Below, in pieces: positions 1-64,000 of a DNA stretch of 64,000 bases. The DNA comes from Labedella endophytica (GTDB taxonomy: Bacteria > Actinomycetota > Actinomycetes > Actinomycetales > Microbacteriaceae), in assembly GCF_003990045.1 (NCBI RefSeq), contig NZ_RZGZ01000001.1, positions 620,001 through 684,000 of the forward strand, given 5' to 3'. The position numbers and the translations under genes are program-made. The notes under the pieces are model-generated. The model had not been told where the DNA came from and did not search any database. It worked only from the letters and a program-made list of their open reading frames with translations. Position 1 is the first letter of the stretch, and each line of letters opens with the position of its first letter.

Positions 1-1
1 C

Positions 2-1183
2 GAGGAGTTCGAGAAGGCCAACCCGGACATCACGATCGAGGGGGAGGAGACCCGCTACGACGTCAACACGTTCAACGCGCTCCTGGCCGGCGGAGGCCTA
101 CCCACCCTCATCAACGTGCCGTTCACCGAGATGCAGGGCCTCATCAGCCGGCAGCAGGTGCTCGATGTCACGCCATACACGTCTGAGAGCGAGGTCCTCT
201 CGCAGCTGAACCCCCGCGTTCAGGAGGTCGTGAGCAGTGACGACAAGATCTACGGCGTTCCGTGGACGGCCTATACGATGTCGCTCCTCTACAACCGCGA
301 CCTCTTCGCGGCAGCGGGTCTCGATCCCGACGCACCACCGACGACGTGGGACGAGGTGCGTGAGGCCGCCGTGGCGATCACGGAGAGCACCGACGCCCAG
401 GGGTTCGGCAGCATGACGACGGAGAACGCGGGCGGCTGGGCCGCAGCCACGATGGCCTACTCGTTCGGCGGTCTCGTCGAGAACGAGGAGGGAACGGAGG
501 CAACCGTCGACACGGACGCCATGCGCGAGGTCCTGGAGTTCTACCAGACTCTGCGCTGGGAGGACAACGTCTTCGGTGACAACTTCCTGCTGAACTACGA
601 CGACGCCTCGCAGCAGTTCGCGGCCGGCAACATCGGCATGTTCCTGCAGGGTTCGGACGCCTACCCCCGCATGGTCGACTCGCTGGGCATGACGCCGGAT
701 TCCGTGGGCATCGCCCCCCTCCCGCAGGAGTCGAACGGGCTCGGCACGCTCGCCGGCGGCACGGTCGCCGTCATCACCCCGACCGCGACGGAGGCCGAGG
801 CGGCTGCCGCGATCAAGTGGATCGAGTTCCACCGCTTCGAGAAGTACTCGAGCGAGGAGGCCGCCCGCGCGGAGGCCGAAGCCGGAGTGGCGGAAGGAGT
901 CACTGTCGGATCTCCGGAATCGCCCGTCGTCGACGAGGCCGTCTACGCCACCTACCTGTCGTGGATCGACGACCTGATCAACGTCCCTCGGGAAAACTTC
1001 ACCGTGTTCCTCGACAGCGTCGAGACGCTCCCGCTCGTTCCGGAGCCCGCGACCAAGGCCCAGGAGGTCTACGCGCTCCTCGACCCCGTGGTGCAGGCCG
1101 TCCTCACTCGTGAGGACGCGGATATCCCCGCCCTCCTCGAGAGCGCCCAATCCGCCGCGCAATCGGCGATCGACGCAGGTTGA
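2..1183 (+). CDS. Carbohydrate ABC transporter solute-binding protein (5' truncated by window edge)
   Basis: The reading frame is open from base 2, so the N-terminus with its expected signal peptide/lipobox lies outside the window; 393 residues plus a stop are visible. The visible part begins within the first lobe (EEFEKANPDITIE) and has the family-1 extracellular solute-binding look: a TMSLLYNRDLF stretch, a TTWDEVREAA helix, and an EFHRFEKY region near the end. The following two permease genes and an aldose-epimerase-like gene support an oligosaccharide/sugar importer that captures substrate outside the membrane. The substrate cannot be read from the sequence. The ATPase is not in the window, as is common for actinobacterial CUT1 systems that share MsiK. 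Confidence 0.9.
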   Translation, partial: EEFEKANPDITIEGEETRYDVNTFNALLAGGGLPTLINVPFTEMQGLISRQQVLDVTPYTSESEVLSQLNPRVQEVVSSDDKIYGVPWTAYTMSLLYNRDLFAAAGLDPDAPPTTWDEVREAAVAITESTDAQGFGSMTTENAGGWAAATMAYSFGGLVENEEGTEATVDTDAMREVLEFYQTLRWEDNVFGDNFLLNYDDASQQFAAGNIGMFLQGSDAYPRMVDSLGMTPDSVGIAPLPQESNGLGTLAGGTVAVITPTATEAEAAAAIKWIEFHRFEKYSSEEAARAEAEAGVAEGVTVGSPESPVVDEAVYATYLSWIDDLINVPRENFTVFLDSVETLPLVPEPATKAQEVYALLDPVVQAVLTREDADIPALLESAQSAAQSAIDAG

Positions 1184-1186
1184 CCC

Positions 1187-1218
1187 GTGTGGCGGGCGCC
1201 CTCCGGCGCCCGCCACAC
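1187..1218. terminator. Strong hairpin between solute-binding protein and permease genes
   Basis: Perfect 14-bp stem (GTGTGGCGGGCGCC, loop CTCC) directly after the solute-binding protein stop. There is no T tract. In sugar ABC operons such a hairpin usually stabilises the upstream mRNA or partly terminates, so that the binding protein is made in excess over the permeases. Confidence 0.7.
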
Positions 1219-1241
1219 CCCACTGATCCGAAGGAATGCGC

Positions 1242-2192
1242 ATGGCGACCACCACCCTCAGGCCACGCTCGACGTCGATGGGGAGTTCGACGAGAGCGGG
1301 ACGACGATCGCATCCGATCGCGCGCTGGTTGAAGTACGGCGGACCCGTCCGCTTCCTCTTCATCCTGCCGACGCTCCTGGTCTTCGGTCTCTTCGCGTGG
1401 TGGCCCATCGTGCGCTCGCTGGGCATCAGCCTGCAGCAGACCAACTTCGTCACGACGCGATGGGTGGGTCTCGAGAACTTCACGCGGGTGTTCGCCGATC
1501 CCCTCCTCGGGACCGCGACGGTGAACACGATCTGGTTCGCCGCGCTCGCCCTCGTGATCGGCTTCCCCGTGCCCCTCCTGCTCGCCGTCGCGGTGTCGGA
1601 GATGCGCCGCGCTCGGGGCATCGCCTCGGTCCTGGCCTACATGCCGGTCATCCTGCCCCCGGTGGTCGCGACGCTCCTCTGGAAGGCGTTCTATGACCCC
1701 AGCTCCACGGGGCTCTTCAACTCGATCTTCGGTTCCGTCGGAATGGACCCGATTCCCTGGCTCAACAACGGCGACCTGGCGATGCCCGCGATCGTCGTCC
1801 AGGCGACGTGGGCCAGCTTCGGCACGGCGACGATCATCTACCTGGCATCCCTCATGAGCATCGGCCCTGAGCTCTACGAGGCGGCCGAGGTCGACGGCGC
1901 CGGGTTCTTCCGGCGCATCTGGCACATCACGCTGCCGCAGCTGCGATCGGTGATCCTCGTGCTGGTCCTCCTCCAGATAATCGGGACACTGCAGGTGTTC
2001 GCCGAGCCGTTCATCATGACCGGCGGCGGACCCGAGAACCGGACCGTCACCATCCTCATGCTCATCTACCGGTACGCCTTCATCTCCGGGGACTACGGGC
2101 GAGCCACCGCGCTCTCCCTCCTCCTGGCGGTCGCGTTGACCCTCGTGTCGTTGATCTACCTGCGCCTGACGAAGAAGTGGAGCTCATCATGA
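1242..2192 (+). CDS. Sugar ABC transporter permease, MalF/UgpA-like
   Basis: A 316-aa inner-membrane permease with about six hydrophobic segments. The cytoplasmic coupling loop signature EAAEVDGAGFFRRIWHITLP (about residues 210-230) contacts the ATPase in this family. ATG codons occur at 1236 and 1242; AAGGA at 1231-1235 touches the first and sits six bases before the second, so 1242 is chosen. The stop overlaps the next start (ATGA at 2189), implying translational coupling. It pairs with the next permease to form the channel for the upstream binding protein. Confidence 0.92.
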   Translation: MATTTLRPRSTSMGSSTRAGRRSHPIARWLKYGGPVRFLFILPTLLVFGLFAWWPIVRSLGISLQQTNFVTTRWVGLENFTRVFADPLLGTATVNTIWFAALALVIGFPVPLLLAVAVSEMRRARGIASVLAYMPVILPPVVATLLWKAFYDPSSTGLFNSIFGSVGMDPIPWLNNGDLAMPAIVVQATWASFGTATIIYLASLMSIGPELYEAAEVDGAGFFRRIWHITLPQLRSVILVLVLLQIIGTLQVFAEPFIMTGGGPENRTVTILMLIYRYAFISGDYGRATALSLLLAVALTLVSLIYLRLTKKWSSS

Positions 2193-3166
2193 GCCTGATC
2201 CGCACTGCCCCAGAGGACGTTTCCGCGCCCATCCCCGGCCCCATCCCCGAGGCGTCCGCGCGCCGTATGCGTCGAGCAGAGGAGGGCCAGGGGGACCGTA
2301 GTGTCCTCTCGAACCTCGACCGGCGCGATCCGGTCAAGCGGATGCTCATCACCGTGTTCATCACCCTCGTGGTGATGTCGCTCATCGTGGTGTGCGCCGG
2401 GCCCATGCTCTGGCTGTTCAAGGCGGCGACGTCGACCACGAACGAGACGCTCGGAGACCCGTTCTCGCTCTGGCCGAGCGGCCTCCATCTGGAGAACTTC
2501 GTCAACATCTGGACCCAGGTGGAGTTCGGGAAGTACTTCCTCAACACCGTGTGGGTGATGCTCGGCTCCCTCGTTCTCGGTGTCTCCGTCGCGACGACCG
2601 GCGGCTACTGGCTCGCGGTACTGAAGCCGAAGGGCTCGGGTTTCGTGTCGGCGCTCATCCTCGCGACCCTGTTCATCCCCGGGGTCATCTCGCTCGTCTC
2701 CCTGTACCTCACGGTCATCGACCTCCCGCTCCTCGGCATCAGTCTCATCGACACGTTCTGGGCGGTCTGGCTGCCGGCCGCGGCGAACGCCGTCAACGTC
2801 CTCATCGTGCAGCGGTATTTCGCCTCCCTGCCGGGAGAGATCTTCGAGGCTGCTCGGGTCGACGGGGCCGGCCCCGTCCGCGTCTTCTTCTCCCTCGTGC
2901 TCCCCATGTCACGGCCCATCCTCGGCGTGGTGGCGTTGTTGACCCTCGTCGGTGCGTACAAGGAGTTCCTCTGGCCCCTCCTCGTTCTCCCGAGTCCCGA
3001 CCTCCAGCCCATCTCGGTCGTCCTTCCCCGCCTCGCGAGCACGACGGAGTTCGCTCCGTTCATGGCGGCGCTCTTCATCAGTTCCATCGTCCCCATCGCT
3101 GTGTTCCTCGTGTTCCAGCGACAATTCCTGCAGGCCGCCGGCAACGCCGGAGCTCTCAAGGGATGA
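2189..3166 (+). CDS. Sugar ABC transporter permease, MalG/UgpE-like
   Basis: A 325-aa permease. After a long cytosolic N-terminus (about 50 residues) come six predicted transmembrane segments and the EAA-type loop IFEAARVDGAGPVRVFFSLV. The start ATG at 2189 overlaps the preceding stop as ATGA and has GGAG six bases upstream; an in-frame GTG at 2177 is less well placed. The stop overlaps the next start in the same ATGA fashion at 3163. It is the second half of a CUT1-type importer. Confidence 0.92.
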   Translation: MSLIRTAPEDVSAPIPGPIPEASARRMRRAEEGQGDRSVLSNLDRRDPVKRMLITVFITLVVMSLIVVCAGPMLWLFKAATSTTNETLGDPFSLWPSGLHLENFVNIWTQVEFGKYFLNTVWVMLGSLVLGVSVATTGGYWLAVLKPKGSGFVSALILATLFIPGVISLVSLYLTVIDLPLLGISLIDTFWAVWLPAAANAVNVLIVQRYFASLPGEIFEAARVDGAGPVRVFFSLVLPMSRPILGVVALLTLVGAYKEFLWPLLVLPSPDLQPISVVLPRLASTTEFAPFMAALFISSIVPIAVFLVFQRQFLQAAGNAGALKG

Positions 3167-4008
3167 CCGGCATGGCCGTTCTCCGACACCGGGGAGCACG
3201 AGCCGTCGTGCGGCTCAGGGGCGCGCATATCAGCTCGTTCGTCGTCGTCCTGGACGAGGGCCCGCGCGAAGCGCTCATGGTGGCCCCCTGGGCGCCGGCC
3301 GACGGGCAGGCGCTGCTTCCTGGGTCGAGCACTGAATGGCACCGGACATACAGCGGCGGGTGGCACCCTCTCATCCCGCGACCGCTCGGCCCCGCCGAGG
3401 TCGACGGCATCGATCAGCCCTACCACGGGGAGGCGGCCTGGATCGACTGGCGGCTGTCTGCTCGATCCCGTCGACGCTGCGAGTTGACCGTCGCATTGCG
3501 GACCGTGCCGCTGCGGATCACCCGCCGTGTCGAGTTGACCGCCGGATGTCGGGGCGCTCGACTCGCACTGCGCACCGTCGTGTCGAACTACGGCGTCGAT
3601 CCGGCCCTGTTCGGATGGGGTGAGCATCCGACGCTGTCCGCCGGCCTCTTCGACGGCGGGGTCGTGACAGTGGGCTCGGAATCGCGAGCCGTGACGGACG
3701 CCGGAGGGAAGGACTTCTTCGTCGCGGAAACGGGTGTGCGCGACGCGCGCGTGACCGGCTCGCGCACGTCGGCGCACCTGACCTGGCGCGGCGCGTCGTC
3801 CTCCCACGTCTACGTGTGGCAGGAGCGGGGCGCGACCCGCGGATTCCCCTGGTACGGGAGGGCCGATGCGCTGGCGATCGAACCGGCATCGCAGGCTCCG
3901 GACCTCGAGCGCACCGCTCTCGGCCCCCTCCGCCTGGGGCCAGGGGAGTCGATGGAGGCGACGATGTCGCTCCGGATCGGTCCGACGAGCCAACTGCTCA
4001 CGGGCTGA
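3163..4008 (+). CDS. Aldose 1-epimerase family protein (galactose-mutarotase-like)
   Basis: A 281-aa protein with the beta-sandwich galactose-mutarotase-like pattern: GAHISSFVV near the N-terminus, SGGWHPLIPRP, FGWGEHPTLS (substrate-pocket His in GEHP), and a WQERGATRGFPWYG segment. The expected role is interconverting anomers of the imported sugar or a related carbohydrate-binding/isomerising function. It is coupled to the permease by an ATGA overlap, so it belongs to the sugar operon. A second in-frame ATG at 3172 is possible. It is divergent from canonical GalM, and the exact substrate is unknown. Confidence 0.75.
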   Translation: MTGMAVLRHRGARAVVRLRGAHISSFVVVLDEGPREALMVAPWAPADGQALLPGSSTEWHRTYSGGWHPLIPRPLGPAEVDGIDQPYHGEAAWIDWRLSARSRRRCELTVALRTVPLRITRRVELTAGCRGARLALRTVVSNYGVDPALFGWGEHPTLSAGLFDGGVVTVGSESRAVTDAGGKDFFVAETGVRDARVTGSRTSAHLTWRGASSSHVYVWQERGATRGFPWYGRADALAIEPASQAPDLERTALGPLRLGPGESMEATMSLRIGPTSQLLTG

Positions 4009-4105
4009 GCGGACTTCCGTCCGTGCATCTCCGTGTGAATGCCGGCCGGGTCGATGTCGCAGACATCCGGCTCTCGCTGCACCTGCAGCTGGCCTGGAAA
4101 AGTAA

Positions 4106-4140
4106 GAAACCCCCATGAGTAGAAGCCTCACGAGGGTTTC
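4106..4140 (-). terminator. Terminator of the tRNA-Glu/Asp/Phe cluster
   Basis: A 14-bp stem with two wobble pairs (arms 4106-4119 and 4127-4140). On the minus strand it is followed by TTACTTTT. It lies between the convergent sugar operon and tRNA-Phe, so it may also stop the plus-strand transcript. Confidence 0.8.
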
Positions 4141-4142
4141 AG

Positions 4143-4215
4143 TGGCTCCGACGGGCGTCGATCCCGTGACCTCACGATTTTCAGTCGTGCGCTCTACCAA
4201 CTGAGCTACAGAGCC
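4143..4215 (-). tRNA. tRNA-Phe (GAA)
   Basis: A 73-nt cloverleaf on the minus strand. The acceptor GGCTCTG pairs with CGGAGCC (one G-T), the D-arm contains AGCTCAGTTGGTAGAGC, and the anticodon stem CACGA/TCGTG encloses the loop CTGAAAA, giving anticodon GAA. The discriminator is A. The 3' CCA is not encoded. Confidence 0.97.
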
Positions 4216-4295
4216 GTACGGGACGATCATGTCGTTCAGACGAACGTGGTCCCACTGGTAAGAAACCCTCCCGTATTCGGAAGGGTCCCTCACCA

Positions 4296-4372
4296 TGGCG
4301 ACCCTGACGGGACTTGAACCCGCGACCTCCGCCGTGACAGGGCGGCACGCTAACCAACTGCGCTACAGGGCC
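4296..4372 (-). tRNA. tRNA-Asp (GTC)
   Basis: Acceptor GGCCCTG pairs with CAGGGTC; discriminator G (typical for Asp) is followed by an encoded CCA at 4298-4296. Anticodon stem CCGCC/GGCGG encloses CTGTCAC, giving anticodon GTC. The T-arm is GCGGGTTCAAGTCCCGT. A small hairpin (4265-4286) followed by TTTCTTACC on the minus strand lies between it and tRNA-Phe and may be a processing or partial termination signal. Confidence 0.97.
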
Positions 4373-4447
4373 ATGATCCGAGCCGGCGAGCCGACTCAGG
4401 GTGGTGCGTTTTCTATTGTAACGGTAACTGTCGCCGTGATTTTCACG

Positions 4448-4520
4448 TGACCCCAACGGGATTCGAACCCGTGCTGCCGCCGTGAAAGGGCGGTGTCCTA
4501 GGCCACTAAACGATGGGGCC
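4448..4520 (-). tRNA. tRNA-Glu (TTC)
   Basis: First gene of the minus-strand Glu-Asp-Phe cluster. Acceptor GGCCCCA pairs with TGGGGTC; discriminator A; CCA is not encoded. Anticodon stem CCGCC/GGCGG encloses CTTTCAC, giving anticodon TTC. The anticodon arm is nearly identical to that of the neighbouring tRNA-Asp. Confidence 0.97.
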
Positions 4521-4789
4521 GACGAGCTCGAAAGCTCAAGGGCTACCGGCGTATAAGCATACGGGTGCGCGCGGCGAAATCCAAAACGAACCCGATTCGA
4601 TGTCGACGTCCACGGTGATCGAGTTCCGACCGGCCCGCCGATATGCGGCTCGGGAGGGCACGATCGGTCTAGATTCGTGCCCGACGCGACCTGTCTGTCA
4701 CGTGATCGGGGTCTGGCCAAATCCAGGCGGATCGTTAGTGTTGATGGTGTTGTGCATGTTACTGATGTGAATACCGGTTGAGGAGAATG

Positions 4790-6166
4790 ATGTCGAAAGA
4801 CAAGGCGAAGCGCGGCAGCGTGTTCCGCTGGAGATCTCGTCGAGCCGCGACCGGCGACACCTCCAGGCGTCAGGTGCTCGCGATCGGAGCCGTCGGAGTG
4901 TTCGCGGCGGCCGGTGTCGTCGCCGGGGTCACCCCGGCCTGGGCGGCGAAGTATCCCTCGTGGGACGACGTCCAGAAGGCCAAGAACAATCAGGCGGCCG
5001 CGGCAGCCCAGGTCACGTCGATCCAGAATCTCATCGCCGGTCTCGAGGCCCAGGTCGCGTCGACCCAGGCGGAGGCCGAGAAGAAGGGCGAGGAGTACTT
5101 CGCCGCCCAGCAGGCTTTCGATGACGCCGCGGTGCGGGCGGACTCGCTCCAGTCGCAGGCCGACGACAAGAAGGTCGAGGCCGACGAGTCGATCGCGAAG
5201 GCCGGCCAGGTCGCGGCGCAGCTGTACCGCAGCGGTGGCAGCGACGTCTCGCTCAGCCTCTTCTTCGACTCCTCCGCGAGCCCCGACGCGCTCCTCGGAG
5301 CGCTCGGCACCATGAGCAAGCTCCTCGAGCACAACAAGTCGGTCTACGACCAGGCGGTCAACGCCCGGAACTCCGCCCAGTCGCTGAGCGACCAGGCCCA
5401 GGTCGCTCGCGACGAACGGGAGCGCCTCCGCACCCTCGCCGAAGAGGCGATGGTGGCGGCGCAGGCCGCGGCGGACGCCGCCGCTGCCGCTCTCGCCGAG
5501 CAGGAGGACAAGAAGGTCGAGCTCGAGGCGCAGCTCGCCGCGCTGAAGGACACCACGGCGAAGACGGTCGCGGAGTACCAGAAGGGCGTCGAGGAGGAGC
5601 GGAAGCGTAAAGCCGCCGCCGCTGCTGCTGCCAAGGCTGCGGCGGAAGCAGCGGCCAAGAAGGCCGCGGAAGAAGCCGCAAAGAACAACAACAACAACGG
5701 CGGCGGGGGCGGTGGCGGCGGCGGCGGCGGCGGCGGAGGCGGCGGCGGTTCGTCGAGCTCCGGGTGGACGCGACCGGCGTCCGGGTGGATCAGCTCGGGA
5801 TTCGGCCCGCGGCGAAGCCCGGGCAACGGCGGCAGCACGGTCCACGCCGGGACCGACATCGCCAACGGCTACGGAGCGCCGCTCTACGCGGCGGCGGCGG
5901 GCACCGTGACGTACGCCGGCGTCAACGGCGGCTACGGGAACTTCATCCGCATCTCGCACGGCGGTGGGATCACGACCGCGTACGGCCACATCAATCCCGG
6001 CGGCATCTACGTGCGCTACGGGCAGACGGTCTCGGCCGGGCAGCACATCGCCGCGATGGGCAGCACCGGCAACTCGACCGGACCGCACGTGCACTTCGAG
6101 ACCCGGGTGAACGGTCAGGCCGTCAACCCGGTGCCGTTCATGCGCAACCGCGGGGTGTCCCTCTAG
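4790..6166 (+). CDS. Secreted M23 family murein endopeptidase with coiled coil
   Basis: A 458-aa exported cell-wall hydrolase, probably a septal peptidoglycan endopeptidase or hydrolase activator. After a basic N-terminus with a hydrophobic segment ending near AWAA (about residue 50) comes a long Ala/Glu/Lys coiled coil (about residues 60-290). An Asn5 and poly-Gly linker (about 17 Gly, near 5698-5748) follows, then a C-terminal M23/LytM domain. Zinc-site motifs are intact: H352 and D356 (HAGTD) and H433-V-H435 (HVHF). AGGAG at 4781-4785 fits the ATG at 4790 better than the ATG at 4787 or TTG at 4778. A hairpin follows the stop. Confidence 0.9.
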   Translation: MSKDKAKRGSVFRWRSRRAATGDTSRRQVLAIGAVGVFAAAGVVAGVTPAWAAKYPSWDDVQKAKNNQAAAAAQVTSIQNLIAGLEAQVASTQAEAEKKGEEYFAAQQAFDDAAVRADSLQSQADDKKVEADESIAKAGQVAAQLYRSGGSDVSLSLFFDSSASPDALLGALGTMSKLLEHNKSVYDQAVNARNSAQSLSDQAQVARDERERLRTLAEEAMVAAQAAADAAAAALAEQEDKKVELEAQLAALKDTTAKTVAEYQKGVEEERKRKAAAAAAAKAAAEAAAKKAAEEAAKNNNNNGGGGGGGGGGGGGGGGGSSSSGWTRPASGWISSGFGPRRSPGNGGSTVHAGTDIANGYGAPLYAAAAGTVTYAGVNGGYGNFIRISHGGGITTAYGHINPGGIYVRYGQTVSAGQHIAAMGSTGNSTGPHVHFETRVNGQAVNPVPFMRNRGVSL

Positions 6167-6188
6167 GACCAGCGGGTCCACGGGCCCG

Positions 6189-6238
6189 GAACGATGATGG
6201 GCGCCGCACTCGATCGAGTGCGGCGCCCATCATCGTTC
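6189..6238. terminator. Bidirectional terminator between M23 peptidase and ppa
   Basis: A perfect 25-base inverted repeat centred between 6213 and 6214, inside the gap between convergent genes. There is no T tract on either side. Confidence 0.85.
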
Positions 6239-6248
6239 GGGGGAGGGG

Positions 6249-6743
6249 TCAGTGCGATCCCTCGGCCTCCAGCTTCGCGAAACCGGCCTTGACGATCTCC
6301 TCGGCCTCGGCGGCGTCGCCCCAGCCCTCGATCTTGACCCACTTGTTGGGCTCGAGGTCCTTATAGCGGGCGAAGAAGTGCTCGATCTCGTTCTTGGTCT
6401 GCTCGGAGATGTCGCCGATGTCCTGGATGTGGCTCCAGCGCGGGTCCTTGTGGGGGACCACGACGACCTTCGCGTCGGACCCGGCCTCGTCGCTCATGTT
6501 GAGGACGCCGATGGGGCGCACCTTCACACCGACACCGGGGAAGACGGGGTACTCGAGCAGCACGAGGGCGTCCACGGGGTCGCCGTCGAGGCCGAGCGTG
6601 TTCTCGAAGAAGCCGTAGTCGACCGGGTAGACGAAGGCCGTAAAGAGCACGCGGTCGAGGTAGACCCGGCCCGTCTCGTGGTCCACTTCGTACTTGTTGC
6701 GGCTGCCCTTGGGGATCTCCACGACGACGTCGTATGCGGCCAT
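6249..6743 (-). CDS. ppa: Inorganic pyrophosphatase, soluble family I
   Basis: A 164-aa cytosolic enzyme that hydrolyses PPi to two phosphates. Family I signatures are all present: [17 protein letters not shown] near the N-terminus, [10 protein letters not shown], and [12 protein letters not shown] with the metal-binding aspartates. The start at 6743 has AAGGAGAA seven bases upstream; the longer upstream frame has no ribosome site and lacks family similarity. It is divergent from tilS, with 175 bp between them. Confidence 0.96.
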
Positions 6744-6906
6744 GCGGCGGTTCTCCTTGTGTTCGGATGCACTGTGATCGGATGCCGATCGGGCCGGTCG
6801 TACGCCGGCGCCCTCCACACTAACCGATGGGGGTCGTCCGGCCCGAGGCGTTCGCGCGGCGCCGTGACCGAGCCTCGACGAACAGGATTCGCGACGTCCC
6901 TTCTAC

Positions 6907-6912
6907 TAGCGT
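6907..6912 (+). promoter_or_regulatory. Leaderless-type -10 box of tilS
   Basis: TAGCGT is followed by six bases and the GTG start at 6919. No ribosome-binding sequence is visible. The same TANNNT-N6-start arrangement recurs through the window. Confidence 0.45.
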
Positions 6913-6918
6913 GTCCTC

Positions 6919-7971
6919 GTGTCCGACTCCCCGTTCCCTTCTCCCTATGGTTTCCCGGCGGTCGCTCCACCGACGGTCCACCGCCTCGCTCGCGAGGTGG
7001 AGCGCTCACTGTCCGCCGTGCTGCCCGGTCGCCCCGCTGGCGATCGAGCGCCCGTGGTCCTCGTCGCCCTGAGCGGGGGTGCGGATTCCCTCGCCCTCAC
7101 GGCGGCGGCCGCGCACGCCGCCCCCCGCCTCGGGATCCGGGTGGTCGCCGCCGTCGTGGACCACGGGCTGCAGGACGGATCGGCCGAGGTGGCGAATCGT
7201 GCGGCCGATGCGGCTCGCGCGCTGGGGGTCGAGGCCGAGGTCGTCCCGGTCGTCGTCGGATCGGTCGGGGGCCCGGAGGCGGCCGCCCGACAGGCGCGCT
7301 ACACGGCGCTCGACGAGACGGCAGGACGATGGGGCGCCGCGGCCGTCCTCCTCGGGCACACGCTCGACGATCAGGCCGAGACGGTCCTTCTCGGTCTCGC
7401 GCGCGGCTCCGGCTCGGGGAGCCTCCAGGGCATGGCCGAGGTGACCGGGCTGCTCGTGCGACCGTTCCTTGGCGTCCGTCGAGCCGAGACACGAGCGGCC
7501 GTCGCCGAGCTCGGGATCGAGCCGTGGGACGACCCGCACAACGACGACCCGGCCTTCGCCCGCGTCCGGGTTCGGACCCGCGTGCTGCCGGTCCTCGAGG
7601 CGGAGCTCGGGCCGGGGGTGGCCGAGGCGCTCGCCCGCACGGCCGAGCAGGAGAGGGAGGATGCCGAGGCGTTCGCCGAGATGATCGAGGAGTTCATCGA
7701 GGAGATCTGCGAACCGGCAGAGGCCGGGCTGTCCGTGGACCTCGGTCCCCTCGCCGCCAACCCGGCCGCGGTGCGGAACCGCATCATCCGGCTGGTCGCC
7801 CGGAGCGAATTCGGGGTCTCGCTCTCGCGCGCCCACACCCTCTCGATCGCGGCGCTCGTGACCGACTGGCGGGGCCAGGGACCGATCGACGTACCCGGTA
7901 TCCGGGTCACCCGCAACGGTGGCCGTCTTCATTTCTCGGCGCCCGACAGCGGTGCGACACTGCTGGAATGA
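6919..7971 (+). CDS. tilS: tRNA(Ile)-lysidine synthetase
   Basis: A 350-aa enzyme that attaches lysine to C34 of tRNA-Ile(CAU), changing its decoding to AUA. The N-type ATP pyrophosphatase PP-loop SGGADS spans residues 52-57. The VDHGLQ and GHTLDDQAETVLLGLARG motifs are typical, as are the LLVRPFLGVRR and WDDPHNDD stretches. The GTG start fits a leaderless transcript. The stop overlaps the next gene (ATGA at 7968). Its position just before hpt-ftsH is the standard actinobacterial order, apart from the intervening gene. Confidence 0.95.
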   Translation: MSDSPFPSPYGFPAVAPPTVHRLAREVERSLSAVLPGRPAGDRAPVVLVALSGGADSLALTAAAAHAAPRLGIRVVAAVVDHGLQDGSAEVANRAADAARALGVEAEVVPVVVGSVGGPEAAARQARYTALDETAGRWGAAAVLLGHTLDDQAETVLLGLARGSGSGSLQGMAEVTGLLVRPFLGVRRAETRAAVAELGIEPWDDPHNDDPAFARVRVRTRVLPVLEAELGPGVAEALARTAEQEREDAEAFAEMIEEFIEEICEPAEAGLSVDLGPLAANPAAVRNRIIRLVARSEFGVSLSRAHTLSIAALVTDWRGQGPIDVPGIRVTRNGGRLHFSAPDSGATLLE

Positions 7972-8762
7972 CCACACAGATCGAGAAGGCCGAACTCCTC
8001 CGCTCCCTCCACGTCCCAGGCGTCCCCCTCATCCTCACGAACGTGTGGGACGCCATCAGCGCGACGACCGTGGCGCGGGCGCCCGGCGTCCGCGCGCTCG
8101 CGAGCGCGAGCCACTCCATCTCCAACGCCCGCGGTTTCGAGGACGGCGAGGGCATGCCCGTCGAGGAGGCACTCGACTCCATCCGCCGCATCGTCGCGGC
8201 CGTCGACCTCCCCGTCACCGCGGACTTCGAGAAGGGCTACGCGGACGATCCCGAGGGGGTCCGCGCGAACGTCGTCCGCCTCATCGAGACCGGTGCCGTC
8301 GGAATCAACATCGAGGACAGCGTCGGGGCCGAGAAGGCGCCGACGTTCCCGATCGAGGTCGCCGCTGCGCGTGTCGCGGCCGCACGCGCCGCCGCCGAGG
8401 ACACCGGAGTCCCTCTCGTCATCAATGCGCGCGTCGACACCCTCGCCGGCGGCGGGGAGTGGGACGACGCCGTCGCCCGTGCCAACGCCTACCTCGACGC
8501 GGGCGCCGACGTGATCTTCTTCCTCGGCCTCTCCGACGAGGCGAAGGTCGAGCGTGCGATCGCGGAGGTCCACGGCAAGATCTCCGTCATCGGGCACCCG
8601 GGTGCCGTTCCGCTGGGGCGCCTCGCGGAGCTCGGTGTGAGCCGTGTGAGCTTCGGTCCGTTCGCCCTCGGTTCGGCTCTCGCCAACCTGCAGCGGACCG
8701 CGGCCGAGGTCACGGCCCTCGGCGACTACCCCGACGACCTCGGCTTCGAGTTCGCCCTCTGA
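7968..8762 (+). CDS. Isocitrate lyase/PEP mutase superfamily protein (PrpB-like)
   Basis: A 264-aa TIM-barrel protein of the isocitrate lyase/phosphoenolpyruvate mutase superfamily, whose members make or break C-C or C-P bonds next to a 2-oxo acid. Visible motifs: ILTNVWDAISA near the N-terminus, TADFEKGYADDPEGV at the catalytic-loop position, and GINIEDS for the Mg-binding acidic pair. The canonical lyase KKCGH loop is absent, so isocitrate lyase activity is not expected. It is translationally coupled to tilS (ATGA), which is unusual because tilS is normally followed by hpt. The reaction is unknown. Confidence 0.8.
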   Translation: MTTQIEKAELLRSLHVPGVPLILTNVWDAISATTVARAPGVRALASASHSISNARGFEDGEGMPVEEALDSIRRIVAAVDLPVTADFEKGYADDPEGVRANVVRLIETGAVGINIEDSVGAEKAPTFPIEVAAARVAAARAAAEDTGVPLVINARVDTLAGGGEWDDAVARANAYLDAGADVIFFLGLSDEAKVERAIAEVHGKISVIGHPGAVPLGRLAELGVSRVSFGPFALGSALANLQRTAAEVTALGDYPDDLGFEFAL

Positions 8763-8787
8763 CCCTCGGTCTCCCGCCCCACCACCT

Positions 8788-8853
8788 CCCGTGAGGTGTC
8801 GCAATCTGTTGTCTTTCCGTCGTGGAGAGCAACAGAATGCGACACCTCACGGG
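8788..8853. terminator. Long near-perfect hairpin after the PEP-mutase-like gene
   Basis: Arms of 24 bases (8788-8811 and 8830-8853) with a single mismatch and an 18-base loop. No T tract follows. It may terminate the tilS transcript ahead of the hpt promoter, or be a palindromic repeat element; other copies would need a genome search. Confidence 0.7.
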
Positions 8854-8867
8854 GGTTTCGAGGGCCA

Positions 8868-8873
8868 TAGACT
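8868..8873 (+). promoter_or_regulatory. Leaderless-type -10 box of hpt
   Basis: TAGACT is followed by six bases and the ATG at 8880, with no ribosome-binding sequence. Confidence 0.5.
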
Positions 8874-8879
8874 CGGGGG

Positions 8880-9431
8880 ATGGAATCGAGCGACATCCGC
8901 GACGAATTGACCGACATCCTCGTGACCGAGAAGGAGATCCAGGACAAGCTGCGTGAGCTCGCCGCCCGGATCGACGAGGACTACGCGGGGAAGGACGTGC
9001 TCCTCGTGGGCGTCCTCAAGGGTGCCGTGATGGTGATGGCCGATCTCGCCCGCTCCCTCTGCGGTCACGTTCAGATGGACTGGATGGCCGTGAGCTCCTA
9101 CGGGGCCGGCACGAAGTCGAGCGGCGTCGTCCAGATCCGGAAGGATCTCGACTCCGACCTCACGAACCGACACGTGCTCATCGTCGAGGACATCATCGAC
9201 TCCGGGCTGACCCTCTCCTGGCTGCTCGAGAACTTCGAATCCCGCGGCGCCGCCTCGATCGAGGTCTGCGCCCTGCTGCGGAAGCCGGACGCCGCCAAGG
9301 TGCAGATCGACTGCAAGTACGTGGGATTCGACATCCCCAACGAGTTCGTCGTGGGCTACGGTCTCGACTTCGCGGAGCGGTACCGCAACCTCCGCGACGT
9401 GGCGGTCCTCGCGCCCCACGTCTACTCCTGA
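8880..9431 (+). CDS. hpt: Hypoxanthine phosphoribosyltransferase
   Basis: A 183-aa cytosolic purine-salvage enzyme that converts hypoxanthine or guanine plus PRPP to IMP or GMP. The PRPP-binding signature HVLIVEDIIDSGLTLSWL and the flexible loop SYGAGTKSSG are intact, as is the VGYGLDFAERYRNL C-terminal motif. Length is normal for the family. It has its own promoter (leaderless type) and precedes ftsH by 147 bp, as in most actinobacteria. Confidence 0.97.
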   Translation: MESSDIRDELTDILVTEKEIQDKLRELAARIDEDYAGKDVLLVGVLKGAVMVMADLARSLCGHVQMDWMAVSSYGAGTKSSGVVQIRKDLDSDLTNRHVLIVEDIIDSGLTLSWLLENFESRGAASIEVCALLRKPDAAKVQIDCKYVGFDIPNEFVVGYGLDFAERYRNLRDVAVLAPHVYS

Positions 9432-9496
9432 GAGTGCCCGGCGGGCTCTCTGTCCGCCCTCGGGGAACATGGAGGCGCCGCCCAGCGCCGTGCGGC

Positions 9497-9502
9497 TAAT
9501 CT
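9497..9502 (+). promoter_or_regulatory. Probable ftsH promoter -10 (TAATCT)
   Basis: TAATCT lies in the 147-bp hpt-ftsH gap about 77 bases before the ATG, leaving a leader of roughly 70 bases. No clear -35 is seen, and the assignment is tentative. Confidence 0.35.
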
Positions 9503-9578
9503 TGACCCCTGAGGGCGCCCCGAGCGCCCGAGTCACCGGCTGTCAGAAAGGTGTCGGGCCGAGCTGCCCGTCAACACT

Positions 9579-11585
9579 ATGGACTTCAAGCGCATCTTCA
9601 AGGGCCCGCTGCCCTACATCCTCCTCGCGGTTCTCGTGTTCTGGATCGGTTCGAGCCTGCTGAACATCGGTGGCTTCAAGGAGATCTCGACGCAGGAGGG
9701 CCTCGAGCTCCTGGACGGTGGCACGGTGGCCGAGGCCACCCTGACGCAGGGCGAGAACCGCGTCGACCTCACGCTCGACAAGGCCGACGGTGACAACGGC
9801 ACGATGGTGCAGTTCTACTTCCTCGACGCCCGTGCGGAGGCCGTCGTCGACGCGATCGATGCGGCGGCCCCGTCCGACGGCTTCAACGACGAGGTCCCGC
9901 AGGCGAGCTTCTGGGGGTCGCTGCTGACGATCCTGCTCCCTCTCCTCCTCATCGGCGTCTTCTTCTGGATCATGCTCTCGAGCATGCAGGGCGGCGGCGG
10001 AAAGGTCATGCAGTTCGGCAAGTCCAAGGCCAAGCTCGTCTCCAAGGAGTCGCCCAAGGTGACCTTCGCGGACGTCGCGGGCAGCGACGAGGCGATCGAA
10101 GAGCTCGAGGAGATCAAGGACTTCCTCAAGGAGCCGGCCAAGTTCCAGGCCGTCGGTGCGCGGATCCCCAAGGGCGTGCTGCTGTACGGCCCTCCCGGAA
10201 CGGGTAAGACCCTGCTGGCCCGTGCGGTCGCGGGCGAGGCCGGCGTGCCCTTCTACTCGATCTCCGGTTCCGACTTCGTCGAGATGTTCGTGGGTGTCGG
10301 CGCGAGCCGCGTCCGCGACCTCTTCCAGCAGGCCAAGGAGAACTCCCCGGCCATCATCTTCGTCGACGAGATCGACGCCGTCGGGCGACACCGCGGCGCC
10401 GGCATGGGTGGCGGGCACGACGAGCGGGAGCAGACGCTCAACCAGCTCCTCGTGGAGATGGACGGCTTCGACCCGAAGACGAACGTCATCCTGATCGCGG
10501 CCACCAACCGTCCGGACATCCTCGACCCGGCGCTCCTGCGTCCCGGTCGCTTCGACCGCCAGATCGGCGTCGACGCCCCCGACCTCATCGGCCGCAAGAA
10601 GGTGCTCGAGGTGCATGGCAAGGGCAAGCCCCTCGCCCCGAGCGTCGACCTCGACGTCGTCGCCCGCAAGACCCCCGGGTTCACGGGCGCCGACCTCGCG
10701 AACGTGCTGAACGAGGCCGCGCTGCTGACGGCCCGCTCGAACGCGCAGCTCATCGACAACCGTGCCCTCGACGAGGCGATCGACCGCGTGATCGCCGGAC
10801 CTCAGCGCCGCACGCGCATCATGCGCGATCACGAGAAGCTCATCACCGCGTACCACGAGGGCGGTCACGCCCTCGCCGCGGCGGCCATGCGGAACACGGA
10901 CCCCGTCACCAAGGTGACGATCCTCCCGCGCGGACGCGCCCTCGGCTACACGATGGTGATCCCGATCGAGGATCGCTATTCCGTGACGCGCAACGAACTG
11001 CTCGACCAGCTCACGTACGCGATGGGCGGCCGGGTGGCTGAGGAGCTCGTCTTCCACGACCCCACGACCGGTGCCTCCAACGACATCGAGAAGGCCACGG
11101 GGATCGCGCGCAAGATGGTCACCGAGTACGGCATGACGACCGATGTCGGTCCGGTCAAGCTCGGCCAGTCGTCCGGCGAGGTCTTCCTCGGTCGTGACAT
11201 GGGCCACCAGCGCGACTACTCCGAGGAGATCGCACGGCAGGTGGACGGCCAGGTGCGCGCGCTCCTCGAGCAGGCGCACAACGAGGCGTTCCAGGTGATC
11301 AGCGACAACCGCGACATCCTCGACAAGCTCGCGGGCGACCTGCTCGAGCACGAGACGCTCGACCACAACCAGCTCGCCGAGATCTTCGCCGACGTGCGCA
11401 AGCTCCCCGAGCGGCCCCAGTGGCTCTCGAGCAGCGACCGCCCGGTCAGCGACCGTCCCCCGATCGCGGTGCCGCGCCCGAAGGCGCCCATCGCGGCCGA
11501 CGCGACGGACGGCGGAGTCAGCTCCGAGCCCGAGGCGACGCCGGCTCCCGGGACGCAGACCGCGCCCCGTCCGGCGACGGCTTAG
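9579..11585 (+). CDS. ftsH: ATP-dependent zinc metalloprotease FtsH
   Basis: A 668-aa membrane-anchored AAA+ protease for quality control of membrane and short-lived proteins. Two transmembrane segments (about residues 8-25 and 110-135) flank a small external domain. Walker A GPPGTGKT is at residues 204-211, Walker B is IIFVDEID, and the second-region-of-homology [18 protein letters not shown] is clear. The zinc motif is HEGGH (H426, E427, H430), a conservative form of HEAGH. Its C-terminal tail is Pro/Ala-rich. It is four bases ahead of folE and likely co-transcribed with the folate genes. Confidence 0.98.
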
Positions 11586-11589
11586 TCCC

Positions 11590-12189
11590 ATGGCGGGAGT
11601 CGACCGCCGCAGGATCGAGGCGGCGGTGACGGAACTGCTGCTCGCGATCGGGGAGGACCCCGATCGCGAGGGGCTCGACGCGACGCCGCAGCGCGTCGCC
11701 GAATCGTACGCGGAGTTCTTCGCCGGTATCGGAGCCGACCCTCTCGACCATCTGAGGGAGACGATCCCAACGGGATCGTCCGACTCGGTCGGCGAGCTGA
11801 CGGGGGAGACCGTCATCGTGCGCGACATCGCCTTCCGGTCCGTCTGCGAGCACCATCTCCTGCCGTTCACGGGTGTCGCGCACATCGCCTACGTCCCCGG
11901 GGACGCGGTCGTCGGTCTCGGTCGGCTGCCGAGGGTCGTCGACACACTCGCGTCGCGGCCGCAGGTGCAGGAGCGGCTGACCGAGCAGATCGCAAGCGCG
12001 ATCGACGAGGGGCTCGCCCCGCTCGGTGTGCTCGTCGTGCTCGATGCGAGTCATCAGTGCGTCACCACGAGGGGATCCCGTCAGACCGCGTCGACGACGG
12101 TCACGGTGGCGAGCAGGGGGACCCTGGCCTCCGGCCCCGGCCGGTCGGACGTGCTCGCTCTCATCGGTTCCGGCCGTGCACACGACTGA
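11590..12189 (+). CDS. folE: GTP cyclohydrolase I
   Basis: A 199-aa enzyme for the first step of folate synthesis, GTP to 7,8-dihydroneopterin triphosphate. Zinc ligands are present as C86 and H89 (CEHHLLPF) and C157 (SHQC). The GxxRxPRVVDTLASRPQVQERLTEQI-type helix is conserved in shortened form (GLGRLPRVVDTLASRPQVQE). It begins four bases after ftsH and overlaps the start of folP by 14 bases, giving a tight ftsH-fol operon. Confidence 0.96.
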   Translation: MAGVDRRRIEAAVTELLLAIGEDPDREGLDATPQRVAESYAEFFAGIGADPLDHLRETIPTGSSDSVGELTGETVIVRDIAFRSVCEHHLLPFTGVAHIAYVPGDAVVGLGRLPRVVDTLASRPQVQERLTEQIASAIDEGLAPLGVLVVLDASHQCVTTRGSRQTASTTVTVASRGTLASGPGRSDVLALIGSGRAHD

Positions 12190-13006
12190 GTCACCGGCGC
12201 GGCCGGCTCGCGGCACCCGCATCATGGGTGTGCTGAACGTGACACCCGATTCGTTCAGCGACGGGGGACTCTACGCCGAGACGGGCGACGCGATCGCCCA
12301 CGGCCTCGCCCTCGTCGCCGCGGGGGCCGACATCATCGACGTCGGCGGCGAGTCGACGCGTCCGGGTGCGACGCGCGTCGCGCTCGACGAGGAGCTCCGC
12401 CGCATCCTGCCCGTCGTCGAGACCCTCGCCTCCGCGGGTGTCGTCGTCTCCGTCGACACGATGAACGCGTCGACCGCGCGTGCGGCCGTGGATGCCGGTG
12501 CGCGCATCGTCAACGACGTCTCGGGCGGTCTCGCCGACGCCGCGATGAACCGCACCGTCGCGGCGCTCGATGCAACGTTCGTCATCAGTCACTGGCGCGG
12601 TCACAGCATCGTCATGGAGGACCGCGCCCGCTACGACGACGTCGTCGAGGACGTGATCGGGGAACTCGGCCGGCAGGCGGCGGCTGCCGTCGCCGCCGGC
12701 GTCGCCCGGGAGCGCATCGTCGTGGATCCGGGACTGGGGTTCGCGAAACGCGGCGCGCACAACTGGATCCTCCTCGCGCACCTCGACTCCCTCGCGGGCC
12801 TCGGTTTCCCGGTGATGGTGGGCGCGTCGAGGAAGCGGTTCCTCGGTGAACTCGCCGGCCCGACCGCGTCGATCGAGGATCGAGACCTTCCCACGGCGGT
12901 GCTCAGCGCGTTGCTCGTCGATGACGTCTGGGCCGTACGCGTGCACGACGTGACCGCCACCCGCCTCGCCCTCGATGCGCGAGCCGCACTCCGCGCGGCC
13001 CGCTGA
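12176..13006 (+). CDS. folP: Dihydropteroate synthase
   Basis: A 276-aa TIM-barrel enzyme joining 4-aminobenzoate to hydroxymethyl-dihydropterin diphosphate, the sulfonamide target. Signatures are MGVLNVTPDSFSDGG, DVGGESTRPGA, NDVSGG, DPGLGFAKRGAHNW and GASRKRFLGEL. The GTG at 12176, inside the end of folE, gives the usual 16-residue lead before MGVLNV. A later ATG at 12224 would delete that lead. Confidence 0.95.
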   Translation: MHTTESPARPARGTRIMGVLNVTPDSFSDGGLYAETGDAIAHGLALVAAGADIIDVGGESTRPGATRVALDEELRRILPVVETLASAGVVVSVDTMNASTARAAVDAGARIVNDVSGGLADAAMNRTVAALDATFVISHWRGHSIVMEDRARYDDVVEDVIGELGRQAAAAVAAGVARERIVVDPGLGFAKRGAHNWILLAHLDSLAGLGFPVMVGASRKRFLGELAGPTASIEDRDLPTAVLSALLVDDVWAVRVHDVTATRLALDARAALRAAR

Positions 13007-13063
13007 CCTCTCCCGTGAGCCGGATCCCAGCGTCAGCCCCGATTCGCGTGGGAGAGTGGTGAT

Positions 13064-13444
13064 GTGACCACGCCCCTCGACACGATCAGCCTCGTCGGTC
13101 TGCGCGTCCACGCGCATCACGGCGTCTTCGACTTCGAACGCGAGAACGGTCAGACGTTCGTCATCGACGTCACCGTGCACCTCGACGCCCACCCGGCCGC
13201 GGCCGGCGACGACCTCGCGAGCACCGTGCACTACGGGGAGCTCGCGGAGCGTGTGGTCGCGGCTGTCACGACCGACCCGGTCGACCTCATCGAGACCGTC
13301 GCCGAGCGCGTCGCGGCTGTGGCGCTCTCGTGGGAGTCGGTCCGCCGCGCCGAGGTCGCCGTGCACAAGCCGGACGCGCCCATCGACGCGGACTTCGCCG
13401 ACGTGGTCGTGCGGATCACGAGGGATCGCGGAGACGGATCGTGA
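13064..13444 (+). CDS. folB: Dihydroneopterin aldolase
   Basis: A 126-aa enzyme that cleaves dihydroneopterin to 6-hydroxymethyl-dihydropterin. It has the GLRVHAHHGVFDFERENGQ N-terminal signature with the substrate-binding Glu, the VHYGELAERV motif, and the VRRAEVAVHKPDAPI C-terminal motif with the catalytic Lys. GTG start with GGGAGAG upstream. The stop overlaps folK (GTGA at 13441). Confidence 0.95.
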   Translation: MTTPLDTISLVGLRVHAHHGVFDFERENGQTFVIDVTVHLDAHPAAAGDDLASTVHYGELAERVVAAVTTDPVDLIETVAERVAAVALSWESVRRAEVAVHKPDAPIDADFADVVVRITRDRGDGS

Positions 13445-13971
13445 CACCCGTCGCCCGCCCGATCGTGCACGACCCGATCCGCCGCGGCGGACCGGAGCAC
13501 CTCGTCATCGCCCTCGGGAGCAATCTCGGCGACCGGCACGCGATCCTCGCCGAGGCCGTCGAGCGGATCTCGGCGACCCCCGGGGTGTTCGCGCGAGCGG
13601 TGTCGACGTTCGTCGAGTCGGTCGCCGTGCGCACGTCGGGCCCCGACGACTCGGCGCCGCCCTATCTCAACGGCGTCCTCGTGGGACACACGTACCTCGA
13701 ACCTCACCGGCTCCTGTCGGCGACCTCCGCGATCGAGGACGCCCTCGGACGCGTCCGCACGGAGCGGTGGGGAGACCGGACGATCGACATCGACCTCGTC
13801 GAGGTCGGCGGGCGTCGCGTGCACGACGAGACGCTCGAGCTTCCCCACCCGCGTGCCGGTGACCGTGACTTCGTCCTCGCCCCGTGGCTCGAGGTGGAGC
13901 CGGAGGCGCGGTTGACGGGCCGCGGTCGCGTCGCCGATCTCCTCGCCGCGCTCCGGGGGACGGCCGGATGA
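13441..13971 (+). CDS. folK: 2-amino-4-hydroxy-6-hydroxymethyldihydropteridine pyrophosphokinase
   Basis: A 176-aa enzyme transferring pyrophosphate from ATP to hydroxymethyl-dihydropterin. ALGSNLGDR, LNGVLVG and the RWGDRTIDIDLVEVG Mg/ATP motif are conserved, followed by LPHPRAGDRDFVLAPW. The GTG start is coupled to folB, and the stop overlaps the next ATG (13968). Confidence 0.95.
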   Translation: MTPVARPIVHDPIRRGGPEHLVIALGSNLGDRHAILAEAVERISATPGVFARAVSTFVESVAVRTSGPDDSAPPYLNGVLVGHTYLEPHRLLSATSAIEDALGRVRTERWGDRTIDIDLVEVGGRRVHDETLELPHPRAGDRDFVLAPWLEVEPEARLTGRGRVADLLAALRGTAG

Positions 13972-14441
13972 CGCGCACGAGACCCGGCCCGCTCCTCGCC
14001 CTCGCCGTCGGCGGCTTCCTCGCCGGTTTCCTGTTGGACCTCCTGCTGGTGTCGCGGGGAGCGAACACGATCATCCCGCCGCTGTCGTTCTCCCTCACGC
14101 TCGTCGCGGTGGGCGCGATCGTCGTGGCATTCGCGATCCCCATCCACCGTCGTGTCTCCGGGAGATCCGAGCGTGCGATCGATCCGTTCCAGGCGACCCG
14201 CGTCGTCGCGCTCGCGAAGGCGTCGAGCCTCGCGGGCTCGCTCCTCACCGGCTTCGGCCTCGGGATCCTCGTCTTCCTCCTCTCGCGGTCGACGCAGCCC
14301 GGGATAGCATCGTTATGGCTGGCCGTCGCGGCCTCCGCGGGGGCGGTGCTCCTGACGGTCGCGGGGCTAGTCGCCGAACGCCTGTGCACGCTGCCGAAAG
14401 ATGACGATGACGAACCACCCGCCGGAGCCCCCGCCAGCTGA
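13968..14441 (+). CDS. DUF3180 family membrane protein
   Basis: A 157-aa protein with four predicted transmembrane segments (about residues 8-28, 38-58, 85-108, 115-138) and an acidic C-terminal tail (DDDDE). It matches the actinobacterial DUF3180 family by position after folK and by its conserved FQATRVVALAKASSLAG segment. Function unknown. It is coupled to folK and overlaps the next gene by 41 bases. Confidence 0.8.
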   Translation: MTRTRPGPLLALAVGGFLAGFLLDLLLVSRGANTIIPPLSFSLTLVAVGAIVVAFAIPIHRRVSGRSERAIDPFQATRVVALAKASSLAGSLLTGFGLGILVFLLSRSTQPGIASLWLAVAASAGAVLLTVAGLVAERLCTLPKDDDDEPPAGAPAS

Positions 14442-15135
14442 CGCCGACGCGACGCCGATGGAGTCGCAGGTGCCTGCTGAGCCGCGGGCACCGGCCGAGC
14501 CGCACTCGTCCGTCCGATCGCACGACGGCGCCACGCCCGTCGGACCGGGCACCGAGTCGGCCCCCGCCCCCGTCGAATCCGGACCGGGCCTGCCCGACAC
14601 GCTCGCGGGTTCCCTCGCGACCCCCATCGAGGCCCCGGAGCCGGCCGTCGAGACGCCCGGCCGTCTCGAGATCGCGGGGGAGTGGCGGCGCGTGTCACCG
14701 CGAGCGATCACGATCGAGCTCGTCGGCGACGCGATCGGCACGGTCGTGGTCGTGGCGATCGCCGTGGTCGTCTGGCTCCTCATCGATCACCCGTGGCCGC
14801 TCATCGCCGGCGGGGCGATCGTCCTCGCGACCGTGATCACCGCGGCCTTCGTGCCTCGACGGATCCGTTCCATCGGCTACCTGCTCCGCGAGGACGATCT
14901 CCTCTTCCGCCGCGGCATCATGTGGCAGCGTTTCGTCGCGGTGCCCTACGGGCGCATGCAGCTCGTCGACATCAACCGGGGCCCGCTCGCGCGTGCGTTC
15001 GGGCTCGCCGAGCTCAAGTTCGTGACGGCCTCACCGGCCGCGGGCATCACGATCCCCGGGTTGCCGCTCGAGGAGGCCGAGGGGCTGCGCGATCACCTCG
15101 TCTCGGTGGCCGAGAGCCGACGGACCGGCTTGTGA
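14401..15135 (+). CDS. PH domain-containing membrane protein (YdbS-like)
   Basis: A 244-aa protein. A Pro/Ala/Glu-rich cytosolic N-terminus of about 90 residues is followed by two transmembrane segments (about 115-155) and a bacterial PH (bPH2) domain with YLLREDDLLFRRGIMW and VPYGRMQLVDINRGPLAR. YdbS/YdbT pairs are membrane proteins of poorly defined function in the cell envelope. ATG at 14401 (or 14407) lies within the preceding gene. The stop overlaps the next GTG (15132). Confidence 0.8.
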   Translation: MTMTNHPPEPPPADADATPMESQVPAEPRAPAEPHSSVRSHDGATPVGPGTESAPAPVESGPGLPDTLAGSLATPIEAPEPAVETPGRLEIAGEWRRVSPRAITIELVGDAIGTVVVVAIAVVVWLLIDHPWPLIAGGAIVLATVITAAFVPRRIRSIGYLLREDDLLFRRGIMWQRFVAVPYGRMQLVDINRGPLARAFGLAELKFVTASPAAGITIPGLPLEEAEGLRDHLVSVAESRRTGL

Positions 15136-16763
15136 GCGACGCCGGAACGCCCCCTCCTCCCGAGCGGCCGATCCCGGAGGCGAGCGAGATCGCGCGCTCG
15201 ACGGTCCTCGCGAGCGGCACCCTGGCCGACGGGGAGTGGCACCGGCTGCACCCGGCGACGCCGCTCCTGCGCGGAGGGATCGCCTTCATCGCGATCCTCG
15301 GTATCGTCATCGCGAACCTGCGCGAGCGGCTCGTCGAGATGTTCCTCCCTCAGTTCGCCGGCGACTACCGCTACGACGGGGAGAACTTCGATCCGCTCGA
15401 CTACACGTTCAGTCACGGCTACGTCGGCTGGGTCCTCCTCGGTCTCGCCGTGCTCCTCGTGGTCGTGATCGGCGGCTTCTTCCTGTCCTGGCGCATGCAC
15501 AGCTTCCGCGTGACCGACGAGGCCGTGGAGGTGCGCAGTGGCATCCTGTTCCGCACGCACCGCAAGGCCAAGCTCGACCGGGTCCAGGGGGTCGGCCTCT
15601 CGAAGCCCTTCCTCCCGCGACTCTTCGGAGCGGCGCGTCTCGACGTCAACGTGGCGGGCCAGTCGGCCGACGTCAAGCTCGAGTACCTGTCGACGCGCCC
15701 GGCCGAGAAGCTGCGGCGTGACGTCCTGACCCTCGCGTCGGGCGTGCGCCTCGCCGAGGGCGAGGCGCCTCTGCCCGGTGCCGGGCCCGCCGGTGTCGTG
15801 TCGCCCGGTGACGGGCTCATCACCCGACACGTCGTGGACCGTGCCAACGACTTCCTCTCGCCCGAGCTGCCGGAGGACCAGGCACCTCCCGAGTCGATCG
15901 TGCGCATCCCGGTCGGCCGGCTCGTCGCCTCGACGGTCGTCAACGAGGGCACGGTGTTCGTCACCGCGATCCTCGTGTTCGGGATCGTCATGATCGCGAA
16001 CGGCAACACGTGGGTGATCTTCACCCTCGTCCCGACCCTGCTCGGTATCGGCAGCTACTACTGGTCGACGATCACGAAGTCCCTGCGGTATTCGATCGCC
16101 GGCACGCCGAGCGGTGTGCGGATCGGATTCGGCCTGCTCTCGACGAGCAACGACACCCTGCCGCCCGGGCGCGTCCACGCCGTCCAGATCTCCCAGCCCT
16201 TGCTGTGGCGGCCGTTCGGCTGGTGGCAGGTGAAGATCAACAAGGCGGGACTCTCGGCCGAGGCGGCCGCGGGAGGAAAGGGCAACACCACGATCCTCCC
16301 GGTCGGAACGTTGCGCGACGCGACCGCCGTCGTCCAGCTCATGCTCGACGGAGCCGATGTGGACTCCACGTACGAGCAGGTCGAAGCGGCGATGATGCGA
16401 CCGGGGGAGTCCGGTTTCGTGCTCGCTCCGAAGCGCGCGCGCCTCATCGACCCGCTCGCCTGGCGCCGCACGGGTTACGCCCTCCGCCCCACGCTGCTCG
16501 TCTTCCGGACCGGTGTGTTGTGGCGCAAGCTCGTCATCCTGCCGCTCGCGCGGATCCAGAGCGTCCAGATCTCCCAAGGGCCGCTCGAGCGGATGCTCCG
16601 GCTGTCATCGGCTCGCGTCCACACCGTGATCGGGCCGGTCTCCGCCGTGCTCCCGACGATCGCGAAGGACGAAGCCGCCCTGCTGTTCGATCGCGCCTCG
16701 CTCGCGGCCGTGCGGGCGTCGTCGCAGGACCACAGTCATCGCTGGGCATCGGAGGAGCGATGA
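15132..16763 (+). CDS. PH domain-containing membrane protein (YdbT-like, multiple bPH2 domains)
   Basis: A 543-aa partner of the preceding YdbS-like protein. Two transmembrane pairs flank repeated bPH2 modules: VEVRSGILFRTHRKAKLDRVQ (about residues 130-155), a central module with LPPGRVHAVQISQPLLWRPF, and a C-terminal one with RTGVLWRKLVILPLARIQSV. The GTG start is coupled to the upstream stop, and the end overlaps the next ATG. It probably acts in a membrane complex with its neighbour. Confidence 0.82.
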   Translation: MSDAGTPPPPERPIPEASEIARSTVLASGTLADGEWHRLHPATPLLRGGIAFIAILGIVIANLRERLVEMFLPQFAGDYRYDGENFDPLDYTFSHGYVGWVLLGLAVLLVVVIGGFFLSWRMHSFRVTDEAVEVRSGILFRTHRKAKLDRVQGVGLSKPFLPRLFGAARLDVNVAGQSADVKLEYLSTRPAEKLRRDVLTLASGVRLAEGEAPLPGAGPAGVVSPGDGLITRHVVDRANDFLSPELPEDQAPPESIVRIPVGRLVASTVVNEGTVFVTAILVFGIVMIANGNTWVIFTLVPTLLGIGSYYWSTITKSLRYSIAGTPSGVRIGFGLLSTSNDTLPPGRVHAVQISQPLLWRPFGWWQVKINKAGLSAEAAAGGKGNTTILPVGTLRDATAVVQLMLDGADVDSTYEQVEAAMMRPGESGFVLAPKRARLIDPLAWRRTGYALRPTLLVFRTGVLWRKLVILPLARIQSVQISQGPLERMLRLSSARVHTVIGPVSAVLPTIAKDEAALLFDRASLAAVRASSQDHSHRWASEER

Positions 16764-17485
16764 ACGATCGCGCCGGTCGACTCGGAGTCGGCATCCTCGG
16801 GGCCGGACGCGTCGGTCCCGTCCTCGGAGCGGCGCTCGCGGGCGCCGGGCACGCGGTGGTCGGCGTCTCCGCCGTCTCCGAGGCCAGCAGGGACCGGGCG
16901 GGAGCGATCCTGCCGGGTGCGCCGATCCTCACGATCCCCGAGCTCGTCGAACGATCCGAGCTCGTCCTCATCGCGATCCCGGACGACGAGATCGAGGCTC
17001 TCGTCTCGGGGCTCGCGGCCGCCGGGGTGTGGCAGCCCGGCCAGCTCGTGGCCCACACCTCCGCGCGCTTCGGCGCGGCCGTCCTGCGGCCGGCCCAGGC
17101 GGCCGGAGCCATCCCGCTCGCTATCCATCCCGCCATCTCCTTCACGGGCACATCCCTCGACCTCGCCCGGTTGCGGGAGAGCTATTTCGCCGTGACCGCG
17201 CCGGCCCCCGTGCTACCGATCGCCCAGGCGCTCGTGGTCGAGATGGGTGCCGAGCCGGTCGTCGTGGCCGAGGAGGACCGGCCGGCCTATGCGGAGGCGA
17301 TCGCGACGGCCACGGAATTCTCGCGATCGATCGTGGCGCAGTCGAGCGCGATCCTCACCCGGATCGGCATGGACAACCCGGGGGCCTACCTCTCCTCGCT
17401 CGTGCGGAGCGCCGTGGACAACGCCCTCGCGTCCCCCGGCTCGTGGCACGGATCCGCGATCGATGACGACCGGAACGCTGGCTGA
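16760..17485 (+). CDS. Rossmann-fold protein with DUF2520 domain
   Basis: A 241-aa protein. An N-terminal NAD(P)-binding glycine motif GILGAGRVG is followed by a C-terminal helical DUF2520 domain (PLAIHPAISFTG and the DRPAYAEAIATATEFSRSIV region). The family resembles ketopantoate reductase/ProC-type dehydrogenases and usually sits just upstream of panC in actinobacteria. Here panC is missing and the next genes are the Lys-rich protein and the NRPS. GGAGGA precedes the ATG at 16760, which overlaps the previous stop. Confidence 0.85.
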   Translation: MNDRAGRLGVGILGAGRVGPVLGAALAGAGHAVVGVSAVSEASRDRAGAILPGAPILTIPELVERSELVLIAIPDDEIEALVSGLAAAGVWQPGQLVAHTSARFGAAVLRPAQAAGAIPLAIHPAISFTGTSLDLARLRESYFAVTAPAPVLPIAQALVVEMGAEPVVVAEEDRPAYAEAIATATEFSRSIVAQSSAILTRIGMDNPGAYLSSLVRSAVDNALASPGSWHGSAIDDDRNAG

Positions 17486-17593
17486 CGGAACCGTCCGTTC
17501 ACCTTCGACCGCTACCGTGTGGGCACTCGCCTCGCACGGCGAGGCGATCGCGCGTGCCCGTCGCGATCTCGACCCGGACCGAAAGGGAGACGG

Positions 17594-18295
17594 ATGGCGA
17601 AGAGCGACTCGTCCGTGAAGACGTCGAAGAAGAAGTCGAGCGAGGCGGACAAGGCCGAGCGCAAGGCGATCAAGCGTGCGGTGACCGTCGAAGCCGAACG
17701 AGCCGACGCCGAGGACGAGCGCCTCGAGAAGGCCGCGAGGAAGGCGAAAGACAAGGCCAAGGCCGCGAAGAAGTTCGCCGACCGCGAGAAGACCGCGAAG
17801 GCCGAGAAGGCGGCGAAGGCCGCGAAGGCTGAGAAGAAGTCCGCCCAGCGGGCGGCCGAGCTGAAGGCGGAGGAGCGCGCGAAGGCGGAGAAGGCCGAGA
17901 AGAAGGCGAAGGAGCGCGCGAAGGCGGAGAAGGCCGAGAAGAAGGCCAAGCAGAAGGCCAAGGCGGAGAAGGCCGAGAAGAAGGCCAAGCAGAAGGCCAA
18001 GGCGGAGAAGGCGGAGCGGAAGGCGCGCGAGAAGGCGTCGATCGCTCGGGCGGAGAAGAACGCCCGCGAGGAAGCCGCGTCCGTCGCTCGCGCCGCGGCC
18101 GAGCGCGCGCGACGCACCGCCGCGGGCGAGGCGGAGGTTGAATCCCTCACCTCCGAGCCGAGCCCCGTCCCCGACGCGTCGTGGTCCGTCGTGCGACTGC
18201 GGTCCTTCGCCCGTTCGCGCGGGTTCACCGCCCTCTCGCGTAAGCGCAAGCAGGAGCTCCTGGACCTCTTCTCCGAGACGCCGCGTGACGTCTGA
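17594..18295 (+). CDS. Lys/Ala/Glu-rich coiled protein with C-terminal Rho_N/SAP-like motif
   Basis: A 233-aa, extremely charged, low-complexity protein. About residues 10-190 are Lys/Ala/Glu-rich, including four 13-residue repeats of the type ERAKAEKAEKKAK (17873-18028). The last about 35 residues (VRLRSFARSRGF and LSRKRKQELLDLF) match the Rho termination factor N-terminal/SAP-like helix-extended-helix pattern that binds nucleic acid. This suggests a histone-H1-like or RNA/DNA-binding protein. GGGAGA lies just before the ATG. It overlaps the NRPS start by 11 bases, so the two are probably co-translated. Confidence 0.75.
   Translation: MAKSDSSVKTSKKKSSEADKAERKAIKRAVTVEAERADAEDERLEKAARKAKDKAKAAKKFADREKTAKAEKAAKAAKAEKKSAQRAAELKAEERAKAEKAEKKAKERAKAEKAEKKAKQKAKAEKAEKKAKQKAKAEKAERKAREKASIARAEKNAREEAASVARAAAERARRTAAGEAEVESLTSEPSPVPDASWSVVRLRSFARSRGFTALSRKRKQELLDLFSETPRDV
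17873..18028 (+). repeat. Four tandem 39-bp coding repeats
   Basis: Four in-frame 39-base units, each encoding about ERAKAEKAEKKAK with Q/R substitutions in later units. The second and third share long identical stretches, indicating recent duplication or slippage. Confidence 0.85.
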
Positions 18296-21200
18296 GGCGT
18301 CGGCGACGGGGAGCGTGACCGGGCGGACATCCGACCAACTCGACGTCCTGTCGCGCGCGCACGCGGCACCGGCCGAGCGGACGCTCGTGGACATCCTGCG
18401 GGACTCGGCCGCCCGGTACCCCGACGCGTCGGCGCTCGACGACGGCACCGTCTCCCTGAGCTATCGCGAGGTCCTGGCCCACGCCGTCCGGGTCGCGGCC
18501 GTGCTCGCCGCGGCGGGTGTGCGCCGCGGCGACCGGGTGGGTATCCGGATGCAGTCGGGGCGGCGACAGCTCTACATCGCGATCCTCGGCGTCCTCGTCG
18601 CGGGGGCGGCCTACGTGCCCGTCGACGCCGACGACCCCGAAGAACGCGCGACGCTCGTCTTCGGGGAGGCCGATGTCGTCGGCATCCTCGAGGGCGACGG
18701 GGTGTTCGTGCCCCGTGCCGATGGCCGCGGAGACATGGTCGTGGACGGACCCGGCACGATGGTCGCGGCCGACGAGCGACCGACGGTCGACACGGCGGCG
18801 CTCACGGTGGTCGCGCCGCCCCGTCCCACCGACGACGCATGGATCATCTTCACGTCCGGGTCGACCGGTGTGCCGAAGGGCGTCGCGGTGAGCCATCGTT
18901 CGGCCGCCGCCTTCGTGGACGCGGAGGCCCGTATCTTCCTGGCGGACGAGCCCATCGGCCCCGACGATCGGGTCCTGGCCGGCCTCTCCGTGGCCTTCGA
19001 CGCCTCGTGCGAGGAGATGTGGCTCGCGTGGGGCCACGGCGCGTGTCTCGTGCCCGCCCCGCGCTCGCTCGTGCGCAGCGGCGTGGACCTCGGGCCGTGG
19101 CTCGTCGCCCGCGGGGTGACCGTCGTCTCCACCGTGCCGACGCTGGCAGCGCTCTGGCCGGCCGAATCCCTCGAGAACGTGCGCCTGCTCATCTTCGGCG
19201 GCGAGGCCTGCCCGCCCGAACTCGCCGAGCGCCTCGCGGTCGACGGTCGCGAGGTGTGGAACACCTACGGCCCGACCGAGGCGACCGTGGTCGCGTGCGC
19301 CGCACCGCTCGGCGGGGCGGGACCCGTGCGCATCGGCCTCCCGCTCGACGGCTGGGACCTCGCCGTCGTGGACGCCGCCGGCGAGCGTGTCGCCGAGGGC
19401 GAGGTGGGCGAGCTCGTCATCGGCGGGGTCGGCCTCGGTCGCTACCTCGACGCGGCGAAGGACGCCGAGAAGTACGCTCCCGCGCCGACGCTCGGCTGGA
19501 ACCGTGCGTACCGCAGCGGTGACCTCGTCCGTTTCGAGGCCGCCGGCCTCGTCTTCCAGGGTCGCGTCGACGATCAGGTCAAGGTGGGCGGACGGCGCAT
19601 CGAGCTCGGCGAGATCGAGGCGTCCCTCCAGGCGCTTCCGGGCGTCGCGGGGGCGGCCGCGGCCGTGCGCTCGTCGTCCTCCGGATCCCCCGTGCTCGTG
19701 GGGTACCTGGCCGTGCCCGATCGGTCGGCGTTCGATCGTCCGGCAGCGATCGCGGCATTGCGCGCCGAACTCCCCGCCGCCCTCGTTCCCGTGCTCGCCC
19801 TCGTCGACGAGCTGCCGACGCGCACGTCGGGGAAGGTGGACAAGGCGGCCCTGCCGTGGCCGCTCCCCGTCGAGGAGACGTCGGAGGACGCCGTGCCGGA
19901 GGGGATGCGCCTGCTCGCACAGGACTGGACCGCCGTCCTCGGCGTTCCCGTGCCGAGCGCCGAGGCGAACTTCTTCGACCTCGGCGGCGGGTCCCTCGCC
20001 GCGGCGCAACTCGTCACCCGCGTCCGCGCCCGCGACCCGGAGTTCACCGTCGCGGATGTCTACGCCCTGCCGCGACTCGTCGCGATGGCCGCGGCGCTCG
20101 ACGAGCGGGACGACGAGGATCGCGGTCGAGGCCGCCCCACCGACTTCCACCGGGTGGAGCCGACTCCGCGCGCGATGGGCGTCTTCCAGACGATCGCGAG
20201 CGTGCCGATCGCCTCCCTCGCCGCCGCGCGCTGGCTCGCGTCCCTGCTCGCGGTCGCCTGGGTACTCGGGCTGTTCGGTCTCGCCGGGCCCCTGCCGCGA
20301 CCGGACGGCTGGGTCGTCGCCCTTCTCGTCCTCCTCTTCGTGACGCCGCTCGGGCGCATGCTCCTGACGGCGCTCGCCGCTCGTGTGCTGCTCCGCGGAC
20401 TCCGGCCAGGGGACTACCCGCGTGGGGGGTCGGTGCACCGCCGCATCTGGGCCGTGGAATCGATCGCGCACGCCCTCGGCGGCGTCGGTCTGTCCGGGGC
20501 ACCGTTCGTGGTGGCCTACGGCCGTCTCCTGGGTGCCCGCATCGCGAGCGAGGTCACGCTCCACTCCTTGCCGCCGCTCACGGGCATGCTGACGATCGGA
20601 GAGGGGGCCTCGGTCGAACCCGAGGTCGACCTCTCCGGGTACTGGATCGACGGGGACATCCTCCGTGTCGGCGAGGTCAGGATCGGCGCGGGAAGCGTCA
20701 TCGGCGCTCGCAGCGCCCTCCTTCCCGGCACCCGCATCGGGCGCGACGCACAGATCGAACCCGCCTCCGCCGTGTTCGGGCGGGTGCGGGCCGGGCAGAG
20801 GTGGGCCGGCTCGCCCGCCGTGCGGGTGGGTCGGGCGCGCCGGTGGTGGCCGGACGCGCCGCCCCCGCGCGGCCGCGGCTGGTGGTGGGTCTACGCAGCC
20901 TCGAGTTCCGTGCTCGCGCTGCTGCCCGCGGTCGCTCTCGTCTGCGGCGCCGCCGTGCTCGTGCCGGCGATCGGCGGGGCGGACACGATCGGGGAGGCAG
21001 GGCTCCGCGCCCTCTTACTCGTCGTCCCGGCGACGCTCGTCGCTGGCCTCGTCCTGGCCGCGGAGGTCGTGCTCGTCACGCGGGCCCTCGCGATCGGGCT
21101 CACCGAGGGCGTCTTCCCGGTCCGCAGCCGGCAGGGATGGCAGGTGTGGGCCACCGAGCGCCTGCTCGATCTCTCCCGCACGATCCTGTTCCCGCTCTAC

Positions 21201-22298
21201 TCGAGCCTCTTCACGCCGGTCTGGTTGCGACTGCTCGGGGCCGAGGTGGGCCGTGACGTCGAGGCGTCCACCGTGCTCCTCATCCCGAGCATGACGACGA
21301 TCCGCGACGGCGCGTTCCTCGCGGACGACACTCTCGTGGCGTCCTACGAGCTCGGCGGGGGCTACGTGAGCATCGGGCGGGCGGAGATCGGTCGCCGCTC
21401 CTTCCTCGGTAATTCGGGGATGGCGGCTGGCGGTCGACGGATCCCGCGGGACAGCCTCGTCGCGGTGCTGTCCGTGGCGCCGCGCAAATCGAAGGCCGGC
21501 TCGTCCTGGCTCGGCTCGCCCACCGTGCGACTCCGGCGTACCCCCGCGGTCGTCGACGACGCGCTCACTTTCTCGCCCCCGGGCCGGTTACGGGTGGCCA
21601 GGGCCGCGTGGGAACTCGCCCGGGTCGTGCCCGTGGTGGTCTCCGTCGCCATCGGGCTGCTCCTCCTGTGGGCTCTCGCGATGGGCGTCGAGGTCGTCGG
21701 TCTCGTTCCGACCCTGGCCGTCGGCGGTGTCGTGCTCATCCTCGTTGGTGCGGTGGCCGCGGGGCTCACGAGTCTCGCGAAGTGGACCCTGATCGGGCGG
21801 ATCCGCGCCGGCGAGCATCCGCTGTGGTCATCGTTCATCTGGCGCAGCGAACTCGCGGACACATTCACCGAAATGGTGGCCGCGCCCTGGTTCGCGAACG
21901 GCGCGGCCGGTACCCCCGCCCTCGTCGTGTGGTTGCGCTCCCTGGGAGCGCGCATCGGGCGCGGCGTCTGGTGCGAGAGCTACTGGCTCCCGGAGGCGGA
22001 TCTCGTCTCCCTCGGGGACGGATCGACGGTCAACAGGGGCTGCGTCGTGCAAACGCACCTGTTCCATGATCGAATCATGAGCATGGACCACGTGACCCTC
22101 GGCGCCGGAGCGACGCTCGGACCCCACAGCGTGGCGCTCCCCGCGGCGCGGGTGGGCGACCATGCGACCATCGGACCCTCCTCCCTCGTCATGCGCGGCG
22201 AGACCGTCCCGGACGGTGGGCGGTGGAGCGGCAACCCGATCGGACCCTGGCGGGACGTCGTGGTGGGCGACTACCACGTGTCGGCCGCGTCCCGATGA
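18285..22298 (+). CDS. Pls/PosA-type non-ribosomal peptide synthetase (predicted poly-lysine synthetase-like)
   Basis: A 1337-aa single-module enzyme. An adenylation domain (about residues 25-520) has FTSGSTGVPKG and FDAS (D239), NTYGPTEA, YRSGDLVR and SGKVDK motifs. Next is a carrier domain with the phosphopantetheine Ser (S570 in LGGGS), then transmembrane segments alternating with three left-handed-helix/acyltransferase-like blocks (for example VRIGAGSVIGARSALLPGTRIG). This matches the epsilon-poly-lysine synthetase architecture. Reading the ten specificity residues by alignment to PheA gives DAESIGTVVK, close to the remembered bacitracin lysine code DAESIGSVCK. The product is therefore predicted to be a lysine homopolymer or lysine conjugate, made at the membrane. 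GTG start overlaps the previous gene; end overlaps the peptidase. Confidence 0.85.
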   Translation: MTSEASATGSVTGRTSDQLDVLSRAHAAPAERTLVDILRDSAARYPDASALDDGTVSLSYREVLAHAVRVAAVLAAAGVRRGDRVGIRMQSGRRQLYIAILGVLVAGAAYVPVDADDPEERATLVFGEADVVGILEGDGVFVPRADGRGDMVVDGPGTMVAADERPTVDTAALTVVAPPRPTDDAWIIFTSGSTGVPKGVAVSHRSAAAFVDAEARIFLADEPIGPDDRVLAGLSVAFDASCEEMWLAWGHGACLVPAPRSLVRSGVDLGPWLVARGVTVVSTVPTLAALWPAESLENVRLLIFGGEACPPELAERLAVDGREVWNTYGPTEATVVACAAPLGGAGPVRIGLPLDGWDLAVVDAAGERVAEGEVGELVIGGVGLGRYLDAAKDAEKYAPAPTLGWNRAYRSGDLVRFEAAGLVFQGRVDDQVKVGGRRIELGEIEASLQALPGVAGAAAAVRSSSSGSPVLVGYLAVPDRSAFDRPAAIAALRAELPAALVPVLALVDELPTRTSGKVDKAALPWPLPVEETSEDAVPEGMRLLAQDWTAVLGVPVPSAEANFFDLGGGSLAAAQLVTRVRARDPEFTVADVYALPRLVAMAAALDERDDEDRGRGRPTDFHRVEPTPRAMGVFQTIASVPIASLAAARWLASLLAVAWVLGLFGLAGPLPRPDGWVVALLVLLFVTPLGRMLLTALAARVLLRGLRPGDYPRGGSVHRRIWAVESIAHALGGVGLSGAPFVVAYGRLLGARIASEVTLHSLPPLTGMLTIGEGASVEPEVDLSGYWIDGDILRVGEVRIGAGSVIGARSALLPGTRIGRDAQIEPASAVFGRVRAGQRWAGSPAVRVGRARRWWPDAPPPRGRGWWWVYAASSSVLALLPAVALVCGAAVLVPAIGGADTIGEAGLRALLLVVPATLVAGLVLAAEVVLVTRALAIGLTEGVFPVRSRQGWQVWATERLLDLSRTILFPLYSSLFTPVWLRLLGAEVGRDVEASTVLLIPSMTTIRDGAFLADDTLVASYELGGGYVSIGRAEIGRRSFLGNSGMAAGGRRIPRDSLVAVLSVAPRKSKAGSSWLGSPTVRLRRTPAVVDDALTFSPPGRLRVARAAWELARVVPVVVSVAIGLLLLWALAMGVEVVGLVPTLAVGGVVLILVGAVAAGLTSLAKWTLIGRIRAGEHPLWSSFIWRSELADTFTEMVAAPWFANGAAGTPALVVWLRSLGARIGRGVWCESYWLPEADLVSLGDGSTVNRGCVVQTHLFHDRIMSMDHVTLGAGATLGPHSVALPAARVGDHATIGPSSLVMRGETVPDGGRWSGNPIGPWRDVVVGDYHVSAASR

Positions 22299-23680
22299 TG
22301 CGGGGGCGAACGGTACCCGCGGGTTCGGACCCCTACGTCCCGAAGAACGGCAACGCCGGTCTCTCGGTGGAGCGCTACGAGCTCGAGCTCGACTACCGGT
22401 TGACGACGAACCGTCTGAGCGCGGTCGCGCGGCTCGACGTGCTCGCGACCGCCGACCTCGCGCGATTCACGCTCGACCTCTCGCGCCTCCAGGTGGCGAG
22501 TGTGCGCATCGATGGCGAGCGGGTGGCCGGGTACAGCCAGTCGACCCACAAGCTGACCGTGACGCCCCAGCGATCGATCGACGCGGGCACGCGGTTCCGG
22601 GTCGCCGTCGAATACTCCGGGGCGCCCCGACCGCGCTCGAGCACGTGGGGACCGGTGGGCTGGGAGGAGCTCGCCGACGGCGTCATCGTGGCGTCGCAGC
22701 CGAGCGGGGCCTCGACCTGGTTCCCGTGCAACGACGTGCCCTCGGACAAGGCGTCGTATTCGATCCGGGTGACGACGGAAGCGCCGTACACCGTCGTATG
22801 CAACGGGCGGCTCCTGAGTAGAACCGTGCGATCGGGCCGCGCCACCTGGTTGTTCGAGCAGGAGGAGCCGACGGCCACGTACCTCGCCACCGTGCAGATC
22901 GGTCGCTATCAAAGCATCGACGCGGTCTGGGACGGCGTGCCCGGGCGCATGGTGTTCCCCGGTGCGATCCGGCGCCGCGTGGAGTCCGACCTGGCCGACG
23001 TCCCGCGCATGATGGAGGTCTTCCAGCGTGCCTTCGGGCCGTACCCCTTCGCGGGCTATGCGGTCGTCGTGACGGCCGACGTGCTGGAGATCCCCCTCGA
23101 GGCGCAGTCCCTCGCGATCTTCGGGTCGAACCACCTGTCGGGCTCGGGTGACTGGGAGCGACTCGTCGCGCACGAGCTCGCCCATCAGTGGTTCGGCAAC
23201 GCCGTCGGCGTCTCGGAATGGCGGCACATCTGGCTCAACGAGGGCTTCGCGTGCTACGCCGAGTGGGTGTGGTCCGAGGCGTCGGGCGGCCCGACGGCCG
23301 ACGCGCTCGCGCGCGAGCATCACGCCGTGCTCGCGCGCGCGGGCGGCGACATCGTGCTGAGCGATCCGGGCGCCCGTGACATGTTCGACGACCGGGTCTA
23401 CAAGAGGGGCGCGCTGACGCTCCACGCGGTGAGGCTGGCCGTCGGCGACGTGCTCTTCTTCGACATCGTGCGCGGCTGGGTCTCCGAGAACCGGCACAGC
23501 GTCGTCTCGACGGACGACTTCCGGGCCCTCGTCGCCCGCTCGTGCGCCACGGTGCCGGGGATGCCCGCATCCGCCCTCGATGCGCTCCTCTCGGTGTGGC
23601 TCGACGCGGCCGCTCTCCCGCCCTACCCGGCGGCGACCGTCACGACGAGCCCGTCGACGACGGTCGACGACAACCGGTAG
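22295..23680 (+). CDS. M1 family zinc metallopeptidase
   Basis: A 461-aa gluzincin. The zinc motif HELAH (H293, E294, H297) is followed 19 residues later by E316 in LNEGFACY, exactly the HExxH-x18-E spacing. The GAMEN exopeptidase motif is replaced by an IPLEAQS segment. The protein is shorter than PepN (about 870 aa) and has no signal peptide or C-terminal ERAP domain. It is coupled to the NRPS by ATGA at 22295. Zinc aminopeptidases degrade epsilon-poly-lysine in known producers, so self-protection or product trimming is a reasonable inference. Its 3' end overlaps the convergent transferase gene by 58 bases. Confidence 0.88.
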   Translation: MMRGRTVPAGSDPYVPKNGNAGLSVERYELELDYRLTTNRLSAVARLDVLATADLARFTLDLSRLQVASVRIDGERVAGYSQSTHKLTVTPQRSIDAGTRFRVAVEYSGAPRPRSSTWGPVGWEELADGVIVASQPSGASTWFPCNDVPSDKASYSIRVTTEAPYTVVCNGRLLSRTVRSGRATWLFEQEEPTATYLATVQIGRYQSIDAVWDGVPGRMVFPGAIRRRVESDLADVPRMMEVFQRAFGPYPFAGYAVVVTADVLEIPLEAQSLAIFGSNHLSGSGDWERLVAHELAHQWFGNAVGVSEWRHIWLNEGFACYAEWVWSEASGGPTADALAREHHAVLARAGGDIVLSDPGARDMFDDRVYKRGALTLHAVRLAVGDVLFFDIVRGWVSENRHSVVSTDDFRALVARSCATVPGMPASALDALLSVWLDAAALPPYPAATVTTSPSTTVDDNR

Positions 23681-24243
23681 GACGCCCCCGTCCCGTCGAT
23701 CGTTCCGCGAGGACCGGCTCCGGCGCCGATCCCCTCCACGTGGACGCGGCCGGGATCCAGTTCGAGGCCGCGGCCGTCGGCCTTGAGCACGGACTCCACG
23801 ACGGTCCACGCCTCGAGCGCCTCCGGTCCATCGGCCGCCTGGGCCGCCCACGGACCGAGGAGCGTGCGGATGGCCACGGGGCGGTCGGCGCTGCCGACCA
23901 CCGGTTCCGCGTCGATGCCGATCACGCCCGTCGAGACCGCGACCACCGTGTCTGTCCCGGCGTGGGACACGCTCGCCGTGCCCTCCGTGCTCTGCCCTCG
24001 CACGGAGAGGACGGGCCGCCCGTGGTCGGCCCCGCACCGGACGCAACGCGCCGTCACGGAAACGTCCGCGGCGTCGACGCCGAACAGGATCGAGGCGGCG
24101 TCCGCGAGGAGGCGGCGACCGAGAGAGCGTCGTTCGTCCCGCGAACGCATCACACCATCGTCCCGGTGGAGCAGCACGACGAGGCCGTCGCCGAGCGCGA
24201 AGCGGCCCGTGATGTTCACCCCGTCTACCCGATCCCGCTCCAC
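23623..24243 (-). CDS. 4'-phosphopantetheinyl transferase superfamily protein
   Basis: About 206 aa. Sfp/EntD-type motifs are present: SVSHAGTD (substrate-binding His), GIDAEPV (Mg-binding acidic residues), and the catalytic helix WTVVESVLKADGRGLELDP. It would transfer phosphopantetheine from CoA to the carrier Ser of the adjacent NRPS. No ribosome site is obvious; the GTG at 24243 is a tentative start, with GTG at 24219 as an alternative. It lies convergent to, and overlaps, the M1 peptidase end. Confidence 0.82.
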   Translation of the reverse strand: MERDRVDGVNITGRFALGDGLVVLLHRDDGVMRSRDERRSLGRRLLADAASILFGVDAADVSVTARCVRCGADHGRPVLSVRGQSTEGTASVSHAGTDTVVAVSTGVIGIDAEPVVGSADRPVAIRTLLGPWAAQAADGPEALEAWTVVESVLKADGRGLELDPGRVHVEGIGAGAGPRGTIDGTGASYRLSSTVVDGLVVTVAAG

Positions 24244-24287
24244 GGCACCATCGTGCCACGCGGCACGAGGTCGGGTCGGGTGGCGAC

Positions 24288-24293
24288 TACCAT
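24288..24293 (+). promoter_or_regulatory. Leaderless-type -10 box (TACCAT)
   Basis: TACCAT is followed by six bases and the GTG at 24300. It lies in the short divergent gap with the phosphopantetheinyl transferase. Confidence 0.45.
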
Positions 24294-24299
24294 CAGGGG

Positions 24300-24617
24300 G
24301 TGAGCGCCACCGACCAGACCCCCGCCCCCGCCGCTTCGACGGCATCCGCGATGCGAGCGGCGCGTACGCGCACCGTTCTCGGCCACGCGCTCGAGGCTGC
24401 GGCCTCCGCGGCCGACGGCGGTCTCGACGCCGTCATCGCCGCCGGGCAGGCCTCCCTCATGGGTGAACCCCACGTGGAACTGGTGCGTGTGAGCACCGTG
24501 GACGGGGAGACAGGCGGAGCCCTCGACAGCGGGCACAGCGGCACCGTCACGGTCACGATCGCAGCACGGGTCGACGGCGTGGACGCGAGCCGGTCGCGCA
24601 CCTTCTACGTCGCGTGA
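24300..24617 (+). CDS. Hypothetical protein, 105 aa
   Basis: Not recognised. An Ala/Thr-rich N-terminus of about 25 residues precedes a helix (RTVLGHALEAAASAADGGLDAVIAAGQ) and a predicted beta-strand half (HVELVRVSTVDGE, GTVTVTIAARVDG). Coding is supported by the leaderless -10 box, codon bias and position between two real genes. No signal peptide or membrane segment. Confidence 0.6.
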   Translation: MSATDQTPAPAASTASAMRAARTRTVLGHALEAAASAADGGLDAVIAAGQASLMGEPHVELVRVSTVDGETGGALDSGHSGTVTVTIAARVDGVDASRSRTFYVA

Positions 24618-24635
24618 CGACCCCGCGACACCCCA

Positions 24636-24641
24636 TAAGCT
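24636..24641 (+). promoter_or_regulatory. lysS -10 box (TAAGCT)
   Basis: TAAGCT is 30 bases before the lysS ATG, which also has AGAGGAG as ribosome site. Confidence 0.4.
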
Positions 24642-24671
24642 AAAAGGAGCCGTCAGAGGAGTTCTCCCCGC

Positions 24672-26219
24672 ATGTCCGTCACCCCGCAGGCCCCGTCCGA
24701 CCCGTCCTCCGCACCGGCGGAACCCACGGAGCAGGAGATCACCGAGCAGAAGGCCGTTCGCCTCGCGAAGCGCCAGCGACTGATCGACGAGGCCGTCGAC
24801 GCCTCCGGTGGGGCCTACCCCGTCTCCGTCCCCGTGACGCACACGATCCCCGCCGTCCGGGAGGCATACGGTCACCTCGCCGCCGACGAGGCCTCGGGCG
24901 ACACCGTCGCCGTGGCCGGCCGCATCGTGCACCTCCGCAACACGGGCAAGCTGTGCTTCGCGAGTCTGCAGTCCGGCGACGGCACGCGCATCCAGGCCAT
25001 GGTGAGCCTCGCCGCCGTCGGTGAGGAGAGCCTCGCCGCGTGGAAGGACCTCGTCGACCTCGGCGACCACGTCTTCGTGTCAGGTGAGGCCGCCGCGAGC
25101 CGCCGCGGCGAGCTCTCGATCATGGTCACCGAGTGGCGCATCGCGTCGAAGGCGATCCAGCCGCTCCCGAACCTTCACAACGAGCTCTCCGAGGAGACGC
25201 GGGTTCGCTCGCGCTACCTCGACCTCATCTCCCGCGAGCAGGCCAGGCGCAACGTCGTGACGCGCTCGAAGGCCGTCGCGAGCCTCCGTGCCACCTTCGC
25301 CGCCCGTGACTTCCTCGAGGTCGAGACCCCGATGCTCCAGGTGATGCACGGCGGAGCCTCCGCCCGCCCGTTCGTCACCCACTCGAACGCCTTCGACACC
25401 GAGCTGTTCCTCCGCATCGCCCCGGAGCTCTACCTCAAGCGGGCCGTCGTCGGCGGCATCGACCGCGTGTTCGAGATCAACCGCAACTTCCGCAACGAGG
25501 GCGCGGATTCGACCCACAGCCCCGAGTTCGCGATGCTCGAGGCCTACGAGGCGTACGGCGACTACTCGTCGATCGCCGATCTCACCCAGACCCTCATCCA
25601 GGAGGCCGCCGTCGCCGTGTCCGGGAGCCACGTCGTGACGTGGGCCGACGGCACCGAGTACGACCTCGGCGGCGAGTGGGACCGCATCTCGATGTTCGAG
25701 AGCCTCTCCGAGGCCGCCGGCGCACACATCACGCCCGAGACGCCGATCGAGGAGCTCGCGGCGCTCGCCGAACGCGAGGGCGTCGAGGTTCCCCACCCCA
25801 TCCACGGCAAGTACGTCGAGGAGCTGTGGGAGCACTTCGTGAAGGGCGGGCTCGTCCGCCCCACCTTCGTCATGGACTTCCCCGTGGACACGAGCCCGCT
25901 CGTGCGCGCCCACCGCTCCATCGCCGGCGTGGTCGAGAAGTGGGACCTGTACGTGCGCGGGTTCGAGCTCGCCACGGGCTACTCCGAGCTCGTCGATCCC
26001 GTCGTGCAGCGCGAGCGCTTCGTGGCGCAGGCGCTGTTGGCCGCGCAGGGCGACGTCGAGGCCATGCGGCTCGACGAGGAGTTCCTCCGTGCGCTCGAGC
26101 ACGGCATGCCCCCCACGGGCGGCATGGGAATGGGCGTCGACCGTCTCCTCATGGCGCTCACGGGGCTCGGTATCCGCGAGACGATCCTCTTCCCGCTCGT
26201 CAAGGAGACTCAGGGCTGA
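24672..26219 (+). CDS. lysS: Lysyl-tRNA synthetase, class II
   Basis: A 515-aa cytosolic enzyme charging tRNA-Lys. It has an N-terminal OB-fold anticodon domain (about residues 70-180, with [20 protein letters not shown]) and class II motifs: motif 1 around [17 protein letters not shown], motif 2 [18 protein letters not shown], motif 3 [15 protein letters not shown]. Length is normal. It is 2.4 kb from the lysine-coded NRPS, but its location between DUF2520 and clpC is ancestral in this lineage, so the adjacency may be incidental. Confidence 0.97.
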
Positions 26220-26235
26220 GCCAGGGAGCCTGACG

Positions 26236-26241
26236 TAGACT
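26236..26241 (+). promoter_or_regulatory. -10 box (TAGACT) before small membrane protein
   Basis: TAGACT ends ten bases before the ATG at 26252. No ribosome-binding sequence is visible. Confidence 0.4.
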
Positions 26242-26251
26242 GGGGCCCATC

Positions 26252-26443
26252 ATGATGATCGAGAATTTCTGGCTCAACGCCATCTGGTCGCTCTTCCCGA
26301 CCATCGTGCTGGGTGTCATCTTCTACTTCGTCATGCGCTCCGTCATCCGCGTCGACCGCAACGAGCGCCGCGCGTACTCGGAGATCGAGGCGGAGGAGCG
26401 CGCGAAGCGTGGACTGCCTCCGAAGCCCTCCGCGACCTCCTGA
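26252..26443 (+). CDS. Small single-pass membrane protein, 63 aa
   Basis: An N-terminal hydrophobic helix (IWSLFPTIVLGVIFYFVMRS) is followed by a basic/acidic cytosolic tail ending KPSATS. Function unknown. Small proteins of this shape are conserved between lysS and downstream genes in related actinobacteria, as far as can be judged from memory. A second ATG follows immediately at 26255. Confidence 0.7.
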   Translation: MMIENFWLNAIWSLFPTIVLGVIFYFVMRSVIRVDRNERRAYSEIEAEERAKRGLPPKPSATS

Positions 26444-26458
26444 GCAACGCTCGACCCG

Positions 26459-26464
26459 TAAACT
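26459..26464 (+). promoter_or_regulatory. cls -10 box (TAAACT)
   Basis: TAAACT lies about 49 bases before the cardiolipin synthase ATG. Confidence 0.4.
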
Positions 26465-26512
26465 GAGGCCGACGTCGGCGATCGGTGCCGTCGCCTCACG
26501 GCCGGGGAGAGT

Positions 26513-27973
26513 ATGAACGAGACGCTCACCCTCTGGCTGCTCTGGATCGGCATCGCCGTCGACCTCGTCGTACGCGCCGTCGCCGTCGTGATCATCCCGC
26601 GCAACCGCAAGCCGACGGCCGGGATGGCCTGGCTGCTCGCCGTCTTCTTCATCCCCTACATCGGGATCCTGCTCTTCCTGCTCATCGGCAACCCCAAGCT
26701 GCCGCGCAAGCGCCGAAAGATCCAGGACAGCGTCAACACGGCGATCGAGCAGGCCGTGGACAACCTGCCGAAGCAGGACCTCGAATTCTCCGGCCCGAAA
26801 TGGTTCGAGTCGCTCGTCGTGCTCAACGAGCGACTCGGGGCGATGCCGATCCTCGGCGGCAACGAGGCGCGGCTCATGAGCGACTACAACGACACCCTCA
26901 TCGCCATGGCCGACGAGATCGATGCGGCGACGACGTACGTCTATGTCGAGTCGTACATCATCTCGTTCGACTCGGCGACCGCCCCGATCTTCGAGGCCAT
27001 GGAACGGGCGGTCGACCGCGGGCTCACGGTGCACGTGCTGCTCGACCACTGGGCGAGCCTCCGACGCACGGGTTACCGCCGCACGATCGCGAAGCTCGAT
27101 TCCATCGGGGTGCGCTGGGAGCTGATGCTTCCGCTGCAGCCGCTCAAGGGCAAGTTCCAGCGCCCCGACCTGCGGAACCACCGCAAGCTCCTCATCGTCG
27201 ATGGCCTCGTGGGGTTCCTCGGCTCGCAGAACATCATCGACCGCGGTTACAACACGCGGGCCAACCGGCGGCGGGGCCTCAAGTGGAAGGAACTCGTCGC
27301 ACGGCTCGAGGGCCCGGTCGTGGGAGAGATGGAGGCGATCTTCCTCACCGACTGGTACAGCGAGACGGGGGAGAACCTCCTCAACGACATCGACGTGGTC
27401 GACCCGAATCCCGACCGCGGTGATCTCGCGTGCCAGATCGTGCCGAGCGGCCCCGGGTTCGAGGGCGAGAACAACCTGCGCCTCTTCCTCGGGCTCCTGT
27501 ACGGCGCACAGAAGCGCATCGTCATCACGAGCCCCTACTTCGTGCCGGACGAGTCGCTCCTCTACGCGGTGACGACGGCGGTGCTCCGAGGGGTGCCCGT
27601 CGACCTCTTCGTCTCCGAGATCGGCGACCAAGCGCTCGTCTTCCACGCGCAGCGCAGCTACTACGAGCAGCTTCTGCGGGCGGGCGTGCGGATCTTCCTC
27701 TACCCGGCGCCGTACATCCTGCACTCGAAGTTCTTCACGATCGACGACGACGTCGCTGTGATCGGCTCGAGCAACATGGACATGCGCTCGTTCGGCCTCA
27801 ATCTCGAGGTGTCCCTGCTCGTGAAGGGGACCTCGTTCGTCGACGACATGCGGAACATCGAGGACGAGTACCGGGAGGTGAGCCGCGAGCTCACCCTCGA
27901 GGAGTGGCTCGAGCAGCCGCTGCGCTCCACGGTGCTCGACAACCTCGCCCGCCTCACCTCCGCCCTCCAGTAG
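26513..27973 (+). CDS. cls: Cardiolipin synthase, phospholipase D type
   Basis: A 486-aa membrane enzyme making cardiolipin. Two N-terminal transmembrane segments (about residues 5-25 and 40-60) precede two HKD motifs: H223 (HRKLLIVDG) and H404 (HSKFFTIDD), each followed by the GSQN/GSSNMD signature. GGGGAGA precedes the ATG. Length is standard for the bacterial two-HKD Cls family. Confidence 0.95.
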   Translation: MNETLTLWLLWIGIAVDLVVRAVAVVIIPRNRKPTAGMAWLLAVFFIPYIGILLFLLIGNPKLPRKRRKIQDSVNTAIEQAVDNLPKQDLEFSGPKWFESLVVLNERLGAMPILGGNEARLMSDYNDTLIAMADEIDAATTYVYVESYIISFDSATAPIFEAMERAVDRGLTVHVLLDHWASLRRTGYRRTIAKLDSIGVRWELMLPLQPLKGKFQRPDLRNHRKLLIVDGLVGFLGSQNIIDRGYNTRANRRRGLKWKELVARLEGPVVGEMEAIFLTDWYSETGENLLNDIDVVDPNPDRGDLACQIVPSGPGFEGENNLRLFLGLLYGAQKRIVITSPYFVPDESLLYAVTTAVLRGVPVDLFVSEIGDQALVFHAQRSYYEQLLRAGVRIFLYPAPYILHSKFFTIDDDVAVIGSSNMDMRSFGLNLEVSLLVKGTSFVDDMRNIEDEYREVSRELTLEEWLEQPLRSTVLDNLARLTSALQ

Positions 27974-28034
27974 CCCGCTCGTTCCGTCCGCGCAAGCCGC
28001 GCGGGTCGTCGACGTGGCGCGCCAGGATGGAGCC

Positions 28035-28769
28035 ATGGATACGCAGATCTGGGGAGCCGCGGGGGCCGGACTCCTCGCCGGAGGGGCGCTCATCGTGGGG
28101 GCCGTCGCGGCCTGGTTCGTGCGGGTGCCCGGTCCTGTCGTCGCCGGTGTGATGGCGTTCGGCTCCGGGGTGCTCATCTCCGCACTCGCCTTCGATCTCG
28201 TCGAAAAGGCGGAGGAGTCCGGCGGATTCGTTCCGACGATGGCGGGATTCCTCGGCGGCGCGATCGTCTACGTGGGCCTCAACCTGCTGCTGGACTGGCG
28301 GGACGCGCGCAATCGGAGGGGGTCGGGGGAGAGCCCCGGAACGGGAACGGGCATCGCGATCGGCGCGCTGCTCGACGGAGTCCCCGAGACGGCCGTGCTC
28401 GGGCTCAGCATGACGACGGGGTCGGGGCTCAGCATCCCGGTGCTCGCCGCCGTCGTGATCTCGAACCTCCCCGAGGGTCTCGCCTCGACCGCCGAGCTCA
28501 AGAAGGACGGCCGGTCGGCCCGGTACGTCTTCGCCCTGTGGATCGGCATCGCCGTCGCGTGCGCCGTCTCGTCGCTCGCGGGCTACCTCCTGCTCGACGG
28601 GGCGCCCGTGGAGGTCACCGCCTTCGTCACGGCGATCGCGGCCGGGGCGATCCTGGCGATGATCTGCGACACGATGATCCCCGAGGCGTTCCGCGACACG
28701 AAGGCGTTCACGGGCCTGCTCGCCGTGATCGGCTTCTTCGTCAGCTTCGCGATCCACGCCCTCTCCTGA
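28035..28769 (+). CDS. ZIP-like metal transporter family membrane protein
   Basis: A 244-aa protein with about eight hydrophobic segments and a ZIP-superfamily core: FDLVEKAEESGGF (second-helix region), LLDGVPETAVLGL and ISNLPEGLASTAELKK, matching the two PEG-type helices. The histidines that usually precede these (HNxPEG) are replaced by Asp and Asn, so metal specificity or transport activity may be altered. Its start has AGGATGGAG upstream. It is followed by a large nested palindrome and convergent minus-strand genes. Confidence 0.75.
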   Translation: MDTQIWGAAGAGLLAGGALIVGAVAAWFVRVPGPVVAGVMAFGSGVLISALAFDLVEKAEESGGFVPTMAGFLGGAIVYVGLNLLLDWRDARNRRGSGESPGTGTGIAIGALLDGVPETAVLGLSMTTGSGLSIPVLAAVVISNLPEGLASTAELKKDGRSARYVFALWIGIAVACAVSSLAGYLLLDGAPVEVTAFVTAIAAGAILAMICDTMIPEAFRDTKAFTGLLAVIGFFVSFAIHALS

Positions 28770-28820
28770 GGTCCCACCCCACGCTGCCGCCCGATCTGCT
28801 CGACCCAACCTTGTCTCGTC

Positions 28821-28892
28821 GCCGAGCGCTACACCATCAGCCGAGCGCCACACGAATTCGTGGTGCGCTCGGCGACCGGTGTAGCGGTCGGC
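28821..28892. terminator. Nested double palindrome between convergent genes
   Basis: Outer arms of 15 bases (28821-28835, 28878-28892) carry one mismatch. An inner near-palindrome (28840-28856 / 28857-28873) is centred on GAATTC. Left outer and left inner arms both begin GCCGAGCGC, so the element also contains direct repeats. Placement suggests bidirectional termination; it could be a palindromic repeat element. Confidence 0.65.
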
Positions 28893-28920
28893 AGGATGGT
28901 GGGGGCCGGAGCGGCGGAGG

Positions 28921-29151
28921 TCAGGGGCGGGCGCGGACGAGGAGCTCGCCGATCTCGCAATCGAGCACCTCGCAGATGGCGGTGAGGGTGGAGAAGCGGA
29001 TGGCCTTCGCGCGGTCGTTCTTGAGCACCGAGAGGTTCACGATGCTCACGCCCACGCGTTTGCTCAGTTCCGTGAGGGACATGCCCCGCTCGGCGAGCAA
29101 CTCGTCGAGCCGGCAGTGGACGCCGGTGGCCTCGTCGTCTGCCGGGGGCAT
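28921..29151 (-). CDS. XRE-family (Cro/C1-type) HTH regulator, YozG-like
   Basis: A 76-aa compact helix-turn-helix protein. The motif LDELLAERGMSLTELSKRVGVS, followed by LSVLKNDRAKAIRFSTL and a C-terminal ELLVRA, is the short form that pairs with DUF2975 membrane proteins. Its ATG overlaps the upstream stop by one base (TGATG). It probably represses its own operon through the dyad at 29818-29830. Confidence 0.85.
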   Translation of the reverse strand: MPPADDEATGVHCRLDELLAERGMSLTELSKRVGVSIVNLSVLKNDRAKAIRFSTLTAICEVLDCEIGELLVRARP

Positions 29152-29780
29152 CAGACGAGCCCCTCGGTGTCGCGCTGCATCTTCTGGCCCAACTGGAACG
29201 CGGTCGCGACGACGCTGAGGACGAGCCCGATGAGCAGCGGTCCGAAGTCGTACTCGCTCATGAACGGGAAGACGGCGTCCATCGGATCGGGATTGAGGGC
29301 CGCGACGATCGAGAACATCGCGGCGGTGTCGAGACCGGCGGCGATGAGCGTGCCCGCGATGAGGGTGATACTCGCGGTCGCGAGCAGCCAGGTCATGCTC
29401 CGGACGAAGGGGCGCCCGCGGAGGACCGCGCGGCAGAGGGCGGCGATGCTCGCGGCGACGATCGCCGTCGTGAGCGCGGAGACGGCGATCGAACCGGCCA
29501 GGGCGAATCGCGCGCCCATATCGATTCCCGAGACGACGACATCGGCGCGATCGAACGAGCCCGACACGATCGTGGCGGTCCCCGTCGCGGCGTCCGCCGG
29601 CACGGGCATGACAGTGGAGAGGGTCACGGGTACCGCGTCGCCGAAGAGCCCGCCGATCGCGGTGACGGCGGTGACGAGTGCCGCGACCCCGACGAGTGCC
29701 GCGAGGACGGCGAAGAGCCAGAGGACGAAGACGTCCGAGCGGTCGAGGACGGCGGTGCGGACGGTGCTGCGGAACTTCAT
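29151..29780 (-). CDS. DUF2975 family membrane protein
   Basis: A 209-aa protein with four hydrophobic segments (about residues 20-45, 90-115, 130-155, 180-200) and an extracytoplasmic loop after the first. Together with the downstream XRE gene it forms the widespread DUF2975/HTH pair (YoaS/YozG in Bacillus), of unknown function. Start at 29780 has AAGGA eight bases upstream. Confidence 0.82.
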   Translation of the reverse strand: MKFRSTVRTAVLDRSDVFVLWLFAVLAALVGVAALVTAVTAIGGLFGDAVPVTLSTVMPVPADAATGTATIVSGSFDRADVVVSGIDMGARFALAGSIAVSALTTAIVAASIAALCRAVLRGRPFVRSMTWLLATASITLIAGTLIAAGLDTAAMFSIVAALNPDPMDAVFPFMSEYDFGPLLIGLVLSVVATAFQLGQKMQRDTEGLV

Positions 29781-29796
29781 GGCGATATCCTTCACG

Positions 29797-29836
29797 ATGA
29801 TCGATAACAACGAATATCGATAAGTTATCGAGGATC
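29797..29836. promoter_or_regulatory. Operator/promoter region of DUF2975-XRE operon
   Basis: An AT-rich stretch in otherwise GC-rich DNA. It holds the perfect 13-base palindrome CGATAAGTTATCG (29818-29830) and flanking TATCGAT repeats, 38-50 bases upstream of the DUF2975 start. A likely binding site for the XRE regulator. Confidence 0.5.
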
Positions 29837-29972
29837 GATATGAAACGCAAGCGGTTCGGGTCCCAGCCATCCGCATGATGCGCCCACGGCGAACAACGGA
29901 TTATCCGCGGCGCACCGCGGTTACTCTCTGTATATCGGCGTGAACCTTGCCCACACGCCGGAAGGAGCCCTG

Positions 29973-32492
29973 ATGTTTGAGAGATTCACCGACCGAGCAC
30001 GTCGTGTCGTCGTACTGGCCCAAGAAGAGGCCAAGATGCTCAACCACAATTACATCGGCACGGAACACATCCTCCTCGGACTCATCCACGAGGGTGAGGG
30101 TGTCGCAGCCAAGGCGCTCGAGTCGATGGGGATCTCCCTCGATTCCGTGCGCGAGCAGGTCACCGACATCATCGGTACCGGCCAGCAGCAGCCCACCGGT
30201 CACATCCCCTTCACGCCGCGTGCGAAGAAGGTCCTCGAGCTGAGCCTGCGCGAAGCGCTGCAGCTCGGCCACAACTACATCGGCACCGAGCACATCCTCC
30301 TCGGACTTATCCGCGAGGGTGAGGGTGTCGCCGCTCAGGTGCTCGTCAAGCTCGGAGCCGACCTCAACAAGGTGCGCCAGCAGGTCATCCAGTTGCTCTC
30401 GGGTTACCAGGGCAAGGAGGCCGCGGCCGTCGGCGGCAGCGCGAGCGAGCAGCAGGCCCAGGGGGGATCGCAGATCCTCGACCAGTTCGGCCGCAACCTC
30501 ACGCAGGCCGCGCGCGACAACAAGCTCGACCCGGTCATCGGGCGCGAGAAGGAGATCGAGCGCGTGATGCAGATCCTGTCGCGTCGCTCGAAGAACAACC
30601 CCGTCCTGATCGGAGAGCCCGGCGTCGGCAAGACCGCCGTCGTCGAGGGACTCGCCCAGGCGATCGTCAAGGGCGAAGTGCCCGAGACACTCAAGGACAA
30701 GCAGCTCTATTCGCTCGACCTCGGTTCGCTCATCGCCGGAAGCCGCTACCGCGGTGACTTCGAGGAGCGCCTCAAGAAGGTCACGAAGGAGATCCGCACG
30801 CGCGGCGACATCATCGTCTTCATCGACGAGATCCACACCCTCGTGGGTGCGGGTGCCGCCGAGGGTGCGATCGACGCGGCGTCGATCCTCAAGCCGCTCC
30901 TTGCTCGTGGCGAGCTGCAGACCGTCGGTGCGACCACGCTCGACGAGTACCGCAAGCACTTCGAGAAGGACGCTGCGCTCGAGCGTCGCTTCCAGCCGAT
31001 TCAGGTGGCCGAGCCGAGCCTGCCCCACACGATCAACATCCTCAAGGGACTCCGCGACAAGTACGAGGCGTTCCACAAGGTCTCGATCACGGACGGCGCG
31101 ATCGTCTCGGCGGCGAACCTCGCCGATCGTTACGTCTCCGACCGCTTCCTCCCGGACAAGGCCATCGACCTGATCGACGAGGCCGGCGCCCGTCTGCGGC
31201 TGTCGATCCTCTCGAGCCCGCCCGAGCTGCGCGAGTTCGACGAGAAGATCTCCGTCGTGCGTGCCGCGAAGGAGACGGCGATCGAGGATCAGGACTTCGA
31301 GAAGGCCGCGAGCCTGCGCGACGAGGAGAAGAACCTCCTCGGCGAGCGTCTCCGCCTCGAGAAGCAGTGGAGGAGCGGAGAGGTCAAGACCACCGCAACG
31401 GTGGACGAGGGTCTCATCGCCGAGGTGCTGGCGCAGGCCACCGGCATCCCCGTGTTCAAGCTCACGGAGGAGGAGTCCTCGCGGCTCGTCTTCATGGAGA
31501 AGGCCCTGCACCAGCGCGTCATCGGTCAGGAGGAGGCCATCGCGGCTCTCTCCCGCACGATCCGCCGCACGCGTGCCGGCCTCAAGGACCCGAAGCGTCC
31601 CTCGGGCTCGTTCATCTTCGCCGGCCCCACGGGTGTCGGTAAGACCGAGCTCGCCAAGGCGCTCGCCGAATTCCTGTTCGACGACGAGGACGCGATGATC
31701 TCGCTCGACATGTCGGAGTACGGCGAGAAGCACACGGTCTCCCGCCTCTTCGGTGCCCCTCCCGGATTCGTCGGCTTCGAAGAGGGTGGCCAGCTCACGG
31801 AGAAGGTCCGACGCAAGCCGTTCAGCGTCGTGCTGTTCGACGAGATCGAGAAGGCGCACCCGGACATCTTCAACTCGCTGCTGCAGGTGCTCGAGGAGGG
31901 TCGTCTCACCGACGGCCAGGGTCGCGTCATCGACTTCAAGAACACCGTCATCATCATGACCACGAACCTCGGTTCGAAGGGGATCTCCGGCGGACCCGTC
32001 GGCTTCCAGGTCGAGGGTGACTCGTCGGTGACCTACGAGATCATGAAGGGCAAGGTCAACGAGGAGCTCAAGAAGCACTTCAAGCCCGAGTTCCTCAACC
32101 GTGTCGACGACACGATCGTGTTCCCGCAGCTCAGCAAGCCCGAGCTGCTCCAGATCGTGGACCTGTTCGTGAAGCGTCTGTCGGATCGTCTGCTCGACCG
32201 TGACATGACGGTGGAGCTCACGCTCGCCGCCAAGGAGCGCCTCATCGAGGTGGGCTTCGACCCCACACTCGGTGCTCGCCCGCTGCGTCGTGCGATCCAG
32301 AACGAGGTCGAGGACCGACTGTCGGAGAAGATCCTTCACGGCGAGCTCAACCCCGGCGACCACGTGCACGTCGACTTCATCGGGACGGAGTTCGTGTTCA
32401 CGACCTCGTCCCGCGGTGAGGCCGTCGGCGCGGGGATCAACTCGAGCCGCTCGCTCGGCACGGGCCCGCAGACCCCGGACCTCGCGATCTAG
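29973..32492 (+). CDS. clpC: ATP-dependent Clp protease ATP-binding subunit ClpC
   Basis: An 839-aa HSP100 unfoldase that feeds substrates to ClpP. It has two N-terminal Clp repeats (starting [19 protein letters not shown] and [18 protein letters not shown]), a first AAA domain with Walker A GEPGVGKT (residues 214-221), a UVR-like middle segment ([18 protein letters not shown]), and a second AAA domain with GPTGVGKT (551-558). It ends in a ClpC tail. GGAAGGAG precedes the ATG at 29973. Position downstream of lysS is typical for this lineage, though Lsr2 is not seen here. Confidence 0.98.
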
Positions 32493-32528
32493 CTCGTCCC
32501 GTCCGCACCCGCACCACCCGCACCACGA

Positions 32529-32560
32529 GAACGCCCCTCGGCTCACCGCCGGGGGCGTTC
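32529..32560. terminator. clpC terminator hairpin
   Basis: A nine-base perfect stem GAACGCCCC/GGGGCGTTC with 14-base loop, 37 bases after the clpC stop. Confidence 0.75.
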
Positions 32561-32571
32561 CGCGTCCCTCT

Positions 32572-32644
32572 CCCCTCACCCCCTAAAAACTTCCTATGTG
32601 CTCGAATTTTCAAGCACATAGGAAGTTTTTAGGAGAGTGAGGGG
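32572..32644. repeat. AT-rich long palindrome
   Basis: Perfect 21-base inverted repeat (32582-32602 and 32613-32633) with a ten-base loop, wrapped by a second inverted repeat CCCCTCAC/GTGAGGGG (32572-32579, 32637-32644). The stem is about 60 percent A/T, unlike its surroundings. It follows the clpC terminator, so a second terminator is not needed. A miniature palindromic element is possible. Confidence 0.6.
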
Positions 32645-32673
32645 TGGCGGGAGGGGGAGGGGAGTGGGCGATC

Positions 32674-32679
32674 TAGGGT
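32674..32679 (+). promoter_or_regulatory. Leaderless-type -10 box (TAGGGT)
   Basis: TAGGGT plus six bases precedes the ATG at 32686. Confidence 0.45.
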
Positions 32680-32685
32680 GGGGGG

Positions 32686-33243
32686 ATGGCCTCACCGTTC
32701 ACCGTCCGTCGTGCCCGTGCCTCCGACGTGCCCTCGATCGAGCAGCTCGTCGCGCCCTACGTGCACCGCCGCATCCTCATCGGCAAGGAGCGAGTGGCGT
32801 ACTACGAGTCGATCCAGGAGTTCCAGGTCGCCGAAGCGCCCGACGGTTCGCTCGTCGGCTGCGGTGCGCTGCACACCCTGTGGGAGGACCTCGGCGAGGT
32901 CCGCACTCTTGCGGTGTCGGAGGACTGGCTCCACCGCGGGGTCGGCCACGCGATCCTCGAGGAGCTGCAGCGGGCCGCGTCATCGCTCGGACTCAAGCGA
33001 CTCTTCTGCCTCACCTTCGAGGTCGACTTCTTCGAGGGGCACGGGTTCCGAACGATCGGCGAGACGGTCGTGCCGCCCGAGGTCTACGCGGAACTCGTCC
33101 GCTCGAGCGACGAGGGCGTCGCGGAGTTCCTCGAGCTCGCGCGCGTGAAGCCCAACACGCTCGGGAACACGCGCATGCTCAAGGTTCTCGATCCCGCCCC
33201 GGCCACCACCGCGCCGGAAGCGGAGACGCCGCCCGGCCGCTGA
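32686..33243 (+). CDS. argA: Amino-acid N-acetyltransferase, short GNAT-type NAGS
   Basis: A 185-aa GNAT acetyltransferase, predicted to acetylate glutamate at the first step of arginine synthesis. It matches the short actinobacterial ArgA type: LHTLWEDLGEVRTLAV, the acetyl-CoA motif RGVGHAILEELQ, LFCLTFEVDFFEGHGF, and the diagnostic VKPNTLGNTRML near the C-terminus. There is no amino-acid kinase domain. Other GNAT substrates cannot be excluded. Confidence 0.85.
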   Translation: MASPFTVRRARASDVPSIEQLVAPYVHRRILIGKERVAYYESIQEFQVAEAPDGSLVGCGALHTLWEDLGEVRTLAVSEDWLHRGVGHAILEELQRAASSLGLKRLFCLTFEVDFFEGHGFRTIGETVVPPEVYAELVRSSDEGVAEFLELARVKPNTLGNTRMLKVLDPAPATTAPEAETPPGR

Positions 33244-33282
33244 CGACGGGTCGCTCAGCGCGCGGCCGGTTCCGTAGACGAC

Positions 33283-33322
33283 GAACGCCCCGCCCGATCC
33301 ATGAGGATCGGGCGGGGCGTTC
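33283..33322. terminator. Bidirectional terminator between argA-like gene and msrA
   Basis: Perfect 18-bp stem (33283-33300, 33305-33322), loop ATGA, between convergent genes. Confidence 0.85.
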
Positions 33323-33338
33323 TCGTGGTTCTATTCGA

Positions 33339-33857
33339 TCAGGCGACGGGCTGGCTGTCGCGCACCGGGAGCTTCCACCCGGGCCGCACGAAGTGGCAGG
33401 TGTAGCCGTTCGGGTACACCTGGAGGTAGTCCTGGTGCTCCGGCTCGGCCTCCCAGAAGTCCCGCACGCGGTAGACCTCGGTGACGACCGGTCCCGGCCA
33501 GATCCCCGACGCGTTCACGTCGGCGATCGTGTCGAGAGCGGTCTTCTCCTGCGCGTCGCTCTGCGGGAAGATCGCCGAGCGGTAACCGCGACCGCGGTCG
33601 TTGCCCTGACGGTCCTTCGTCGTGGGGTCGTGCACCTGGAAGAAGAACTCCAGCTGCTCGCGGAACGAGGTCACGGTCGGGTCGAAGACGATCTCGATGG
33701 CCTCGGCGTGGTCGCCGTGGGCGCGGTAGGTGGCGTTCGGGGTGCTGTCGTCACCCGCGTAGCCGACGCGCGTCGACACGACGCCCGGTCGGGAGCGGAT
33801 GAGCTCCTGCATTCCCCAGAAGCAGCCTCCGGCGAGGATTGCGGTCTCGGTGGTCAT
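33339..33857 (-). CDS. msrA: Peptide-methionine (S)-S-oxide reductase
   Basis: A 172-aa oxidative-damage repair enzyme reducing methionine-S-sulfoxide. The catalytic motif GGCFWG holds C12. [17 protein letters not shown] and QQ/PEHQDYL motifs are present. Its ATG overlaps the stop of msrB (33854-33857), so both are made from one transcript. Confidence 0.96.
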
Positions 33858-34339
33858 GATGCGTCCTCCTTCGGGGACGCGGTCTGCGTCCCGGTGGTCT
33901 CGAACAGCGAGCGGTACTCACCGTAGCCCTGCTTCTCCAGCTCGTCGACGGGCACGAAGCGCAGAGACGCCGAGTTCATGCAGTAGCGCAGTCCGCCGGC
34001 GTCGCGGGGGCCATCGTCGAAGACGTGGCCGAGGTGGCTGTCTGCGCCCGAGGATCGGACCTCGACGCGCTTCATGAACAGCTGGCGGTCGACCTTCTCG
34101 GTGATCGCGTCCTGCGTGATCGGCCGGGTGAAGCTCGGCCAACCGGAGCGACTGTCGAACTTGTCGCGGGAGCTGAAGAGCGGCTGGCCGGACACGACAT
34201 CGACGTAGAGCCCGTCGTCGTGGGTGTCCCAGTACTGGTTGCGGAAGGCGGGCTCCGTGCCCTCCTCTTGCGTCACGCGGTACTGGGTGGGGGTGAGGCG
34301 AGCGAGCGCCTCGGGAGTCTTGCTGTAGTCCTGTGCCAC
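33854..34339 (-). CDS. msrB: Peptide-methionine (R)-S-oxide reductase
   Basis: A 161-aa partner of MsrA for the R diastereomer. Catalytic C120 lies in [21 protein letters not shown] and [12 protein letters not shown] are conserved. The paired CxxC zinc cysteines of many MsrB proteins are absent, so it is of the zinc-free type. ATG has AAGGAGGA upstream. The about 200-bp divergent gap to 34540 shows only a promoter for the next gene. Confidence 0.95.
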
Positions 34340-34527
34340 GGGTCCTCCTTCTCGGCACCGCTGGCTGCGGCGCCTTGCGACGCCGGAAGTTCGGCGTCAC
34401 TCGGTGCAACGGATGTGCGACGCCGCCTGTTCCGCCCGAACCTGGGACCGGACTGTGAAGCAATGAGTTCCGTGTCTCCGGCGGTCGAGAACCCGCGTGC
34501 CGTCGGGGCATCCGGCGGTGGGCGATT

Positions 34528-34533
34528 TATCCT
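34528..34533 (+). promoter_or_regulatory. Leaderless-type -10 box (TATCCT)
   Basis: TATCCT plus six bases precedes the ATG at 34540, with no ribosome-binding sequence. Confidence 0.45.
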
Positions 34534-34539
34534 TGCCCC

Positions 34540-35184
34540 ATGTCGACCACCGAACGCCCCGCGCGACCGTCGAAGGCCGTCTACCGTCGGCGCCGACTCG
34601 TCGTGCTGCTCGGCATCCTCGCGGTCATCGCCGTCGTGGCTCTCCTGATCATCCAGCCCGGTTCCTCGTCCGGCCAGACGGACGAGCCGAGCGAGACGCC
34701 CACCGTGGCAGCGGACGCCGACGCCGACGCGGAACCGGAGGCGACGCCGTCGCCGTCCGAGTCGGCGGCCGACGGCGACCAGGCCTGTACGGCCGACACC
34801 GTCGTGGTCGAGGCGAAGACCGATAAGAGCACCTACCAGGCGGGGGAACTCCCGCAGCTGTCGCTCTCACTCACGAACACCGGATCCGTTCCTTGCACGA
34901 TCGACGCCGGCACGAGCCAGCAGGTGTTCACGATCACGAGCGGCGACGACACGTACTGGACATCGACGGATTGCCAGACGGAGCCGACGAACGCGGTGAC
35001 GGTGCTCGAGCCGGGTACCACCATCTCGTCGAACCCCGCGATCGCATGGGACCGGACCCGTTCGGCGACCGACACGTGCGACGGGGAGCGACCGGCGGTC
35101 CCCGCCGGCGGCGCGTCGTACCACCTCGACACATCGGTCGCGGGCATCGAGTCCACGGATTCGGCGCAGTTCCTGCTGTACTGA
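34540..35184 (+). CDS. Membrane-anchored hypothetical protein with Ig-like external domain
   Basis: A 214-aa protein. A basic N-terminus and one transmembrane helix (LVVLLGILAVIAVVALLII, about residues 20-38) are followed by an acidic Ala/Asp/Pro/Ser linker. A C-terminal beta-rich domain (about 85-214) has four Cys (two likely disulfides) and a KSTYQAGELPQLSLSLTN segment typical of Ig-like envelope domains. Function unknown. Confidence 0.75.
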   Translation: MSTTERPARPSKAVYRRRRLVVLLGILAVIAVVALLIIQPGSSSGQTDEPSETPTVAADADADAEPEATPSPSESAADGDQACTADTVVVEAKTDKSTYQAGELPQLSLSLTNTGSVPCTIDAGTSQQVFTITSGDDTYWTSTDCQTEPTNAVTVLEPGTTISSNPAIAWDRTRSATDTCDGERPAVPAGGASYHLDTSVAGIESTDSAQFLLY

Positions 35185-35234
35185 TCTTCGTCTAGGTTGT
35201 CAAGTAGCTAGGCTATCTAGCTATATAGGGCAGG

Positions 35235-35516
35235 ATGAGTGCAGCGGCATTGGTGATCATTCCTGGTGTCGTGACATCGTTCCCGACCCGAAAGCCTCCG
35301 ATGAACGCGCGACGCATGCACCCGTACGACCTCGCTCACACGACGGGTGTCGGCGCTGTGTCCGCACTGGGGGTGAGCCTCGTCGCTCTCGTCGGTGGGC
35401 TCGCCGTCCTGTCCTCGAACGAGCAGACGTCCGGCCCGACCTTCAGCGAGAGTGTCGTCGTCGAGTCGCCCGCGGTGACGACCGTCGACAGCACGATCGA
35501 TGGCACCGTCGACTGA
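35235..35516 (+). CDS. Possible small membrane protein
   Basis: A 93-aa frame with one hydrophobic segment (VSALGVSLVALVGGLAVL) and an acidic external tail rich in Thr/Val. Start is uncertain: ATG 35235 sits just after an AT-rich promoter-like stretch (35195-35230), while ATG 35301 begins MNARRMHPYD. Coding status is not certain. Confidence 0.4.
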   Translation: MSAAALVIIPGVVTSFPTRKPPMNARRMHPYDLAHTTGVGAVSALGVSLVALVGGLAVLSSNEQTSGPTFSESVVVESPAVTTVDSTIDGTVD

Positions 35517-35574
35517 ATATCGCCCCGAGCGGAACCGCCCCCGCAGGGTGAGGCCGGCTGGAAGACTGGTCCGC

Positions 35575-35985
35575 ATGGACCCGACCGTGACGCCCGATCC
35601 CCTCACTCCCGTCCTGGCCGAGGCTCTCGAGAAACGGGACATGGCGGCCGTCGCGTTCGCGCTGCGCCACCACCCCGTCATGGTTCCGCTCGCATCGGTG
35701 CGGGAGACGGCCGACGCGGCGCCGGACGTCTGGATGTACCGGCAGCCGGAGACCGCTCGCCTCGCGCTCCTGCTCTTCTCCTCGGAGTCGACCAAGCCGG
35801 CCGAGCTGCCCTCCGACGTCGGTCACCTCGACGGAGAATGGCTCGCCGCGTTCCTCCGCACCTTCGGGGACGACATCGAGACGGTGTTCTTCGACGTCGC
35901 GGGTCCTTACCCGATGCAGGCCACGCCGGACGAACTCCGGCGGGTCCTGGCGATCGACCCCGAAGTGAACGGCTCCACCGAGTAG
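35575..35985 (+). CDS. Hypothetical protein, 136 aa
   Basis: Not recognised. A soluble alpha/beta pattern: helix LTPVLAEALEKRDMAAVAFALRH, strands PVMVPLAS and RLALLLFSS, and a C-terminal DIETVFFDVAGPYPMQATPDEL. The layout resembles SseB-type small domains, but similarity is weak. No ribosome site is obvious. It is convergent with the alarmone synthetase gene. Confidence 0.55.
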   Translation: MDPTVTPDPLTPVLAEALEKRDMAAVAFALRHHPVMVPLASVRETADAAPDVWMYRQPETARLALLLFSSESTKPAELPSDVGHLDGEWLAAFLRTFGDDIETVFFDVAGPYPMQATPDELRRVLAIDPEVNGSTE

Positions 35986-36011
35986 TCTCGGTCGGCCTGC
36001 GCGCCACCCCC

Positions 36012-36908
36012 TCAGACCTGCTGCGTGCCGCCTCGTCGTCGGAGGTCCTGGAGCTGGGTGACGATGGCTTCCGGTAGTGGCGGTTCGGTCGGGGTGGGGG
36101 AGTCGTCGCCCCACGGGTCCGTCTCGGAATCGAGTGCACGGACCTCGGCGTGGAGGTCCTCCATCCGTCGGTCGAGCTGCGAGGCGATCTGCGCGGTCTC
36201 CGTGAGCGTCGAGACGAGATGGTCGGGGACCTCGCCGCTGTACTTGTAGTAGATCTTGTGCTCGAGGCTCGCCCAGAAGTCCATGGCGATCGTGCGGATC
36301 TGGAGCTCGACGAGAACGGGCACGACGCCGTTCGACATGAACACGGGGATCTCGATGATCGCGTGCAGGCTCTTGTAGCCGTTCGACTTCGGCTCGGCGA
36401 TGTAGTCCTTGATCTCGCGAACGGTGATGTCGCTCTGCGCCGTGAGCATCTCGAGCACCCGGTAGGTGTCGGCGATGAAGCTGCACGTGATGCGCACACC
36501 GGCGATGTCGGTGATCGTGGAGCGGATGGCCTCGAACGATGGGTCGCAGCCCTTCCTTGACACCTTCTCGATGATGCTCTCGGGTGTCTTCACCCGTGAG
36601 TTCACGTGCTCGATCGGGTTGTAGGAGTGCAGGTGGGTGAATTCGTCCTGGAGGATCGAGATCTTCGTCAGCACCTCGTCGATCGCGAACTGGTACTGCA
36701 TCATGAACCGCGTGAACTCGGTGCGGAGGCGACGCGCCTCGGCGATCGATGCGGGGTCGATAGCGCCCACGAGAGAGGGAAGCGAAGGACCGGCCGACGG
36801 CTCGACGTCAGCGCCGGGCCCGGTTCCGTCCGTCCCGGCGGTCTCTGTGGCCGCAGGCCGATCCGATGACGGCGGGAGGTCGGACGCGGGCGAAGACGAG
36901 TCGGTCAC
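36012..36908 (-). CDS. Small alarmone synthetase, RelA/SpoT-domain GTP pyrophosphokinase
   Basis: A 298-aa protein with only the (p)ppGpp synthetase domain. After a Ser/Pro-rich N-terminus of about 65 residues come ITDIAGVRITCSF, the DYIAEPKSNGYKSLHAI G-loop-type motif, and VELQIRTIAMDFWASLEHKIYY. No hydrolase, TGS or ACT domain. It would make ppGpp from GTP/GDP in envelope or nutrient stress. GTG 36908 is preceded by TAGGCT seven bases upstream (leaderless); a longer frame from ATG 37055 has no ribosome site. Confidence 0.9.
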   Translation of the reverse strand: MTDSSSPASDLPPSSDRPAATETAGTDGTGPGADVEPSAGPSLPSLVGAIDPASIAEARRLRTEFTRFMMQYQFAIDEVLTKISILQDEFTHLHSYNPIEHVNSRVKTPESIIEKVSRKGCDPSFEAIRSTITDIAGVRITCSFIADTYRVLEMLTAQSDITVREIKDYIAEPKSNGYKSLHAIIEIPVFMSNGVVPVLVELQIRTIAMDFWASLEHKIYYKYSGEVPDHLVSTLTETAQIASQLDRRMEDLHAEVRALDSETDPWGDDSPTPTEPPLPEAIVTQLQDLRRRGGTQQV

Positions 36909-36915
36909 GTCGTCG

Positions 36916-36921
36916 AGCCTA
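36916..36921 (-). promoter_or_regulatory. Leaderless-type -10 box of alarmone synthetase
   Basis: Minus-strand TAGGCT followed by seven bases and the GTG at 36908. Confidence 0.4.
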
Positions 36922-37065
36922 TGGCCGGTTCCTGTCGGTTGGGTGAAACGGCCGTCCGGCTGGGGACCGGGACGCGCGGCTGGCGTGAGACCTCCGACCG
37001 TGAAGCGCGACAGCGGGGGCGCGAGGGCGAGCGCCCTGGCGACGGGATTGTCCATGAGGAGCTGA

Positions 37066-38412
37066 TCAGAACTCGGGCGCGACCACGGGTTCGGCGGCGG
37101 ATCGTGCCATACCGAGGGCCGTGCGGAGAGAACCGGCGGCGGAGTCGAGGAGCTTGCGGTACCCGAGGCGTCGTGCCTCGGACGCGCGGTGCGGTGCCGC
37201 CGTGACGGGGCGGACCTCGCCGGAGAGGGAGATCTCGCCGTACGCCGCGAGGGTCTCGGGGATCGGCCAGTTACTCGCCGCGGAGGCGATCGCGATGGCG
37301 ATCGCGAGGTCGGCTGCCGGTTCCGTGAGCCTCACGCCGCCCACCGTGGACACATAGACGTCGTGGTCGGAGAGTGTGGTGCCGCAGCGGCGCTCGAGGA
37401 CGGCGAGGAGCATGGCCACGCGCGAGGCATCGACGCCGTTCACCACCCGGCGGGGGTTGGGCGCCGAGGTCTTGACCACGAGCGCTTGGATCTCCACGGG
37501 GATGGCGCGTTTGCCCTCCATCGAGACCGTGATGCACGTGCCGGGGACGGACCCGGTGCGGCTGAGGAAGAGCTTGCTCGGATCGCTCACCTGGGCGATG
37601 CCGTCGCCGGTCATCTCGAAGCAGCCCACCTCGTCGGTGGGGCCGAAGCGGTTCTTGAGGGCGCGGATGAAGCGGAGTGCGGTGTGGCGGTCGCCTTCGA
37701 AGTGGCAGACCACGTCGACGAGGTGCTCGAGGACACGCGGACCGGCGATCGAGCCGTCCTTCGTGACGTGTCCGACGAGGACGAGGGGGAGATCCCGCTC
37801 CTTGGCCAGGCGCATGAGCGCGGACGCGACCTCGCGGACCTGGCTGGGCTGTCCGGCGAGGCCGTCGACCGTGGCACTCGCGACCGTCTGGACGGAGTCG
37901 ACGATGAGGAGGTCGGGCGAGACCGCCTCGACCTGTCCGAGCACCGTGGCGAGGTCGGTCTCCGCCGCGAGGTAGAGGTTGTCCGTGAGGGCGTTGGTGC
38001 GCTGCGCGCGCAAGCGGACCTGGCCCACGGACTCCTCGGCGCTCACGTAGAGCACACGGCGCCCCTCGCGGGCCGCGCGCGCCGCGACCTCGAGGAGGAG
38101 CGTCGACTTGCCGACGCCCGGTTCGCCCGAGAGGAGGACGGCTGCGCCCGGGACGAAGCCCCCGCCGAGCACGCGGTCGAACTCGCTGATGCCGCTCGAC
38201 CAGCGTTCGACCTCGACGGTGCGGATGTCGGTGATGCGCCGCGCGACCCGGTCTTCGGAGACGGTGGAGGGACGGATGCGTGTGACGATGCCCGAGGCCG
38301 TGCCGGCCTCGACGACCGTGCCCCACTGCTGGCATTCCGGGCAGCGCCCCGCCCATTTGGCCGCTTGCCATCCGCATTCACTGCACTGGAACGCGCTCGA
38401 GTTCTTGGCCAT
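37066..38412 (-). CDS. radA: DNA repair protein RadA
   Basis: A 448-aa RecA-like recombination/branch-migration protein. The N-terminal zinc finger is C-x2-C...C-x2-C (CSECGW, CPECQQW). Walker A GEPGVGKS is followed by the YVSAEES segment and the RadA-specific KNRFGPTDEVG motif. A C-terminal Lon-like domain ends at SLRTALGMA. The ATG at 38412 is preceded by TACGCT six bases upstream. Confidence 0.96.
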   Translation of the reverse strand: MAKNSSAFQCSECGWQAAKWAGRCPECQQWGTVVEAGTASGIVTRIRPSTVSEDRVARRITDIRTVEVERWSSGISEFDRVLGGGFVPGAAVLLSGEPGVGKSTLLLEVAARAAREGRRVLYVSAEESVGQVRLRAQRTNALTDNLYLAAETDLATVLGQVEAVSPDLLIVDSVQTVASATVDGLAGQPSQVREVASALMRLAKERDLPLVLVGHVTKDGSIAGPRVLEHLVDVVCHFEGDRHTALRFIRALKNRFGPTDEVGCFEMTGDGIAQVSDPSKLFLSRTGSVPGTCITVSMEGKRAIPVEIQALVVKTSAPNPRRVVNGVDASRVAMLLAVLERRCGTTLSDHDVYVSTVGGVRLTEPAADLAIAIAIASAASNWPIPETLAAYGEISLSGEVRPVTAAPHRASEARRLGYRKLLDSAAGSLRTALGMARSAAEPVVAPEF

Positions 38413-38418
38413 GTTCCG

Positions 38419-38424
38419 AGCGTA
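38419..38424 (-). promoter_or_regulatory. Leaderless-type -10 box of radA
   Basis: Minus-strand TACGCT plus six bases precedes the ATG at 38412. Confidence 0.45.
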
Positions 38425-38546
38425 ACGACCCCCTCCGACACCGGTGCTCCGACGACCCGAGCCGGCGGAGAAGGTGCGCGGCACCGCGCCTGTGGACGCG
38501 CGGCGTCGATTCGCGCCGACGCCGGTGCTCGGCTACACTCGACGGC

Positions 38547-38637
38547 GGTGACGTGTCCGAGCGGCCGAAGGTGCAACTCTCGAAAAGTTGTGTAGGGCAA
38601 ACCCCTACCGTGGGTTCAAATCCCACCGTCACCGCCA
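38547..38637 (+). tRNA. tRNA-Ser (CGA)
   Basis: A class II tRNA: acceptor GGTGACG pairs with CGTCACC, discriminator G (38634), encoded CCA (38635-38637). Anticodon stem CAACT/AGTTG encloses CTCGAAA, giving anticodon CGA. A long variable arm and the T-arm GTGGGTTCAAATCCCAC complete the cloverleaf. Confidence 0.97.
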
Positions 38638-38642
38638 CCACG

Positions 38643-38685
38643 AAGTCCCCGGTAGCCCCTGATTCTCAGGTGCGACCGGGGACTT
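38643..38685 (+). terminator. tRNA-Ser terminator
   Basis: Eleven-bp stem AAGTCCCCGGT/ACCGGGGACTT (38643-38653, 38675-38685) followed by TCGTCATC. It could also end the convergent reductase transcript. Confidence 0.75.
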
Positions 38686-38731
38686 TCGTCATCATGCGGC
38701 TCTTTCCGCTTGTCGGCGATTCCCGTGATGG

Positions 38732-39439
38732 TCAGAACTGGCGAGCCGCCACGTCCGGCCGGTGTGAGGCCGCGAGGAGTTCGCGCAACCGGTCGGCCGC
38801 GAGGGGAGCGCCCTGGTCGGCGAGGAAGTCCTCGCTGAAGCCCTCCTGACTGGCCGCGTAGATCGCGGTGTAGGCGCCGGACTCCGGCTCGAAGGTCCAG
38901 GACTCGGCGAGCGTGCCCGCGTCGACCGTGTCGAAGCCGAGGTCCTCGACGATGGTCGCGACCGCCTGCTTCGCGTCGGCGTCGTCCCCTGCCGTGGGGA
39001 GGGCTGTGCGCGGCTGCGATGCGGCGAGACGGGGGATGTGGTGCGCGACGATGTTGTTGAACGCCTTCACGATGCGCGTCCCCGGGAGGAGGCCCTGCTC
39101 GTACTCCGCCGTCGTGGTCTCGAGGGAATCGAGTTGCGCGATCCGCCCGTCGCGCGACGGGTAGTAGTTTCCCGTCGAGAGGATCGTTCGACCGACGAGC
39201 GCGTCAGCCGGAAGCTCCGGGTAGGCGACGAGCGGCACCGCGAGCACGGGGATGTCGCTGAACTCGATGGCGTCGCGGACCTCTCCCGCTCGCGCTCGCG
39301 GACCGAGCTCGGCGATCAGCTCCGTCAGTGACTCGGGTCCTCGCGAGTTCGCGATGAGGACGTCGTAGTCGGCCGCGACGGCGAGTCGAGCGATCGCCGC
39401 TCCGATCGCTCCGCTGCCGATGATTCCGATGCGCTTCAT
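38732..39439 (-). CDS. NADPH-dependent F420 reductase-like oxidoreductase
   Basis: A 235-aa Rossmann protein. The N-terminal motif RIGIIGSGAIGAAIARLA, the IANSRGPESL segment and RIVKAFNNIVA match the NpdG/Fno-like family, which moves hydride between NADP and F420 or similar carriers. Directly downstream of a flavin-dependent monooxygenase, it may supply reduced cofactor. Cofactor identity is not shown by the sequence. Confidence 0.8.
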   Translation of the reverse strand: MKRIGIIGSGAIGAAIARLAVAADYDVLIANSRGPESLTELIAELGPRARAGEVRDAIEFSDIPVLAVPLVAYPELPADALVGRTILSTGNYYPSRDGRIAQLDSLETTTAEYEQGLLPGTRIVKAFNNIVAHHIPRLAASQPRTALPTAGDDADAKQAVATIVEDLGFDTVDAGTLAESWTFEPESGAYTAIYAASQEGFSEDFLADQGAPLAADRLRELLAASHRPDVAARQF

Positions 39440-39490
39440 GGTGTTCTCCTTCGTGTCGATAGGGGGACCGCGCCGGGGAGGCGCGGATGG

Positions 39491-40831
39491 TCAGTGGGCG
39501 ACGCCGACTCCCGACACGCGCGGGTCGAGTCCATACTGCGGGGCTGCGCCGAGGTGATCGCGGAGGGTCTTCCCCTCGTAGTCCTCATGGAAGAGTCCGC
39601 GCTCCTGGAGGAGGGGGACGACCTCGTCGACGAACGTGTCGATTCCGTCCTCGTAGGTGTCGATCGAGACCCAGAAACCGTCGACGGCCCCGGCCTCGAA
39701 CCACTCCTGCATGTGGTCGGCGGTGACGGATGCGGGGCCGACGGGTGTGGGGTGGTAGTCGATGACGCCGTGGCCGAGGATCTCCCGAAGCGTCCACCCC
39801 TGGTTCGCGACCTCGAACGCGCGGGGCGCTCGCGGGTCGTAGGGTGACGGACGGGCCGCGGCGAGCTGCTCGGCGGTGAGCGGCTCGTCGATCTGTCGCG
39901 GGTCGAGCCGGAGGCCGAGCATCTGGCCGAGGTAGGGGACACGCTGAGGGAAGGTGTTGGTGCCGAGGAGCATGCGTCGCTCGACGGCGTCGCGAACGGT
40001 CGGGGCGATGGCGGGCATCAGCCCGGCGAAGAACTTCACCTCGTCGGGGTCGCGACCGGCGGCGCCCGCCGCCTCTCGAGCCGCGTCTCGCTGGGCCCGC
40101 GCATCGTCGATCGAGAACGTGGAGCCGATGACGCCGGAGGCGTAGCGACCGGCAAGAGTGAGCCCGTACTCGCCGCCGCCCGCCGAGAACAGCACCGGCT
40201 GGCCCTGCTCGGACGGCGGGATGGGAAGCGGGCCGCGCGATGAGACGTACTGGCCGCCGAGGTTCACGGGCCGCACCTTGGCCGGGTCGGCGAAGATGCC
40301 GGTCGTCGGGTCGGCGATCCACGCGTCCTCCTCCCAGCTGCCCCAGAGGGCCTGGACGATCTGGATCACCTCGTGGGCGCGTCCGTAGCGCTCGGGTCGC
40401 TCGGCGATCGTCTGGCCGAAGTTCGCTGCGGCGTTGGGGTCGCTCGTCGTCGCGGGGTTCCACCCGGCGCGCCCGTGGCTCATCACGTCGAGCGCCTTGA
40501 ACTGTCGGGCGAGGTTGTAGGGCTCGATGAACGTGGTGGAGCCCGTGGCGACCATTCCGATCCTCGACGTGCCGCGCGCGACGGCCGCGAGCGTGAGGAG
40601 GGGATCGAGCGTCATCTGCGGGGCCTCGTGGGTGAGATCGCTCGAGAGGGCCGGGGTGTCGGGGAGGAAGAGGAACTGGATCTTGCCGCGCTCGGCGGCC
40701 TGCGCGTACCGGACGACGGCATCGATGTCGGTGTAGTTCTTCGGGTCGACATTCGGCGCACGCCAGGATGTCACCTGGGCTCCGTAGCCGTTGCCGAACT
40801 GCATACCGAGCAGCATCCTGCGTGAGGACAT
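39491..40831 (-). CDS. LLM-class flavin-dependent monooxygenase (NtaA/DmoA family)
   Basis: A 446-aa TIM-barrel FMN monooxygenase. Diagnostic segments are DIDAVVRYAQAAERGKIQFL, FKALDVMSHGRAGWNPATT, RYGRAHEVIQIVQALW, and GQPVLFSAGGGEYG. Family members oxidise sulfur- or nitrogen-containing small molecules such as NTA, EDTA or dimethyl sulfide using external FMNH2. GGAGAAT precedes the ATG. Transcription probably starts from the MerR-like dyad region at 40923-40946. Confidence 0.9.
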   Translation of the reverse strand: MSSRRMLLGMQFGNGYGAQVTSWRAPNVDPKNYTDIDAVVRYAQAAERGKIQFLFLPDTPALSSDLTHEAPQMTLDPLLTLAAVARGTSRIGMVATGSTTFIEPYNLARQFKALDVMSHGRAGWNPATTSDPNAAANFGQTIAERPERYGRAHEVIQIVQALWGSWEEDAWIADPTTGIFADPAKVRPVNLGGQYVSSRGPLPIPPSEQGQPVLFSAGGGEYGLTLAGRYASGVIGSTFSIDDARAQRDAAREAAGAAGRDPDEVKFFAGLMPAIAPTVRDAVERRMLLGTNTFPQRVPYLGQMLGLRLDPRQIDEPLTAEQLAAARPSPYDPRAPRAFEVANQGWTLREILGHGVIDYHPTPVGPASVTADHMQEWFEAGAVDGFWVSIDTYEDGIDTFVDEVVPLLQERGLFHEDYEGKTLRDHLGAAPQYGLDPRVSGVGVAH

Positions 40832-40922
40832 GTGATTCTCCGAGAGAAAGGTCGATGGAAGGGTGCTGAAAGCGCTCGCGACGACGACCGTGCGCTCGCG
40901 CACGCCTTCGGAACCATCCTCC

Positions 40923-40946
40923 GACCCTCTCACTTATGTGAGGGTC
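40923..40946. promoter_or_regulatory. Imperfect dyad upstream of monooxygenase operon (MerR-type operator candidate)
   Basis: On the minus strand TTGACCCTCAC-ATAA-GTGAGAGGGTC: nine-base half sites with a two-base insertion, beginning with a -35-like TTGACC. MerR-family sites lie in such promoter spacers. The half site TGTGAGGGTC recurs once more just before the merR gene at 42580-42589. Confidence 0.5.
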
Positions 40947-41018
40947 AAGCTCGGGGCAACAAAAAGTCGATCCGCTTCGTGGCGTGCGCGAGCCTCGAGC
41001 TCCCGAATCCTCTGCAGC

Positions 41019-41040
41019 TTGACATTGACACTAATGTCAC
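41019..41040 (+). promoter_or_regulatory. Dyad in MFS promoter (MerR-type operator candidate)
   Basis: TTGACA at 41019-41024 overlaps the perfect inverted repeat TGACATT-N6-AATGTCA (41020-41026, 41033-41039), 18 bases before the transporter ATG. The layout suits a MerR-type activator, though the -10 is weak. Confidence 0.5.
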
Positions 41041-41056
41041 TGTTGAGGATGGGGCT

Positions 41057-42565
41057 ATGACTTCTTCTACCCGCTCCCTCAGAGACAGACCAACGGTCGA
41101 GCGTCTCGGGCCTGGCGACGCCCTCGTGATCGGCCTGCTCATGGCCTCGACGTTCCTCGTGCTCCTCAACGAGATGCTCCTCGGAGTGGCTCTGCCCACG
41201 CTGATCGCCGACCTCGGCATCACGCCGTCGGCTGGACAGTGGTTGACGACCGGGTACCTGCTCACCCTGGCGGTCCTGGTTCCGGCGACCGGGTACGTCA
41301 TGCGTCGATTCCACCTGCGGACGATCTTCCTCACCGCGCTCTCGGTGTTCATCCTGGGAACCGCGGTCGCGGCGATCGCCCCGAGTTTCGAGATCCTCCT
41401 CGGTGGTCGGATCGTCCAGGCCGTGGGCACGGCCGTCTTCGTTCCGCTGCTCATGACGACGGCGATCCGACTCGTGCCCGAGTCGCGTCGGGGCCGGATC
41501 ATGGCGATCGTGACAGCTGTGCCCGCCCTTGCTCCGGCCGTCGGGCCGGCCGTCTCCGGTCTCGTCCTCACCTACCTGCCGTGGCGGTGGCTCTTCATCC
41601 TGGTGCTCGCGGTCGCCGTGATCGCTCTCATCGCGGGTGCGCTGAGGCTCCGGAACATCACGAGCCCCGAGCGAGCGAGCCTGGATGTGCTGTCCTTGGT
41701 CCTGTCGGCCGTCGGGTTCGGAGGGTTGGTACTCGGGTTGTCCGTGATCGGAGAGTCGGTCTCGGGGCATGCTCCTCTGCCTCCGCTGGTCCCGCTCCTG
41801 ATCGGCGTCGTGGGGGTCGTGGCCTTCGTGTTCCGCCAAATCACACTCCGCCGACGAGGGACTGCCCTGTTGGACATGGGCATCTTCACCAGCAGGACCT
41901 TCTCGGTCGCGATCCTCATCATGTTCTTCGTGGCGATGAATGGGTTCGGAGTCGCGCTGGTGCTTCCCCTCGTCCTCACCGGGGCGTTGGGATTGAGCAC
42001 CCTCGCCATCGGGCTGTTCCTCGTTCCGGGCGGCCTCATCATCGCCTCCGTCTCCGCGCTCGGCGGACGCGTGTACGACCGTTGGGGGCCGCTGCCGCTG
42101 GCGATTCCGGGCGCAGTGATCTGGGCCACGAGCATCTGGTTCCTCAGTACGCTCGACACTGCCGATGGCGTCTGGGCGTTCCTCGGTTTCTACCTGCTGA
42201 TGACGACCGGACAGGCGATGATCTGGGGGCCGGTGACGACGCTGGCGCTCTCGTCGCTGCGGCCCGATCTCTACCCGCACGGCAGCGCCGCCTTCACGAC
42301 GGTGCAGCAGCTCGCCGGCGCGGCGGGAGGTGCGGTCCTGATCTCGGCCTACACGATCGGCGCCGGTCCGGCGGACGCCGGGCACCTCAGTGTCGCTCAG
42401 ACGATCTCCGCTGGGCAGGCCGCGTTCATCACGGCCGGTGCTCTCGCGCTCGTGGGCATGATCGGGACGCTCTTCATCGGACGGCACCGGCGCGCGGGTT
42501 CGGGGGAGACGGCGTCGGCCGACAGAAACCCAGGGGATGTCGATCCGGAATCAGTCGTAGGCTGA
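41057..42565 (+). CDS. DHA2-family MFS drug efflux transporter
   Basis: A 502-aa membrane protein with about 14 hydrophobic segments. LLNEMLLGVALPTLIADLG is the DHA2 motif after the first helix, GYVMRRFHLRTIFL is motif A, and PALAPAVGPAVSG is motif C of drug/H+ antiporters (EmrB/QacA group). It likely exports a hydrophobic toxic compound. It faces the monooxygenase operon and is followed by merR, suggesting one inducible detoxification unit. Confidence 0.92.
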   Translation: MTSSTRSLRDRPTVERLGPGDALVIGLLMASTFLVLLNEMLLGVALPTLIADLGITPSAGQWLTTGYLLTLAVLVPATGYVMRRFHLRTIFLTALSVFILGTAVAAIAPSFEILLGGRIVQAVGTAVFVPLLMTTAIRLVPESRRGRIMAIVTAVPALAPAVGPAVSGLVLTYLPWRWLFILVLAVAVIALIAGALRLRNITSPERASLDVLSLVLSAVGFGGLVLGLSVIGESVSGHAPLPPLVPLLIGVVGVVAFVFRQITLRRRGTALLDMGIFTSRTFSVAILIMFFVAMNGFGVALVLPLVLTGALGLSTLAIGLFLVPGGLIIASVSALGGRVYDRWGPLPLAIPGAVIWATSIWFLSTLDTADGVWAFLGFYLLMTTGQAMIWGPVTTLALSSLRPDLYPHGSAAFTTVQQLAGAAGGAVLISAYTIGAGPADAGHLSVAQTISAGQAAFITAGALALVGMIGTLFIGRHRRAGSGETASADRNPGDVDPESVVG

Positions 42566-42607
42566 ACACTGCCATTCGTGTGAGGGTCCGGGACGGGAAG
42601 GAAGCAA

Positions 42608-42997
42608 ATGAGAATCGGAGAACTCTCCAAGGAGACGGGCGTGCCGCCGCGCATGCTCCGGTACTACGAGGAACAGGGCCTCATCACGCCCCAGCGACTC
42701 GACAACGGTTACCGCGACTACGGCGACTATCTCGTCGATCGCGTGAACAAGATCAGAGGCCTCGTCGACAGCGGCATCCCGTCGCGGATCATCATCGACA
42801 TCCTCCCGTGCCTCGACAAGCCGCAGACCATCGTCGTCCGCGACGCCGACCCGGAACTCCGGGACACGCTCGTGAAGGAACGCGACCGGATGTCGCAGAA
42901 GATCGACTTCCTCGTGCAGAACCGCGACGCGATCACGCAGTACATCGAGGCGTTGGACGCCGCGATGTCCGATGCGCGCGTCGCCGAGGCGAGCTGA
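42608..42997 (+). CDS. MerR family transcriptional regulator
   Basis: A 129-aa regulator with the MerR winged helix MRIGELSKETGVPPRMLRYYEEQGLI at the N-terminus, followed by a dimerisation helix and a short C-terminus. The short effector region with one Cys (LPCLDK) suggests a small-molecule sensor rather than a metal site. AAGGAAGC precedes the ATG. Probable targets are the dyads at 40923-40946, 41019-41040 and its own upstream TGTGAGGGTC. Confidence 0.88.
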   Translation: MRIGELSKETGVPPRMLRYYEEQGLITPQRLDNGYRDYGDYLVDRVNKIRGLVDSGIPSRIIIDILPCLDKPQTIVVRDADPELRDTLVKERDRMSQKIDFLVQNRDAITQYIEALDAAMSDARVAEAS

Positions 42998-43311
42998 GGG
43001 CGAGCGTACGACGAAGCGGGCGCGGCATCGTCCGACGCCCGGGTCGTTGTGATCGGTGAAAATACTCGCTCATGACCGGATTGTCATAGAGGGCCCCGAT
43101 GAGGGCGGCCGCCGCCGATCCGGCACGCGGCTTCAGTTCCGCGGGCTTCATCTTCGTGGTTGGAGGGCCCAACCACGAAGATGAAGGACCGAGTTCGTGC
43201 TTCTTGGGACGGCGCGGCCGTGGACCCGATGCCGACCGGCAGCCGCTCGACATCTACGGGACGACGCACCCACGTCCGACCGACACCCCGACTCGCATCA
43301 CGAGGTCGCGC
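42998..43311. other. Intergenic region between convergent regulators (314 bp)
   Basis: Nothing with coding support is seen. It holds the palindrome at 43146-43186. Short frames on both strands here have poor codon bias and no ribosome sites. Confidence 0.6.
43146..43186. terminator. Perfect 18-bp palindrome between convergent merR genes
   Basis: Arms 43146-43163 and 43169-43186 are perfectly complementary with a five-base centre (AGGGC). The stem includes AT-rich segments. No T tract follows. Terminator or palindromic repeat. Confidence 0.65.
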
Positions 43312-44247
43312 TCACGACGCGCTCGGCTCCTCCGCGCCGAGCTCGAGGGCCAGTTCCATGCAGCGCCAGCGGGCCGGCGAGAAGTCGTAGGGCATCATCT
43401 GAACGGCCTCGCTGAGGCTCGTGGTGGCGTGCCCCGCGCCCCGATCGTCGTCGGTGGCACCCCCTCCGCCCTCGTCGGCATCCGGGTGGGCGGCGTCCCA
43501 GCCGTCGAAGATGGCCTGCTCCTCGCGAGCAATACCGGAGTCCTCGATGACCGCGTTCAACCGTTGGTCGAACGCGTGCCGTTCCGCGGCCACCTGCGCC
43601 ACGCGAGGGTCGTCGACGGCGACCGAGTCGTCGAGCGCCTCCTCGGCGGCGTCGACGCGGTCGGACTCCTCACGGAGATCCGGGTGGGTGGCCAGGGCGA
43701 TAAATCGCGACGCCTGGGCGGCCGCGACGAGCGGGCCGAGGACCCGCTCGGTGACGAGGAGGGTGTCCAGGTCGTCCTGGCGCAGGGACCCATCGGGCAG
43801 GCTCCCGAGACGGTCGCTGACGATGTCGGAGAGGAGCCCCATCCTGCTGCCTTCGGCGCGCATGCGCTGCACGGCCGTGCGCTGCCGTTGGATCTCCGCC
43901 TCCCTGTCGGCGAGGGTGCTCTCGAGCCGCTCCAGGATGCCCGTGACCTGGTCGTCGGAGTCGGGAACTGCGGGTGACGTGTCCGCGAAGGCGTCGCGGA
44001 TGTCGTCCAGGGCGATCCCGGCGTCGGCCATGCGTCGGATCCACAGCAACTGGACCATCTCCTCGTAGCCGTACCGACGGCGGTCGTCGCTGCCCCGCTC
44101 GGGCTCGGGCAGGAGGCCGATCTCGTGATAGTGACGGATCGCTCGCGGCGTGGTGCCGACGAATATCGCCGCGCCACCGATCGTGACACGACGCGGCGGA
44201 ATGAAGGATGAGAACGTGGGGAGGTTTTCCTCGGTGGAGTGGGACAT
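43312..44247 (-). CDS. MerR family regulator with long C-terminal domain
   Basis: A 311-aa protein. The MerR HTH starts about residue 19 (VTIGGAAIFVGTTPRAIRHYHEIGLLPEPER), then a coiled coil (ILERLESTLADREAEIQRQRT, about 105-125) and a long helical domain rich in Asp/Glu/Ala. The C-terminus resembles large-effector MerR regulators but no ligand motif is recognised. It is downstream of the tetR-hydrolase pair in the same direction, with a 22-base gap. Confidence 0.85.
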   Translation of the reverse strand: MSHSTEENLPTFSSFIPPRRVTIGGAAIFVGTTPRAIRHYHEIGLLPEPERGSDDRRRYGYEEMVQLLWIRRMADAGIALDDIRDAFADTSPAVPDSDDQVTGILERLESTLADREAEIQRQRTAVQRMRAEGSRMGLLSDIVSDRLGSLPDGSLRQDDLDTLLVTERVLGPLVAAAQASRFIALATHPDLREESDRVDAAEEALDDSVAVDDPRVAQVAAERHAFDQRLNAVIEDSGIAREEQAIFDGWDAAHPDADEGGGGATDDDRGAGHATTSLSEAVQMMPYDFSPARWRCMELALELGAEEPSAS

Positions 44248-44269
44248 GAGTCCACCGAATCACATGACG

Positions 44270-44851
44270 CTACGGCAGGTGCAAGTCGTGGCGCCCGCGG
44301 AGCCCATGGTCGAGGAAGTCGATCATCCAGGTGAAGCTTTCGTCCACGTCGGCGGCCCACTGGAAGCCGCCGGTGTCCTCGATGGTCGCGAAGCCGTGCA
44401 CCATGCTGCGCACCATGCGCAGCGCGTGGATCTCCTCATCGGGCTCGAGCCCGTAGTCCTGCAAGACGACGGCGAGCGAGGCGATGGGCCGCGCGAGGGC
44501 CGGGCCGAGCGGGTCGTCGTCTCCGGTGGGCCGTGCGCCGGTCGTCGCCGCGTACCGGCCGGGGTGTCGGCGCACGTAGCCTCGGAGGGCCTGCGTCGCG
44601 GCGGCGAGGGCCTCCACGCCGGACCGGCCCCGGACGGCCTCCTCGACGGCGTCGCCCGCCTCGGTGGCGCCGAGTACGGCGATGCGGTGGGTGAGCGCGC
44701 CGAGCCCGTCGACGTGCTTGTACAACGACGGGGTCTTCACCCCGAGCCGGGTGGCCAGGATGCTCATGCTGAGTTGGCCGATCCCGATCTCGTCGGCGAG
44801 GGTGGCCCCCGCTTCCGTGACGACCTCGGCGTCGAGACCCGCCCTAGGCAT
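44270..44851 (-). CDS. TetR/AcrR family regulator
   Basis: A 193-aa repressor. The N-terminal HTH (TLADEIGIGQLSMSILATRLGVKTPSLYKHVDG) is typical, and the C-terminal helical domain has the HPGRYAATTG and ALRMVRSMVHGFATIE pattern of the WHG-type TetR group. It overlaps the end of the hydrolase gene by eight bases, so both are co-expressed and probably autoregulated through 45720-45756. Confidence 0.9.
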   Translation of the reverse strand: MPRAGLDAEVVTEAGATLADEIGIGQLSMSILATRLGVKTPSLYKHVDGLGALTHRIAVLGATEAGDAVEEAVRGRSGVEALAAATQALRGYVRRHPGRYAATTGARPTGDDDPLGPALARPIASLAVVLQDYGLEPDEEIHALRMVRSMVHGFATIEDTGGFQWAADVDESFTWMIDFLDHGLRGRHDLHLP

Positions 44852-45698
44852 TGCCAGCCGGGGTCGTCGGGGCGAGCGTCCGTCCGAGGAAGGGCAGGAG
44901 CAGAGCGAGGAACTGCCCCGGAGTCTCGGAGTGCGGGTAATGGCCGGCGCCGTCGATGACGGCGACCCGACCGAGTCCTGCGGGGAGGTCGGCGACGATC
45001 TTCTCGCCCTCGGCTCGCGGGTCGGCCCAGTCGGGGTCGGCGCTTCCTTCGACGATGAGCACGGGGCACTGCACGTTCGGCAGCTGGGCGCCGGCGTCGG
45101 CCGGTGTCGTCTTCGTCATCGCGAGGAGCACCCGCATCCGTTCCGGACGGCCGAGGCTGTCCTCGATGCGTGCACGCTCAGTGGTCCAGTCCGCGGGCTT
45201 GGTGGGGATCGCGAGGTCGAGGTAGGCGAGCCAGGGCTTCAGGCCTCGGCCCATCATGACCTTCATGAGCTCGATGGTGCCCGACCGGTGCTGCTTGTTG
45301 CGTACGAGTCCGCCGATGTCCATCGACTGCTTCCGCGTGAAGGGGGCGAGCTCCGCGAGCCCGACGATCAGCTCGGGCGCGGTGGCTGCGGCGATCGTGG
45401 CCGCGCCGCCGCTGATGGATTGTCCGACGATGACGGCGGGACCGCCGAGGTGGCGCACGAGGGCGACGAGGTCGCCGGCGATGTCGGTGCGGCTGTAGCC
45501 GGGCCAGTCGACGCTCGACTCACCGCAACCGCGGATGTCGACGTTCGCCACGCGGTAACCGGCGGCGACGAGCGCGGGCACGATGAAGCGATACGAACGA
45601 CGGCTGTCGCCCATGCCGTGGGCGAGGACGACGAGCGGTCCCTCGCCCTCGAGGTCGTACGCGATGGTGCCGTCCGTCAGGGTGAGAAATTCGGTCAC
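44844..45698 (-). CDS. Alpha/beta hydrolase
   Basis: A 284-aa alpha/beta-hydrolase-fold enzyme. Oxyanion motif LAHGMGDS, nucleophile elbow GQSISGG (Ser), acid near VEGSADPDW, and catalytic His in DGAGHYPHSE. Substrate unknown. The GTG at 45698 has GGAGGAC upstream; the longer frame has no ribosome site. It is the first gene of the hydrolase-tetR operon. Confidence 0.9.
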   Translation of the reverse strand: MTEFLTLTDGTIAYDLEGEGPLVVLAHGMGDSRRSYRFIVPALVAAGYRVANVDIRGCGESSVDWPGYSRTDIAGDLVALVRHLGGPAVIVGQSISGGAATIAAATAPELIVGLAELAPFTRKQSMDIGGLVRNKQHRSGTIELMKVMMGRGLKPWLAYLDLAIPTKPADWTTERARIEDSLGRPERMRVLLAMTKTTPADAGAQLPNVQCPVLIVEGSADPDWADPRAEGEKIVADLPAGLGRVAVIDGAGHYPHSETPGQFLALLLPFLGRTLAPTTPAGNA

Positions 45699-45719
45699 GA
45701 TGTCCTCCAGATATGGGGT

Positions 45720-45756
45720 GGCTAATGCCATTAGCCTTAAGCTAAGGCCATTAGCC
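45720..45756. promoter_or_regulatory. Operator cluster upstream of hydrolase-tetR
   Basis: Three overlapping dyads: GGCTAATG-C-CATTAGCC (45720-45736), GCCTTA-AGC-TAAGGC (45734-45748) and a further CCATTAGCC half site ending at 45756. An AT-rich island 22 bases upstream of the hydrolase start; likely TetR target. Confidence 0.6.
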
Positions 45757-45827
45757 ATAGAAGTCAAGAGAGCATGGATTCGATCGACGAGTCTCTGGTG
45801 CCCGATCTGCGCGCGTCACGCAGAAGT

Positions 45828-45857
45828 CCTCGGCGGCTCCGCATGGAGCCTCCGAGG
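45828..45857. terminator. Hairpin in the hydrolase/His-rich gene gap
   Basis: Thirteen-base arms (45828-45840, 45845-45857), one mismatch, loop GCAT. Probably ends the His-rich gene transcript. A second hairpin CCCCGC-AA-GCGGGG lies at 45882-45895, just after the stop codon. Confidence 0.6.
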
Positions 45858-45903
45858 ACATCTGATGTTCGCGAGGTGTATCCCCGCAAGCGGGGCTACG
45901 GAC

Positions 45904-46200
45904 TCAGTGCTCGTCGTAGTGGTCGGCGTGCTGAGCGTGCTTGTGGCCGTCGTGGACGAAGTCCACGTGGTCGCCGTGCTCGACGGCGTCGTGTCCGCAG
46001 TCGGTGCCGTGCGCGTGCTCCGCAGTGGAGTGCTCGGCCGTGGGCTCGTGCTCGTCGTAGTGGTCGCCGTGCTCGGCGTGGTGGTGCGCGTCGTGGAGGT
46101 AGTCGACGTGGTCGCCGTGCTGCACGGTGTCGTGTCCGCAGTCGGCGCCGTGGGCGTGCTCCGTGATGGTGTGCTCTGCGTGGGTCTCGGTCGTGCTCAT
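45904..46200 (-). CDS. Histidine-rich small metal-binding protein
   Basis: A 98-aa cytosolic protein with 26 His by count. It consists of two near-identical halves of about 37 residues (about 15-51 and 62-98), each with HAHG-DCGHD, HGDHVD and HADHYDEH-type segments and a single Cys. This composition indicates a zinc/nickel/copper-chelating store or chaperone. AAGGAAC precedes the ATG. It is 20 bases downstream of the arsR-type gene, so it is likely controlled by it or by metal through the shared promoter. Confidence 0.8.
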   Translation of the reverse strand: MSTTETHAEHTITEHAHGADCGHDTVQHGDHVDYLHDAHHHAEHGDHYDEHEPTAEHSTAEHAHGTDCGHDAVEHGDHVDFVHDGHKHAQHADHYDEH

Positions 46201-46220
46201 GGTTCTGTTCCTTTCGATGG

Positions 46221-46529
46221 TCACTCGGCCGGGTCCGGCCGGTCGGTCTCCTGCACGTGGGCGAGGGCGTCCGCGATCACGTGGGTGACATGCACGTCGG
46301 CGACGGAGTACGAGACTTCCTTGCCGTTGCGCGTCGCCGTGACGAGGCCGATCTGGCGCAGGAGGCGGAGGTGCTGGGAGACGAGTGGTTGCGACATTCC
46401 CGTCGTGTCCGCGAGAGCGCCGACGGTGCGGGACTCGTCTCCGAGCACTCGGAGGAGTCCGAGTCGCGACTCGCTTCCGAGCACCTTGAACAGCTGTGCT
46501 GCCGCTGCCAGTCCCGGTTCCTCGTGCAT
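46221..46529 (-). CDS. ArsR/SmtB family metal-responsive repressor
   Basis: A 102-aa winged-helix repressor: AAQLFKVLGSESRLGLLRVL, recognition helix MSQPLVSQHLRLLRQIGLV, wing RNGKEVSYSVADVHV, then a C-terminal helix HVTHVIADALAHV. The DVHVTHV stretch fits the alpha-5 zinc site of SmtB/CzrA sensors (D/H...H). Start at 46529 gives family length. It leads the small His-rich gene and is divergent from the surface-protein operon. Confidence 0.88.
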   Translation of the reverse strand: MHEEPGLAAAAQLFKVLGSESRLGLLRVLGDESRTVGALADTTGMSQPLVSQHLRLLRQIGLVTATRNGKEVSYSVADVHVTHVIADALAHVQETDRPDPAE

Positions 46530-46579
46530 GGCTCGATTCCACCACACATATAAAGACATTGCAATATATGCATCTAATC

Positions 46580-46592
46580 GAGAATGATTCCC
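46580..46592. promoter_or_regulatory. Zur-box-like 13-mer near arsR promoter
   Basis: GAGAATGATTCCC; its complement GGGAATCATTCTC matches the sites at 46658 and 63146 in the AATC-TTCTC core. It lies 51 bases upstream of the arsR start, so both divergent transcripts could be controlled. Confidence 0.5.
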
Positions 46593-46657
46593 ATCGCCAT
46601 CGGAAGCCGTGCGGAAACGGCAAGCGAACTTGGAGGGCGAAGCGTATTAATGCTAAA

Positions 46658-46670
46658 GATAATCATTCTC
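46658..46670 (+). promoter_or_regulatory. Zur-box-like 13-mer at surface-protein promoter
   Basis: GATAATCATTCTC, a pseudo-palindrome with one mismatch, directly before the -10-like TAAATT (46673-46678) and 45 bases before the ATG at 46715. The region is AT-rich compared with its surroundings. Confidence 0.55.
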
Positions 46671-46714
46671 ATTAAATTGATGGGATTCTCACTGCTCTTT
46701 GAGAGGCACCATTC

Positions 46715-49700
46715 ATGCACGTCTCCCGAACCACTCGGGCGGGCACGATCGCCGGAGTCGTCGCGCTCGCCGGCGCGCTGCTCCTGCCATCACCGGCGAA
46801 CGCCGCCGATGCGCCCGTCGTCCTCGACGACCCGATCACCTTCACCACCGGCCACATCGACGCCTTCAACCTCGCACTCAACGCCGACGACAGCGTCCAG
46901 CTCAACCTCAAAGAGGACGTGACCGGCTCGCACGTCCAGCGCACGCCGGAATCGGTCACCCTGGCCGTCAAGAGCCAGGCGGCCGTCGCGAACATCCCGG
47001 CCGGCGCCGTCCCGGCCGGTCTCCCGGAGGACTTCCACCTCCTCCCGCTCACGCAGGACTACGACCTCATCTGGCCTGGGTGGGACAGCCAGGGGATCGC
47101 GTCCGTCTACGGGGCGAACGCCAAGATCGACATCAACGTCACGAACGTCTCCGGACCGGGCGAGGTCTACCTCTGGTCGCAGGGTGGCTTCGGAACCCCG
47201 ACGCAGATCATCCAGAACTCCTGGAAGCTCCCCGGCACCATCCACCAGAACTTCACGAGCCACGTGCACTCCAACTGGGGCTTCACGCAGCCGGGCTCCT
47301 ACGGGCTGACCGTGCAGGCATCGGTGGCGAGCGCCGACGGGACCAAGACGTCCACGACGAACGTCGCCTCCTATTCCTTCGAGGTGTTCCCGGCTCCGAC
47401 CGCACTGTCGATCTCGGGTGCCGAGACGCCCGTCGCCGACGGCGCCGAGCTCACGCTCAGCGCGGCGCAGACGCCGGCCTCCTCGACGTTCTCCGACTAC
47501 GCGTGGTTCACACGCGCGTCGGACGGCGATGACTGGCAGGAGATCGCCGGAGAGGCTGGCGCATCGATCACGGTCGCCGCCGCGCAAGGCGCGCAGTACC
47601 GCGCGACCATCTCCGGTGGTCAGGACATCGCGAAGGGTTCGGGACAGCCCATCGTCGTCGAGTCCTCGCCGGTGACCGTCGCCATCGAGGCGCCCGTCGA
47701 GCAGACGGTCTCCCTCGCACCGCTCGCGGGCCACTACCACAGCGGCTCTCCCGTCGACCTCGTGGCCACGGCCACGCCAGCCGTCGAGGGCGCCACCTAC
47801 GCGTGGTACCTCCAGCGCTCCGATCAGGACGAGCCCGTCCGGATCGCCGGCGTCTCGGGTGCGACCCACCGTCTCACGGCCGAGCAGGCCCTCCACGGCG
47901 CCACCGTCACCGCCGAGCTCCTCGGAGCAGACGGCGCGAGCATCGCCCGTACCGCAGCCGTCACGATCGAGGTCGACGACCACGGATCGGCTCCGCTGCA
48001 GAAGGTCAGCATCACCGGTCTCGCCGACGAGTACGAGGTCGGCGCGGACATCGCGCTGACCGCATCGGTCGCACCCGCGTCCGTCCTCGACCGCTTCGAG
48101 TGGTATGTCCAGGTGACCGGTTCCACGGAACCCGTGCTCGTCGAGGGAGAGAACGGCCCGACCGTCACGATGGAGGCGACCGACGAGCTCGCCGGCGCCG
48201 CGGTCATCGCGAAGCTCACCTACTCCGACGGCACCGCCTATGTGGAGTCCGCCCCGGCGATCGTGACGATCGCCGACCAGGGTGAGGAGATCCCCGAGAC
48301 GGACCTGACCATCACGACGAGCCGCGACGCCGACGACTACTTCGTCGGTCAGACGGCGACGCTCACGGCCGTGCAGTCGGTTCCGACCGGCCTCGCGACC
48401 TACCAGTGGTACACGAAGCTCCCGGGAGCCGAGTCGTTCACGGCGGTCGAGGGACAGACGAGCGCATCCTACGCGTTCAAGCCCACGCTCGCGAACAGCG
48501 GCATCCAGGTCCGTGTCGAATTGGTCGACGGCGAGCGCGTCCACGCCGCCTCCGAGCCCGTCACGATCACGGCGGAGCAGCTCCCGGCGACGACGGTGCT
48601 GACCGTCGCGCAGGACAAGGCAACCTACGTCGCCGGCGACGTCGCTCACTTCGAGTCGACGCAGACGCCGCAGACGCCGCAGACCGAGGACGAGCACTAC
48701 CACTGGTACATCAAGCGAGCCGGCGCCGCCGACTACGTGTGGGTGGACCAGTCGCGTGAGAAGGACCTCGACCTCCCGGTCACCGTGGAGGACGACGGCG
48801 CCCAGCTCGTCATCCGCCTCTTCGATCACGACCACGCCGTTCTCGCGGAGTCCGCTCCCGTGACGCTCGCCGTCGAGCCCGTGGCCACCGAGCCCGAGCC
48901 CGTCGACACGGTCCTGTCGATCGACGGTCTCGTGGCGGCCTACGACGTCGGTGACGTGGCTGCACTGTCCGCCGTTCAGACGCCGGAGACCGGCGAGGAC
49001 CACTACCACTGGTTCATCAAGCGCTCGGCTGACGCGGACTACGCGATGATCTCCGGAGCGTTGTCGGCCGACCTGGCCTACACGATCGCCGAGGGCGACC
49101 AGGGTGCGTCGATCATGGCGAAGCTGTACAACCACGACCACGCGGTCATCGCGGAATCCGAGCCGGTCGTGCTCTCCGTGCGCTCGGGCGAGGCGAAGCC
49201 CGCCGATGCACCGGAGTCGCGGACGGGCGAGGAGCTCGACGGCGTCGAGGCCGGGGGCATCACGCTGTCGGACACGACCCCGGAACGTGGGCAGGTCATC
49301 ACCGTCCAGCTCGGCGACGACACGGCGTACGCCGGTCAGTGGGCGGCCGCGTGGCTGTTCTCCGAGCCCACTCTGCTCGGCGGGGACTGGGTCCGCGCCG
49401 ACGCGCAGGGCCGGATCGCGGTCACGATCCCCGCGGACGCGACGACCGGTGAGCACCGCCTCGCCGTCTTCGACGCCGACGGCGCCCTCATCGGGTGGGA
49501 CGACCTCGTGATCGCCGCCGCGGCCGACGTGCCCGGCGACGGTGACGCGGGCGACGCGGATGGCGACGGCGTCGCCGACGACACCGGAGACGGTGACGCG
49601 GGCGACGGCCTCGCCGTCACGGGTGGAGAGGCGGTCGGGCTCTTGTCCGGTGCCTCGCTCCTGCTCCTCATGGGAGCAGCCGCTCTCGTCGTCATGAAGC

Positions 49701-49729
49701 GCCGTCGGAGCTCCGCAGCAGCGGAGTGA
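46715..49729 (+). CDS. Sortase-anchored surface protein with choice-of-anchor M domain and Ig-like repeats
   Basis: A 1004-aa exported wall protein. A signal peptide ends about residue 31 (PANAAD). A choice-of-anchor-M type domain (about 40-235) carries H47-x-D49 and H183-x-H185-x-x-W. About seven Ig-like repeats follow (about 235-900), several with His clusters: GHYH (340-342), HYHW (661-664, 763-766), DHDHA/NHDHA (705-707, 807-809). The C-terminus is an Asp/Gly-rich linker, the LAVTG sorting signal (966-970, sortase E type), a transmembrane helix and a basic tail. Predicted role: extracellular metal capture for the ABC transporter downstream. GAGAGG precedes the ATG. Confidence 0.85.
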   Translation: MHVSRTTRAGTIAGVVALAGALLLPSPANAADAPVVLDDPITFTTGHIDAFNLALNADDSVQLNLKEDVTGSHVQRTPESVTLAVKSQAAVANIPAGAVPAGLPEDFHLLPLTQDYDLIWPGWDSQGIASVYGANAKIDINVTNVSGPGEVYLWSQGGFGTPTQIIQNSWKLPGTIHQNFTSHVHSNWGFTQPGSYGLTVQASVASADGTKTSTTNVASYSFEVFPAPTALSISGAETPVADGAELTLSAAQTPASSTFSDYAWFTRASDGDDWQEIAGEAGASITVAAAQGAQYRATISGGQDIAKGSGQPIVVESSPVTVAIEAPVEQTVSLAPLAGHYHSGSPVDLVATATPAVEGATYAWYLQRSDQDEPVRIAGVSGATHRLTAEQALHGATVTAELLGADGASIARTAAVTIEVDDHGSAPLQKVSITGLADEYEVGADIALTASVAPASVLDRFEWYVQVTGSTEPVLVEGENGPTVTMEATDELAGAAVIAKLTYSDGTAYVESAPAIVTIADQGEEIPETDLTITTSRDADDYFVGQTATLTAVQSVPTGLATYQWYTKLPGAESFTAVEGQTSASYAFKPTLANSGIQVRVELVDGERVHAASEPVTITAEQLPATTVLTVAQDKATYVAGDVAHFESTQTPQTPQTEDEHYHWYIKRAGAADYVWVDQSREKDLDLPVTVEDDGAQLVIRLFDHDHAVLAESAPVTLAVEPVATEPEPVDTVLSIDGLVAAYDVGDVAALSAVQTPETGEDHYHWFIKRSADADYAMISGALSADLAYTIAEGDQGASIMAKLYNHDHAVIAESEPVVLSVRSGEAKPADAPESRTGEELDGVEAGGITLSDTTPERGQVITVQLGDDTAYAGQWAAAWLFSEPTLLGGDWVRADAQGRIAVTIPADATTGEHRLAVFDADGALIGWDDLVIAAAADVPGDGDAGDADGDGVADDTGDGDAGDGLAVTGGEAVGLLSGASLLLLMGAAALVVMKRRRSSAAAE

Positions 49730-49746
49730 CCCGAAGCGTGTGACAC

Positions 49747-49780
49747 GCGGTGGCCGCCGGTTCGAACCGGCGGCCACCGC
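49747..49780. terminator. Perfect 34-base palindrome after the first surface-protein gene
   Basis: Perfect self-complementary 17-base arms. A second ten-bp stem (49787-49810, loop TCAC) follows at once. The pair could terminate partially and set the ratio of wall protein to transporter. Confidence 0.7.
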
Positions 49781-49830
49781 ATCCTCATGCGGGCCGTCAC
49801 CGGCCCGCATCTCGAATAGAAAGGTCCTCT

Positions 49831-51414
49831 GTGCCCACCCGCTCACGGAGCCGAGCCGTCCTCGCCGTCGCCCTCGGCGCCGCGCTCCTCTCCGGCTGCG
49901 CCACACCCACTCCCGCCTCCGAGCCGGAAGGCCTGCGCGTCGTCACCACGACCGGCATCCTCGCCGACCTCGCGCGGAACGTCGCCGGCGACCGGGCGGA
50001 GGTCCTCTCGCTCGTCCCCGAGGGTGGAGACCCGCACAGCTACGAGCCGAGCCTGCGGGACATCCGCGACATCGTCTACGCCGACGTCGCGTTCAGCAAC
50101 TACCTCATGCTCGAGGAGCAGAACCTCATCAAGGCACTCGACACGAACCTGCCGGACGGCGTCCCGAACATCTCGCTCGCCGAGGACGCGGTGAAGTACG
50201 CGGCCGAGATCATCCCGCTCGTCGAGGACGTCTCGCTCGACACGATCTGGCTGGGACTCCGTGTTCGCGGCGACGGCGCGGCGCTCAGTGCGACGCGCAC
50301 CTCGGACGTCCTCGTCTCGGCCACCGACATGGAGGGCCCAGGGGAGCTGCACGCGTACCTCACCGGGAGTTTCGGCGACGTCGACCGCTACATCGACTCG
50401 ACGGACGGGTTCGACGAGGCGGACGGGTACCGCGACGACACCGTCGTCCTCCCGCCCGACGCACACACCCACCTCAGCTGGGCCTTCTCGGAGCCAGGCA
50501 TCTACACGCTCGACCTCCGGGCGAAACTGCAGACCTCCTCCGACCAGCGCCCCGTCGAGGTCGCGAGCGGCGAGGTCACCTTCGCCGTCGGAGTCGACCC
50601 CTACTCGGTCCCCGGGAAGAGCGACGCCACGATCCTCGACGCCGGGCACTCCGACGTGACGCTCGACATGGACACGCAGTCCTTCACTGTGCTGCTCGAC
50701 CACGAACACGGTTCGGGCCACGTGCACCAGGAGTTCTTCGACCTCGACGACGTCGTCGTCGAGGTGCCGAACAAGGCGCTCCACGAGATCCCCGGCGACC
50801 CGGCCTATCGGTTCCTCGGCCGCGCGGGCAACCCGGTGTACCAGCTCCCGCAAGCCGTTCTCGGCAAGCACGTGCACGGGGAGATCGATCCGCACCTGTG
50901 GCAGAACGTCCGCAACGCGATGTCCTACGTCGAGATCATGCGAGACACCCTCATCGACGTCGACCCGGAGGGTGCCGCGACCTACACGGCCAATGCCGCG
51001 GTTTACCTCGAGGAACTCGCGGACCTGGACGCCGAGGTAGCAGCGACGATCGCCGAGGTGCCGAAGGCCAATCGCACCCTCGTGACGACGCACGACGCCT
51101 ACGGCTATCTCGCGCAGGCATACGACCTCACCATCTCCGGCTTCGTGACGCCGAACCCGGCGATCGAGCCGAGCCTCGCCGAACGGAAGCGGCTCACCGA
51201 GACGCTCCGCAACCTCGAGGTCCCAGCCGTCTTCCTCGAGCCGAACCTCTCCTCCCGCTCCTCGACGCTCGTCGAGGTCGCGGCCGACCAGGGCATCGCC
51301 GTCTGCGACATCTACGGCGACGCCTTCTCGGAGGACGTACCCACCTACATCGACATGATGCGCTTCAACGCGCAATCGATCCGCGACTGCCTCGGCGGCG
51401 CGAAGGAGAACTGA
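49831..51414 (+). CDS. ZnuA-like solute-binding lipoprotein with inserted anchor-M-type domain
   Basis: A 527-aa lipoprotein (lipobox LSGC, C23). The cluster 9 metal-binding fold is split. The N-terminal lobe with H69 (GDPHSYEPS) is followed by an insertion of about 220 residues, then the C-terminal lobe with H355 (DPHLW), H421 (TTHDAY) and D497 (IYGDAF), which are the four expected zinc/manganese ligands. The insertion contains both halves of the surface domain in reversed order (H212-x-H214 half first, H273-x-D275 half second). GTG 49831 has GAAAGG upstream. It would hand metal to the ATPase/permease encoded downstream. Confidence 0.87.
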   Translation: MPTRSRSRAVLAVALGAALLSGCATPTPASEPEGLRVVTTTGILADLARNVAGDRAEVLSLVPEGGDPHSYEPSLRDIRDIVYADVAFSNYLMLEEQNLIKALDTNLPDGVPNISLAEDAVKYAAEIIPLVEDVSLDTIWLGLRVRGDGAALSATRTSDVLVSATDMEGPGELHAYLTGSFGDVDRYIDSTDGFDEADGYRDDTVVLPPDAHTHLSWAFSEPGIYTLDLRAKLQTSSDQRPVEVASGEVTFAVGVDPYSVPGKSDATILDAGHSDVTLDMDTQSFTVLLDHEHGSGHVHQEFFDLDDVVVEVPNKALHEIPGDPAYRFLGRAGNPVYQLPQAVLGKHVHGEIDPHLWQNVRNAMSYVEIMRDTLIDVDPEGAATYTANAAVYLEELADLDAEVAATIAEVPKANRTLVTTHDAYGYLAQAYDLTISGFVTPNPAIEPSLAERKRLTETLRNLEVPAVFLEPNLSSRSSTLVEVAADQGIAVCDIYGDAFSEDVPTYIDMMRFNAQSIRDCLGGAKEN

Positions 51415-52385
51415 TGAAGACCCCCACCCTCCTCACGAGATCCCTCCTCGTCGCGACGACGGCAGCCCTCCTGCTGTCGGCGACGTCCGCCCAGGCGGCG
51501 ACCGACGACGACCTGGATCAGACGATCGACCCCGACCAGGCCCAGGGCACCGGCCAGGTGGTGCGCGACCGCGGTCACGTCGACTTCGGGCCGACGCTCG
51601 CGACCGGCGCGTGGGCGGTGCAGCTCCACGATGACACCGAGACCCCGAAGTACTGGCGCGACGTCGACGACGTCGTCCTGCGGGTGAACGATGCGTCGAT
51701 GCTCGAGGTCCCCGACGACGAGGCCTACGACTTCCTCGGACAGGAGGCGGGATCGGAGGTCTACGTGATTCCGCAGACCCAGAAGACCGATGTGATCTGG
51801 GTCGGCTGGAACACGCAGGAGCCCGGCGTGCTCGAGATCATGAACCTCGGGACGACGCTCAGCGTCCTCGGTGTGGACGGCCCCGGCGACGTGTCCGTGT
51901 ACCTCCAGAGCGGCAACTTCGGCGATCCCGAGCCCCTCTGGTCCACGAGCCAGCCGTTCCCGCAGCAGTCGTGGATCGAGGTGAACACCCACACGCACGC
52001 GAACTGGGTCTTCAGCGATCCCGGCGTGTACCTCGTGGACATCCGCTTCGACGCGGACCTGATCGACGGCACGACGGAGAGCGCCGAAGCGACCCTGCGT
52101 TTCGCCGTCGGTGACGAGACGAACGCAGACGACGCCTTCGACGCGGTCTCCACCGTCGACGAGGCGGCCGCCGGTGACGAGGCTGTTCCTGCGCCCGCCG
52201 AGGAAGAGTCGGATGCGAGCGGCGCGGACACCGCGTCCGGCATCCCGACCGCGGTCGTCGTGTCCGCCGTCGTCGGTGCCGTCACCCTCGCCCTCGTCAT
52301 CGCGGTCATCGTGATGCTCACGGCGACGCGCCGCGCGAAACAGCGTGTGCTCGCGGCCCGCGCCTCGAGGGAGGCCGGCGAATGA
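51414..52385 (+). CDS. Membrane-anchored choice-of-anchor M domain protein
   Basis: A 323-aa exported protein with signal peptide (ending about residue 27, AQAAT), one surface domain (H55-x-D57; PQTQKTDVIWVGWN; GPGDVSVYL; H193-x-H195-x-x-W), an acidic linker, a C-terminal transmembrane helix (about 280-303) and a basic tail. No LPxTG-like signal, so it stays in the membrane, where it could pass metal to the lipoprotein or permease. AAGGAGAA precedes the ATG, which overlaps the previous stop by one base; its end overlaps the ATPase start. Confidence 0.83.
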   Translation: MKTPTLLTRSLLVATTAALLLSATSAQAATDDDLDQTIDPDQAQGTGQVVRDRGHVDFGPTLATGAWAVQLHDDTETPKYWRDVDDVVLRVNDASMLEVPDDEAYDFLGQEAGSEVYVIPQTQKTDVIWVGWNTQEPGVLEIMNLGTTLSVLGVDGPGDVSVYLQSGNFGDPEPLWSTSQPFPQQSWIEVNTHTHANWVFSDPGVYLVDIRFDADLIDGTTESAEATLRFAVGDETNADDAFDAVSTVDEAAAGDEAVPAPAEEESDASGADTASGIPTAVVVSAVVGAVTLALVIAVIVMLTATRRAKQRVLAARASREAGE

Positions 52386-53143
52386 GCGAGTCGAGCACCC
52401 CGGCGCTCACCGTCAGCGACCTCACGGTGCACCTCGGGGGACGCCGGGTCCTCCACGACATCGACCTGTCGATCGAGACGGGCGAATTCGTCGGCCTCAT
52501 CGGACCGAACGGTGCCGGCAAGACCACGCTCCTGCGCGCCATCCTCGGACTCACGAGGCTGCAATCGGGCCGGGTCGCCGTCGACGGCACGGACGCGTCG
52601 CAGAACCGTTCCCTCATCGGCTACGTCCCGCAACGCCACGAGTTCGCCTGGGACTTCCCGATCTCGGTCGAGGACGTCGTGATGACCGGGCGGGTGCGTC
52701 GGATCGGTTGGCTCCGTCGGCCGGGACTCGTCGACTTCGATGCCGTCGCGGAAGCCCTCGAACGCGTGCACATGGATCACCTCCGCACGCGCCCCGTCGG
52801 AGAGCTCTCCGGGGGCCAGCGGCAGCGCGTGCTCGTCGCCCGCGCCCTCGCCCTCCGTCCGCGCCTCCTCCTCCTCGATGAACCGTTCACCGGACTGGAC
52901 ATGCCGACTCAGGAACTGCTCATCGACCTCTTCCGCGAATTGAGCGCCGAGGACAAGGCGGTGCTCATGACGACTCACGACCTCGTGGGCGCGCTCCACG
53001 AATGCTCCCGACTGTGCCTCATCAACCGCGCGATCGTCGCGGACGGTCCACCGGCCGCTCTCGACGACCCGGCCGTGTGGATGCGCACGTTCGACGTCAA
53101 GGCCACCAATCCGCTGCTCAAGACCCTGGGGGTCGTCGCCTGA
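52382..53143 (+). CDS. Metal ABC transporter ATP-binding protein
   Basis: A 253-aa ABC ATPase: Walker A GPNGAGKTT (about residues 39-47), Q-loop YVPQRHEF, signature LSGGQRQRVLVARAL, Walker B LLLLDEPFTGLD and H-loop TTHDL. It resembles ZnuC/MntB-type subunits of zinc/manganese importers. ATGA overlap upstream and TGATG overlap downstream place it in a single coupled operon with the lipoprotein, anchor protein and permease. Confidence 0.95.
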   Translation: MSESSTPALTVSDLTVHLGGRRVLHDIDLSIETGEFVGLIGPNGAGKTTLLRAILGLTRLQSGRVAVDGTDASQNRSLIGYVPQRHEFAWDFPISVEDVVMTGRVRRIGWLRRPGLVDFDAVAEALERVHMDHLRTRPVGELSGGQRQRVLVARALALRPRLLLLDEPFTGLDMPTQELLIDLFRELSAEDKAVLMTTHDLVGALHECSRLCLINRAIVADGPPAALDDPAVWMRTFDVKATNPLLKTLGVVA

Positions 53144-54084
53144 TGCTTTCTCCTCTCGATTTCCTGAAGGACCTCCTGAACCCGGACCTCGGGTTCCTCC
53201 CCAAGGCGCTCGTCATCGCCGTGATGTCGAGCATCGTGTGCGGTGTCATCGGCTGCTACGTCGTGCTCCGCGGGATGGCCTTCATCGGCGACGCCGTCGC
53301 CCACGCGGTCTTCCCCGGCCTCGCCGTGGCGTTCGTGATCCAGGGCAACCTCGTGCTCGGCGGTGCGGTCGCCGGTGTATTGACCGCGATCCTCGTGGCC
53401 GTGTTCTCGCAGAATCGGCGCATCAAGGAGGACAGCATCATCGGTGTGTTCTTCGTCGCCGCGTTCGCGCTCGGCATCGTGGTCATCAGTCGTGCTCCCG
53501 GCTACGCGGGATCGTTGCAGCAGTTCCTCTTCGGATCCATCACAGGCATCCCGGACGAGGACATCTACACCGTGGCCATCACGGGCATGATCCTCATGCT
53601 CGTCGTCTTCCTCTTCCACAAGGAGTTCGTCGCCGTCACCCTCGACCGGGAGACGGCCCGGTCCACAGGGGTCCCCGTCTTCGCGCTGGACCTCGTGCTG
53701 TACGTCATGGTCGCGGTGGCGATCGTGATCTCGATCCAGACCATCGGGAACATCCTCGTGCTCGCGCTGCTCATCACCCCGGCGGCCGCCGCGCGCCTCC
53801 TGACGGATCGGCTGGGCGTGATGATGCTGCTCGCCCCGGTCATCGGCGGCTCCTCGGCCCTCCTCGGGCTCTACCTGTCCTGGAGCCTCGACCTGCCGGT
53901 CGGCGGCGTCATCGTCCTCGTCGCGACGGCCGTGTTCCTCATCGCCTGGTTCTTCGCGCCCCGACACGGTCTCCTCATGGCCTACCTCCGGAGGAGAGCC
54001 GTCCCGATCGAGGGCGAGAGTGACGACGAGCGCGACCCGCTCACCGACGCAAGCGCCCGCGACCTCATCGGGACCCGCTCGTGA
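53143..54084 (+). CDS. Metal ABC transporter permease, ABC-3 family
   Basis: A 313-aa integral membrane protein with about eight helices and the ABC-3 pattern VLRGMAFIGDAVAHAVFPG, DSIIGVFFVAAFALG and ILVLALLITPAAAARLL (the coupling-helix region). It forms the zinc/manganese channel with the preceding ATPase. The cytosolic C-tail is acidic. GTGA overlap joins it to the next surface protein. Confidence 0.94.
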   Translation: MLSPLDFLKDLLNPDLGFLPKALVIAVMSSIVCGVIGCYVVLRGMAFIGDAVAHAVFPGLAVAFVIQGNLVLGGAVAGVLTAILVAVFSQNRRIKEDSIIGVFFVAAFALGIVVISRAPGYAGSLQQFLFGSITGIPDEDIYTVAITGMILMLVVFLFHKEFVAVTLDRETARSTGVPVFALDLVLYVMVAVAIVISIQTIGNILVLALLITPAAAARLLTDRLGVMMLLAPVIGGSSALLGLYLSWSLDLPVGGVIVLVATAVFLIAWFFAPRHGLLMAYLRRRAVPIEGESDDERDPLTDASARDLIGTRS

Positions 54085-57071
54085 GCCGGGTCGGGGCGCG
54101 ATCGCTCCGCCGCTCGACGACCGGCGTGAGTCTCGTCGCAGCCGTGCTCGCGAGTCTCCTGATCCCGTCCGGTGCGTCGGCCGCCGCCGCGCCGTCCGCG
54201 ATCTCCGCTGAGGGTGCGTCTATTCCGTCCATCCGCCAGGACGACACCGGGCTCGTCGTCGACATCGTCTCCGCATCCGGGGAACGTCACGACCCGTCGA
54301 CGACGATCATCGATGTCCCCGCCTCGGGCGCCGTCGGCGCCGCGCTCGACACCGACAGCGTCTCGAGCGGACCGGTCCGTCTCGACTGGGTGAGCGTCGA
54401 CCTGCCCGACGCGGGCACCCAGACCGACCCGTCGGTCTCCGTGCGGTCGGAACTCGGCACCGAGGTGCTCCTCGGCTCGGCCGAGGCGGGCCCGACGAGC
54501 GTCGACCTCTCTCCTCTGACCTCGAGCGCGGTCGAGTGGACCTTCGTCGGCGCAGGGGACTACCGCATCGAGATGCGGGTCACCGCGCTCGATGCCACGG
54601 GAGCGGAGAGCGGCCCGTCCACGTCCGCTGTCCTCTCCTTCCGCGTCGCCGGGACGACCGACCCGGAGACGCCGACGGATCCGGAGAACCCGAGCGACCC
54701 GGGGGCTCCAACCGATCCGGAGGCCCCGACCGACCCGGGAACCCCGACCGACCCGGGAACCCCCGGGAATCCGCCCCCTCCCGTCGACCCGACGATCCCC
54801 CCCGGGCAGTCGAGCCAGCCCGCCCCTGCGAGCAGCCAGAAGCGCGTCATCGGCGCCGTCCACACGGACATGGTGTCGGCCTTCCTCGACGGGGATGCGC
54901 TCACGCTCGACAGCAAGGCGGACATCGACATAGACGGGGACGGGGTCGACCTCGGCACCCGGCTGACGGCCACCCAGACGCTCTTCCACCTCGCCGGGGC
55001 GAGCAAGATGTCGATTCCGTCGAGTCCGGTCTTCTCCTTCCTCGGCACGCCCGGGGCGGACGTCTGGCTCGCGCCGCAGACCCAGGACCACGCCCTCATC
55101 TGGCCCGGTTTCAGCACCGAGCATCCGAGCCTGTCCGGGAAGGTCAGGGACGCGAAGCTCGCCATCAGCCTCCAGAGCGTGGACGGCCCGGGTGACGTCG
55201 AAGTCTTCCTGCAGGGCGGGACGAACAGCGTGACGCGCACGTTCAGCTCCACGACGGCGCTCGCGCCCTGGACGACCGGGGTGCCGCAGCACACGCACAT
55301 GAACTGGGCGTTCAGCGCCCCCGGCACCTACGTGATGACGTTCCAGGCACGCGGTGTCGTGGACGGACGCACGCAGACGGCTACGAACACCTACACGATG
55401 GTGGTCGGCGACCTCGCCGCGCATCGCGCGTCGACGGCCACGACCCTGCGAGCGGAACGACCATCCGCCCTGAGCGGGGCTCCGCTGCGTTTCACCGCGA
55501 CCGTCTCCCCGGCCGCTGCTGGAGCCGTGCAGTTCCGCGACCGCACCTCCGGCGTGATCCTCGGCCACACCCCCGTCACGGCGGGTTCGGCGAGCTTCGT
55601 CACGTCGGCGCTCGCCGCCGGACCGCACGACATCGTCGCCGAGTTCGTGCCGCGGTGGAGCAACGAGGCGTCTCCGTCCACCTCGAGAGCCGTGACGGTC
55701 ACCGTCGAGGGCGATGTGCGCGAGAAGCCGACCGCCGACGACACCACCGCTCCGACGAGCGCGGGCCTCGCGGCACTTCCCGGTGGCACCGACGTCATCG
55801 TGACCAACCCCTCCAAGAGGGTGGGTGCGTCGGGAACCCTCGGAGTGCGGGTCGTCGACACGGACCAGGCCGGTGAATGGGTGTCCGTCTGGTCGATCGG
55901 CCCGAAGACGGTGTGGCTCGGATGGATCCAGGCCGACCTGAACGGTGCCCTCACCGTGGACCTGCGCGCCCGGCTCGCCGTCGGGGCGCAGCGGGTCGCG
56001 GTGGAGGACACGGACGGGACGCTCGTCGGGTGGGATGCGTTCTCCGTCGTCGGCACACCGAGCGGTGGCGGAGGAGGCGGCAACGCCCCGGGCGGGGGTG
56101 GTGCTCCCACTGACGAAGGCGCGACGCCGGCACCGGCCGCGCCCGCTCAGAGCTGCGCGCCGGGGATCGTGCTCGAGAACGGGCACATCGATGCGTTCTT
56201 CGTCTCGGCGGCGAACGGAAAAGCCGTCCTCCAGCTGATGGAGGACGTGACCGGTCACCGCGTGGTGCGTGAGGCGGAGTCCGTGCTCCTGCGCGTCCGT
56301 GAGCCCGCCTACCGCTCGTCGATCCCGTCCGGCGCCCCCGGCACCTCGTCCGGATACGTCCTCCCCCTCACGCAGAATCCCGGACTCATCTGGCCGGGAT
56401 GGGACACGAACAGGACTGCGGCGAGCGGATACAGCGACGTGACGATCAACGTCACCGCCGTGAACGGCCCCGGCCGGGTCCACCTGTCGACCGCCGGCCC
56501 GTTCGGGGACGTGCGCTCCCTCCTCACGAACGGCGGGTACACGCTGCCCGGGAGCATCCGCGAGCCCGTACCCGTGCACACGCACGCCCAGTGGGTGTTC
56601 TCGGAGAAGGGGATCTACACGCTCACGGTCAACGCGGTCGCGACGGATCCCCGCACCGGGTCGTCGCTGCGCACGGCCCCCCACCGCTACGTCTTCCAGG
56701 TGGGGGATGCGCCTCTCGGCGACACCTTCTGCGGATTGAGGAGCTCGAGCGTGTCCGACGCGGCGGCCGTCAACGCGGCCGTCGACGAGGCCGCCGCCGC
56801 CGCGATCGCCGCTGACCAGGCGGCCGCCGAGGAGGCGGAGGAGAAGGCCGCGGCCGACGAGACGGACCGTGCAGCACGATCGGAGCGCGCGGGCGATACT
56901 GCGGACGCTCCCACCGATGCGACTCTGCTCGGCTCGACGACACCGTGGGCGCTCATCGTGATCCTGGCCGGTGGGGCGCTCGTCATCCTGGCGATCGCCG
57001 GGGGGACGATGGTCTACGTCCGCCGCTTGCGACGGAGCGAGGCGGCGTTCGTTCCCGGCAGCGGGAGGTGA
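54081..57071 (+). CDS. Large membrane-anchored surface protein with two choice-of-anchor M domains
   Basis: A 996-aa exported protein. Signal peptide ends about residue 35 (GASAAA). After an N-terminal beta-rich region and a Pro/Asp/Thr repeat (about 195-255) comes the first surface domain (H261-x-D263; H404-x-H406). An Ig-like module (about 450-560) and a further beta domain (570-660) follow, then the second domain (H702-x-D704; H833-x-H835), an Ala/Glu-rich segment, and a C-terminal transmembrane helix (about 955-978). Three classes of cell-surface anchoring thus coexist in the locus. GTG start coupled to the permease. Confidence 0.82.
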   Translation: MSRVGARSLRRSTTGVSLVAAVLASLLIPSGASAAAAPSAISAEGASIPSIRQDDTGLVVDIVSASGERHDPSTTIIDVPASGAVGAALDTDSVSSGPVRLDWVSVDLPDAGTQTDPSVSVRSELGTEVLLGSAEAGPTSVDLSPLTSSAVEWTFVGAGDYRIEMRVTALDATGAESGPSTSAVLSFRVAGTTDPETPTDPENPSDPGAPTDPEAPTDPGTPTDPGTPGNPPPPVDPTIPPGQSSQPAPASSQKRVIGAVHTDMVSAFLDGDALTLDSKADIDIDGDGVDLGTRLTATQTLFHLAGASKMSIPSSPVFSFLGTPGADVWLAPQTQDHALIWPGFSTEHPSLSGKVRDAKLAISLQSVDGPGDVEVFLQGGTNSVTRTFSSTTALAPWTTGVPQHTHMNWAFSAPGTYVMTFQARGVVDGRTQTATNTYTMVVGDLAAHRASTATTLRAERPSALSGAPLRFTATVSPAAAGAVQFRDRTSGVILGHTPVTAGSASFVTSALAAGPHDIVAEFVPRWSNEASPSTSRAVTVTVEGDVREKPTADDTTAPTSAGLAALPGGTDVIVTNPSKRVGASGTLGVRVVDTDQAGEWVSVWSIGPKTVWLGWIQADLNGALTVDLRARLAVGAQRVAVEDTDGTLVGWDAFSVVGTPSGGGGGGNAPGGGGAPTDEGATPAPAAPAQSCAPGIVLENGHIDAFFVSAANGKAVLQLMEDVTGHRVVREAESVLLRVREPAYRSSIPSGAPGTSSGYVLPLTQNPGLIWPGWDTNRTAASGYSDVTINVTAVNGPGRVHLSTAGPFGDVRSLLTNGGYTLPGSIREPVPVHTHAQWVFSEKGIYTLTVNAVATDPRTGSSLRTAPHRYVFQVGDAPLGDTFCGLRSSSVSDAAAVNAAVDEAAAAAIAADQAAAEEAEEKAAADETDRAARSERAGDTADAPTDATLLGSTTPWALIVILAGGALVILAIAGGTMVYVRRLRRSEAAFVPGSGR

Positions 57072-57967
57072 CGACGCCGGGGGACGACCGCGGCGACGTC
57101 GACGATTTCGATCGCGTCCTCGCGGGATCGACCAGGCGAAAGGGTGTCGAGGGCGGAGACGACGGTGCGGAGGACGGATACTCCGCACCGTCCGTGGGGC
57201 GACCGGCGACGATCGCGATGATCTCGATCGGGCTTCTCGGCGTCGTCGTCATCGCCGTGGGACTCCTCATCGGTCCCTCCGGCCGTCCTCCCGTGTCCGC
57301 GTCGGCTCCCGCACCCGCGCCCACCACGGCAGCGGAGACCGATGTGTCGACCGAGGAGTCGGACCCCGAACCGGAACCGGCCGACGAGGACCGCGGCACC
57401 GACATCACCACCCTCGTGTCGGCGACGTGGGTGGAGGAGCTCGCCGCCTCCACCGGCATCCCGCACCGGGCTTTGCTCGCCTACACGGGGGCGTCCGTCG
57501 CCGTCGATCAGTACTACCCCGGGTGCGGTCTCGGATGGAACACCCTCGCCGGGATCGGTCACGTCGAATCGGACCACGGTCGCATCCACGGTTCGGCTCT
57601 CGACGCGTCGGGCGTCGCGCGCCCCGCGATCGTCGGGATCCCCCTGACGGGCGAGACCACCGCGAGCATCCCGGACACCGACGGCGGTGCGCTCGACGGC
57701 GACGCCGTGTGGGATCGTGCCGTCGGCCCCATGCAGTTCATCCCCGGGACGTGGCGCGAGTGGGCGACCGACGGCGACGGAGACGGTGTCGCGGACCCGC
57801 AGAACGTCGACGACGCCTCCCTCGCCGCCGCCCGGTACCTCTGCGCCATCGGCGGCGACCTGACCGATCCGGAACGGTGGATCGCCGCCGTCGCCGGCTA
57901 CAACGACACCGTCGAGTACAACAATCGCGTCGCCGACGCGGCGTCCTTCTACGCGTCCCATTCCTGA
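57068..57967 (+). CDS. Membrane-anchored lytic transglycosylase
   Basis: A 299-aa wall hydrolase. An N-terminal cytosolic stretch and one transmembrane helix (TIAMISIGLLGVVVIAVGLLI, about residues 49-70) are followed by an acidic linker and an MltB/SLT-like lysozyme-fold domain: catalytic E167 in GHVESDHG, GPMQFIPGTWREW, VDDASLAAARYLC and AVAGYND. It cleaves peptidoglycan glycan strands. GTG at 57068 overlaps the upstream stop. Placement suggests it opens wall for the bulky surface complex. Confidence 0.85.
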   Translation: MTTPGDDRGDVDDFDRVLAGSTRRKGVEGGDDGAEDGYSAPSVGRPATIAMISIGLLGVVVIAVGLLIGPSGRPPVSASAPAPAPTTAAETDVSTEESDPEPEPADEDRGTDITTLVSATWVEELAASTGIPHRALLAYTGASVAVDQYYPGCGLGWNTLAGIGHVESDHGRIHGSALDASGVARPAIVGIPLTGETTASIPDTDGGALDGDAVWDRAVGPMQFIPGTWREWATDGDGDGVADPQNVDDASLAAARYLCAIGGDLTDPERWIAAVAGYNDTVEYNNRVADAASFYASHS

Positions 57968-58021
57968 CTTTCTCTGTCACACACACGACATCGCCGCCTC
58001 GCGGCTCGAAAGGTACCCCGC

Positions 58022-60766
58022 ATGAACACTCGTCCATCCGCCCGTCTCGCGTTCGCAGGGGCGGCCACGTTGGCCGTCTCCCTCGTCACCCCGTCCGCCG
58101 CGATGGCGATCGAGGGGCCACCGCCGCCCACCGTCGATACCACCGTGCTGAGCAAGCTCCACACCGACGCCGTGTCGACGTTCTGGACCGACGGTCGGTT
58201 CGAGCTCGCGACCGCCGCGGACCTGCCGGAAGGGACGGGGGTCCGGCTCGATCCGGCGTCGGTCGCGTTCGATATCGACGACGCCGCCAAGACGGTCGTT
58301 CCTGAGGGCTACGGCTTCATCGGGACCGCCGGGGAGGAGATGTGGCTCGCCCCCGAGACGGCCACCTCCGAGGGCGACGGCTACGCGACGCTCTGGCCGG
58401 GCTTCTCGACCGAATCCGTGCCTGCCGGTGTGCTCGTCGACGACGAAACGACCTTCACGCTCGAGGGCGTGGAGGGTCCGGGCGACCTCGAGGTCTACAC
58501 GGGGGGCGGTGTCGGCGGAGTCGAGCGCCTGTGGTCGAGCGACGAGGGGCTCTCGTCCTTCACGATCGCCCGCTCGCACATGCACGCGAACTGGGCCTTC
58601 ACGGCGCCCGGCACCTACACCCTCGACGTCCGCGCCGACGCCCGGACGGCGGGCGGCGCGGTGTCGGCGACGACCGCCTACACCTTCGTCGTCGGCGGGG
58701 TCGCACCCGCGACGTCCACGGGGACGACCCTCTCGGCGACACCGGGTCGCGTCGCCCTCGGCAGCACGGTCTCGCTCTCATCGAGGGTCACTCCGGCCGC
58801 GGCCACCGGGTGGGTCGAGTTCTTCGACGGCACGCGCAGCCTCGGTCACGACGTGGTCCAGGACGGCCGAGCCGCTCTCGACGTGGCCGACCTGCCCTTC
58901 GGGACGCGCCAGCTGAAGGCCGTCTTCACGCCCGAGAGGTCCGCCGACTTCTCGACCTCCTCCTCGAACCCCGCTCCGGTCACGGTCGTCGAGGACCTCG
59001 ACGGTGTCGACTTCGGCATCGAGGGGCTCGCGACGTCCTACGTCGCGGGCGAGATGATCGACCTGCGCGCCGTCGGTGTGACGCCGAAGGACGGCGAGCG
59101 CTTGTGGTGGCTCATCCGCGAGGGTGAAGGGGAGGGCGACTACGCGATGTCCGACGCGGACGGAACGCTGTTCGGAGACCGACTCACCCGAGACGCGACG
59201 ACTGCGCTCGACGGCGCCCAGATCGCCGTGGGCCTGATCGACGAGGACTACCGCACGATCCAGGAATCCGGATGGACCACCATCCGCGTCACCGGGGAGA
59301 ACGTCGGATCGGGCGAGAGCATGACGATCTCGGGGCTCGAGTCGAGCTACTACATCGGCGATCCCATCGAGCTCGATGTCTCCCACCGTGCGCTGCGTGA
59401 CGGTGAATCCCTGCGTTGGGTGAGCCGCGGGCTCCCGTACAGCACCACGTGGGCCGAGCTGTGGGAGGACCAGATTCCGCGGGGTGACGGCCCATACGCG
59501 ATGGACACCGGTGCCCTGCTCTATGCCGAGGCCGCGCTGCAGATCGTCGACGCCGACGGCGGAGTCGTCGGACAGACCGCGGCGATCCGGCCGGAGCTGC
59601 TCGAGCGCGAGCTGCAGGTGTCCGGGGTACGGTCCGTCTACCGCGCCGGTGACACCCTCGGGGCGACCTCCGACCTGTTCCCGGCACGGGAGGGAGTCGC
59701 CTACCAGTGGCTCATCCAGCGCGGATGGGAGCAGGAGGCCATCGAGGGCGCGACCGATCCCTCCGTCGAGCTCGGTGTGACGGCGGACCTCGACGGAGCC
59801 GAGCTCGTCCTGCGGGCGACCGACGCCCGGACCGGTTTCCTCATCGCTCAGACCGCGACCGTCGTGCGGGTCACGGACGCGGCACCGGGCGAGCAGATCG
59901 TCCTCCTCGAATCCCTCGCCGGCCACTACCACCAGGGCAACACCGTCAAGCTGCGGGCGAGCGCCGACCCCATCGCCTCCGACACCGACACGTACCGGTG
60001 GCTCTGGCAGCGACCGGACCAGGACGGGTTCACGGAGATCGCGGGAGTCACGACGGCGGCGCACGACGTGCGCGCCCAGCAGGCGCTCGACGGGACCCAG
60101 GTCATGGTCGAGTTCGTGTCCTCCGCCGGTGTCGTCCTCGCCACGAGCGAGACCGTGACGATCCACGTGGACGACCACGGCGCCGCCCCACAGGAGAAGC
60201 TGTCAATCGCGGGACTCGCGGACACGTACGCCGCCGGTGATGAGATCGCACTCGATGCGACGGTCACTCCGGACTCGGTCCTCCAGCGGTGGGAATGGCT
60301 CCTCCAGTCACCCGGCGAGGACGCCCCCACGGCGATCGCGGGACAGAACACTCCTGAACTGCGGATGACCGCGACCGAGGACCTCGACGGCGCCTCCATC
60401 GCGGCCCGGCTGGTCTTCGACGACGGTGAGACGTACATCGAGTCGACGCCCGTGACCCTGGCGGTGACGCCGGCCGCCGAGCAGCCGGCGGAGCCAGCCC
60501 CGCCGATCCCCGGTGAGCCGGACCCGTCGCTCCCCGGTGACGCGGACCCGTCGCCGGCGCCCCCGGCGGAGGGCGACAACGGACCCGGCGACGCCCCGGG
60601 AACGGACGATGCGGCCGCACCGGAGGCCGACGGCACCGACCGCACGGACGGCCTGGCGGTCACAGGGTCCGACGTGCTCGGGCTCCTGGCCCTCGTCCTC
60701 GCCGCGCTCCTCGCCGGTGCCGCCGCCATCGTGGCCGACCGCCGCCACCGCGCGAAGCGGTCCTGA
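58022..60766 (+). CDS. Second sortase-anchored surface protein of the metal locus
   Basis: A 914-aa paralogue of the 46715 gene. Signal peptide ends about residue 30 (AMAIE). One surface domain (H47-x-D49; H186-x-H188-x-x-W) is followed by Ig-like repeats, including the GHYHQG module and the VDDHGAAP linker that it shares almost exactly with the first protein. A Pro/Asp-rich spacer leads to LAVTG (from residue 878), a transmembrane helix and a basic tail. GAAAGG precedes the ATG. It closes the surface block. Confidence 0.83.
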   Translation: MNTRPSARLAFAGAATLAVSLVTPSAAMAIEGPPPPTVDTTVLSKLHTDAVSTFWTDGRFELATAADLPEGTGVRLDPASVAFDIDDAAKTVVPEGYGFIGTAGEEMWLAPETATSEGDGYATLWPGFSTESVPAGVLVDDETTFTLEGVEGPGDLEVYTGGGVGGVERLWSSDEGLSSFTIARSHMHANWAFTAPGTYTLDVRADARTAGGAVSATTAYTFVVGGVAPATSTGTTLSATPGRVALGSTVSLSSRVTPAAATGWVEFFDGTRSLGHDVVQDGRAALDVADLPFGTRQLKAVFTPERSADFSTSSSNPAPVTVVEDLDGVDFGIEGLATSYVAGEMIDLRAVGVTPKDGERLWWLIREGEGEGDYAMSDADGTLFGDRLTRDATTALDGAQIAVGLIDEDYRTIQESGWTTIRVTGENVGSGESMTISGLESSYYIGDPIELDVSHRALRDGESLRWVSRGLPYSTTWAELWEDQIPRGDGPYAMDTGALLYAEAALQIVDADGGVVGQTAAIRPELLERELQVSGVRSVYRAGDTLGATSDLFPAREGVAYQWLIQRGWEQEAIEGATDPSVELGVTADLDGAELVLRATDARTGFLIAQTATVVRVTDAAPGEQIVLLESLAGHYHQGNTVKLRASADPIASDTDTYRWLWQRPDQDGFTEIAGVTTAAHDVRAQQALDGTQVMVEFVSSAGVVLATSETVTIHVDDHGAAPQEKLSIAGLADTYAAGDEIALDATVTPDSVLQRWEWLLQSPGEDAPTAIAGQNTPELRMTATEDLDGASIAARLVFDDGETYIESTPVTLAVTPAAEQPAEPAPPIPGEPDPSLPGDADPSPAPPAEGDNGPGDAPGTDDAAAPEADGTDRTDGLAVTGSDVLGLLALVLAALLAGAAAIVADRRHRAKRS

Positions 60767-60778
60767 CCGCACAGTGCA

Positions 60779-60816
60779 CCTCATCCCGATCGGCCGGTCG
60801 GCCGATCGGGACGAGG
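60779..60816. terminator. Terminator of the surface operon
   Basis: Eighteen-base arms (60779-60796, 60799-60816) with one wobble and a two-base loop; pairing continues imperfectly outward for about ten more bases. It is placed right after the stop. The rest of the gap to 60931 shows nothing else. Confidence 0.75.
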
Positions 60817-60931
60817 CGCGCTGTCGGGGCGTGCACCACATCCCGCCCGAAGATCGCGGTCACGTCGGCCGAGAAGTCGACGTCGGGCTCGAAACGGTCG
60901 CGTCGAGATCGAGCGGCCGGATCGCGTCCGT

Positions 60932-61807
60932 CTAAACGTCGTGTGGCGAGGAGCCGGAGTTTCCGGAGCCGCCCTCGAATCGGGACAGCACTTCGCGAGC
61001 GACGACCTCCGCCGCGAGCTCCGGCAGCCAGTGGCCCTCGTCGAGCTCGACGAACCGATAGTCGCCGCGAGCGTGTCGCCGCGTCAGTTCGGCGGCACGG
61101 CGGCCGAGGGCCGGATCCCGATTGCCCCAGACGTACGTCACATCCGCCGTGGCCCGCCGCTGCGACGTTCTGCCGGACCGTCGGTCCGGCAGCATCATCC
61201 CGCGGTACCAGTTCAGTGCACCCCGGAGAGCACCGGGGGAGGAGAGGAAGCGCTGGTACTCGCGCGCGATGCCGTCGGGGAGCCCCATGGCGACGAGCAA
61301 CCGGGCCAACCGTGGTCGGAGGAGTGCCTCGGGCAGGACCGGGAGCTGGAACGCGCCCATATAGAGGGACCGTGCCAGCTGCGCGGACGAGAGGAGCGAT
61401 CGCGCGAGCGCTCGCGGATGGGGCGTCGACAGGATCGTCACGCCCGTGAGGCGGTGCGGCGCGACGGCTGCAAGTCGCCAGGCGACGAAACCGCCCCAGT
61501 CGTGTCCGACGACGTGGACGCGATCGGTCCCGAGGTCGTCGATCAGCGCGAGCGCATCTCCAGTGATGTCGGCGGCCCGGTAGGACGATCGGTGACGCGG
61601 ACGGGCCCCCGCCGAGTATCCGCGCTGGTCGTACGCGACGACGCGCCCTCCGCCGGCCTCGAGCAGCGGAGTGACGGCGTCCCACGTGCGTCGCGATCCC
61701 GGGAAGCCGTGCAGGAGGACGATGACGGGGCCGTCGAGGGGGCCGGAGTCCGACACGTCGAAGGTAAAGCCGTCGTGGCGGAAGCGGGTGAGTCGGGTCG
61801 GCGTCAT
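60932..61807 (-). CDS. Alpha/beta hydrolase, epoxide-hydrolase-like
   Basis: A 291-aa protein. Oxyanion motif LLHGFPGSRRTWD, nucleophile elbow VVGHDWGG (Asp nucleophile as in epoxide hydrolases and dehalogenases), and catalytic His in DEGHWLPE. Substrate unknown. Start at 61807 lacks an obvious ribosome site. Confidence 0.88.
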   Translation of the reverse strand: MTPTRLTRFRHDGFTFDVSDSGPLDGPVIVLLHGFPGSRRTWDAVTPLLEAGGGRVVAYDQRGYSAGARPRHRSSYRAADITGDALALIDDLGTDRVHVVGHDWGGFVAWRLAAVAPHRLTGVTILSTPHPRALARSLLSSAQLARSLYMGAFQLPVLPEALLRPRLARLLVAMGLPDGIAREYQRFLSSPGALRGALNWYRGMMLPDRRSGRTSQRRATADVTYVWGNRDPALGRRAAELTRRHARGDYRFVELDEGHWLPELAAEVVAREVLSRFEGGSGNSGSSPHDV

Positions 61808-61880
61808 GACTCGATCCTCTCCGGTCGCCGCATGTCGAGTAAGCGCTGGACAGGTCGGTCGTCACGGCGCTCGATGCCCA

Positions 61881-61923
61881 GATGCCTCCGACGGACGCGA
61901 GCGCGTCGGCCGTCGGAGGCATC
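61881..61923. terminator. Hairpin after manganese catalase gene
   Basis: Fourteen-base perfect outer arms (61881-61894, 61910-61923), an inner ACGC/GCGT stem and a three-base bulge, just 15 bases past the catalase stop on the minus strand. Confidence 0.75.
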
Positions 61924-61938
61924 TCGGCAGCCGGGGTC

Positions 61939-62820
61939 CTACTCCTTCTTCAGCTTGTCCTGGGCCGCGCCCGCGAGCTTCTCGACGGTGTTGGGGAGTT
62001 CCGTCGTGCCGTAGAAGCGGGAGTCCGGGTGCGTGGGAGGCGGCATGGGGACGCCGGCCTCGGGCTCGGCCAGGTAGGAGAATTTGCCCTTGCCGTCCGG
62101 TGTCGGGCCGCTCGCCCAGGAGCCCTCGGCCGCCGCTGCGCCATCCGAGAAATTGATGTACTGGTACGACACGTCGCGCTCCTCGTGCTTCAGGGGGAAG
62201 TTGCTCGGAACGGGGAAGTCCTCGATGCCTTCGGCCCGCAGTTCCGCCGCGGCCGCCATCCACTGGTTCTGGTGCATCGTGTCCCGCGCCAGAAGGAACG
62301 AGAGCAGATCCCGCACGCCGTGGTCGTCGGTCATGTGGTAGAGCCGGGCGACCTGGACCCGCCCCTGCATCTCGGCGTTGGCGTTCGCGGTGAAGTCGGC
62401 GAGGAGGTTTCCGCTCGCCGTGATGTAGCTGCCCTGCCACGGGTTGCCCATGCTGTCGACGGGACGCGCTCCTGCACCCGCGACGATTCCCTGCTGGATG
62501 TCGGTGCCGCCGATGACGGCGGCGACCGTCGGATCCGCCTGGACGGCATCGTCGGTGATCCCAAGGGGCGACTTCTCGAGGAGCTGGGCGATCATGACCG
62601 CGAGCATCTCGACGTGCCCCATCTCCTCCGCGCCGATGCCGAAGACCAGGTCGCGGTACTTGCCGGGGATGTGCATGTTCCAGGCTTGGAACTGGTACTG
62701 CATGGCGACGGTGATCTCGCCGTACTGACCGCCGAGGACCTCCTGGAGCTTGCGGGCGTACACAGCGTCCGGTCGTTCGGGCGTTGCGGCGTGTTGCAAC
62801 TCTTGTCGGTGGAAGAACAT
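61939..62820 (-). CDS. Manganese catalase
   Basis: A 293-aa non-haem catalase using a di-manganese centre to dismutate H2O2. Ferritin-like ligand motifs are seen: E35 region (GQYGEITVAMQYQFQ), GIGAEEMGHVEMLA, then a second pair in MQGRVQVARLY and DTMHQNQW. Length agrees with the family. AAGGAGTG precedes the ATG. Manganese rather than iron use fits a lineage with dedicated Zn/Mn uptake. Confidence 0.93.
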   Translation of the reverse strand: MFFHRQELQHAATPERPDAVYARKLQEVLGGQYGEITVAMQYQFQAWNMHIPGKYRDLVFGIGAEEMGHVEMLAVMIAQLLEKSPLGITDDAVQADPTVAAVIGGTDIQQGIVAGAGARPVDSMGNPWQGSYITASGNLLADFTANANAEMQGRVQVARLYHMTDDHGVRDLLSFLLARDTMHQNQWMAAAAELRAEGIEDFPVPSNFPLKHEERDVSYQYINFSDGAAAAEGSWASGPTPDGKGKFSYLAEPEAGVPMPPPTHPDSRFYGTTELPNTVEKLAGAAQDKLKKE

Positions 62821-62964
62821 CGTTCACTCCTTCACCATCGTGCTGCCGTTCGACGGCGGTCGTCGATCCTGCGCGACGGTCCGACCAGTCAATTCCTCAC
62901 CTGCGATCTCTCGCGCGTGCTGGACATCGTGCGCGAGCGGCGCTCATAATGCGACGCCGGCGCC

Positions 62965-62995
62965 GTGCCCGCCGCGGATGAGAGGCGGCGGGCAC
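62965..62995. terminator. Terminator of the bL36 gene
   Basis: Eleven-base stem GTGCCCGCCGC/GCGGCGGGCAC (62965-62975, 62985-62995), ten bases after the bL36 stop on the minus strand. The remaining gap 62821-62964 shows nothing. Confidence 0.75.
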
Positions 62996-63004
62996 GACAT
63001 CACG

Positions 63005-63127
63005 TCAGCCCTGGCGCGCTTTGAAGCGCGGGTTGAGCTTATTGATGACGAACACGCGTCCGCGGCGGCGGACCACCTGGGCACCGGGCATCTTCTTGAG
63101 CGACTGGATCGAATTGCGGACCTTCAT
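63005..63127 (-). CDS. rpmJ: 50S ribosomal protein bL36, cysteine-free (zinc-independent) paralogue
   Basis: A 40-aa gene too short for most ORF calls. It begins [17 protein letters not shown] and ends NPRFKARQG. It belongs to the type-B/C-minus bL36 group: there is no Cys at all, whereas housekeeping bL36 carries a zinc ribbon. Such paralogues replace the zinc form when zinc is scarce and are usually Zur-controlled. AGGAGGAA precedes the ATG at 63127. The Zur-like 13-mer at 63146-63158 is 19 bases upstream. Confidence 0.93.
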
Positions 63128-63145
63128 GGCCGTTCCTCCTTTATT

Positions 63146-63158
63146 GATAACCGTTCTC
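63146..63158. promoter_or_regulatory. Zur-box-like 13-mer between bL36 and CobW-like gene
   Basis: GATAACCGTTCTC, matching GATAATCATTCTC at 46658 in 11 of 13 positions. It sits between the two divergent starts, so it could repress both. Confidence 0.6.
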
Positions 63159-63161
63159 GTT

Positions 63162-63167
63162 TAGAGT
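63162..63167 (+). promoter_or_regulatory. Leaderless-type -10 box of CobW-like gene
   Basis: TAGAGT plus seven bases precedes the ATG at 63175; the Zur-like site lies immediately upstream. Confidence 0.45.
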
Positions 63168-63174
63168 AGACCCC

Positions 63175-64000
63175 ATGGAACATCTCGAGAACGACGTCGA
63201 CCGGATCCGATCGCGATCGGGCGTGGCTGTCACGCTCGTCAGTTCGTCGGACATGGTGCGGGCGAGTGAGGTCGCCGCTGCGTTCGCCGGGGTGCGACCG
63301 TCGGCTCCCGGCCGGCGCGTCGAGACCGACGACGAGGACAGCGGTGACTTCGCGCTGCAGCTCGCCGAATCGGTGTGCGAGAGCGCCGATGCCGGGTTGC
63401 GGGGCGAGACCGTCGTCGTGCTCGAGCCGCGGGCGGATGTCATGGAGATCGCGCTCGTGTGCGAGTTCGTGATGACCCGTCGGCACCCCGACGAGGTTCC
63501 CGTCGTGACGCGCGAGGTGATCGCCGTCTCGAGCATCCGCGAGATCCTCGACCGATTCCTCGACGGGGCCGCCGGACAGCAGATGGACGACGCGGTCGAC
63601 GAGTCGGCCGAACGCCTCGCCGCCCGCCTCGAGTTCGCCTCGACGATCGTGCTGACCGATCTGGAGGACGCCCCGGGCGACGCTCGTGCCTCCCTCGCCC
63701 TCGCCCTGGCGCAGCGCCTCAACCCGGGGGCGCTCGTGATCGGGCCGGGAGGCGTCGCGTCACTGCGGCGGGCGCCCCTCCGCCGCACGGAGACCCGCGC
63801 TCACCGGATCGGGGCGAACATGGGCTGGCAGCTCGCGCTCGCCGCGGACGACGAGCCCTCGTCGGGCCTGATCGGCGCGACGGTCTTCCGCGACCCGCGG
63901 CCGTTCCATCCCGGCCGACTCGCGAAGGTCGTGGCCACCGAGCTCACGCCCGATCGGGTGGGACGCATACTCCGCTCGAAGGGACTCGTGCGCCTCGCGA
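63175..64000 (+). CDS. CobW C-terminal-domain protein lacking the GTPase P-loop (3' cut by window edge)
   Basis: At least 275 residues; the frame is open to the last base. The C-terminal part (FRDPRPFHPGRLAKVVATEL, RILRSKGLVRLA) matches the CobW C-terminal domain of COG0523 metal chaperones. The central stretch FASTIVLTDLED corresponds to the usual IVLNK-type guanine-binding region but lacks NKxD. The N-terminus (VAVTLVSSSDMVRASEVAAAF) has no GxxGxGKT and no CxCC metal motif. It is probably a degenerate or regulatory relative of zinc chaperones, controlled with bL36 by zinc. Confidence 0.75.
   Translation, partial: MEHLENDVDRIRSRSGVAVTLVSSSDMVRASEVAAAFAGVRPSAPGRRVETDDEDSGDFALQLAESVCESADAGLRGETVVVLEPRADVMEIALVCEFVMTRRHPDEVPVVTREVIAVSSIREILDRFLDGAAGQQMDDAVDESAERLAARLEFASTIVLTDLEDAPGDARASLALALAQRLNPGALVIGPGGVASLRRAPLRRTETRAHRIGANMGWQLALAADDEPSSGLIGATVFRDPRPFHPGRLAKVVATELTPDRVGRILRSKGLVRLA

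Follow-up and report, generated by a model that had tools for sequence, protein, structure and literature searches.

The region from 45904 to 60766 of the DNA analysed here is best explained as the counterpart of the znu cluster of C. diphtheriae, a zinc-starvation locus with an ABC importer of the "anchored repeat" family, and we put the probability of this explanation as a whole at about 0.72. Zinc uptake is well supported as the predicted function of the locus. The DNA is from Labedella endophytica (assembly GCF_003990045.1, contig NZ_RZGZ01000001.1, positions 620,001 to 684,000, forward strand), and the whole 64,000-nt stretch is referred to as the window. CAM denotes the choice-of-anchor M domain, for which the NF038134 cut-off is 55 bits. 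The features of the region are:

45904-46200, minus strand: His-rich protein of 98 amino acids with two His-rich repeats (26.5% His), as the best reading of the open reading frame.
46221-46559, minus strand: ArsR/SmtB repressor without Cys (NF033788, 79.9 bits, cut-off 55).
46579-46593, no strand assigned: Zur-like operator, two mismatches to TGANAATNATTNTCA.
46657-46671, no strand assigned: Zur-like operator, one mismatch to TGANAATNATTNTCA, one of two such sites in the genome.
46715-49729, plus strand: predicted wall protein with one CAM domain, a long repeat stalk and a LAVTG signal (NF038134, 139.7 bits).
49730-49830, plus strand: strong double hairpin in the gap that separates the wall and lipoprotein genes (fold of 49720-49835: z -6.9, none of 200 shuffles equally stable).
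49831-51414, plus strand: ZnuA counterpart, a predicted metal-binding lipoprotein whose permuted CAM domain occupies the probable His-loop position (TIGR03772, 753.9 bits, cut-off 350.45).
51414-52385, plus strand: predicted membrane-anchored protein with a single CAM domain (ZnuE counterpart; NF038134, 193.5 bits; model pLDDT 90.7, C-terminal helix).
52382-53143, plus strand: ABC ATPase (TIGR03771, 359.6 bits, cut-off 268.8).
53143-54084, plus strand: ABC-3 permease (TIGR03770, 462.6 bits, cut-off 296.8; PF00950).
54081-57071, plus strand: protein with a C-terminal helix and three CAM domains, of which two are intact and one is degenerate (ZnuF counterpart; NF038134, 280.8 bits; TIGR03773, 237.3 bits).
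57068-57967, plus strand: SLT_2 lytic transglycosylase, its start overlapping the preceding gene (PF13406, E 6.5e-8).
58022-60766, plus strand: predicted wall protein with one CAM domain, an Ig-like stalk and a LAVTG signal (ZnuG position; NF038134, 150.6 bits; PF16640).

The genes named in an earlier note on this DNA are all present in this one region, and the profile search places the transporter and surface proteins in anchored-repeat and CAM families. The lipoprotein (SBP), ATPase and permease exceed the cut-offs of TIGR03772, TIGR03771 and TIGR03770 respectively, which makes them members of the anchored-repeat transporter family; the permease reference sequence in these searches started two codons ahead of the ATG at 53143. 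The core runs in the order lipoprotein, CAM membrane protein, ATPase, permease, multi-CAM protein, SLT_2 protein and LAVTG CAM protein, and the five junctions from the lipoprotein gene through the SLT gene are overlaps of 1 or 4 bases. A promoter scan found none, and three terminator-like sites were seen against 2.4 expected.

Gene content, operators and gene order were tallied over 66 of 78 relatives' loci, the 12 that have no full lipoprotein being omitted; named hosts include Streptomyces, Lentzea, Leucobacter and others. The 66 loci are not fully independent of one another: one strain is represented by two records, L031 and L032 are near-identical, and several others are closely related. 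The gene-content tallies score a match at any place in the locus. By an automatic rule, the order SBP, CAM protein, ATPase and permease is found in the window and in 56 of the 66 loci, the ten misses being five short contigs, four cases of overlapping or broken open reading frames and one locus, L089, with no ATPase match.

All four surface proteins exceed the NF038134 cut-off; two carry LAVTG at the C-terminal end, the other two a plain membrane helix. Under TIGR03773 (cut-off 190.3) the scores are 237.3 for 54081-57071, 182.0 for 51414-52385, 127.3 for 46715-49729 and 118.1 for 58022-60766. Both wall proteins finish with LAVTG, a hydrophobic stretch and a basic tail. They reach only 22.5 and 18.0 against the LAVTG model NF058582 (cut-off 27), so the predicted wall anchor rests on C-terminal anatomy and not on the model; the genome contains four sortase genes. 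No sortase signal was recognised in the protein at 54081-57071. The three modes of anchoring described earlier, LAVTG, membrane helix and lipoprotein, are all predicted here, but the scheme is weakened by ZnuF of C. diphtheriae, which proved to be firmly wall-associated with no known sortase (PMC6711530, PMC12445094).

Surface domain and importer are rarely found apart. An anchored-repeat permease was found in 61 of the 396 genomes of the order sample, and CAM was present in all 61. A system that the papers found describe for a single pathogen thus reaches many other actinobacteria, and this co-occurrence survey supports the view that surface genes and transporter form a unit. Surface genes standing without the transporter, which had been named as evidence against that view, occur in the order sample in six of the 67 CAM genomes (no permease over the cut-off), and these comprise the three weakest CAM matches and three incomplete or contaminated assemblies. 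In the separate phylum sample one of the four CAM genomes is such a case (G226, 96% complete); its CAM domain, over the cut-off, sits in a large protein and counts against the unity of CAM and importer. The G471 stretch contained the permease-like match, not the CAM match.

The fold of the lipoprotein is that of a metal-SBP (TMt 0.76-0.86 among the 50 matches listed), and the CAM domain within it is circularly permuted, its two halves lying in swapped order. The domain that had been described as inserted is therefore present, but not as a simple insertion. Plain insertion was rejected because the halves are reversed in 63 of the 66 relatives' loci by rule, and on inspection also in the other three, of which L091 fell below the threshold, while in L093 and L094, which are records of the same strain, the SBP is split over two open reading frames. 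The window insert scores 47.7 bits in its natural order and 84.4 bits with the halves exchanged, and a random rotation falls between them at 61.0 bits. Profile positions 27-77 occur in both halves and might have been part of a second domain; this was not adopted, since the predicted strand order, matched by eye, gives one complete domain. Across 67 lipoproteins the permuted site (HxH, HxD), the HVH segment and ZnuA histidines 48 and 334 are all invariant. Numbered from the lipid Cys, the permuted CAM site consists of H191, H193, H252 and D254, the HVH histidines are H326/H328, and the ZnuA site comprises H48, H334 and, by position, H400 and D476.

The permuted CAM domain appears to take the place of most of the flexible His-rich loop of other ZnuA proteins, and the second ZnuA-type paralogue of the same genome has a His/Asp/Glu-rich loop at the CAM position. 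To our knowledge, metal delivery by the His-rich loops of zinc lipoproteins is unsettled, and the natural replacement of the loop by CAM makes the question testable. A sequence search for CAM relatives in the PDB gave one match at E 0.34, and a fold search gave none at E 0.001 (best 1.8e-3). Our literature search on permutation, judged by titles and the starts of abstracts, returned nothing on the CAM or anchored-repeat family, and the word "permut" is absent from PMC12445094. What is new relative to the published system is that the importer's own CAM domain is permuted and, as predicted, lies in the His-loop position.

The zinc link suggested earlier is supported by a Zur-like operator, the metal-type lipoprotein and the published C. 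diphtheriae zinc data. The operator at the locus promoter is a candidate, Zur-like by sequence match. PMC2823685 gives a 7-1-7 consensus for S. coelicolor and had already predicted Zur control. In the 3.67 Mb genome, sites with at most one mismatch to the Zur pattern occur in only two places, the locus promoter and a second ZnuA-type locus, where the site overlaps the start of the listed open reading frame of the second ZnuA-like protein, followed by an ATPase and a permease; a Fur-family gene lies further on, past a MarR-like gene. The window contains two matches against 0.07 expected, and at two mismatches the genome has seven places against three for the reversed control. A box with two mismatches or fewer lies beside a CAM or SBP gene in 46 of the 66 relatives' loci, compared with an average of 2.07 loci for 60 control palindromes. 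One control palindrome, NAATGATNATCATTN, is found in 35 of the 66 loci and seems to be the Zur palindrome in a different register; it was kept in the control mean. At the second ZnuA-type locus no protein scores above an NCBIfam cut-off, so the zinc specificity of that locus is itself presumptive.

Fur-type regulators of other metals use similar palindromes. The main cargo could be manganese or another metal instead of zinc. The lipoprotein's best solved sequence relatives are Mn-binding lipoproteins (5hx7 and others) and the manganese MntA model is second-best for the ATPase, but AztC and AztB are the second-best models of the lipoprotein and permease (below their cut-offs), the locus has its Zur-like operator in common with the second ZnuA-type locus, and zinc governs the C. 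diphtheriae counterpart. There the znuAECB-znuF-znuG cluster is Zur-repressed (PMC6711530) and the CAM proteins, characterised in 2025, respond to zinc with zinc-dependent thermal shifts (PMC12445094). We consider a non-zinc cargo very unlikely.

The divergent ArsR and His-rich genes, taken earlier as part of the core, are accessory. The ArsR search matched three of the 66 relatives' loci and the His-rich search five (two of the five being records of one strain), and the His-rich gene was found in five family genomes that have no CAM. The His-rich protein has no family match at E 0.01. Residues 88-104 of the ArsR protein contain the motif DxH-x10-HxxE, reading DVH-x10-HVQE, which we take to be an alpha5-type zinc-sensor pattern.

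A zinc uptake system of this kind would probably work as follows. In zinc-limited cells Zur would come off both operators (46579 and 46657) and the genes would be expressed, placing CAM domains, each with a His-x-Asp / His-x-His site, in the wall, at the membrane and inside the lipoprotein. The domains would capture zinc at the cell surface, raising its level close to the importer. Zinc bound to the permuted CAM could then reach the ZnuA site by way of His-Val-His, a short invariant segment, and from there be imported by the ATPase and permease; the transglycosylase might make room in the wall. The wall-to-membrane relay, the order of transfer between compartments and the intramolecular last step are what we infer. 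In the most specific version, surface CAM domains hand zinc on through homotypic contacts and the permuted CAM is the built-in terminal acceptor; tethered by its permutation at a different pair of strands, it would hold its zinc site above the ZnuA cleft, and the final transfer would run within one molecule via HVH. This we offer tentatively and think rather unlikely to hold in full. The lipoprotein appears to swap its His-rich loop for a rearranged surface domain, and there is therefore a structural reason to expect direct hand-over. If the specific version is true, the family would be a zinc relay that uses a single domain in wall, membrane and importer, and the copy in the importer would have had its topology rearranged for delivery.

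The earlier note had called the mechanism undescribed, which is not the case, as the C. diphtheriae system is published (PMC6711530, PMC12445094). The relay it proposed fits the deletion of znuE there, after which growth falls to the level of a transporter deletion, but sits less well with the single znuF and znuG deletions, which gave no growth defect, and with the ability of both proteins to sequester zinc (PMC6711530, PMC12445094). In the same work, cells without the entire znuF-445 operon showed a longer lag, ZnuF and ZnuG both lowered growth when the transporter was absent, and loss of the lipoprotein gene znuA affected the tested strain only modestly (PMC6711530, PMC12445094). The CAM proteins may instead be a surface zinc store or sink that buffers, hoards, releases or competes for the metal, with no direct-contact hand-over to the importer. 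The harmless single deletions agree with this. In cells without znuAECB, peak growth came back on deletion of znuF-445, znuF or znuG supplied on a plasmid lowered growth, and the authors discuss sequestration and storage (PMC12445094). A store or sink accounts poorly for the loss of the CAM protein ZnuE being equal in growth to loss of the transporter, and for CAM being built into the lipoprotein and almost always accompanying the importer; we regard a store or sink as plausible, if short of probable.

The HxD and HxHxxW motifs are both present in 239 of 251 distinct full-length CAM domains, and HxD/HxH is found in every window surface protein, in reversed order in the SBP. His-to-Ala exchange at HxD/HxH abolished both znuE complementation and the znuG growth effect in C. 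diphtheriae, and the altered ZnuE was still zinc-responsive, so that HxD/HxH is a putative zinc site (PMC6711530, PMC12445094). The retained thermal response would also suit a structural role, in which CAM is a docking or wall-spacing module, its His/Asp cluster binds metal for structural reasons, and the surface proteins dock onto the permuted copy, which would then be no zinc donor. The long Ig-like or repeat stalks and the transglycosylase, present in the window cluster and in 18 of the 66 relatives' loci, point the same way, but the two abolished functions argue against it and we think it unlikely.

As a probable anchored-repeat zinc importer, the locus can be set beside several known systems. 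With ZnuABC and AztABC it shares an ABC-3 permease, an ATPase, a metal SBP fold and a zinc-type operator, and it differs in the permuted CAM in the SBP and in the surface proteins attached to the system. In the Isd and Hta heme relays one ligand-binding domain occurs in wall, membrane and lipoprotein; the ligand differs, and neither NEAT nor HtaA is among the Pfam matches at E 0.01. The pneumococcal Pht proteins with AdcAII, as far as they are described in PMC12445094, are similar in that surface zinc-binding proteins are proposed to feed a zinc lipoprotein, while the domain is different and HxxHxH is found in none of the four window CAM surface proteins. The NCBIfam anchored-repeat set (TIGR03770, TIGR03771, TIGR03772, TIGR03773, TIGR03769 and NF038134), compared by family names and scores, matches in its three transporter subunits and CAM proteins (NF038134), which are above the curated cut-offs here. 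The C. diphtheriae znu cluster comprises znuA-znuE-znuC-znuB and znuF-znuG-dip0444-dip0445, plus cmrA/cmrA2. Unlike that cluster, Labedella has a wall CAM gene directly upstream, a transglycosylase between the F and G counterparts and the divergent ArsR/His-rich pair. Common to both are the order SBP, CAM membrane protein, ATPase, permease, multi-CAM protein and sortase-anchored CAM protein, the HxD/HxH motif with its order reversed in the SBP, and Zur control, which in Labedella is predicted from the operator match.

The cluster probably encodes a Zur-controlled zinc importer accompanied by zinc-binding surface domains, a reading to which we give a probability of roughly 0.7. All three transporter subunits score above the cut-offs of the 'anchored repeat' ABC models. 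Ten genes make up the region, two on the minus strand and eight on the plus strand, and the anchoring classes listed for the surface proteins are predictions from sequence (CAM, choice-of-anchor M domain).

Genes of the cluster, with window coordinates for the lipoprotein and CAM proteins
Minus strand: His-rich protein, 98 residues
Minus strand: ArsR/SmtB repressor
46715-49729, plus strand: LAVTG wall protein, one CAM domain
49831-51414, plus strand, after the first wall gene: metal-binding lipoprotein (ZnuA counterpart)
51414-52385, plus strand, after the lipoprotein gene: CAM protein with a C-terminal membrane helix (ZnuE-like)
Plus strand, after the membrane-helix CAM gene: ATPase
Plus strand, after the ATPase gene: ABC-3 permease
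54081-57071, plus strand, after the permease gene: protein with three CAM domains, two intact and one degenerate, and a hydrophobic stretch at the C-terminus (ZnuF counterpart)
Plus strand, after the multi-CAM gene: SLT_2 transglycosylase
58022-60766, plus strand, last in the cluster: second LAVTG wall protein, one CAM domain (ZnuG position)

The six genes from lipoprotein to transglycosylase appear to be coupled in translation, since neighbours share one or four bases at each of the five junctions. Between the first wall gene and the lipoprotein gene stands a very stable double hairpin (z -6.9); its two strong hairpins, at window 49730-49830 and without a T-run, may determine how much wall protein is made relative to importer. 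A gap of 54 bases separates the transglycosylase gene from the last wall gene. Four sortase genes are present in the genome. Beyond its CAM domain, the first wall protein has five HxH motifs (HYH, HDH) in the stalk, which are possible extra metal sites; at least two stalk HxH motifs occur in 8 of the 14 other long-stalk wall proteins examined and none in the other 6. Just past the cluster lies a manganese catalase gene (61939-62820, minus strand; NF052557, 383.9 bits against a cut-off of 350).

The link to zinc control comes from the operator pattern TGANAATNATTNTCA. At up to two mismatches it has two sites in the window, 46579 and 46657 (0.07 expected), both within the divergent promoter. Across the 3.67-Mb genome one-mismatch sites occur in two places only. 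One is 46657; the other overlaps the start of the ORF listed for another ZnuA-like lipoprotein. That gene (locus L113, C1:279000-287500), whose product has a loop very rich in His/Asp/Glu, is followed by an ATPase and a permease, and a Fur-family gene lies beyond an opposite-strand MarR-like gene. Since none of the proteins at this locus reaches an NCBIfam cut-off, to call it a zinc importer is a judgement from the nearest models and the His-rich loop. Two-mismatch sites number seven places genome-wide versus three for the reversed control pattern, so the weaker sites are uninformative alone. Among 66 relatives' loci with a full lipoprotein, which are not all independent, a Zur-like box with up to two mismatches lies close to the start of a CAM or lipoprotein gene in 46; 61 box matches fall in the 10.6% of bases near such starts and 41 elsewhere. 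Sixty shuffled palindromes averaged 2.07 loci of 66, and the best of them, with 35 loci, looks like the same palindrome read in a shifted register.

The ArsR, His-rich and transglycosylase genes are accessory, with matches in 3, 5 and 18 of the 66 loci respectively. Of 60 genomes of the family, 7 including this one carry the His-rich gene, although several of the matches span only about half of it, and CAM occurs in just one (G784) of the six others. The ArsR protein bears DxH-x10-HxxE, which we take to be the alpha5 zinc site of SmtB/CzrA. Plausibly, the divergent promoter serves on one side a switch that responds to zinc excess and governs a His-rich buffer protein, and on the other an operon for zinc starvation.

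Surface proteins and importer largely occur together. In a sample of 396 genomes of the order, CAM was found in 67 (64 above cut-off) and the permease above its cut-off in 61, every one of which also has CAM. Six genomes have CAM without the permease above cut-off. In G471, G676 and G686 the CAM scores are the lowest, and by elimination these are the three under cut-off; the other three, G553, G613 and G624, have a completeness of 77%, 73% and 90%, with 7% contamination in G624. In a phylum sample of 396 genomes CAM was found in 4, of which 3 have the full lipoprotein above cut-off. The fourth, G226, is 96% complete and encodes a single CAM domain above cut-off, in a large protein, with no permease above cut-off genome-wide and no importer component found in 15 kb around the CAM gene; the tie between domain and importer is therefore not absolute. 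This domain (locus L114, 6269-8362) has its HxD/HxH motifs intact. In total, the permease is above cut-off in 63 of the 70 genomes with CAM. The locus is also patchy: G811, the other tested genome of the same genus, is without CAM. Two loci recorded as Frigoribacterium sp. JB110 (L031) and Microbacterium esteraromaticum (L032) are 98.4% identical across 16.2 kb, which suggests a recent inter-genus transfer or a misnamed record.

The lipoprotein carries its CAM domain in permuted form, matching positions 77-184 of the NCBIfam CAM profile first and then 2-73. The same order is found in G214, G246 and G784, and in 63 of the 66 loci by rule (own profile) and the remaining 3 by inspection. When the halves were exchanged by script and scored against a profile built from ZnuE-like proteins only, the window insert gave one full-length domain of 84.4 bits; in its natural form it aligned as two pieces, of 47.7 and 39.6 bits. 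Coverage of at least 150 of 189 positions was reached by 64 of 67 lipoproteins after exchange, none before and 17 after random rotations, and the exchanged form scored higher in 65. AlphaFold2 models of the ZnuE-like protein and the lipoprotein (mean pLDDT 90.7 and 85.0) agree with a permutation: with strands matched by eye from element lists, both have the same series, and the last nine strands of the former precede its first eight elements in the latter, whose listed elements do not include one short helix (111-116) of the former. Neither phmmer nor Foldseek found a solved relative of the CAM domain at E 0.001.

Outside the insert the lipoprotein has a metal-SBP fold. The insert starts after precursor residue 98 and stops just before the DPHLW zinc histidine; at that position this genome's paralogous ZnuA has a His/Asp/Glu-rich loop instead. 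A His-rich stretch precedes DPH in 8 of 16 insert-free SBPs listed from fetched loci, a count in which the motif was not found in 4 and the pattern caught an earlier DPH in L107. HVHGE seems to be the retained end of such a loop; both its histidines are invariant in the 67 sequences, and they lie in a segment of pLDDT below 50. The HxH and HxD motifs within the permuted domain are invariant too, as are histidines 48 and 334 of ZnuA; H400 and D476 are nearly so. Two SBPs that lack the insert come from assemblies labelled Thermoflexales and Candidatus Roseilinea (L098 9836-10930, L099 9830-10942); they have both the His-rich stretch before DPH and an upstream Zur-like box, and possibly picture the arrangement before insertion.

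We did not find this permutation in the His-loop position in print; on ZnuA, the part of PMC12445094 available notes only a reversed motif order. The earlier note held the mechanism to be undescribed, which is not right, because the znu cluster of C. diphtheriae has been published (PMC6711530, PMC12445094) and its control by Zur was already predicted (PMC2823685). As given in the available parts of these papers, znuA-znuE-znuC-znuB/znuF-znuG has the same gene order as the window cluster and is repressed by zinc via Zur (PMC6711530, PMC12445094). Thermal shift assays show a zinc response of ZnuE, ZnuF and ZnuG, ZnuF is tightly held in the wall without any known sortase, and transporter-dependent growth at low zinc requires znuE and its histidines, znuA far less (PMC12445094). 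Stepwise movement of metal from wall to membrane to lipoprotein, as the earlier note proposed, we consider tentative and less likely than not. Single deletion of znuF or znuG leaves growth unaffected, a znuF-445 deletion lengthens the lag, and without the transporter ZnuF and ZnuG both hold growth back (PMC12445094); these phenotypes fit a surface zinc store as well as they fit a relay, while the permuted CAM domain in the lipoprotein favours delivery.
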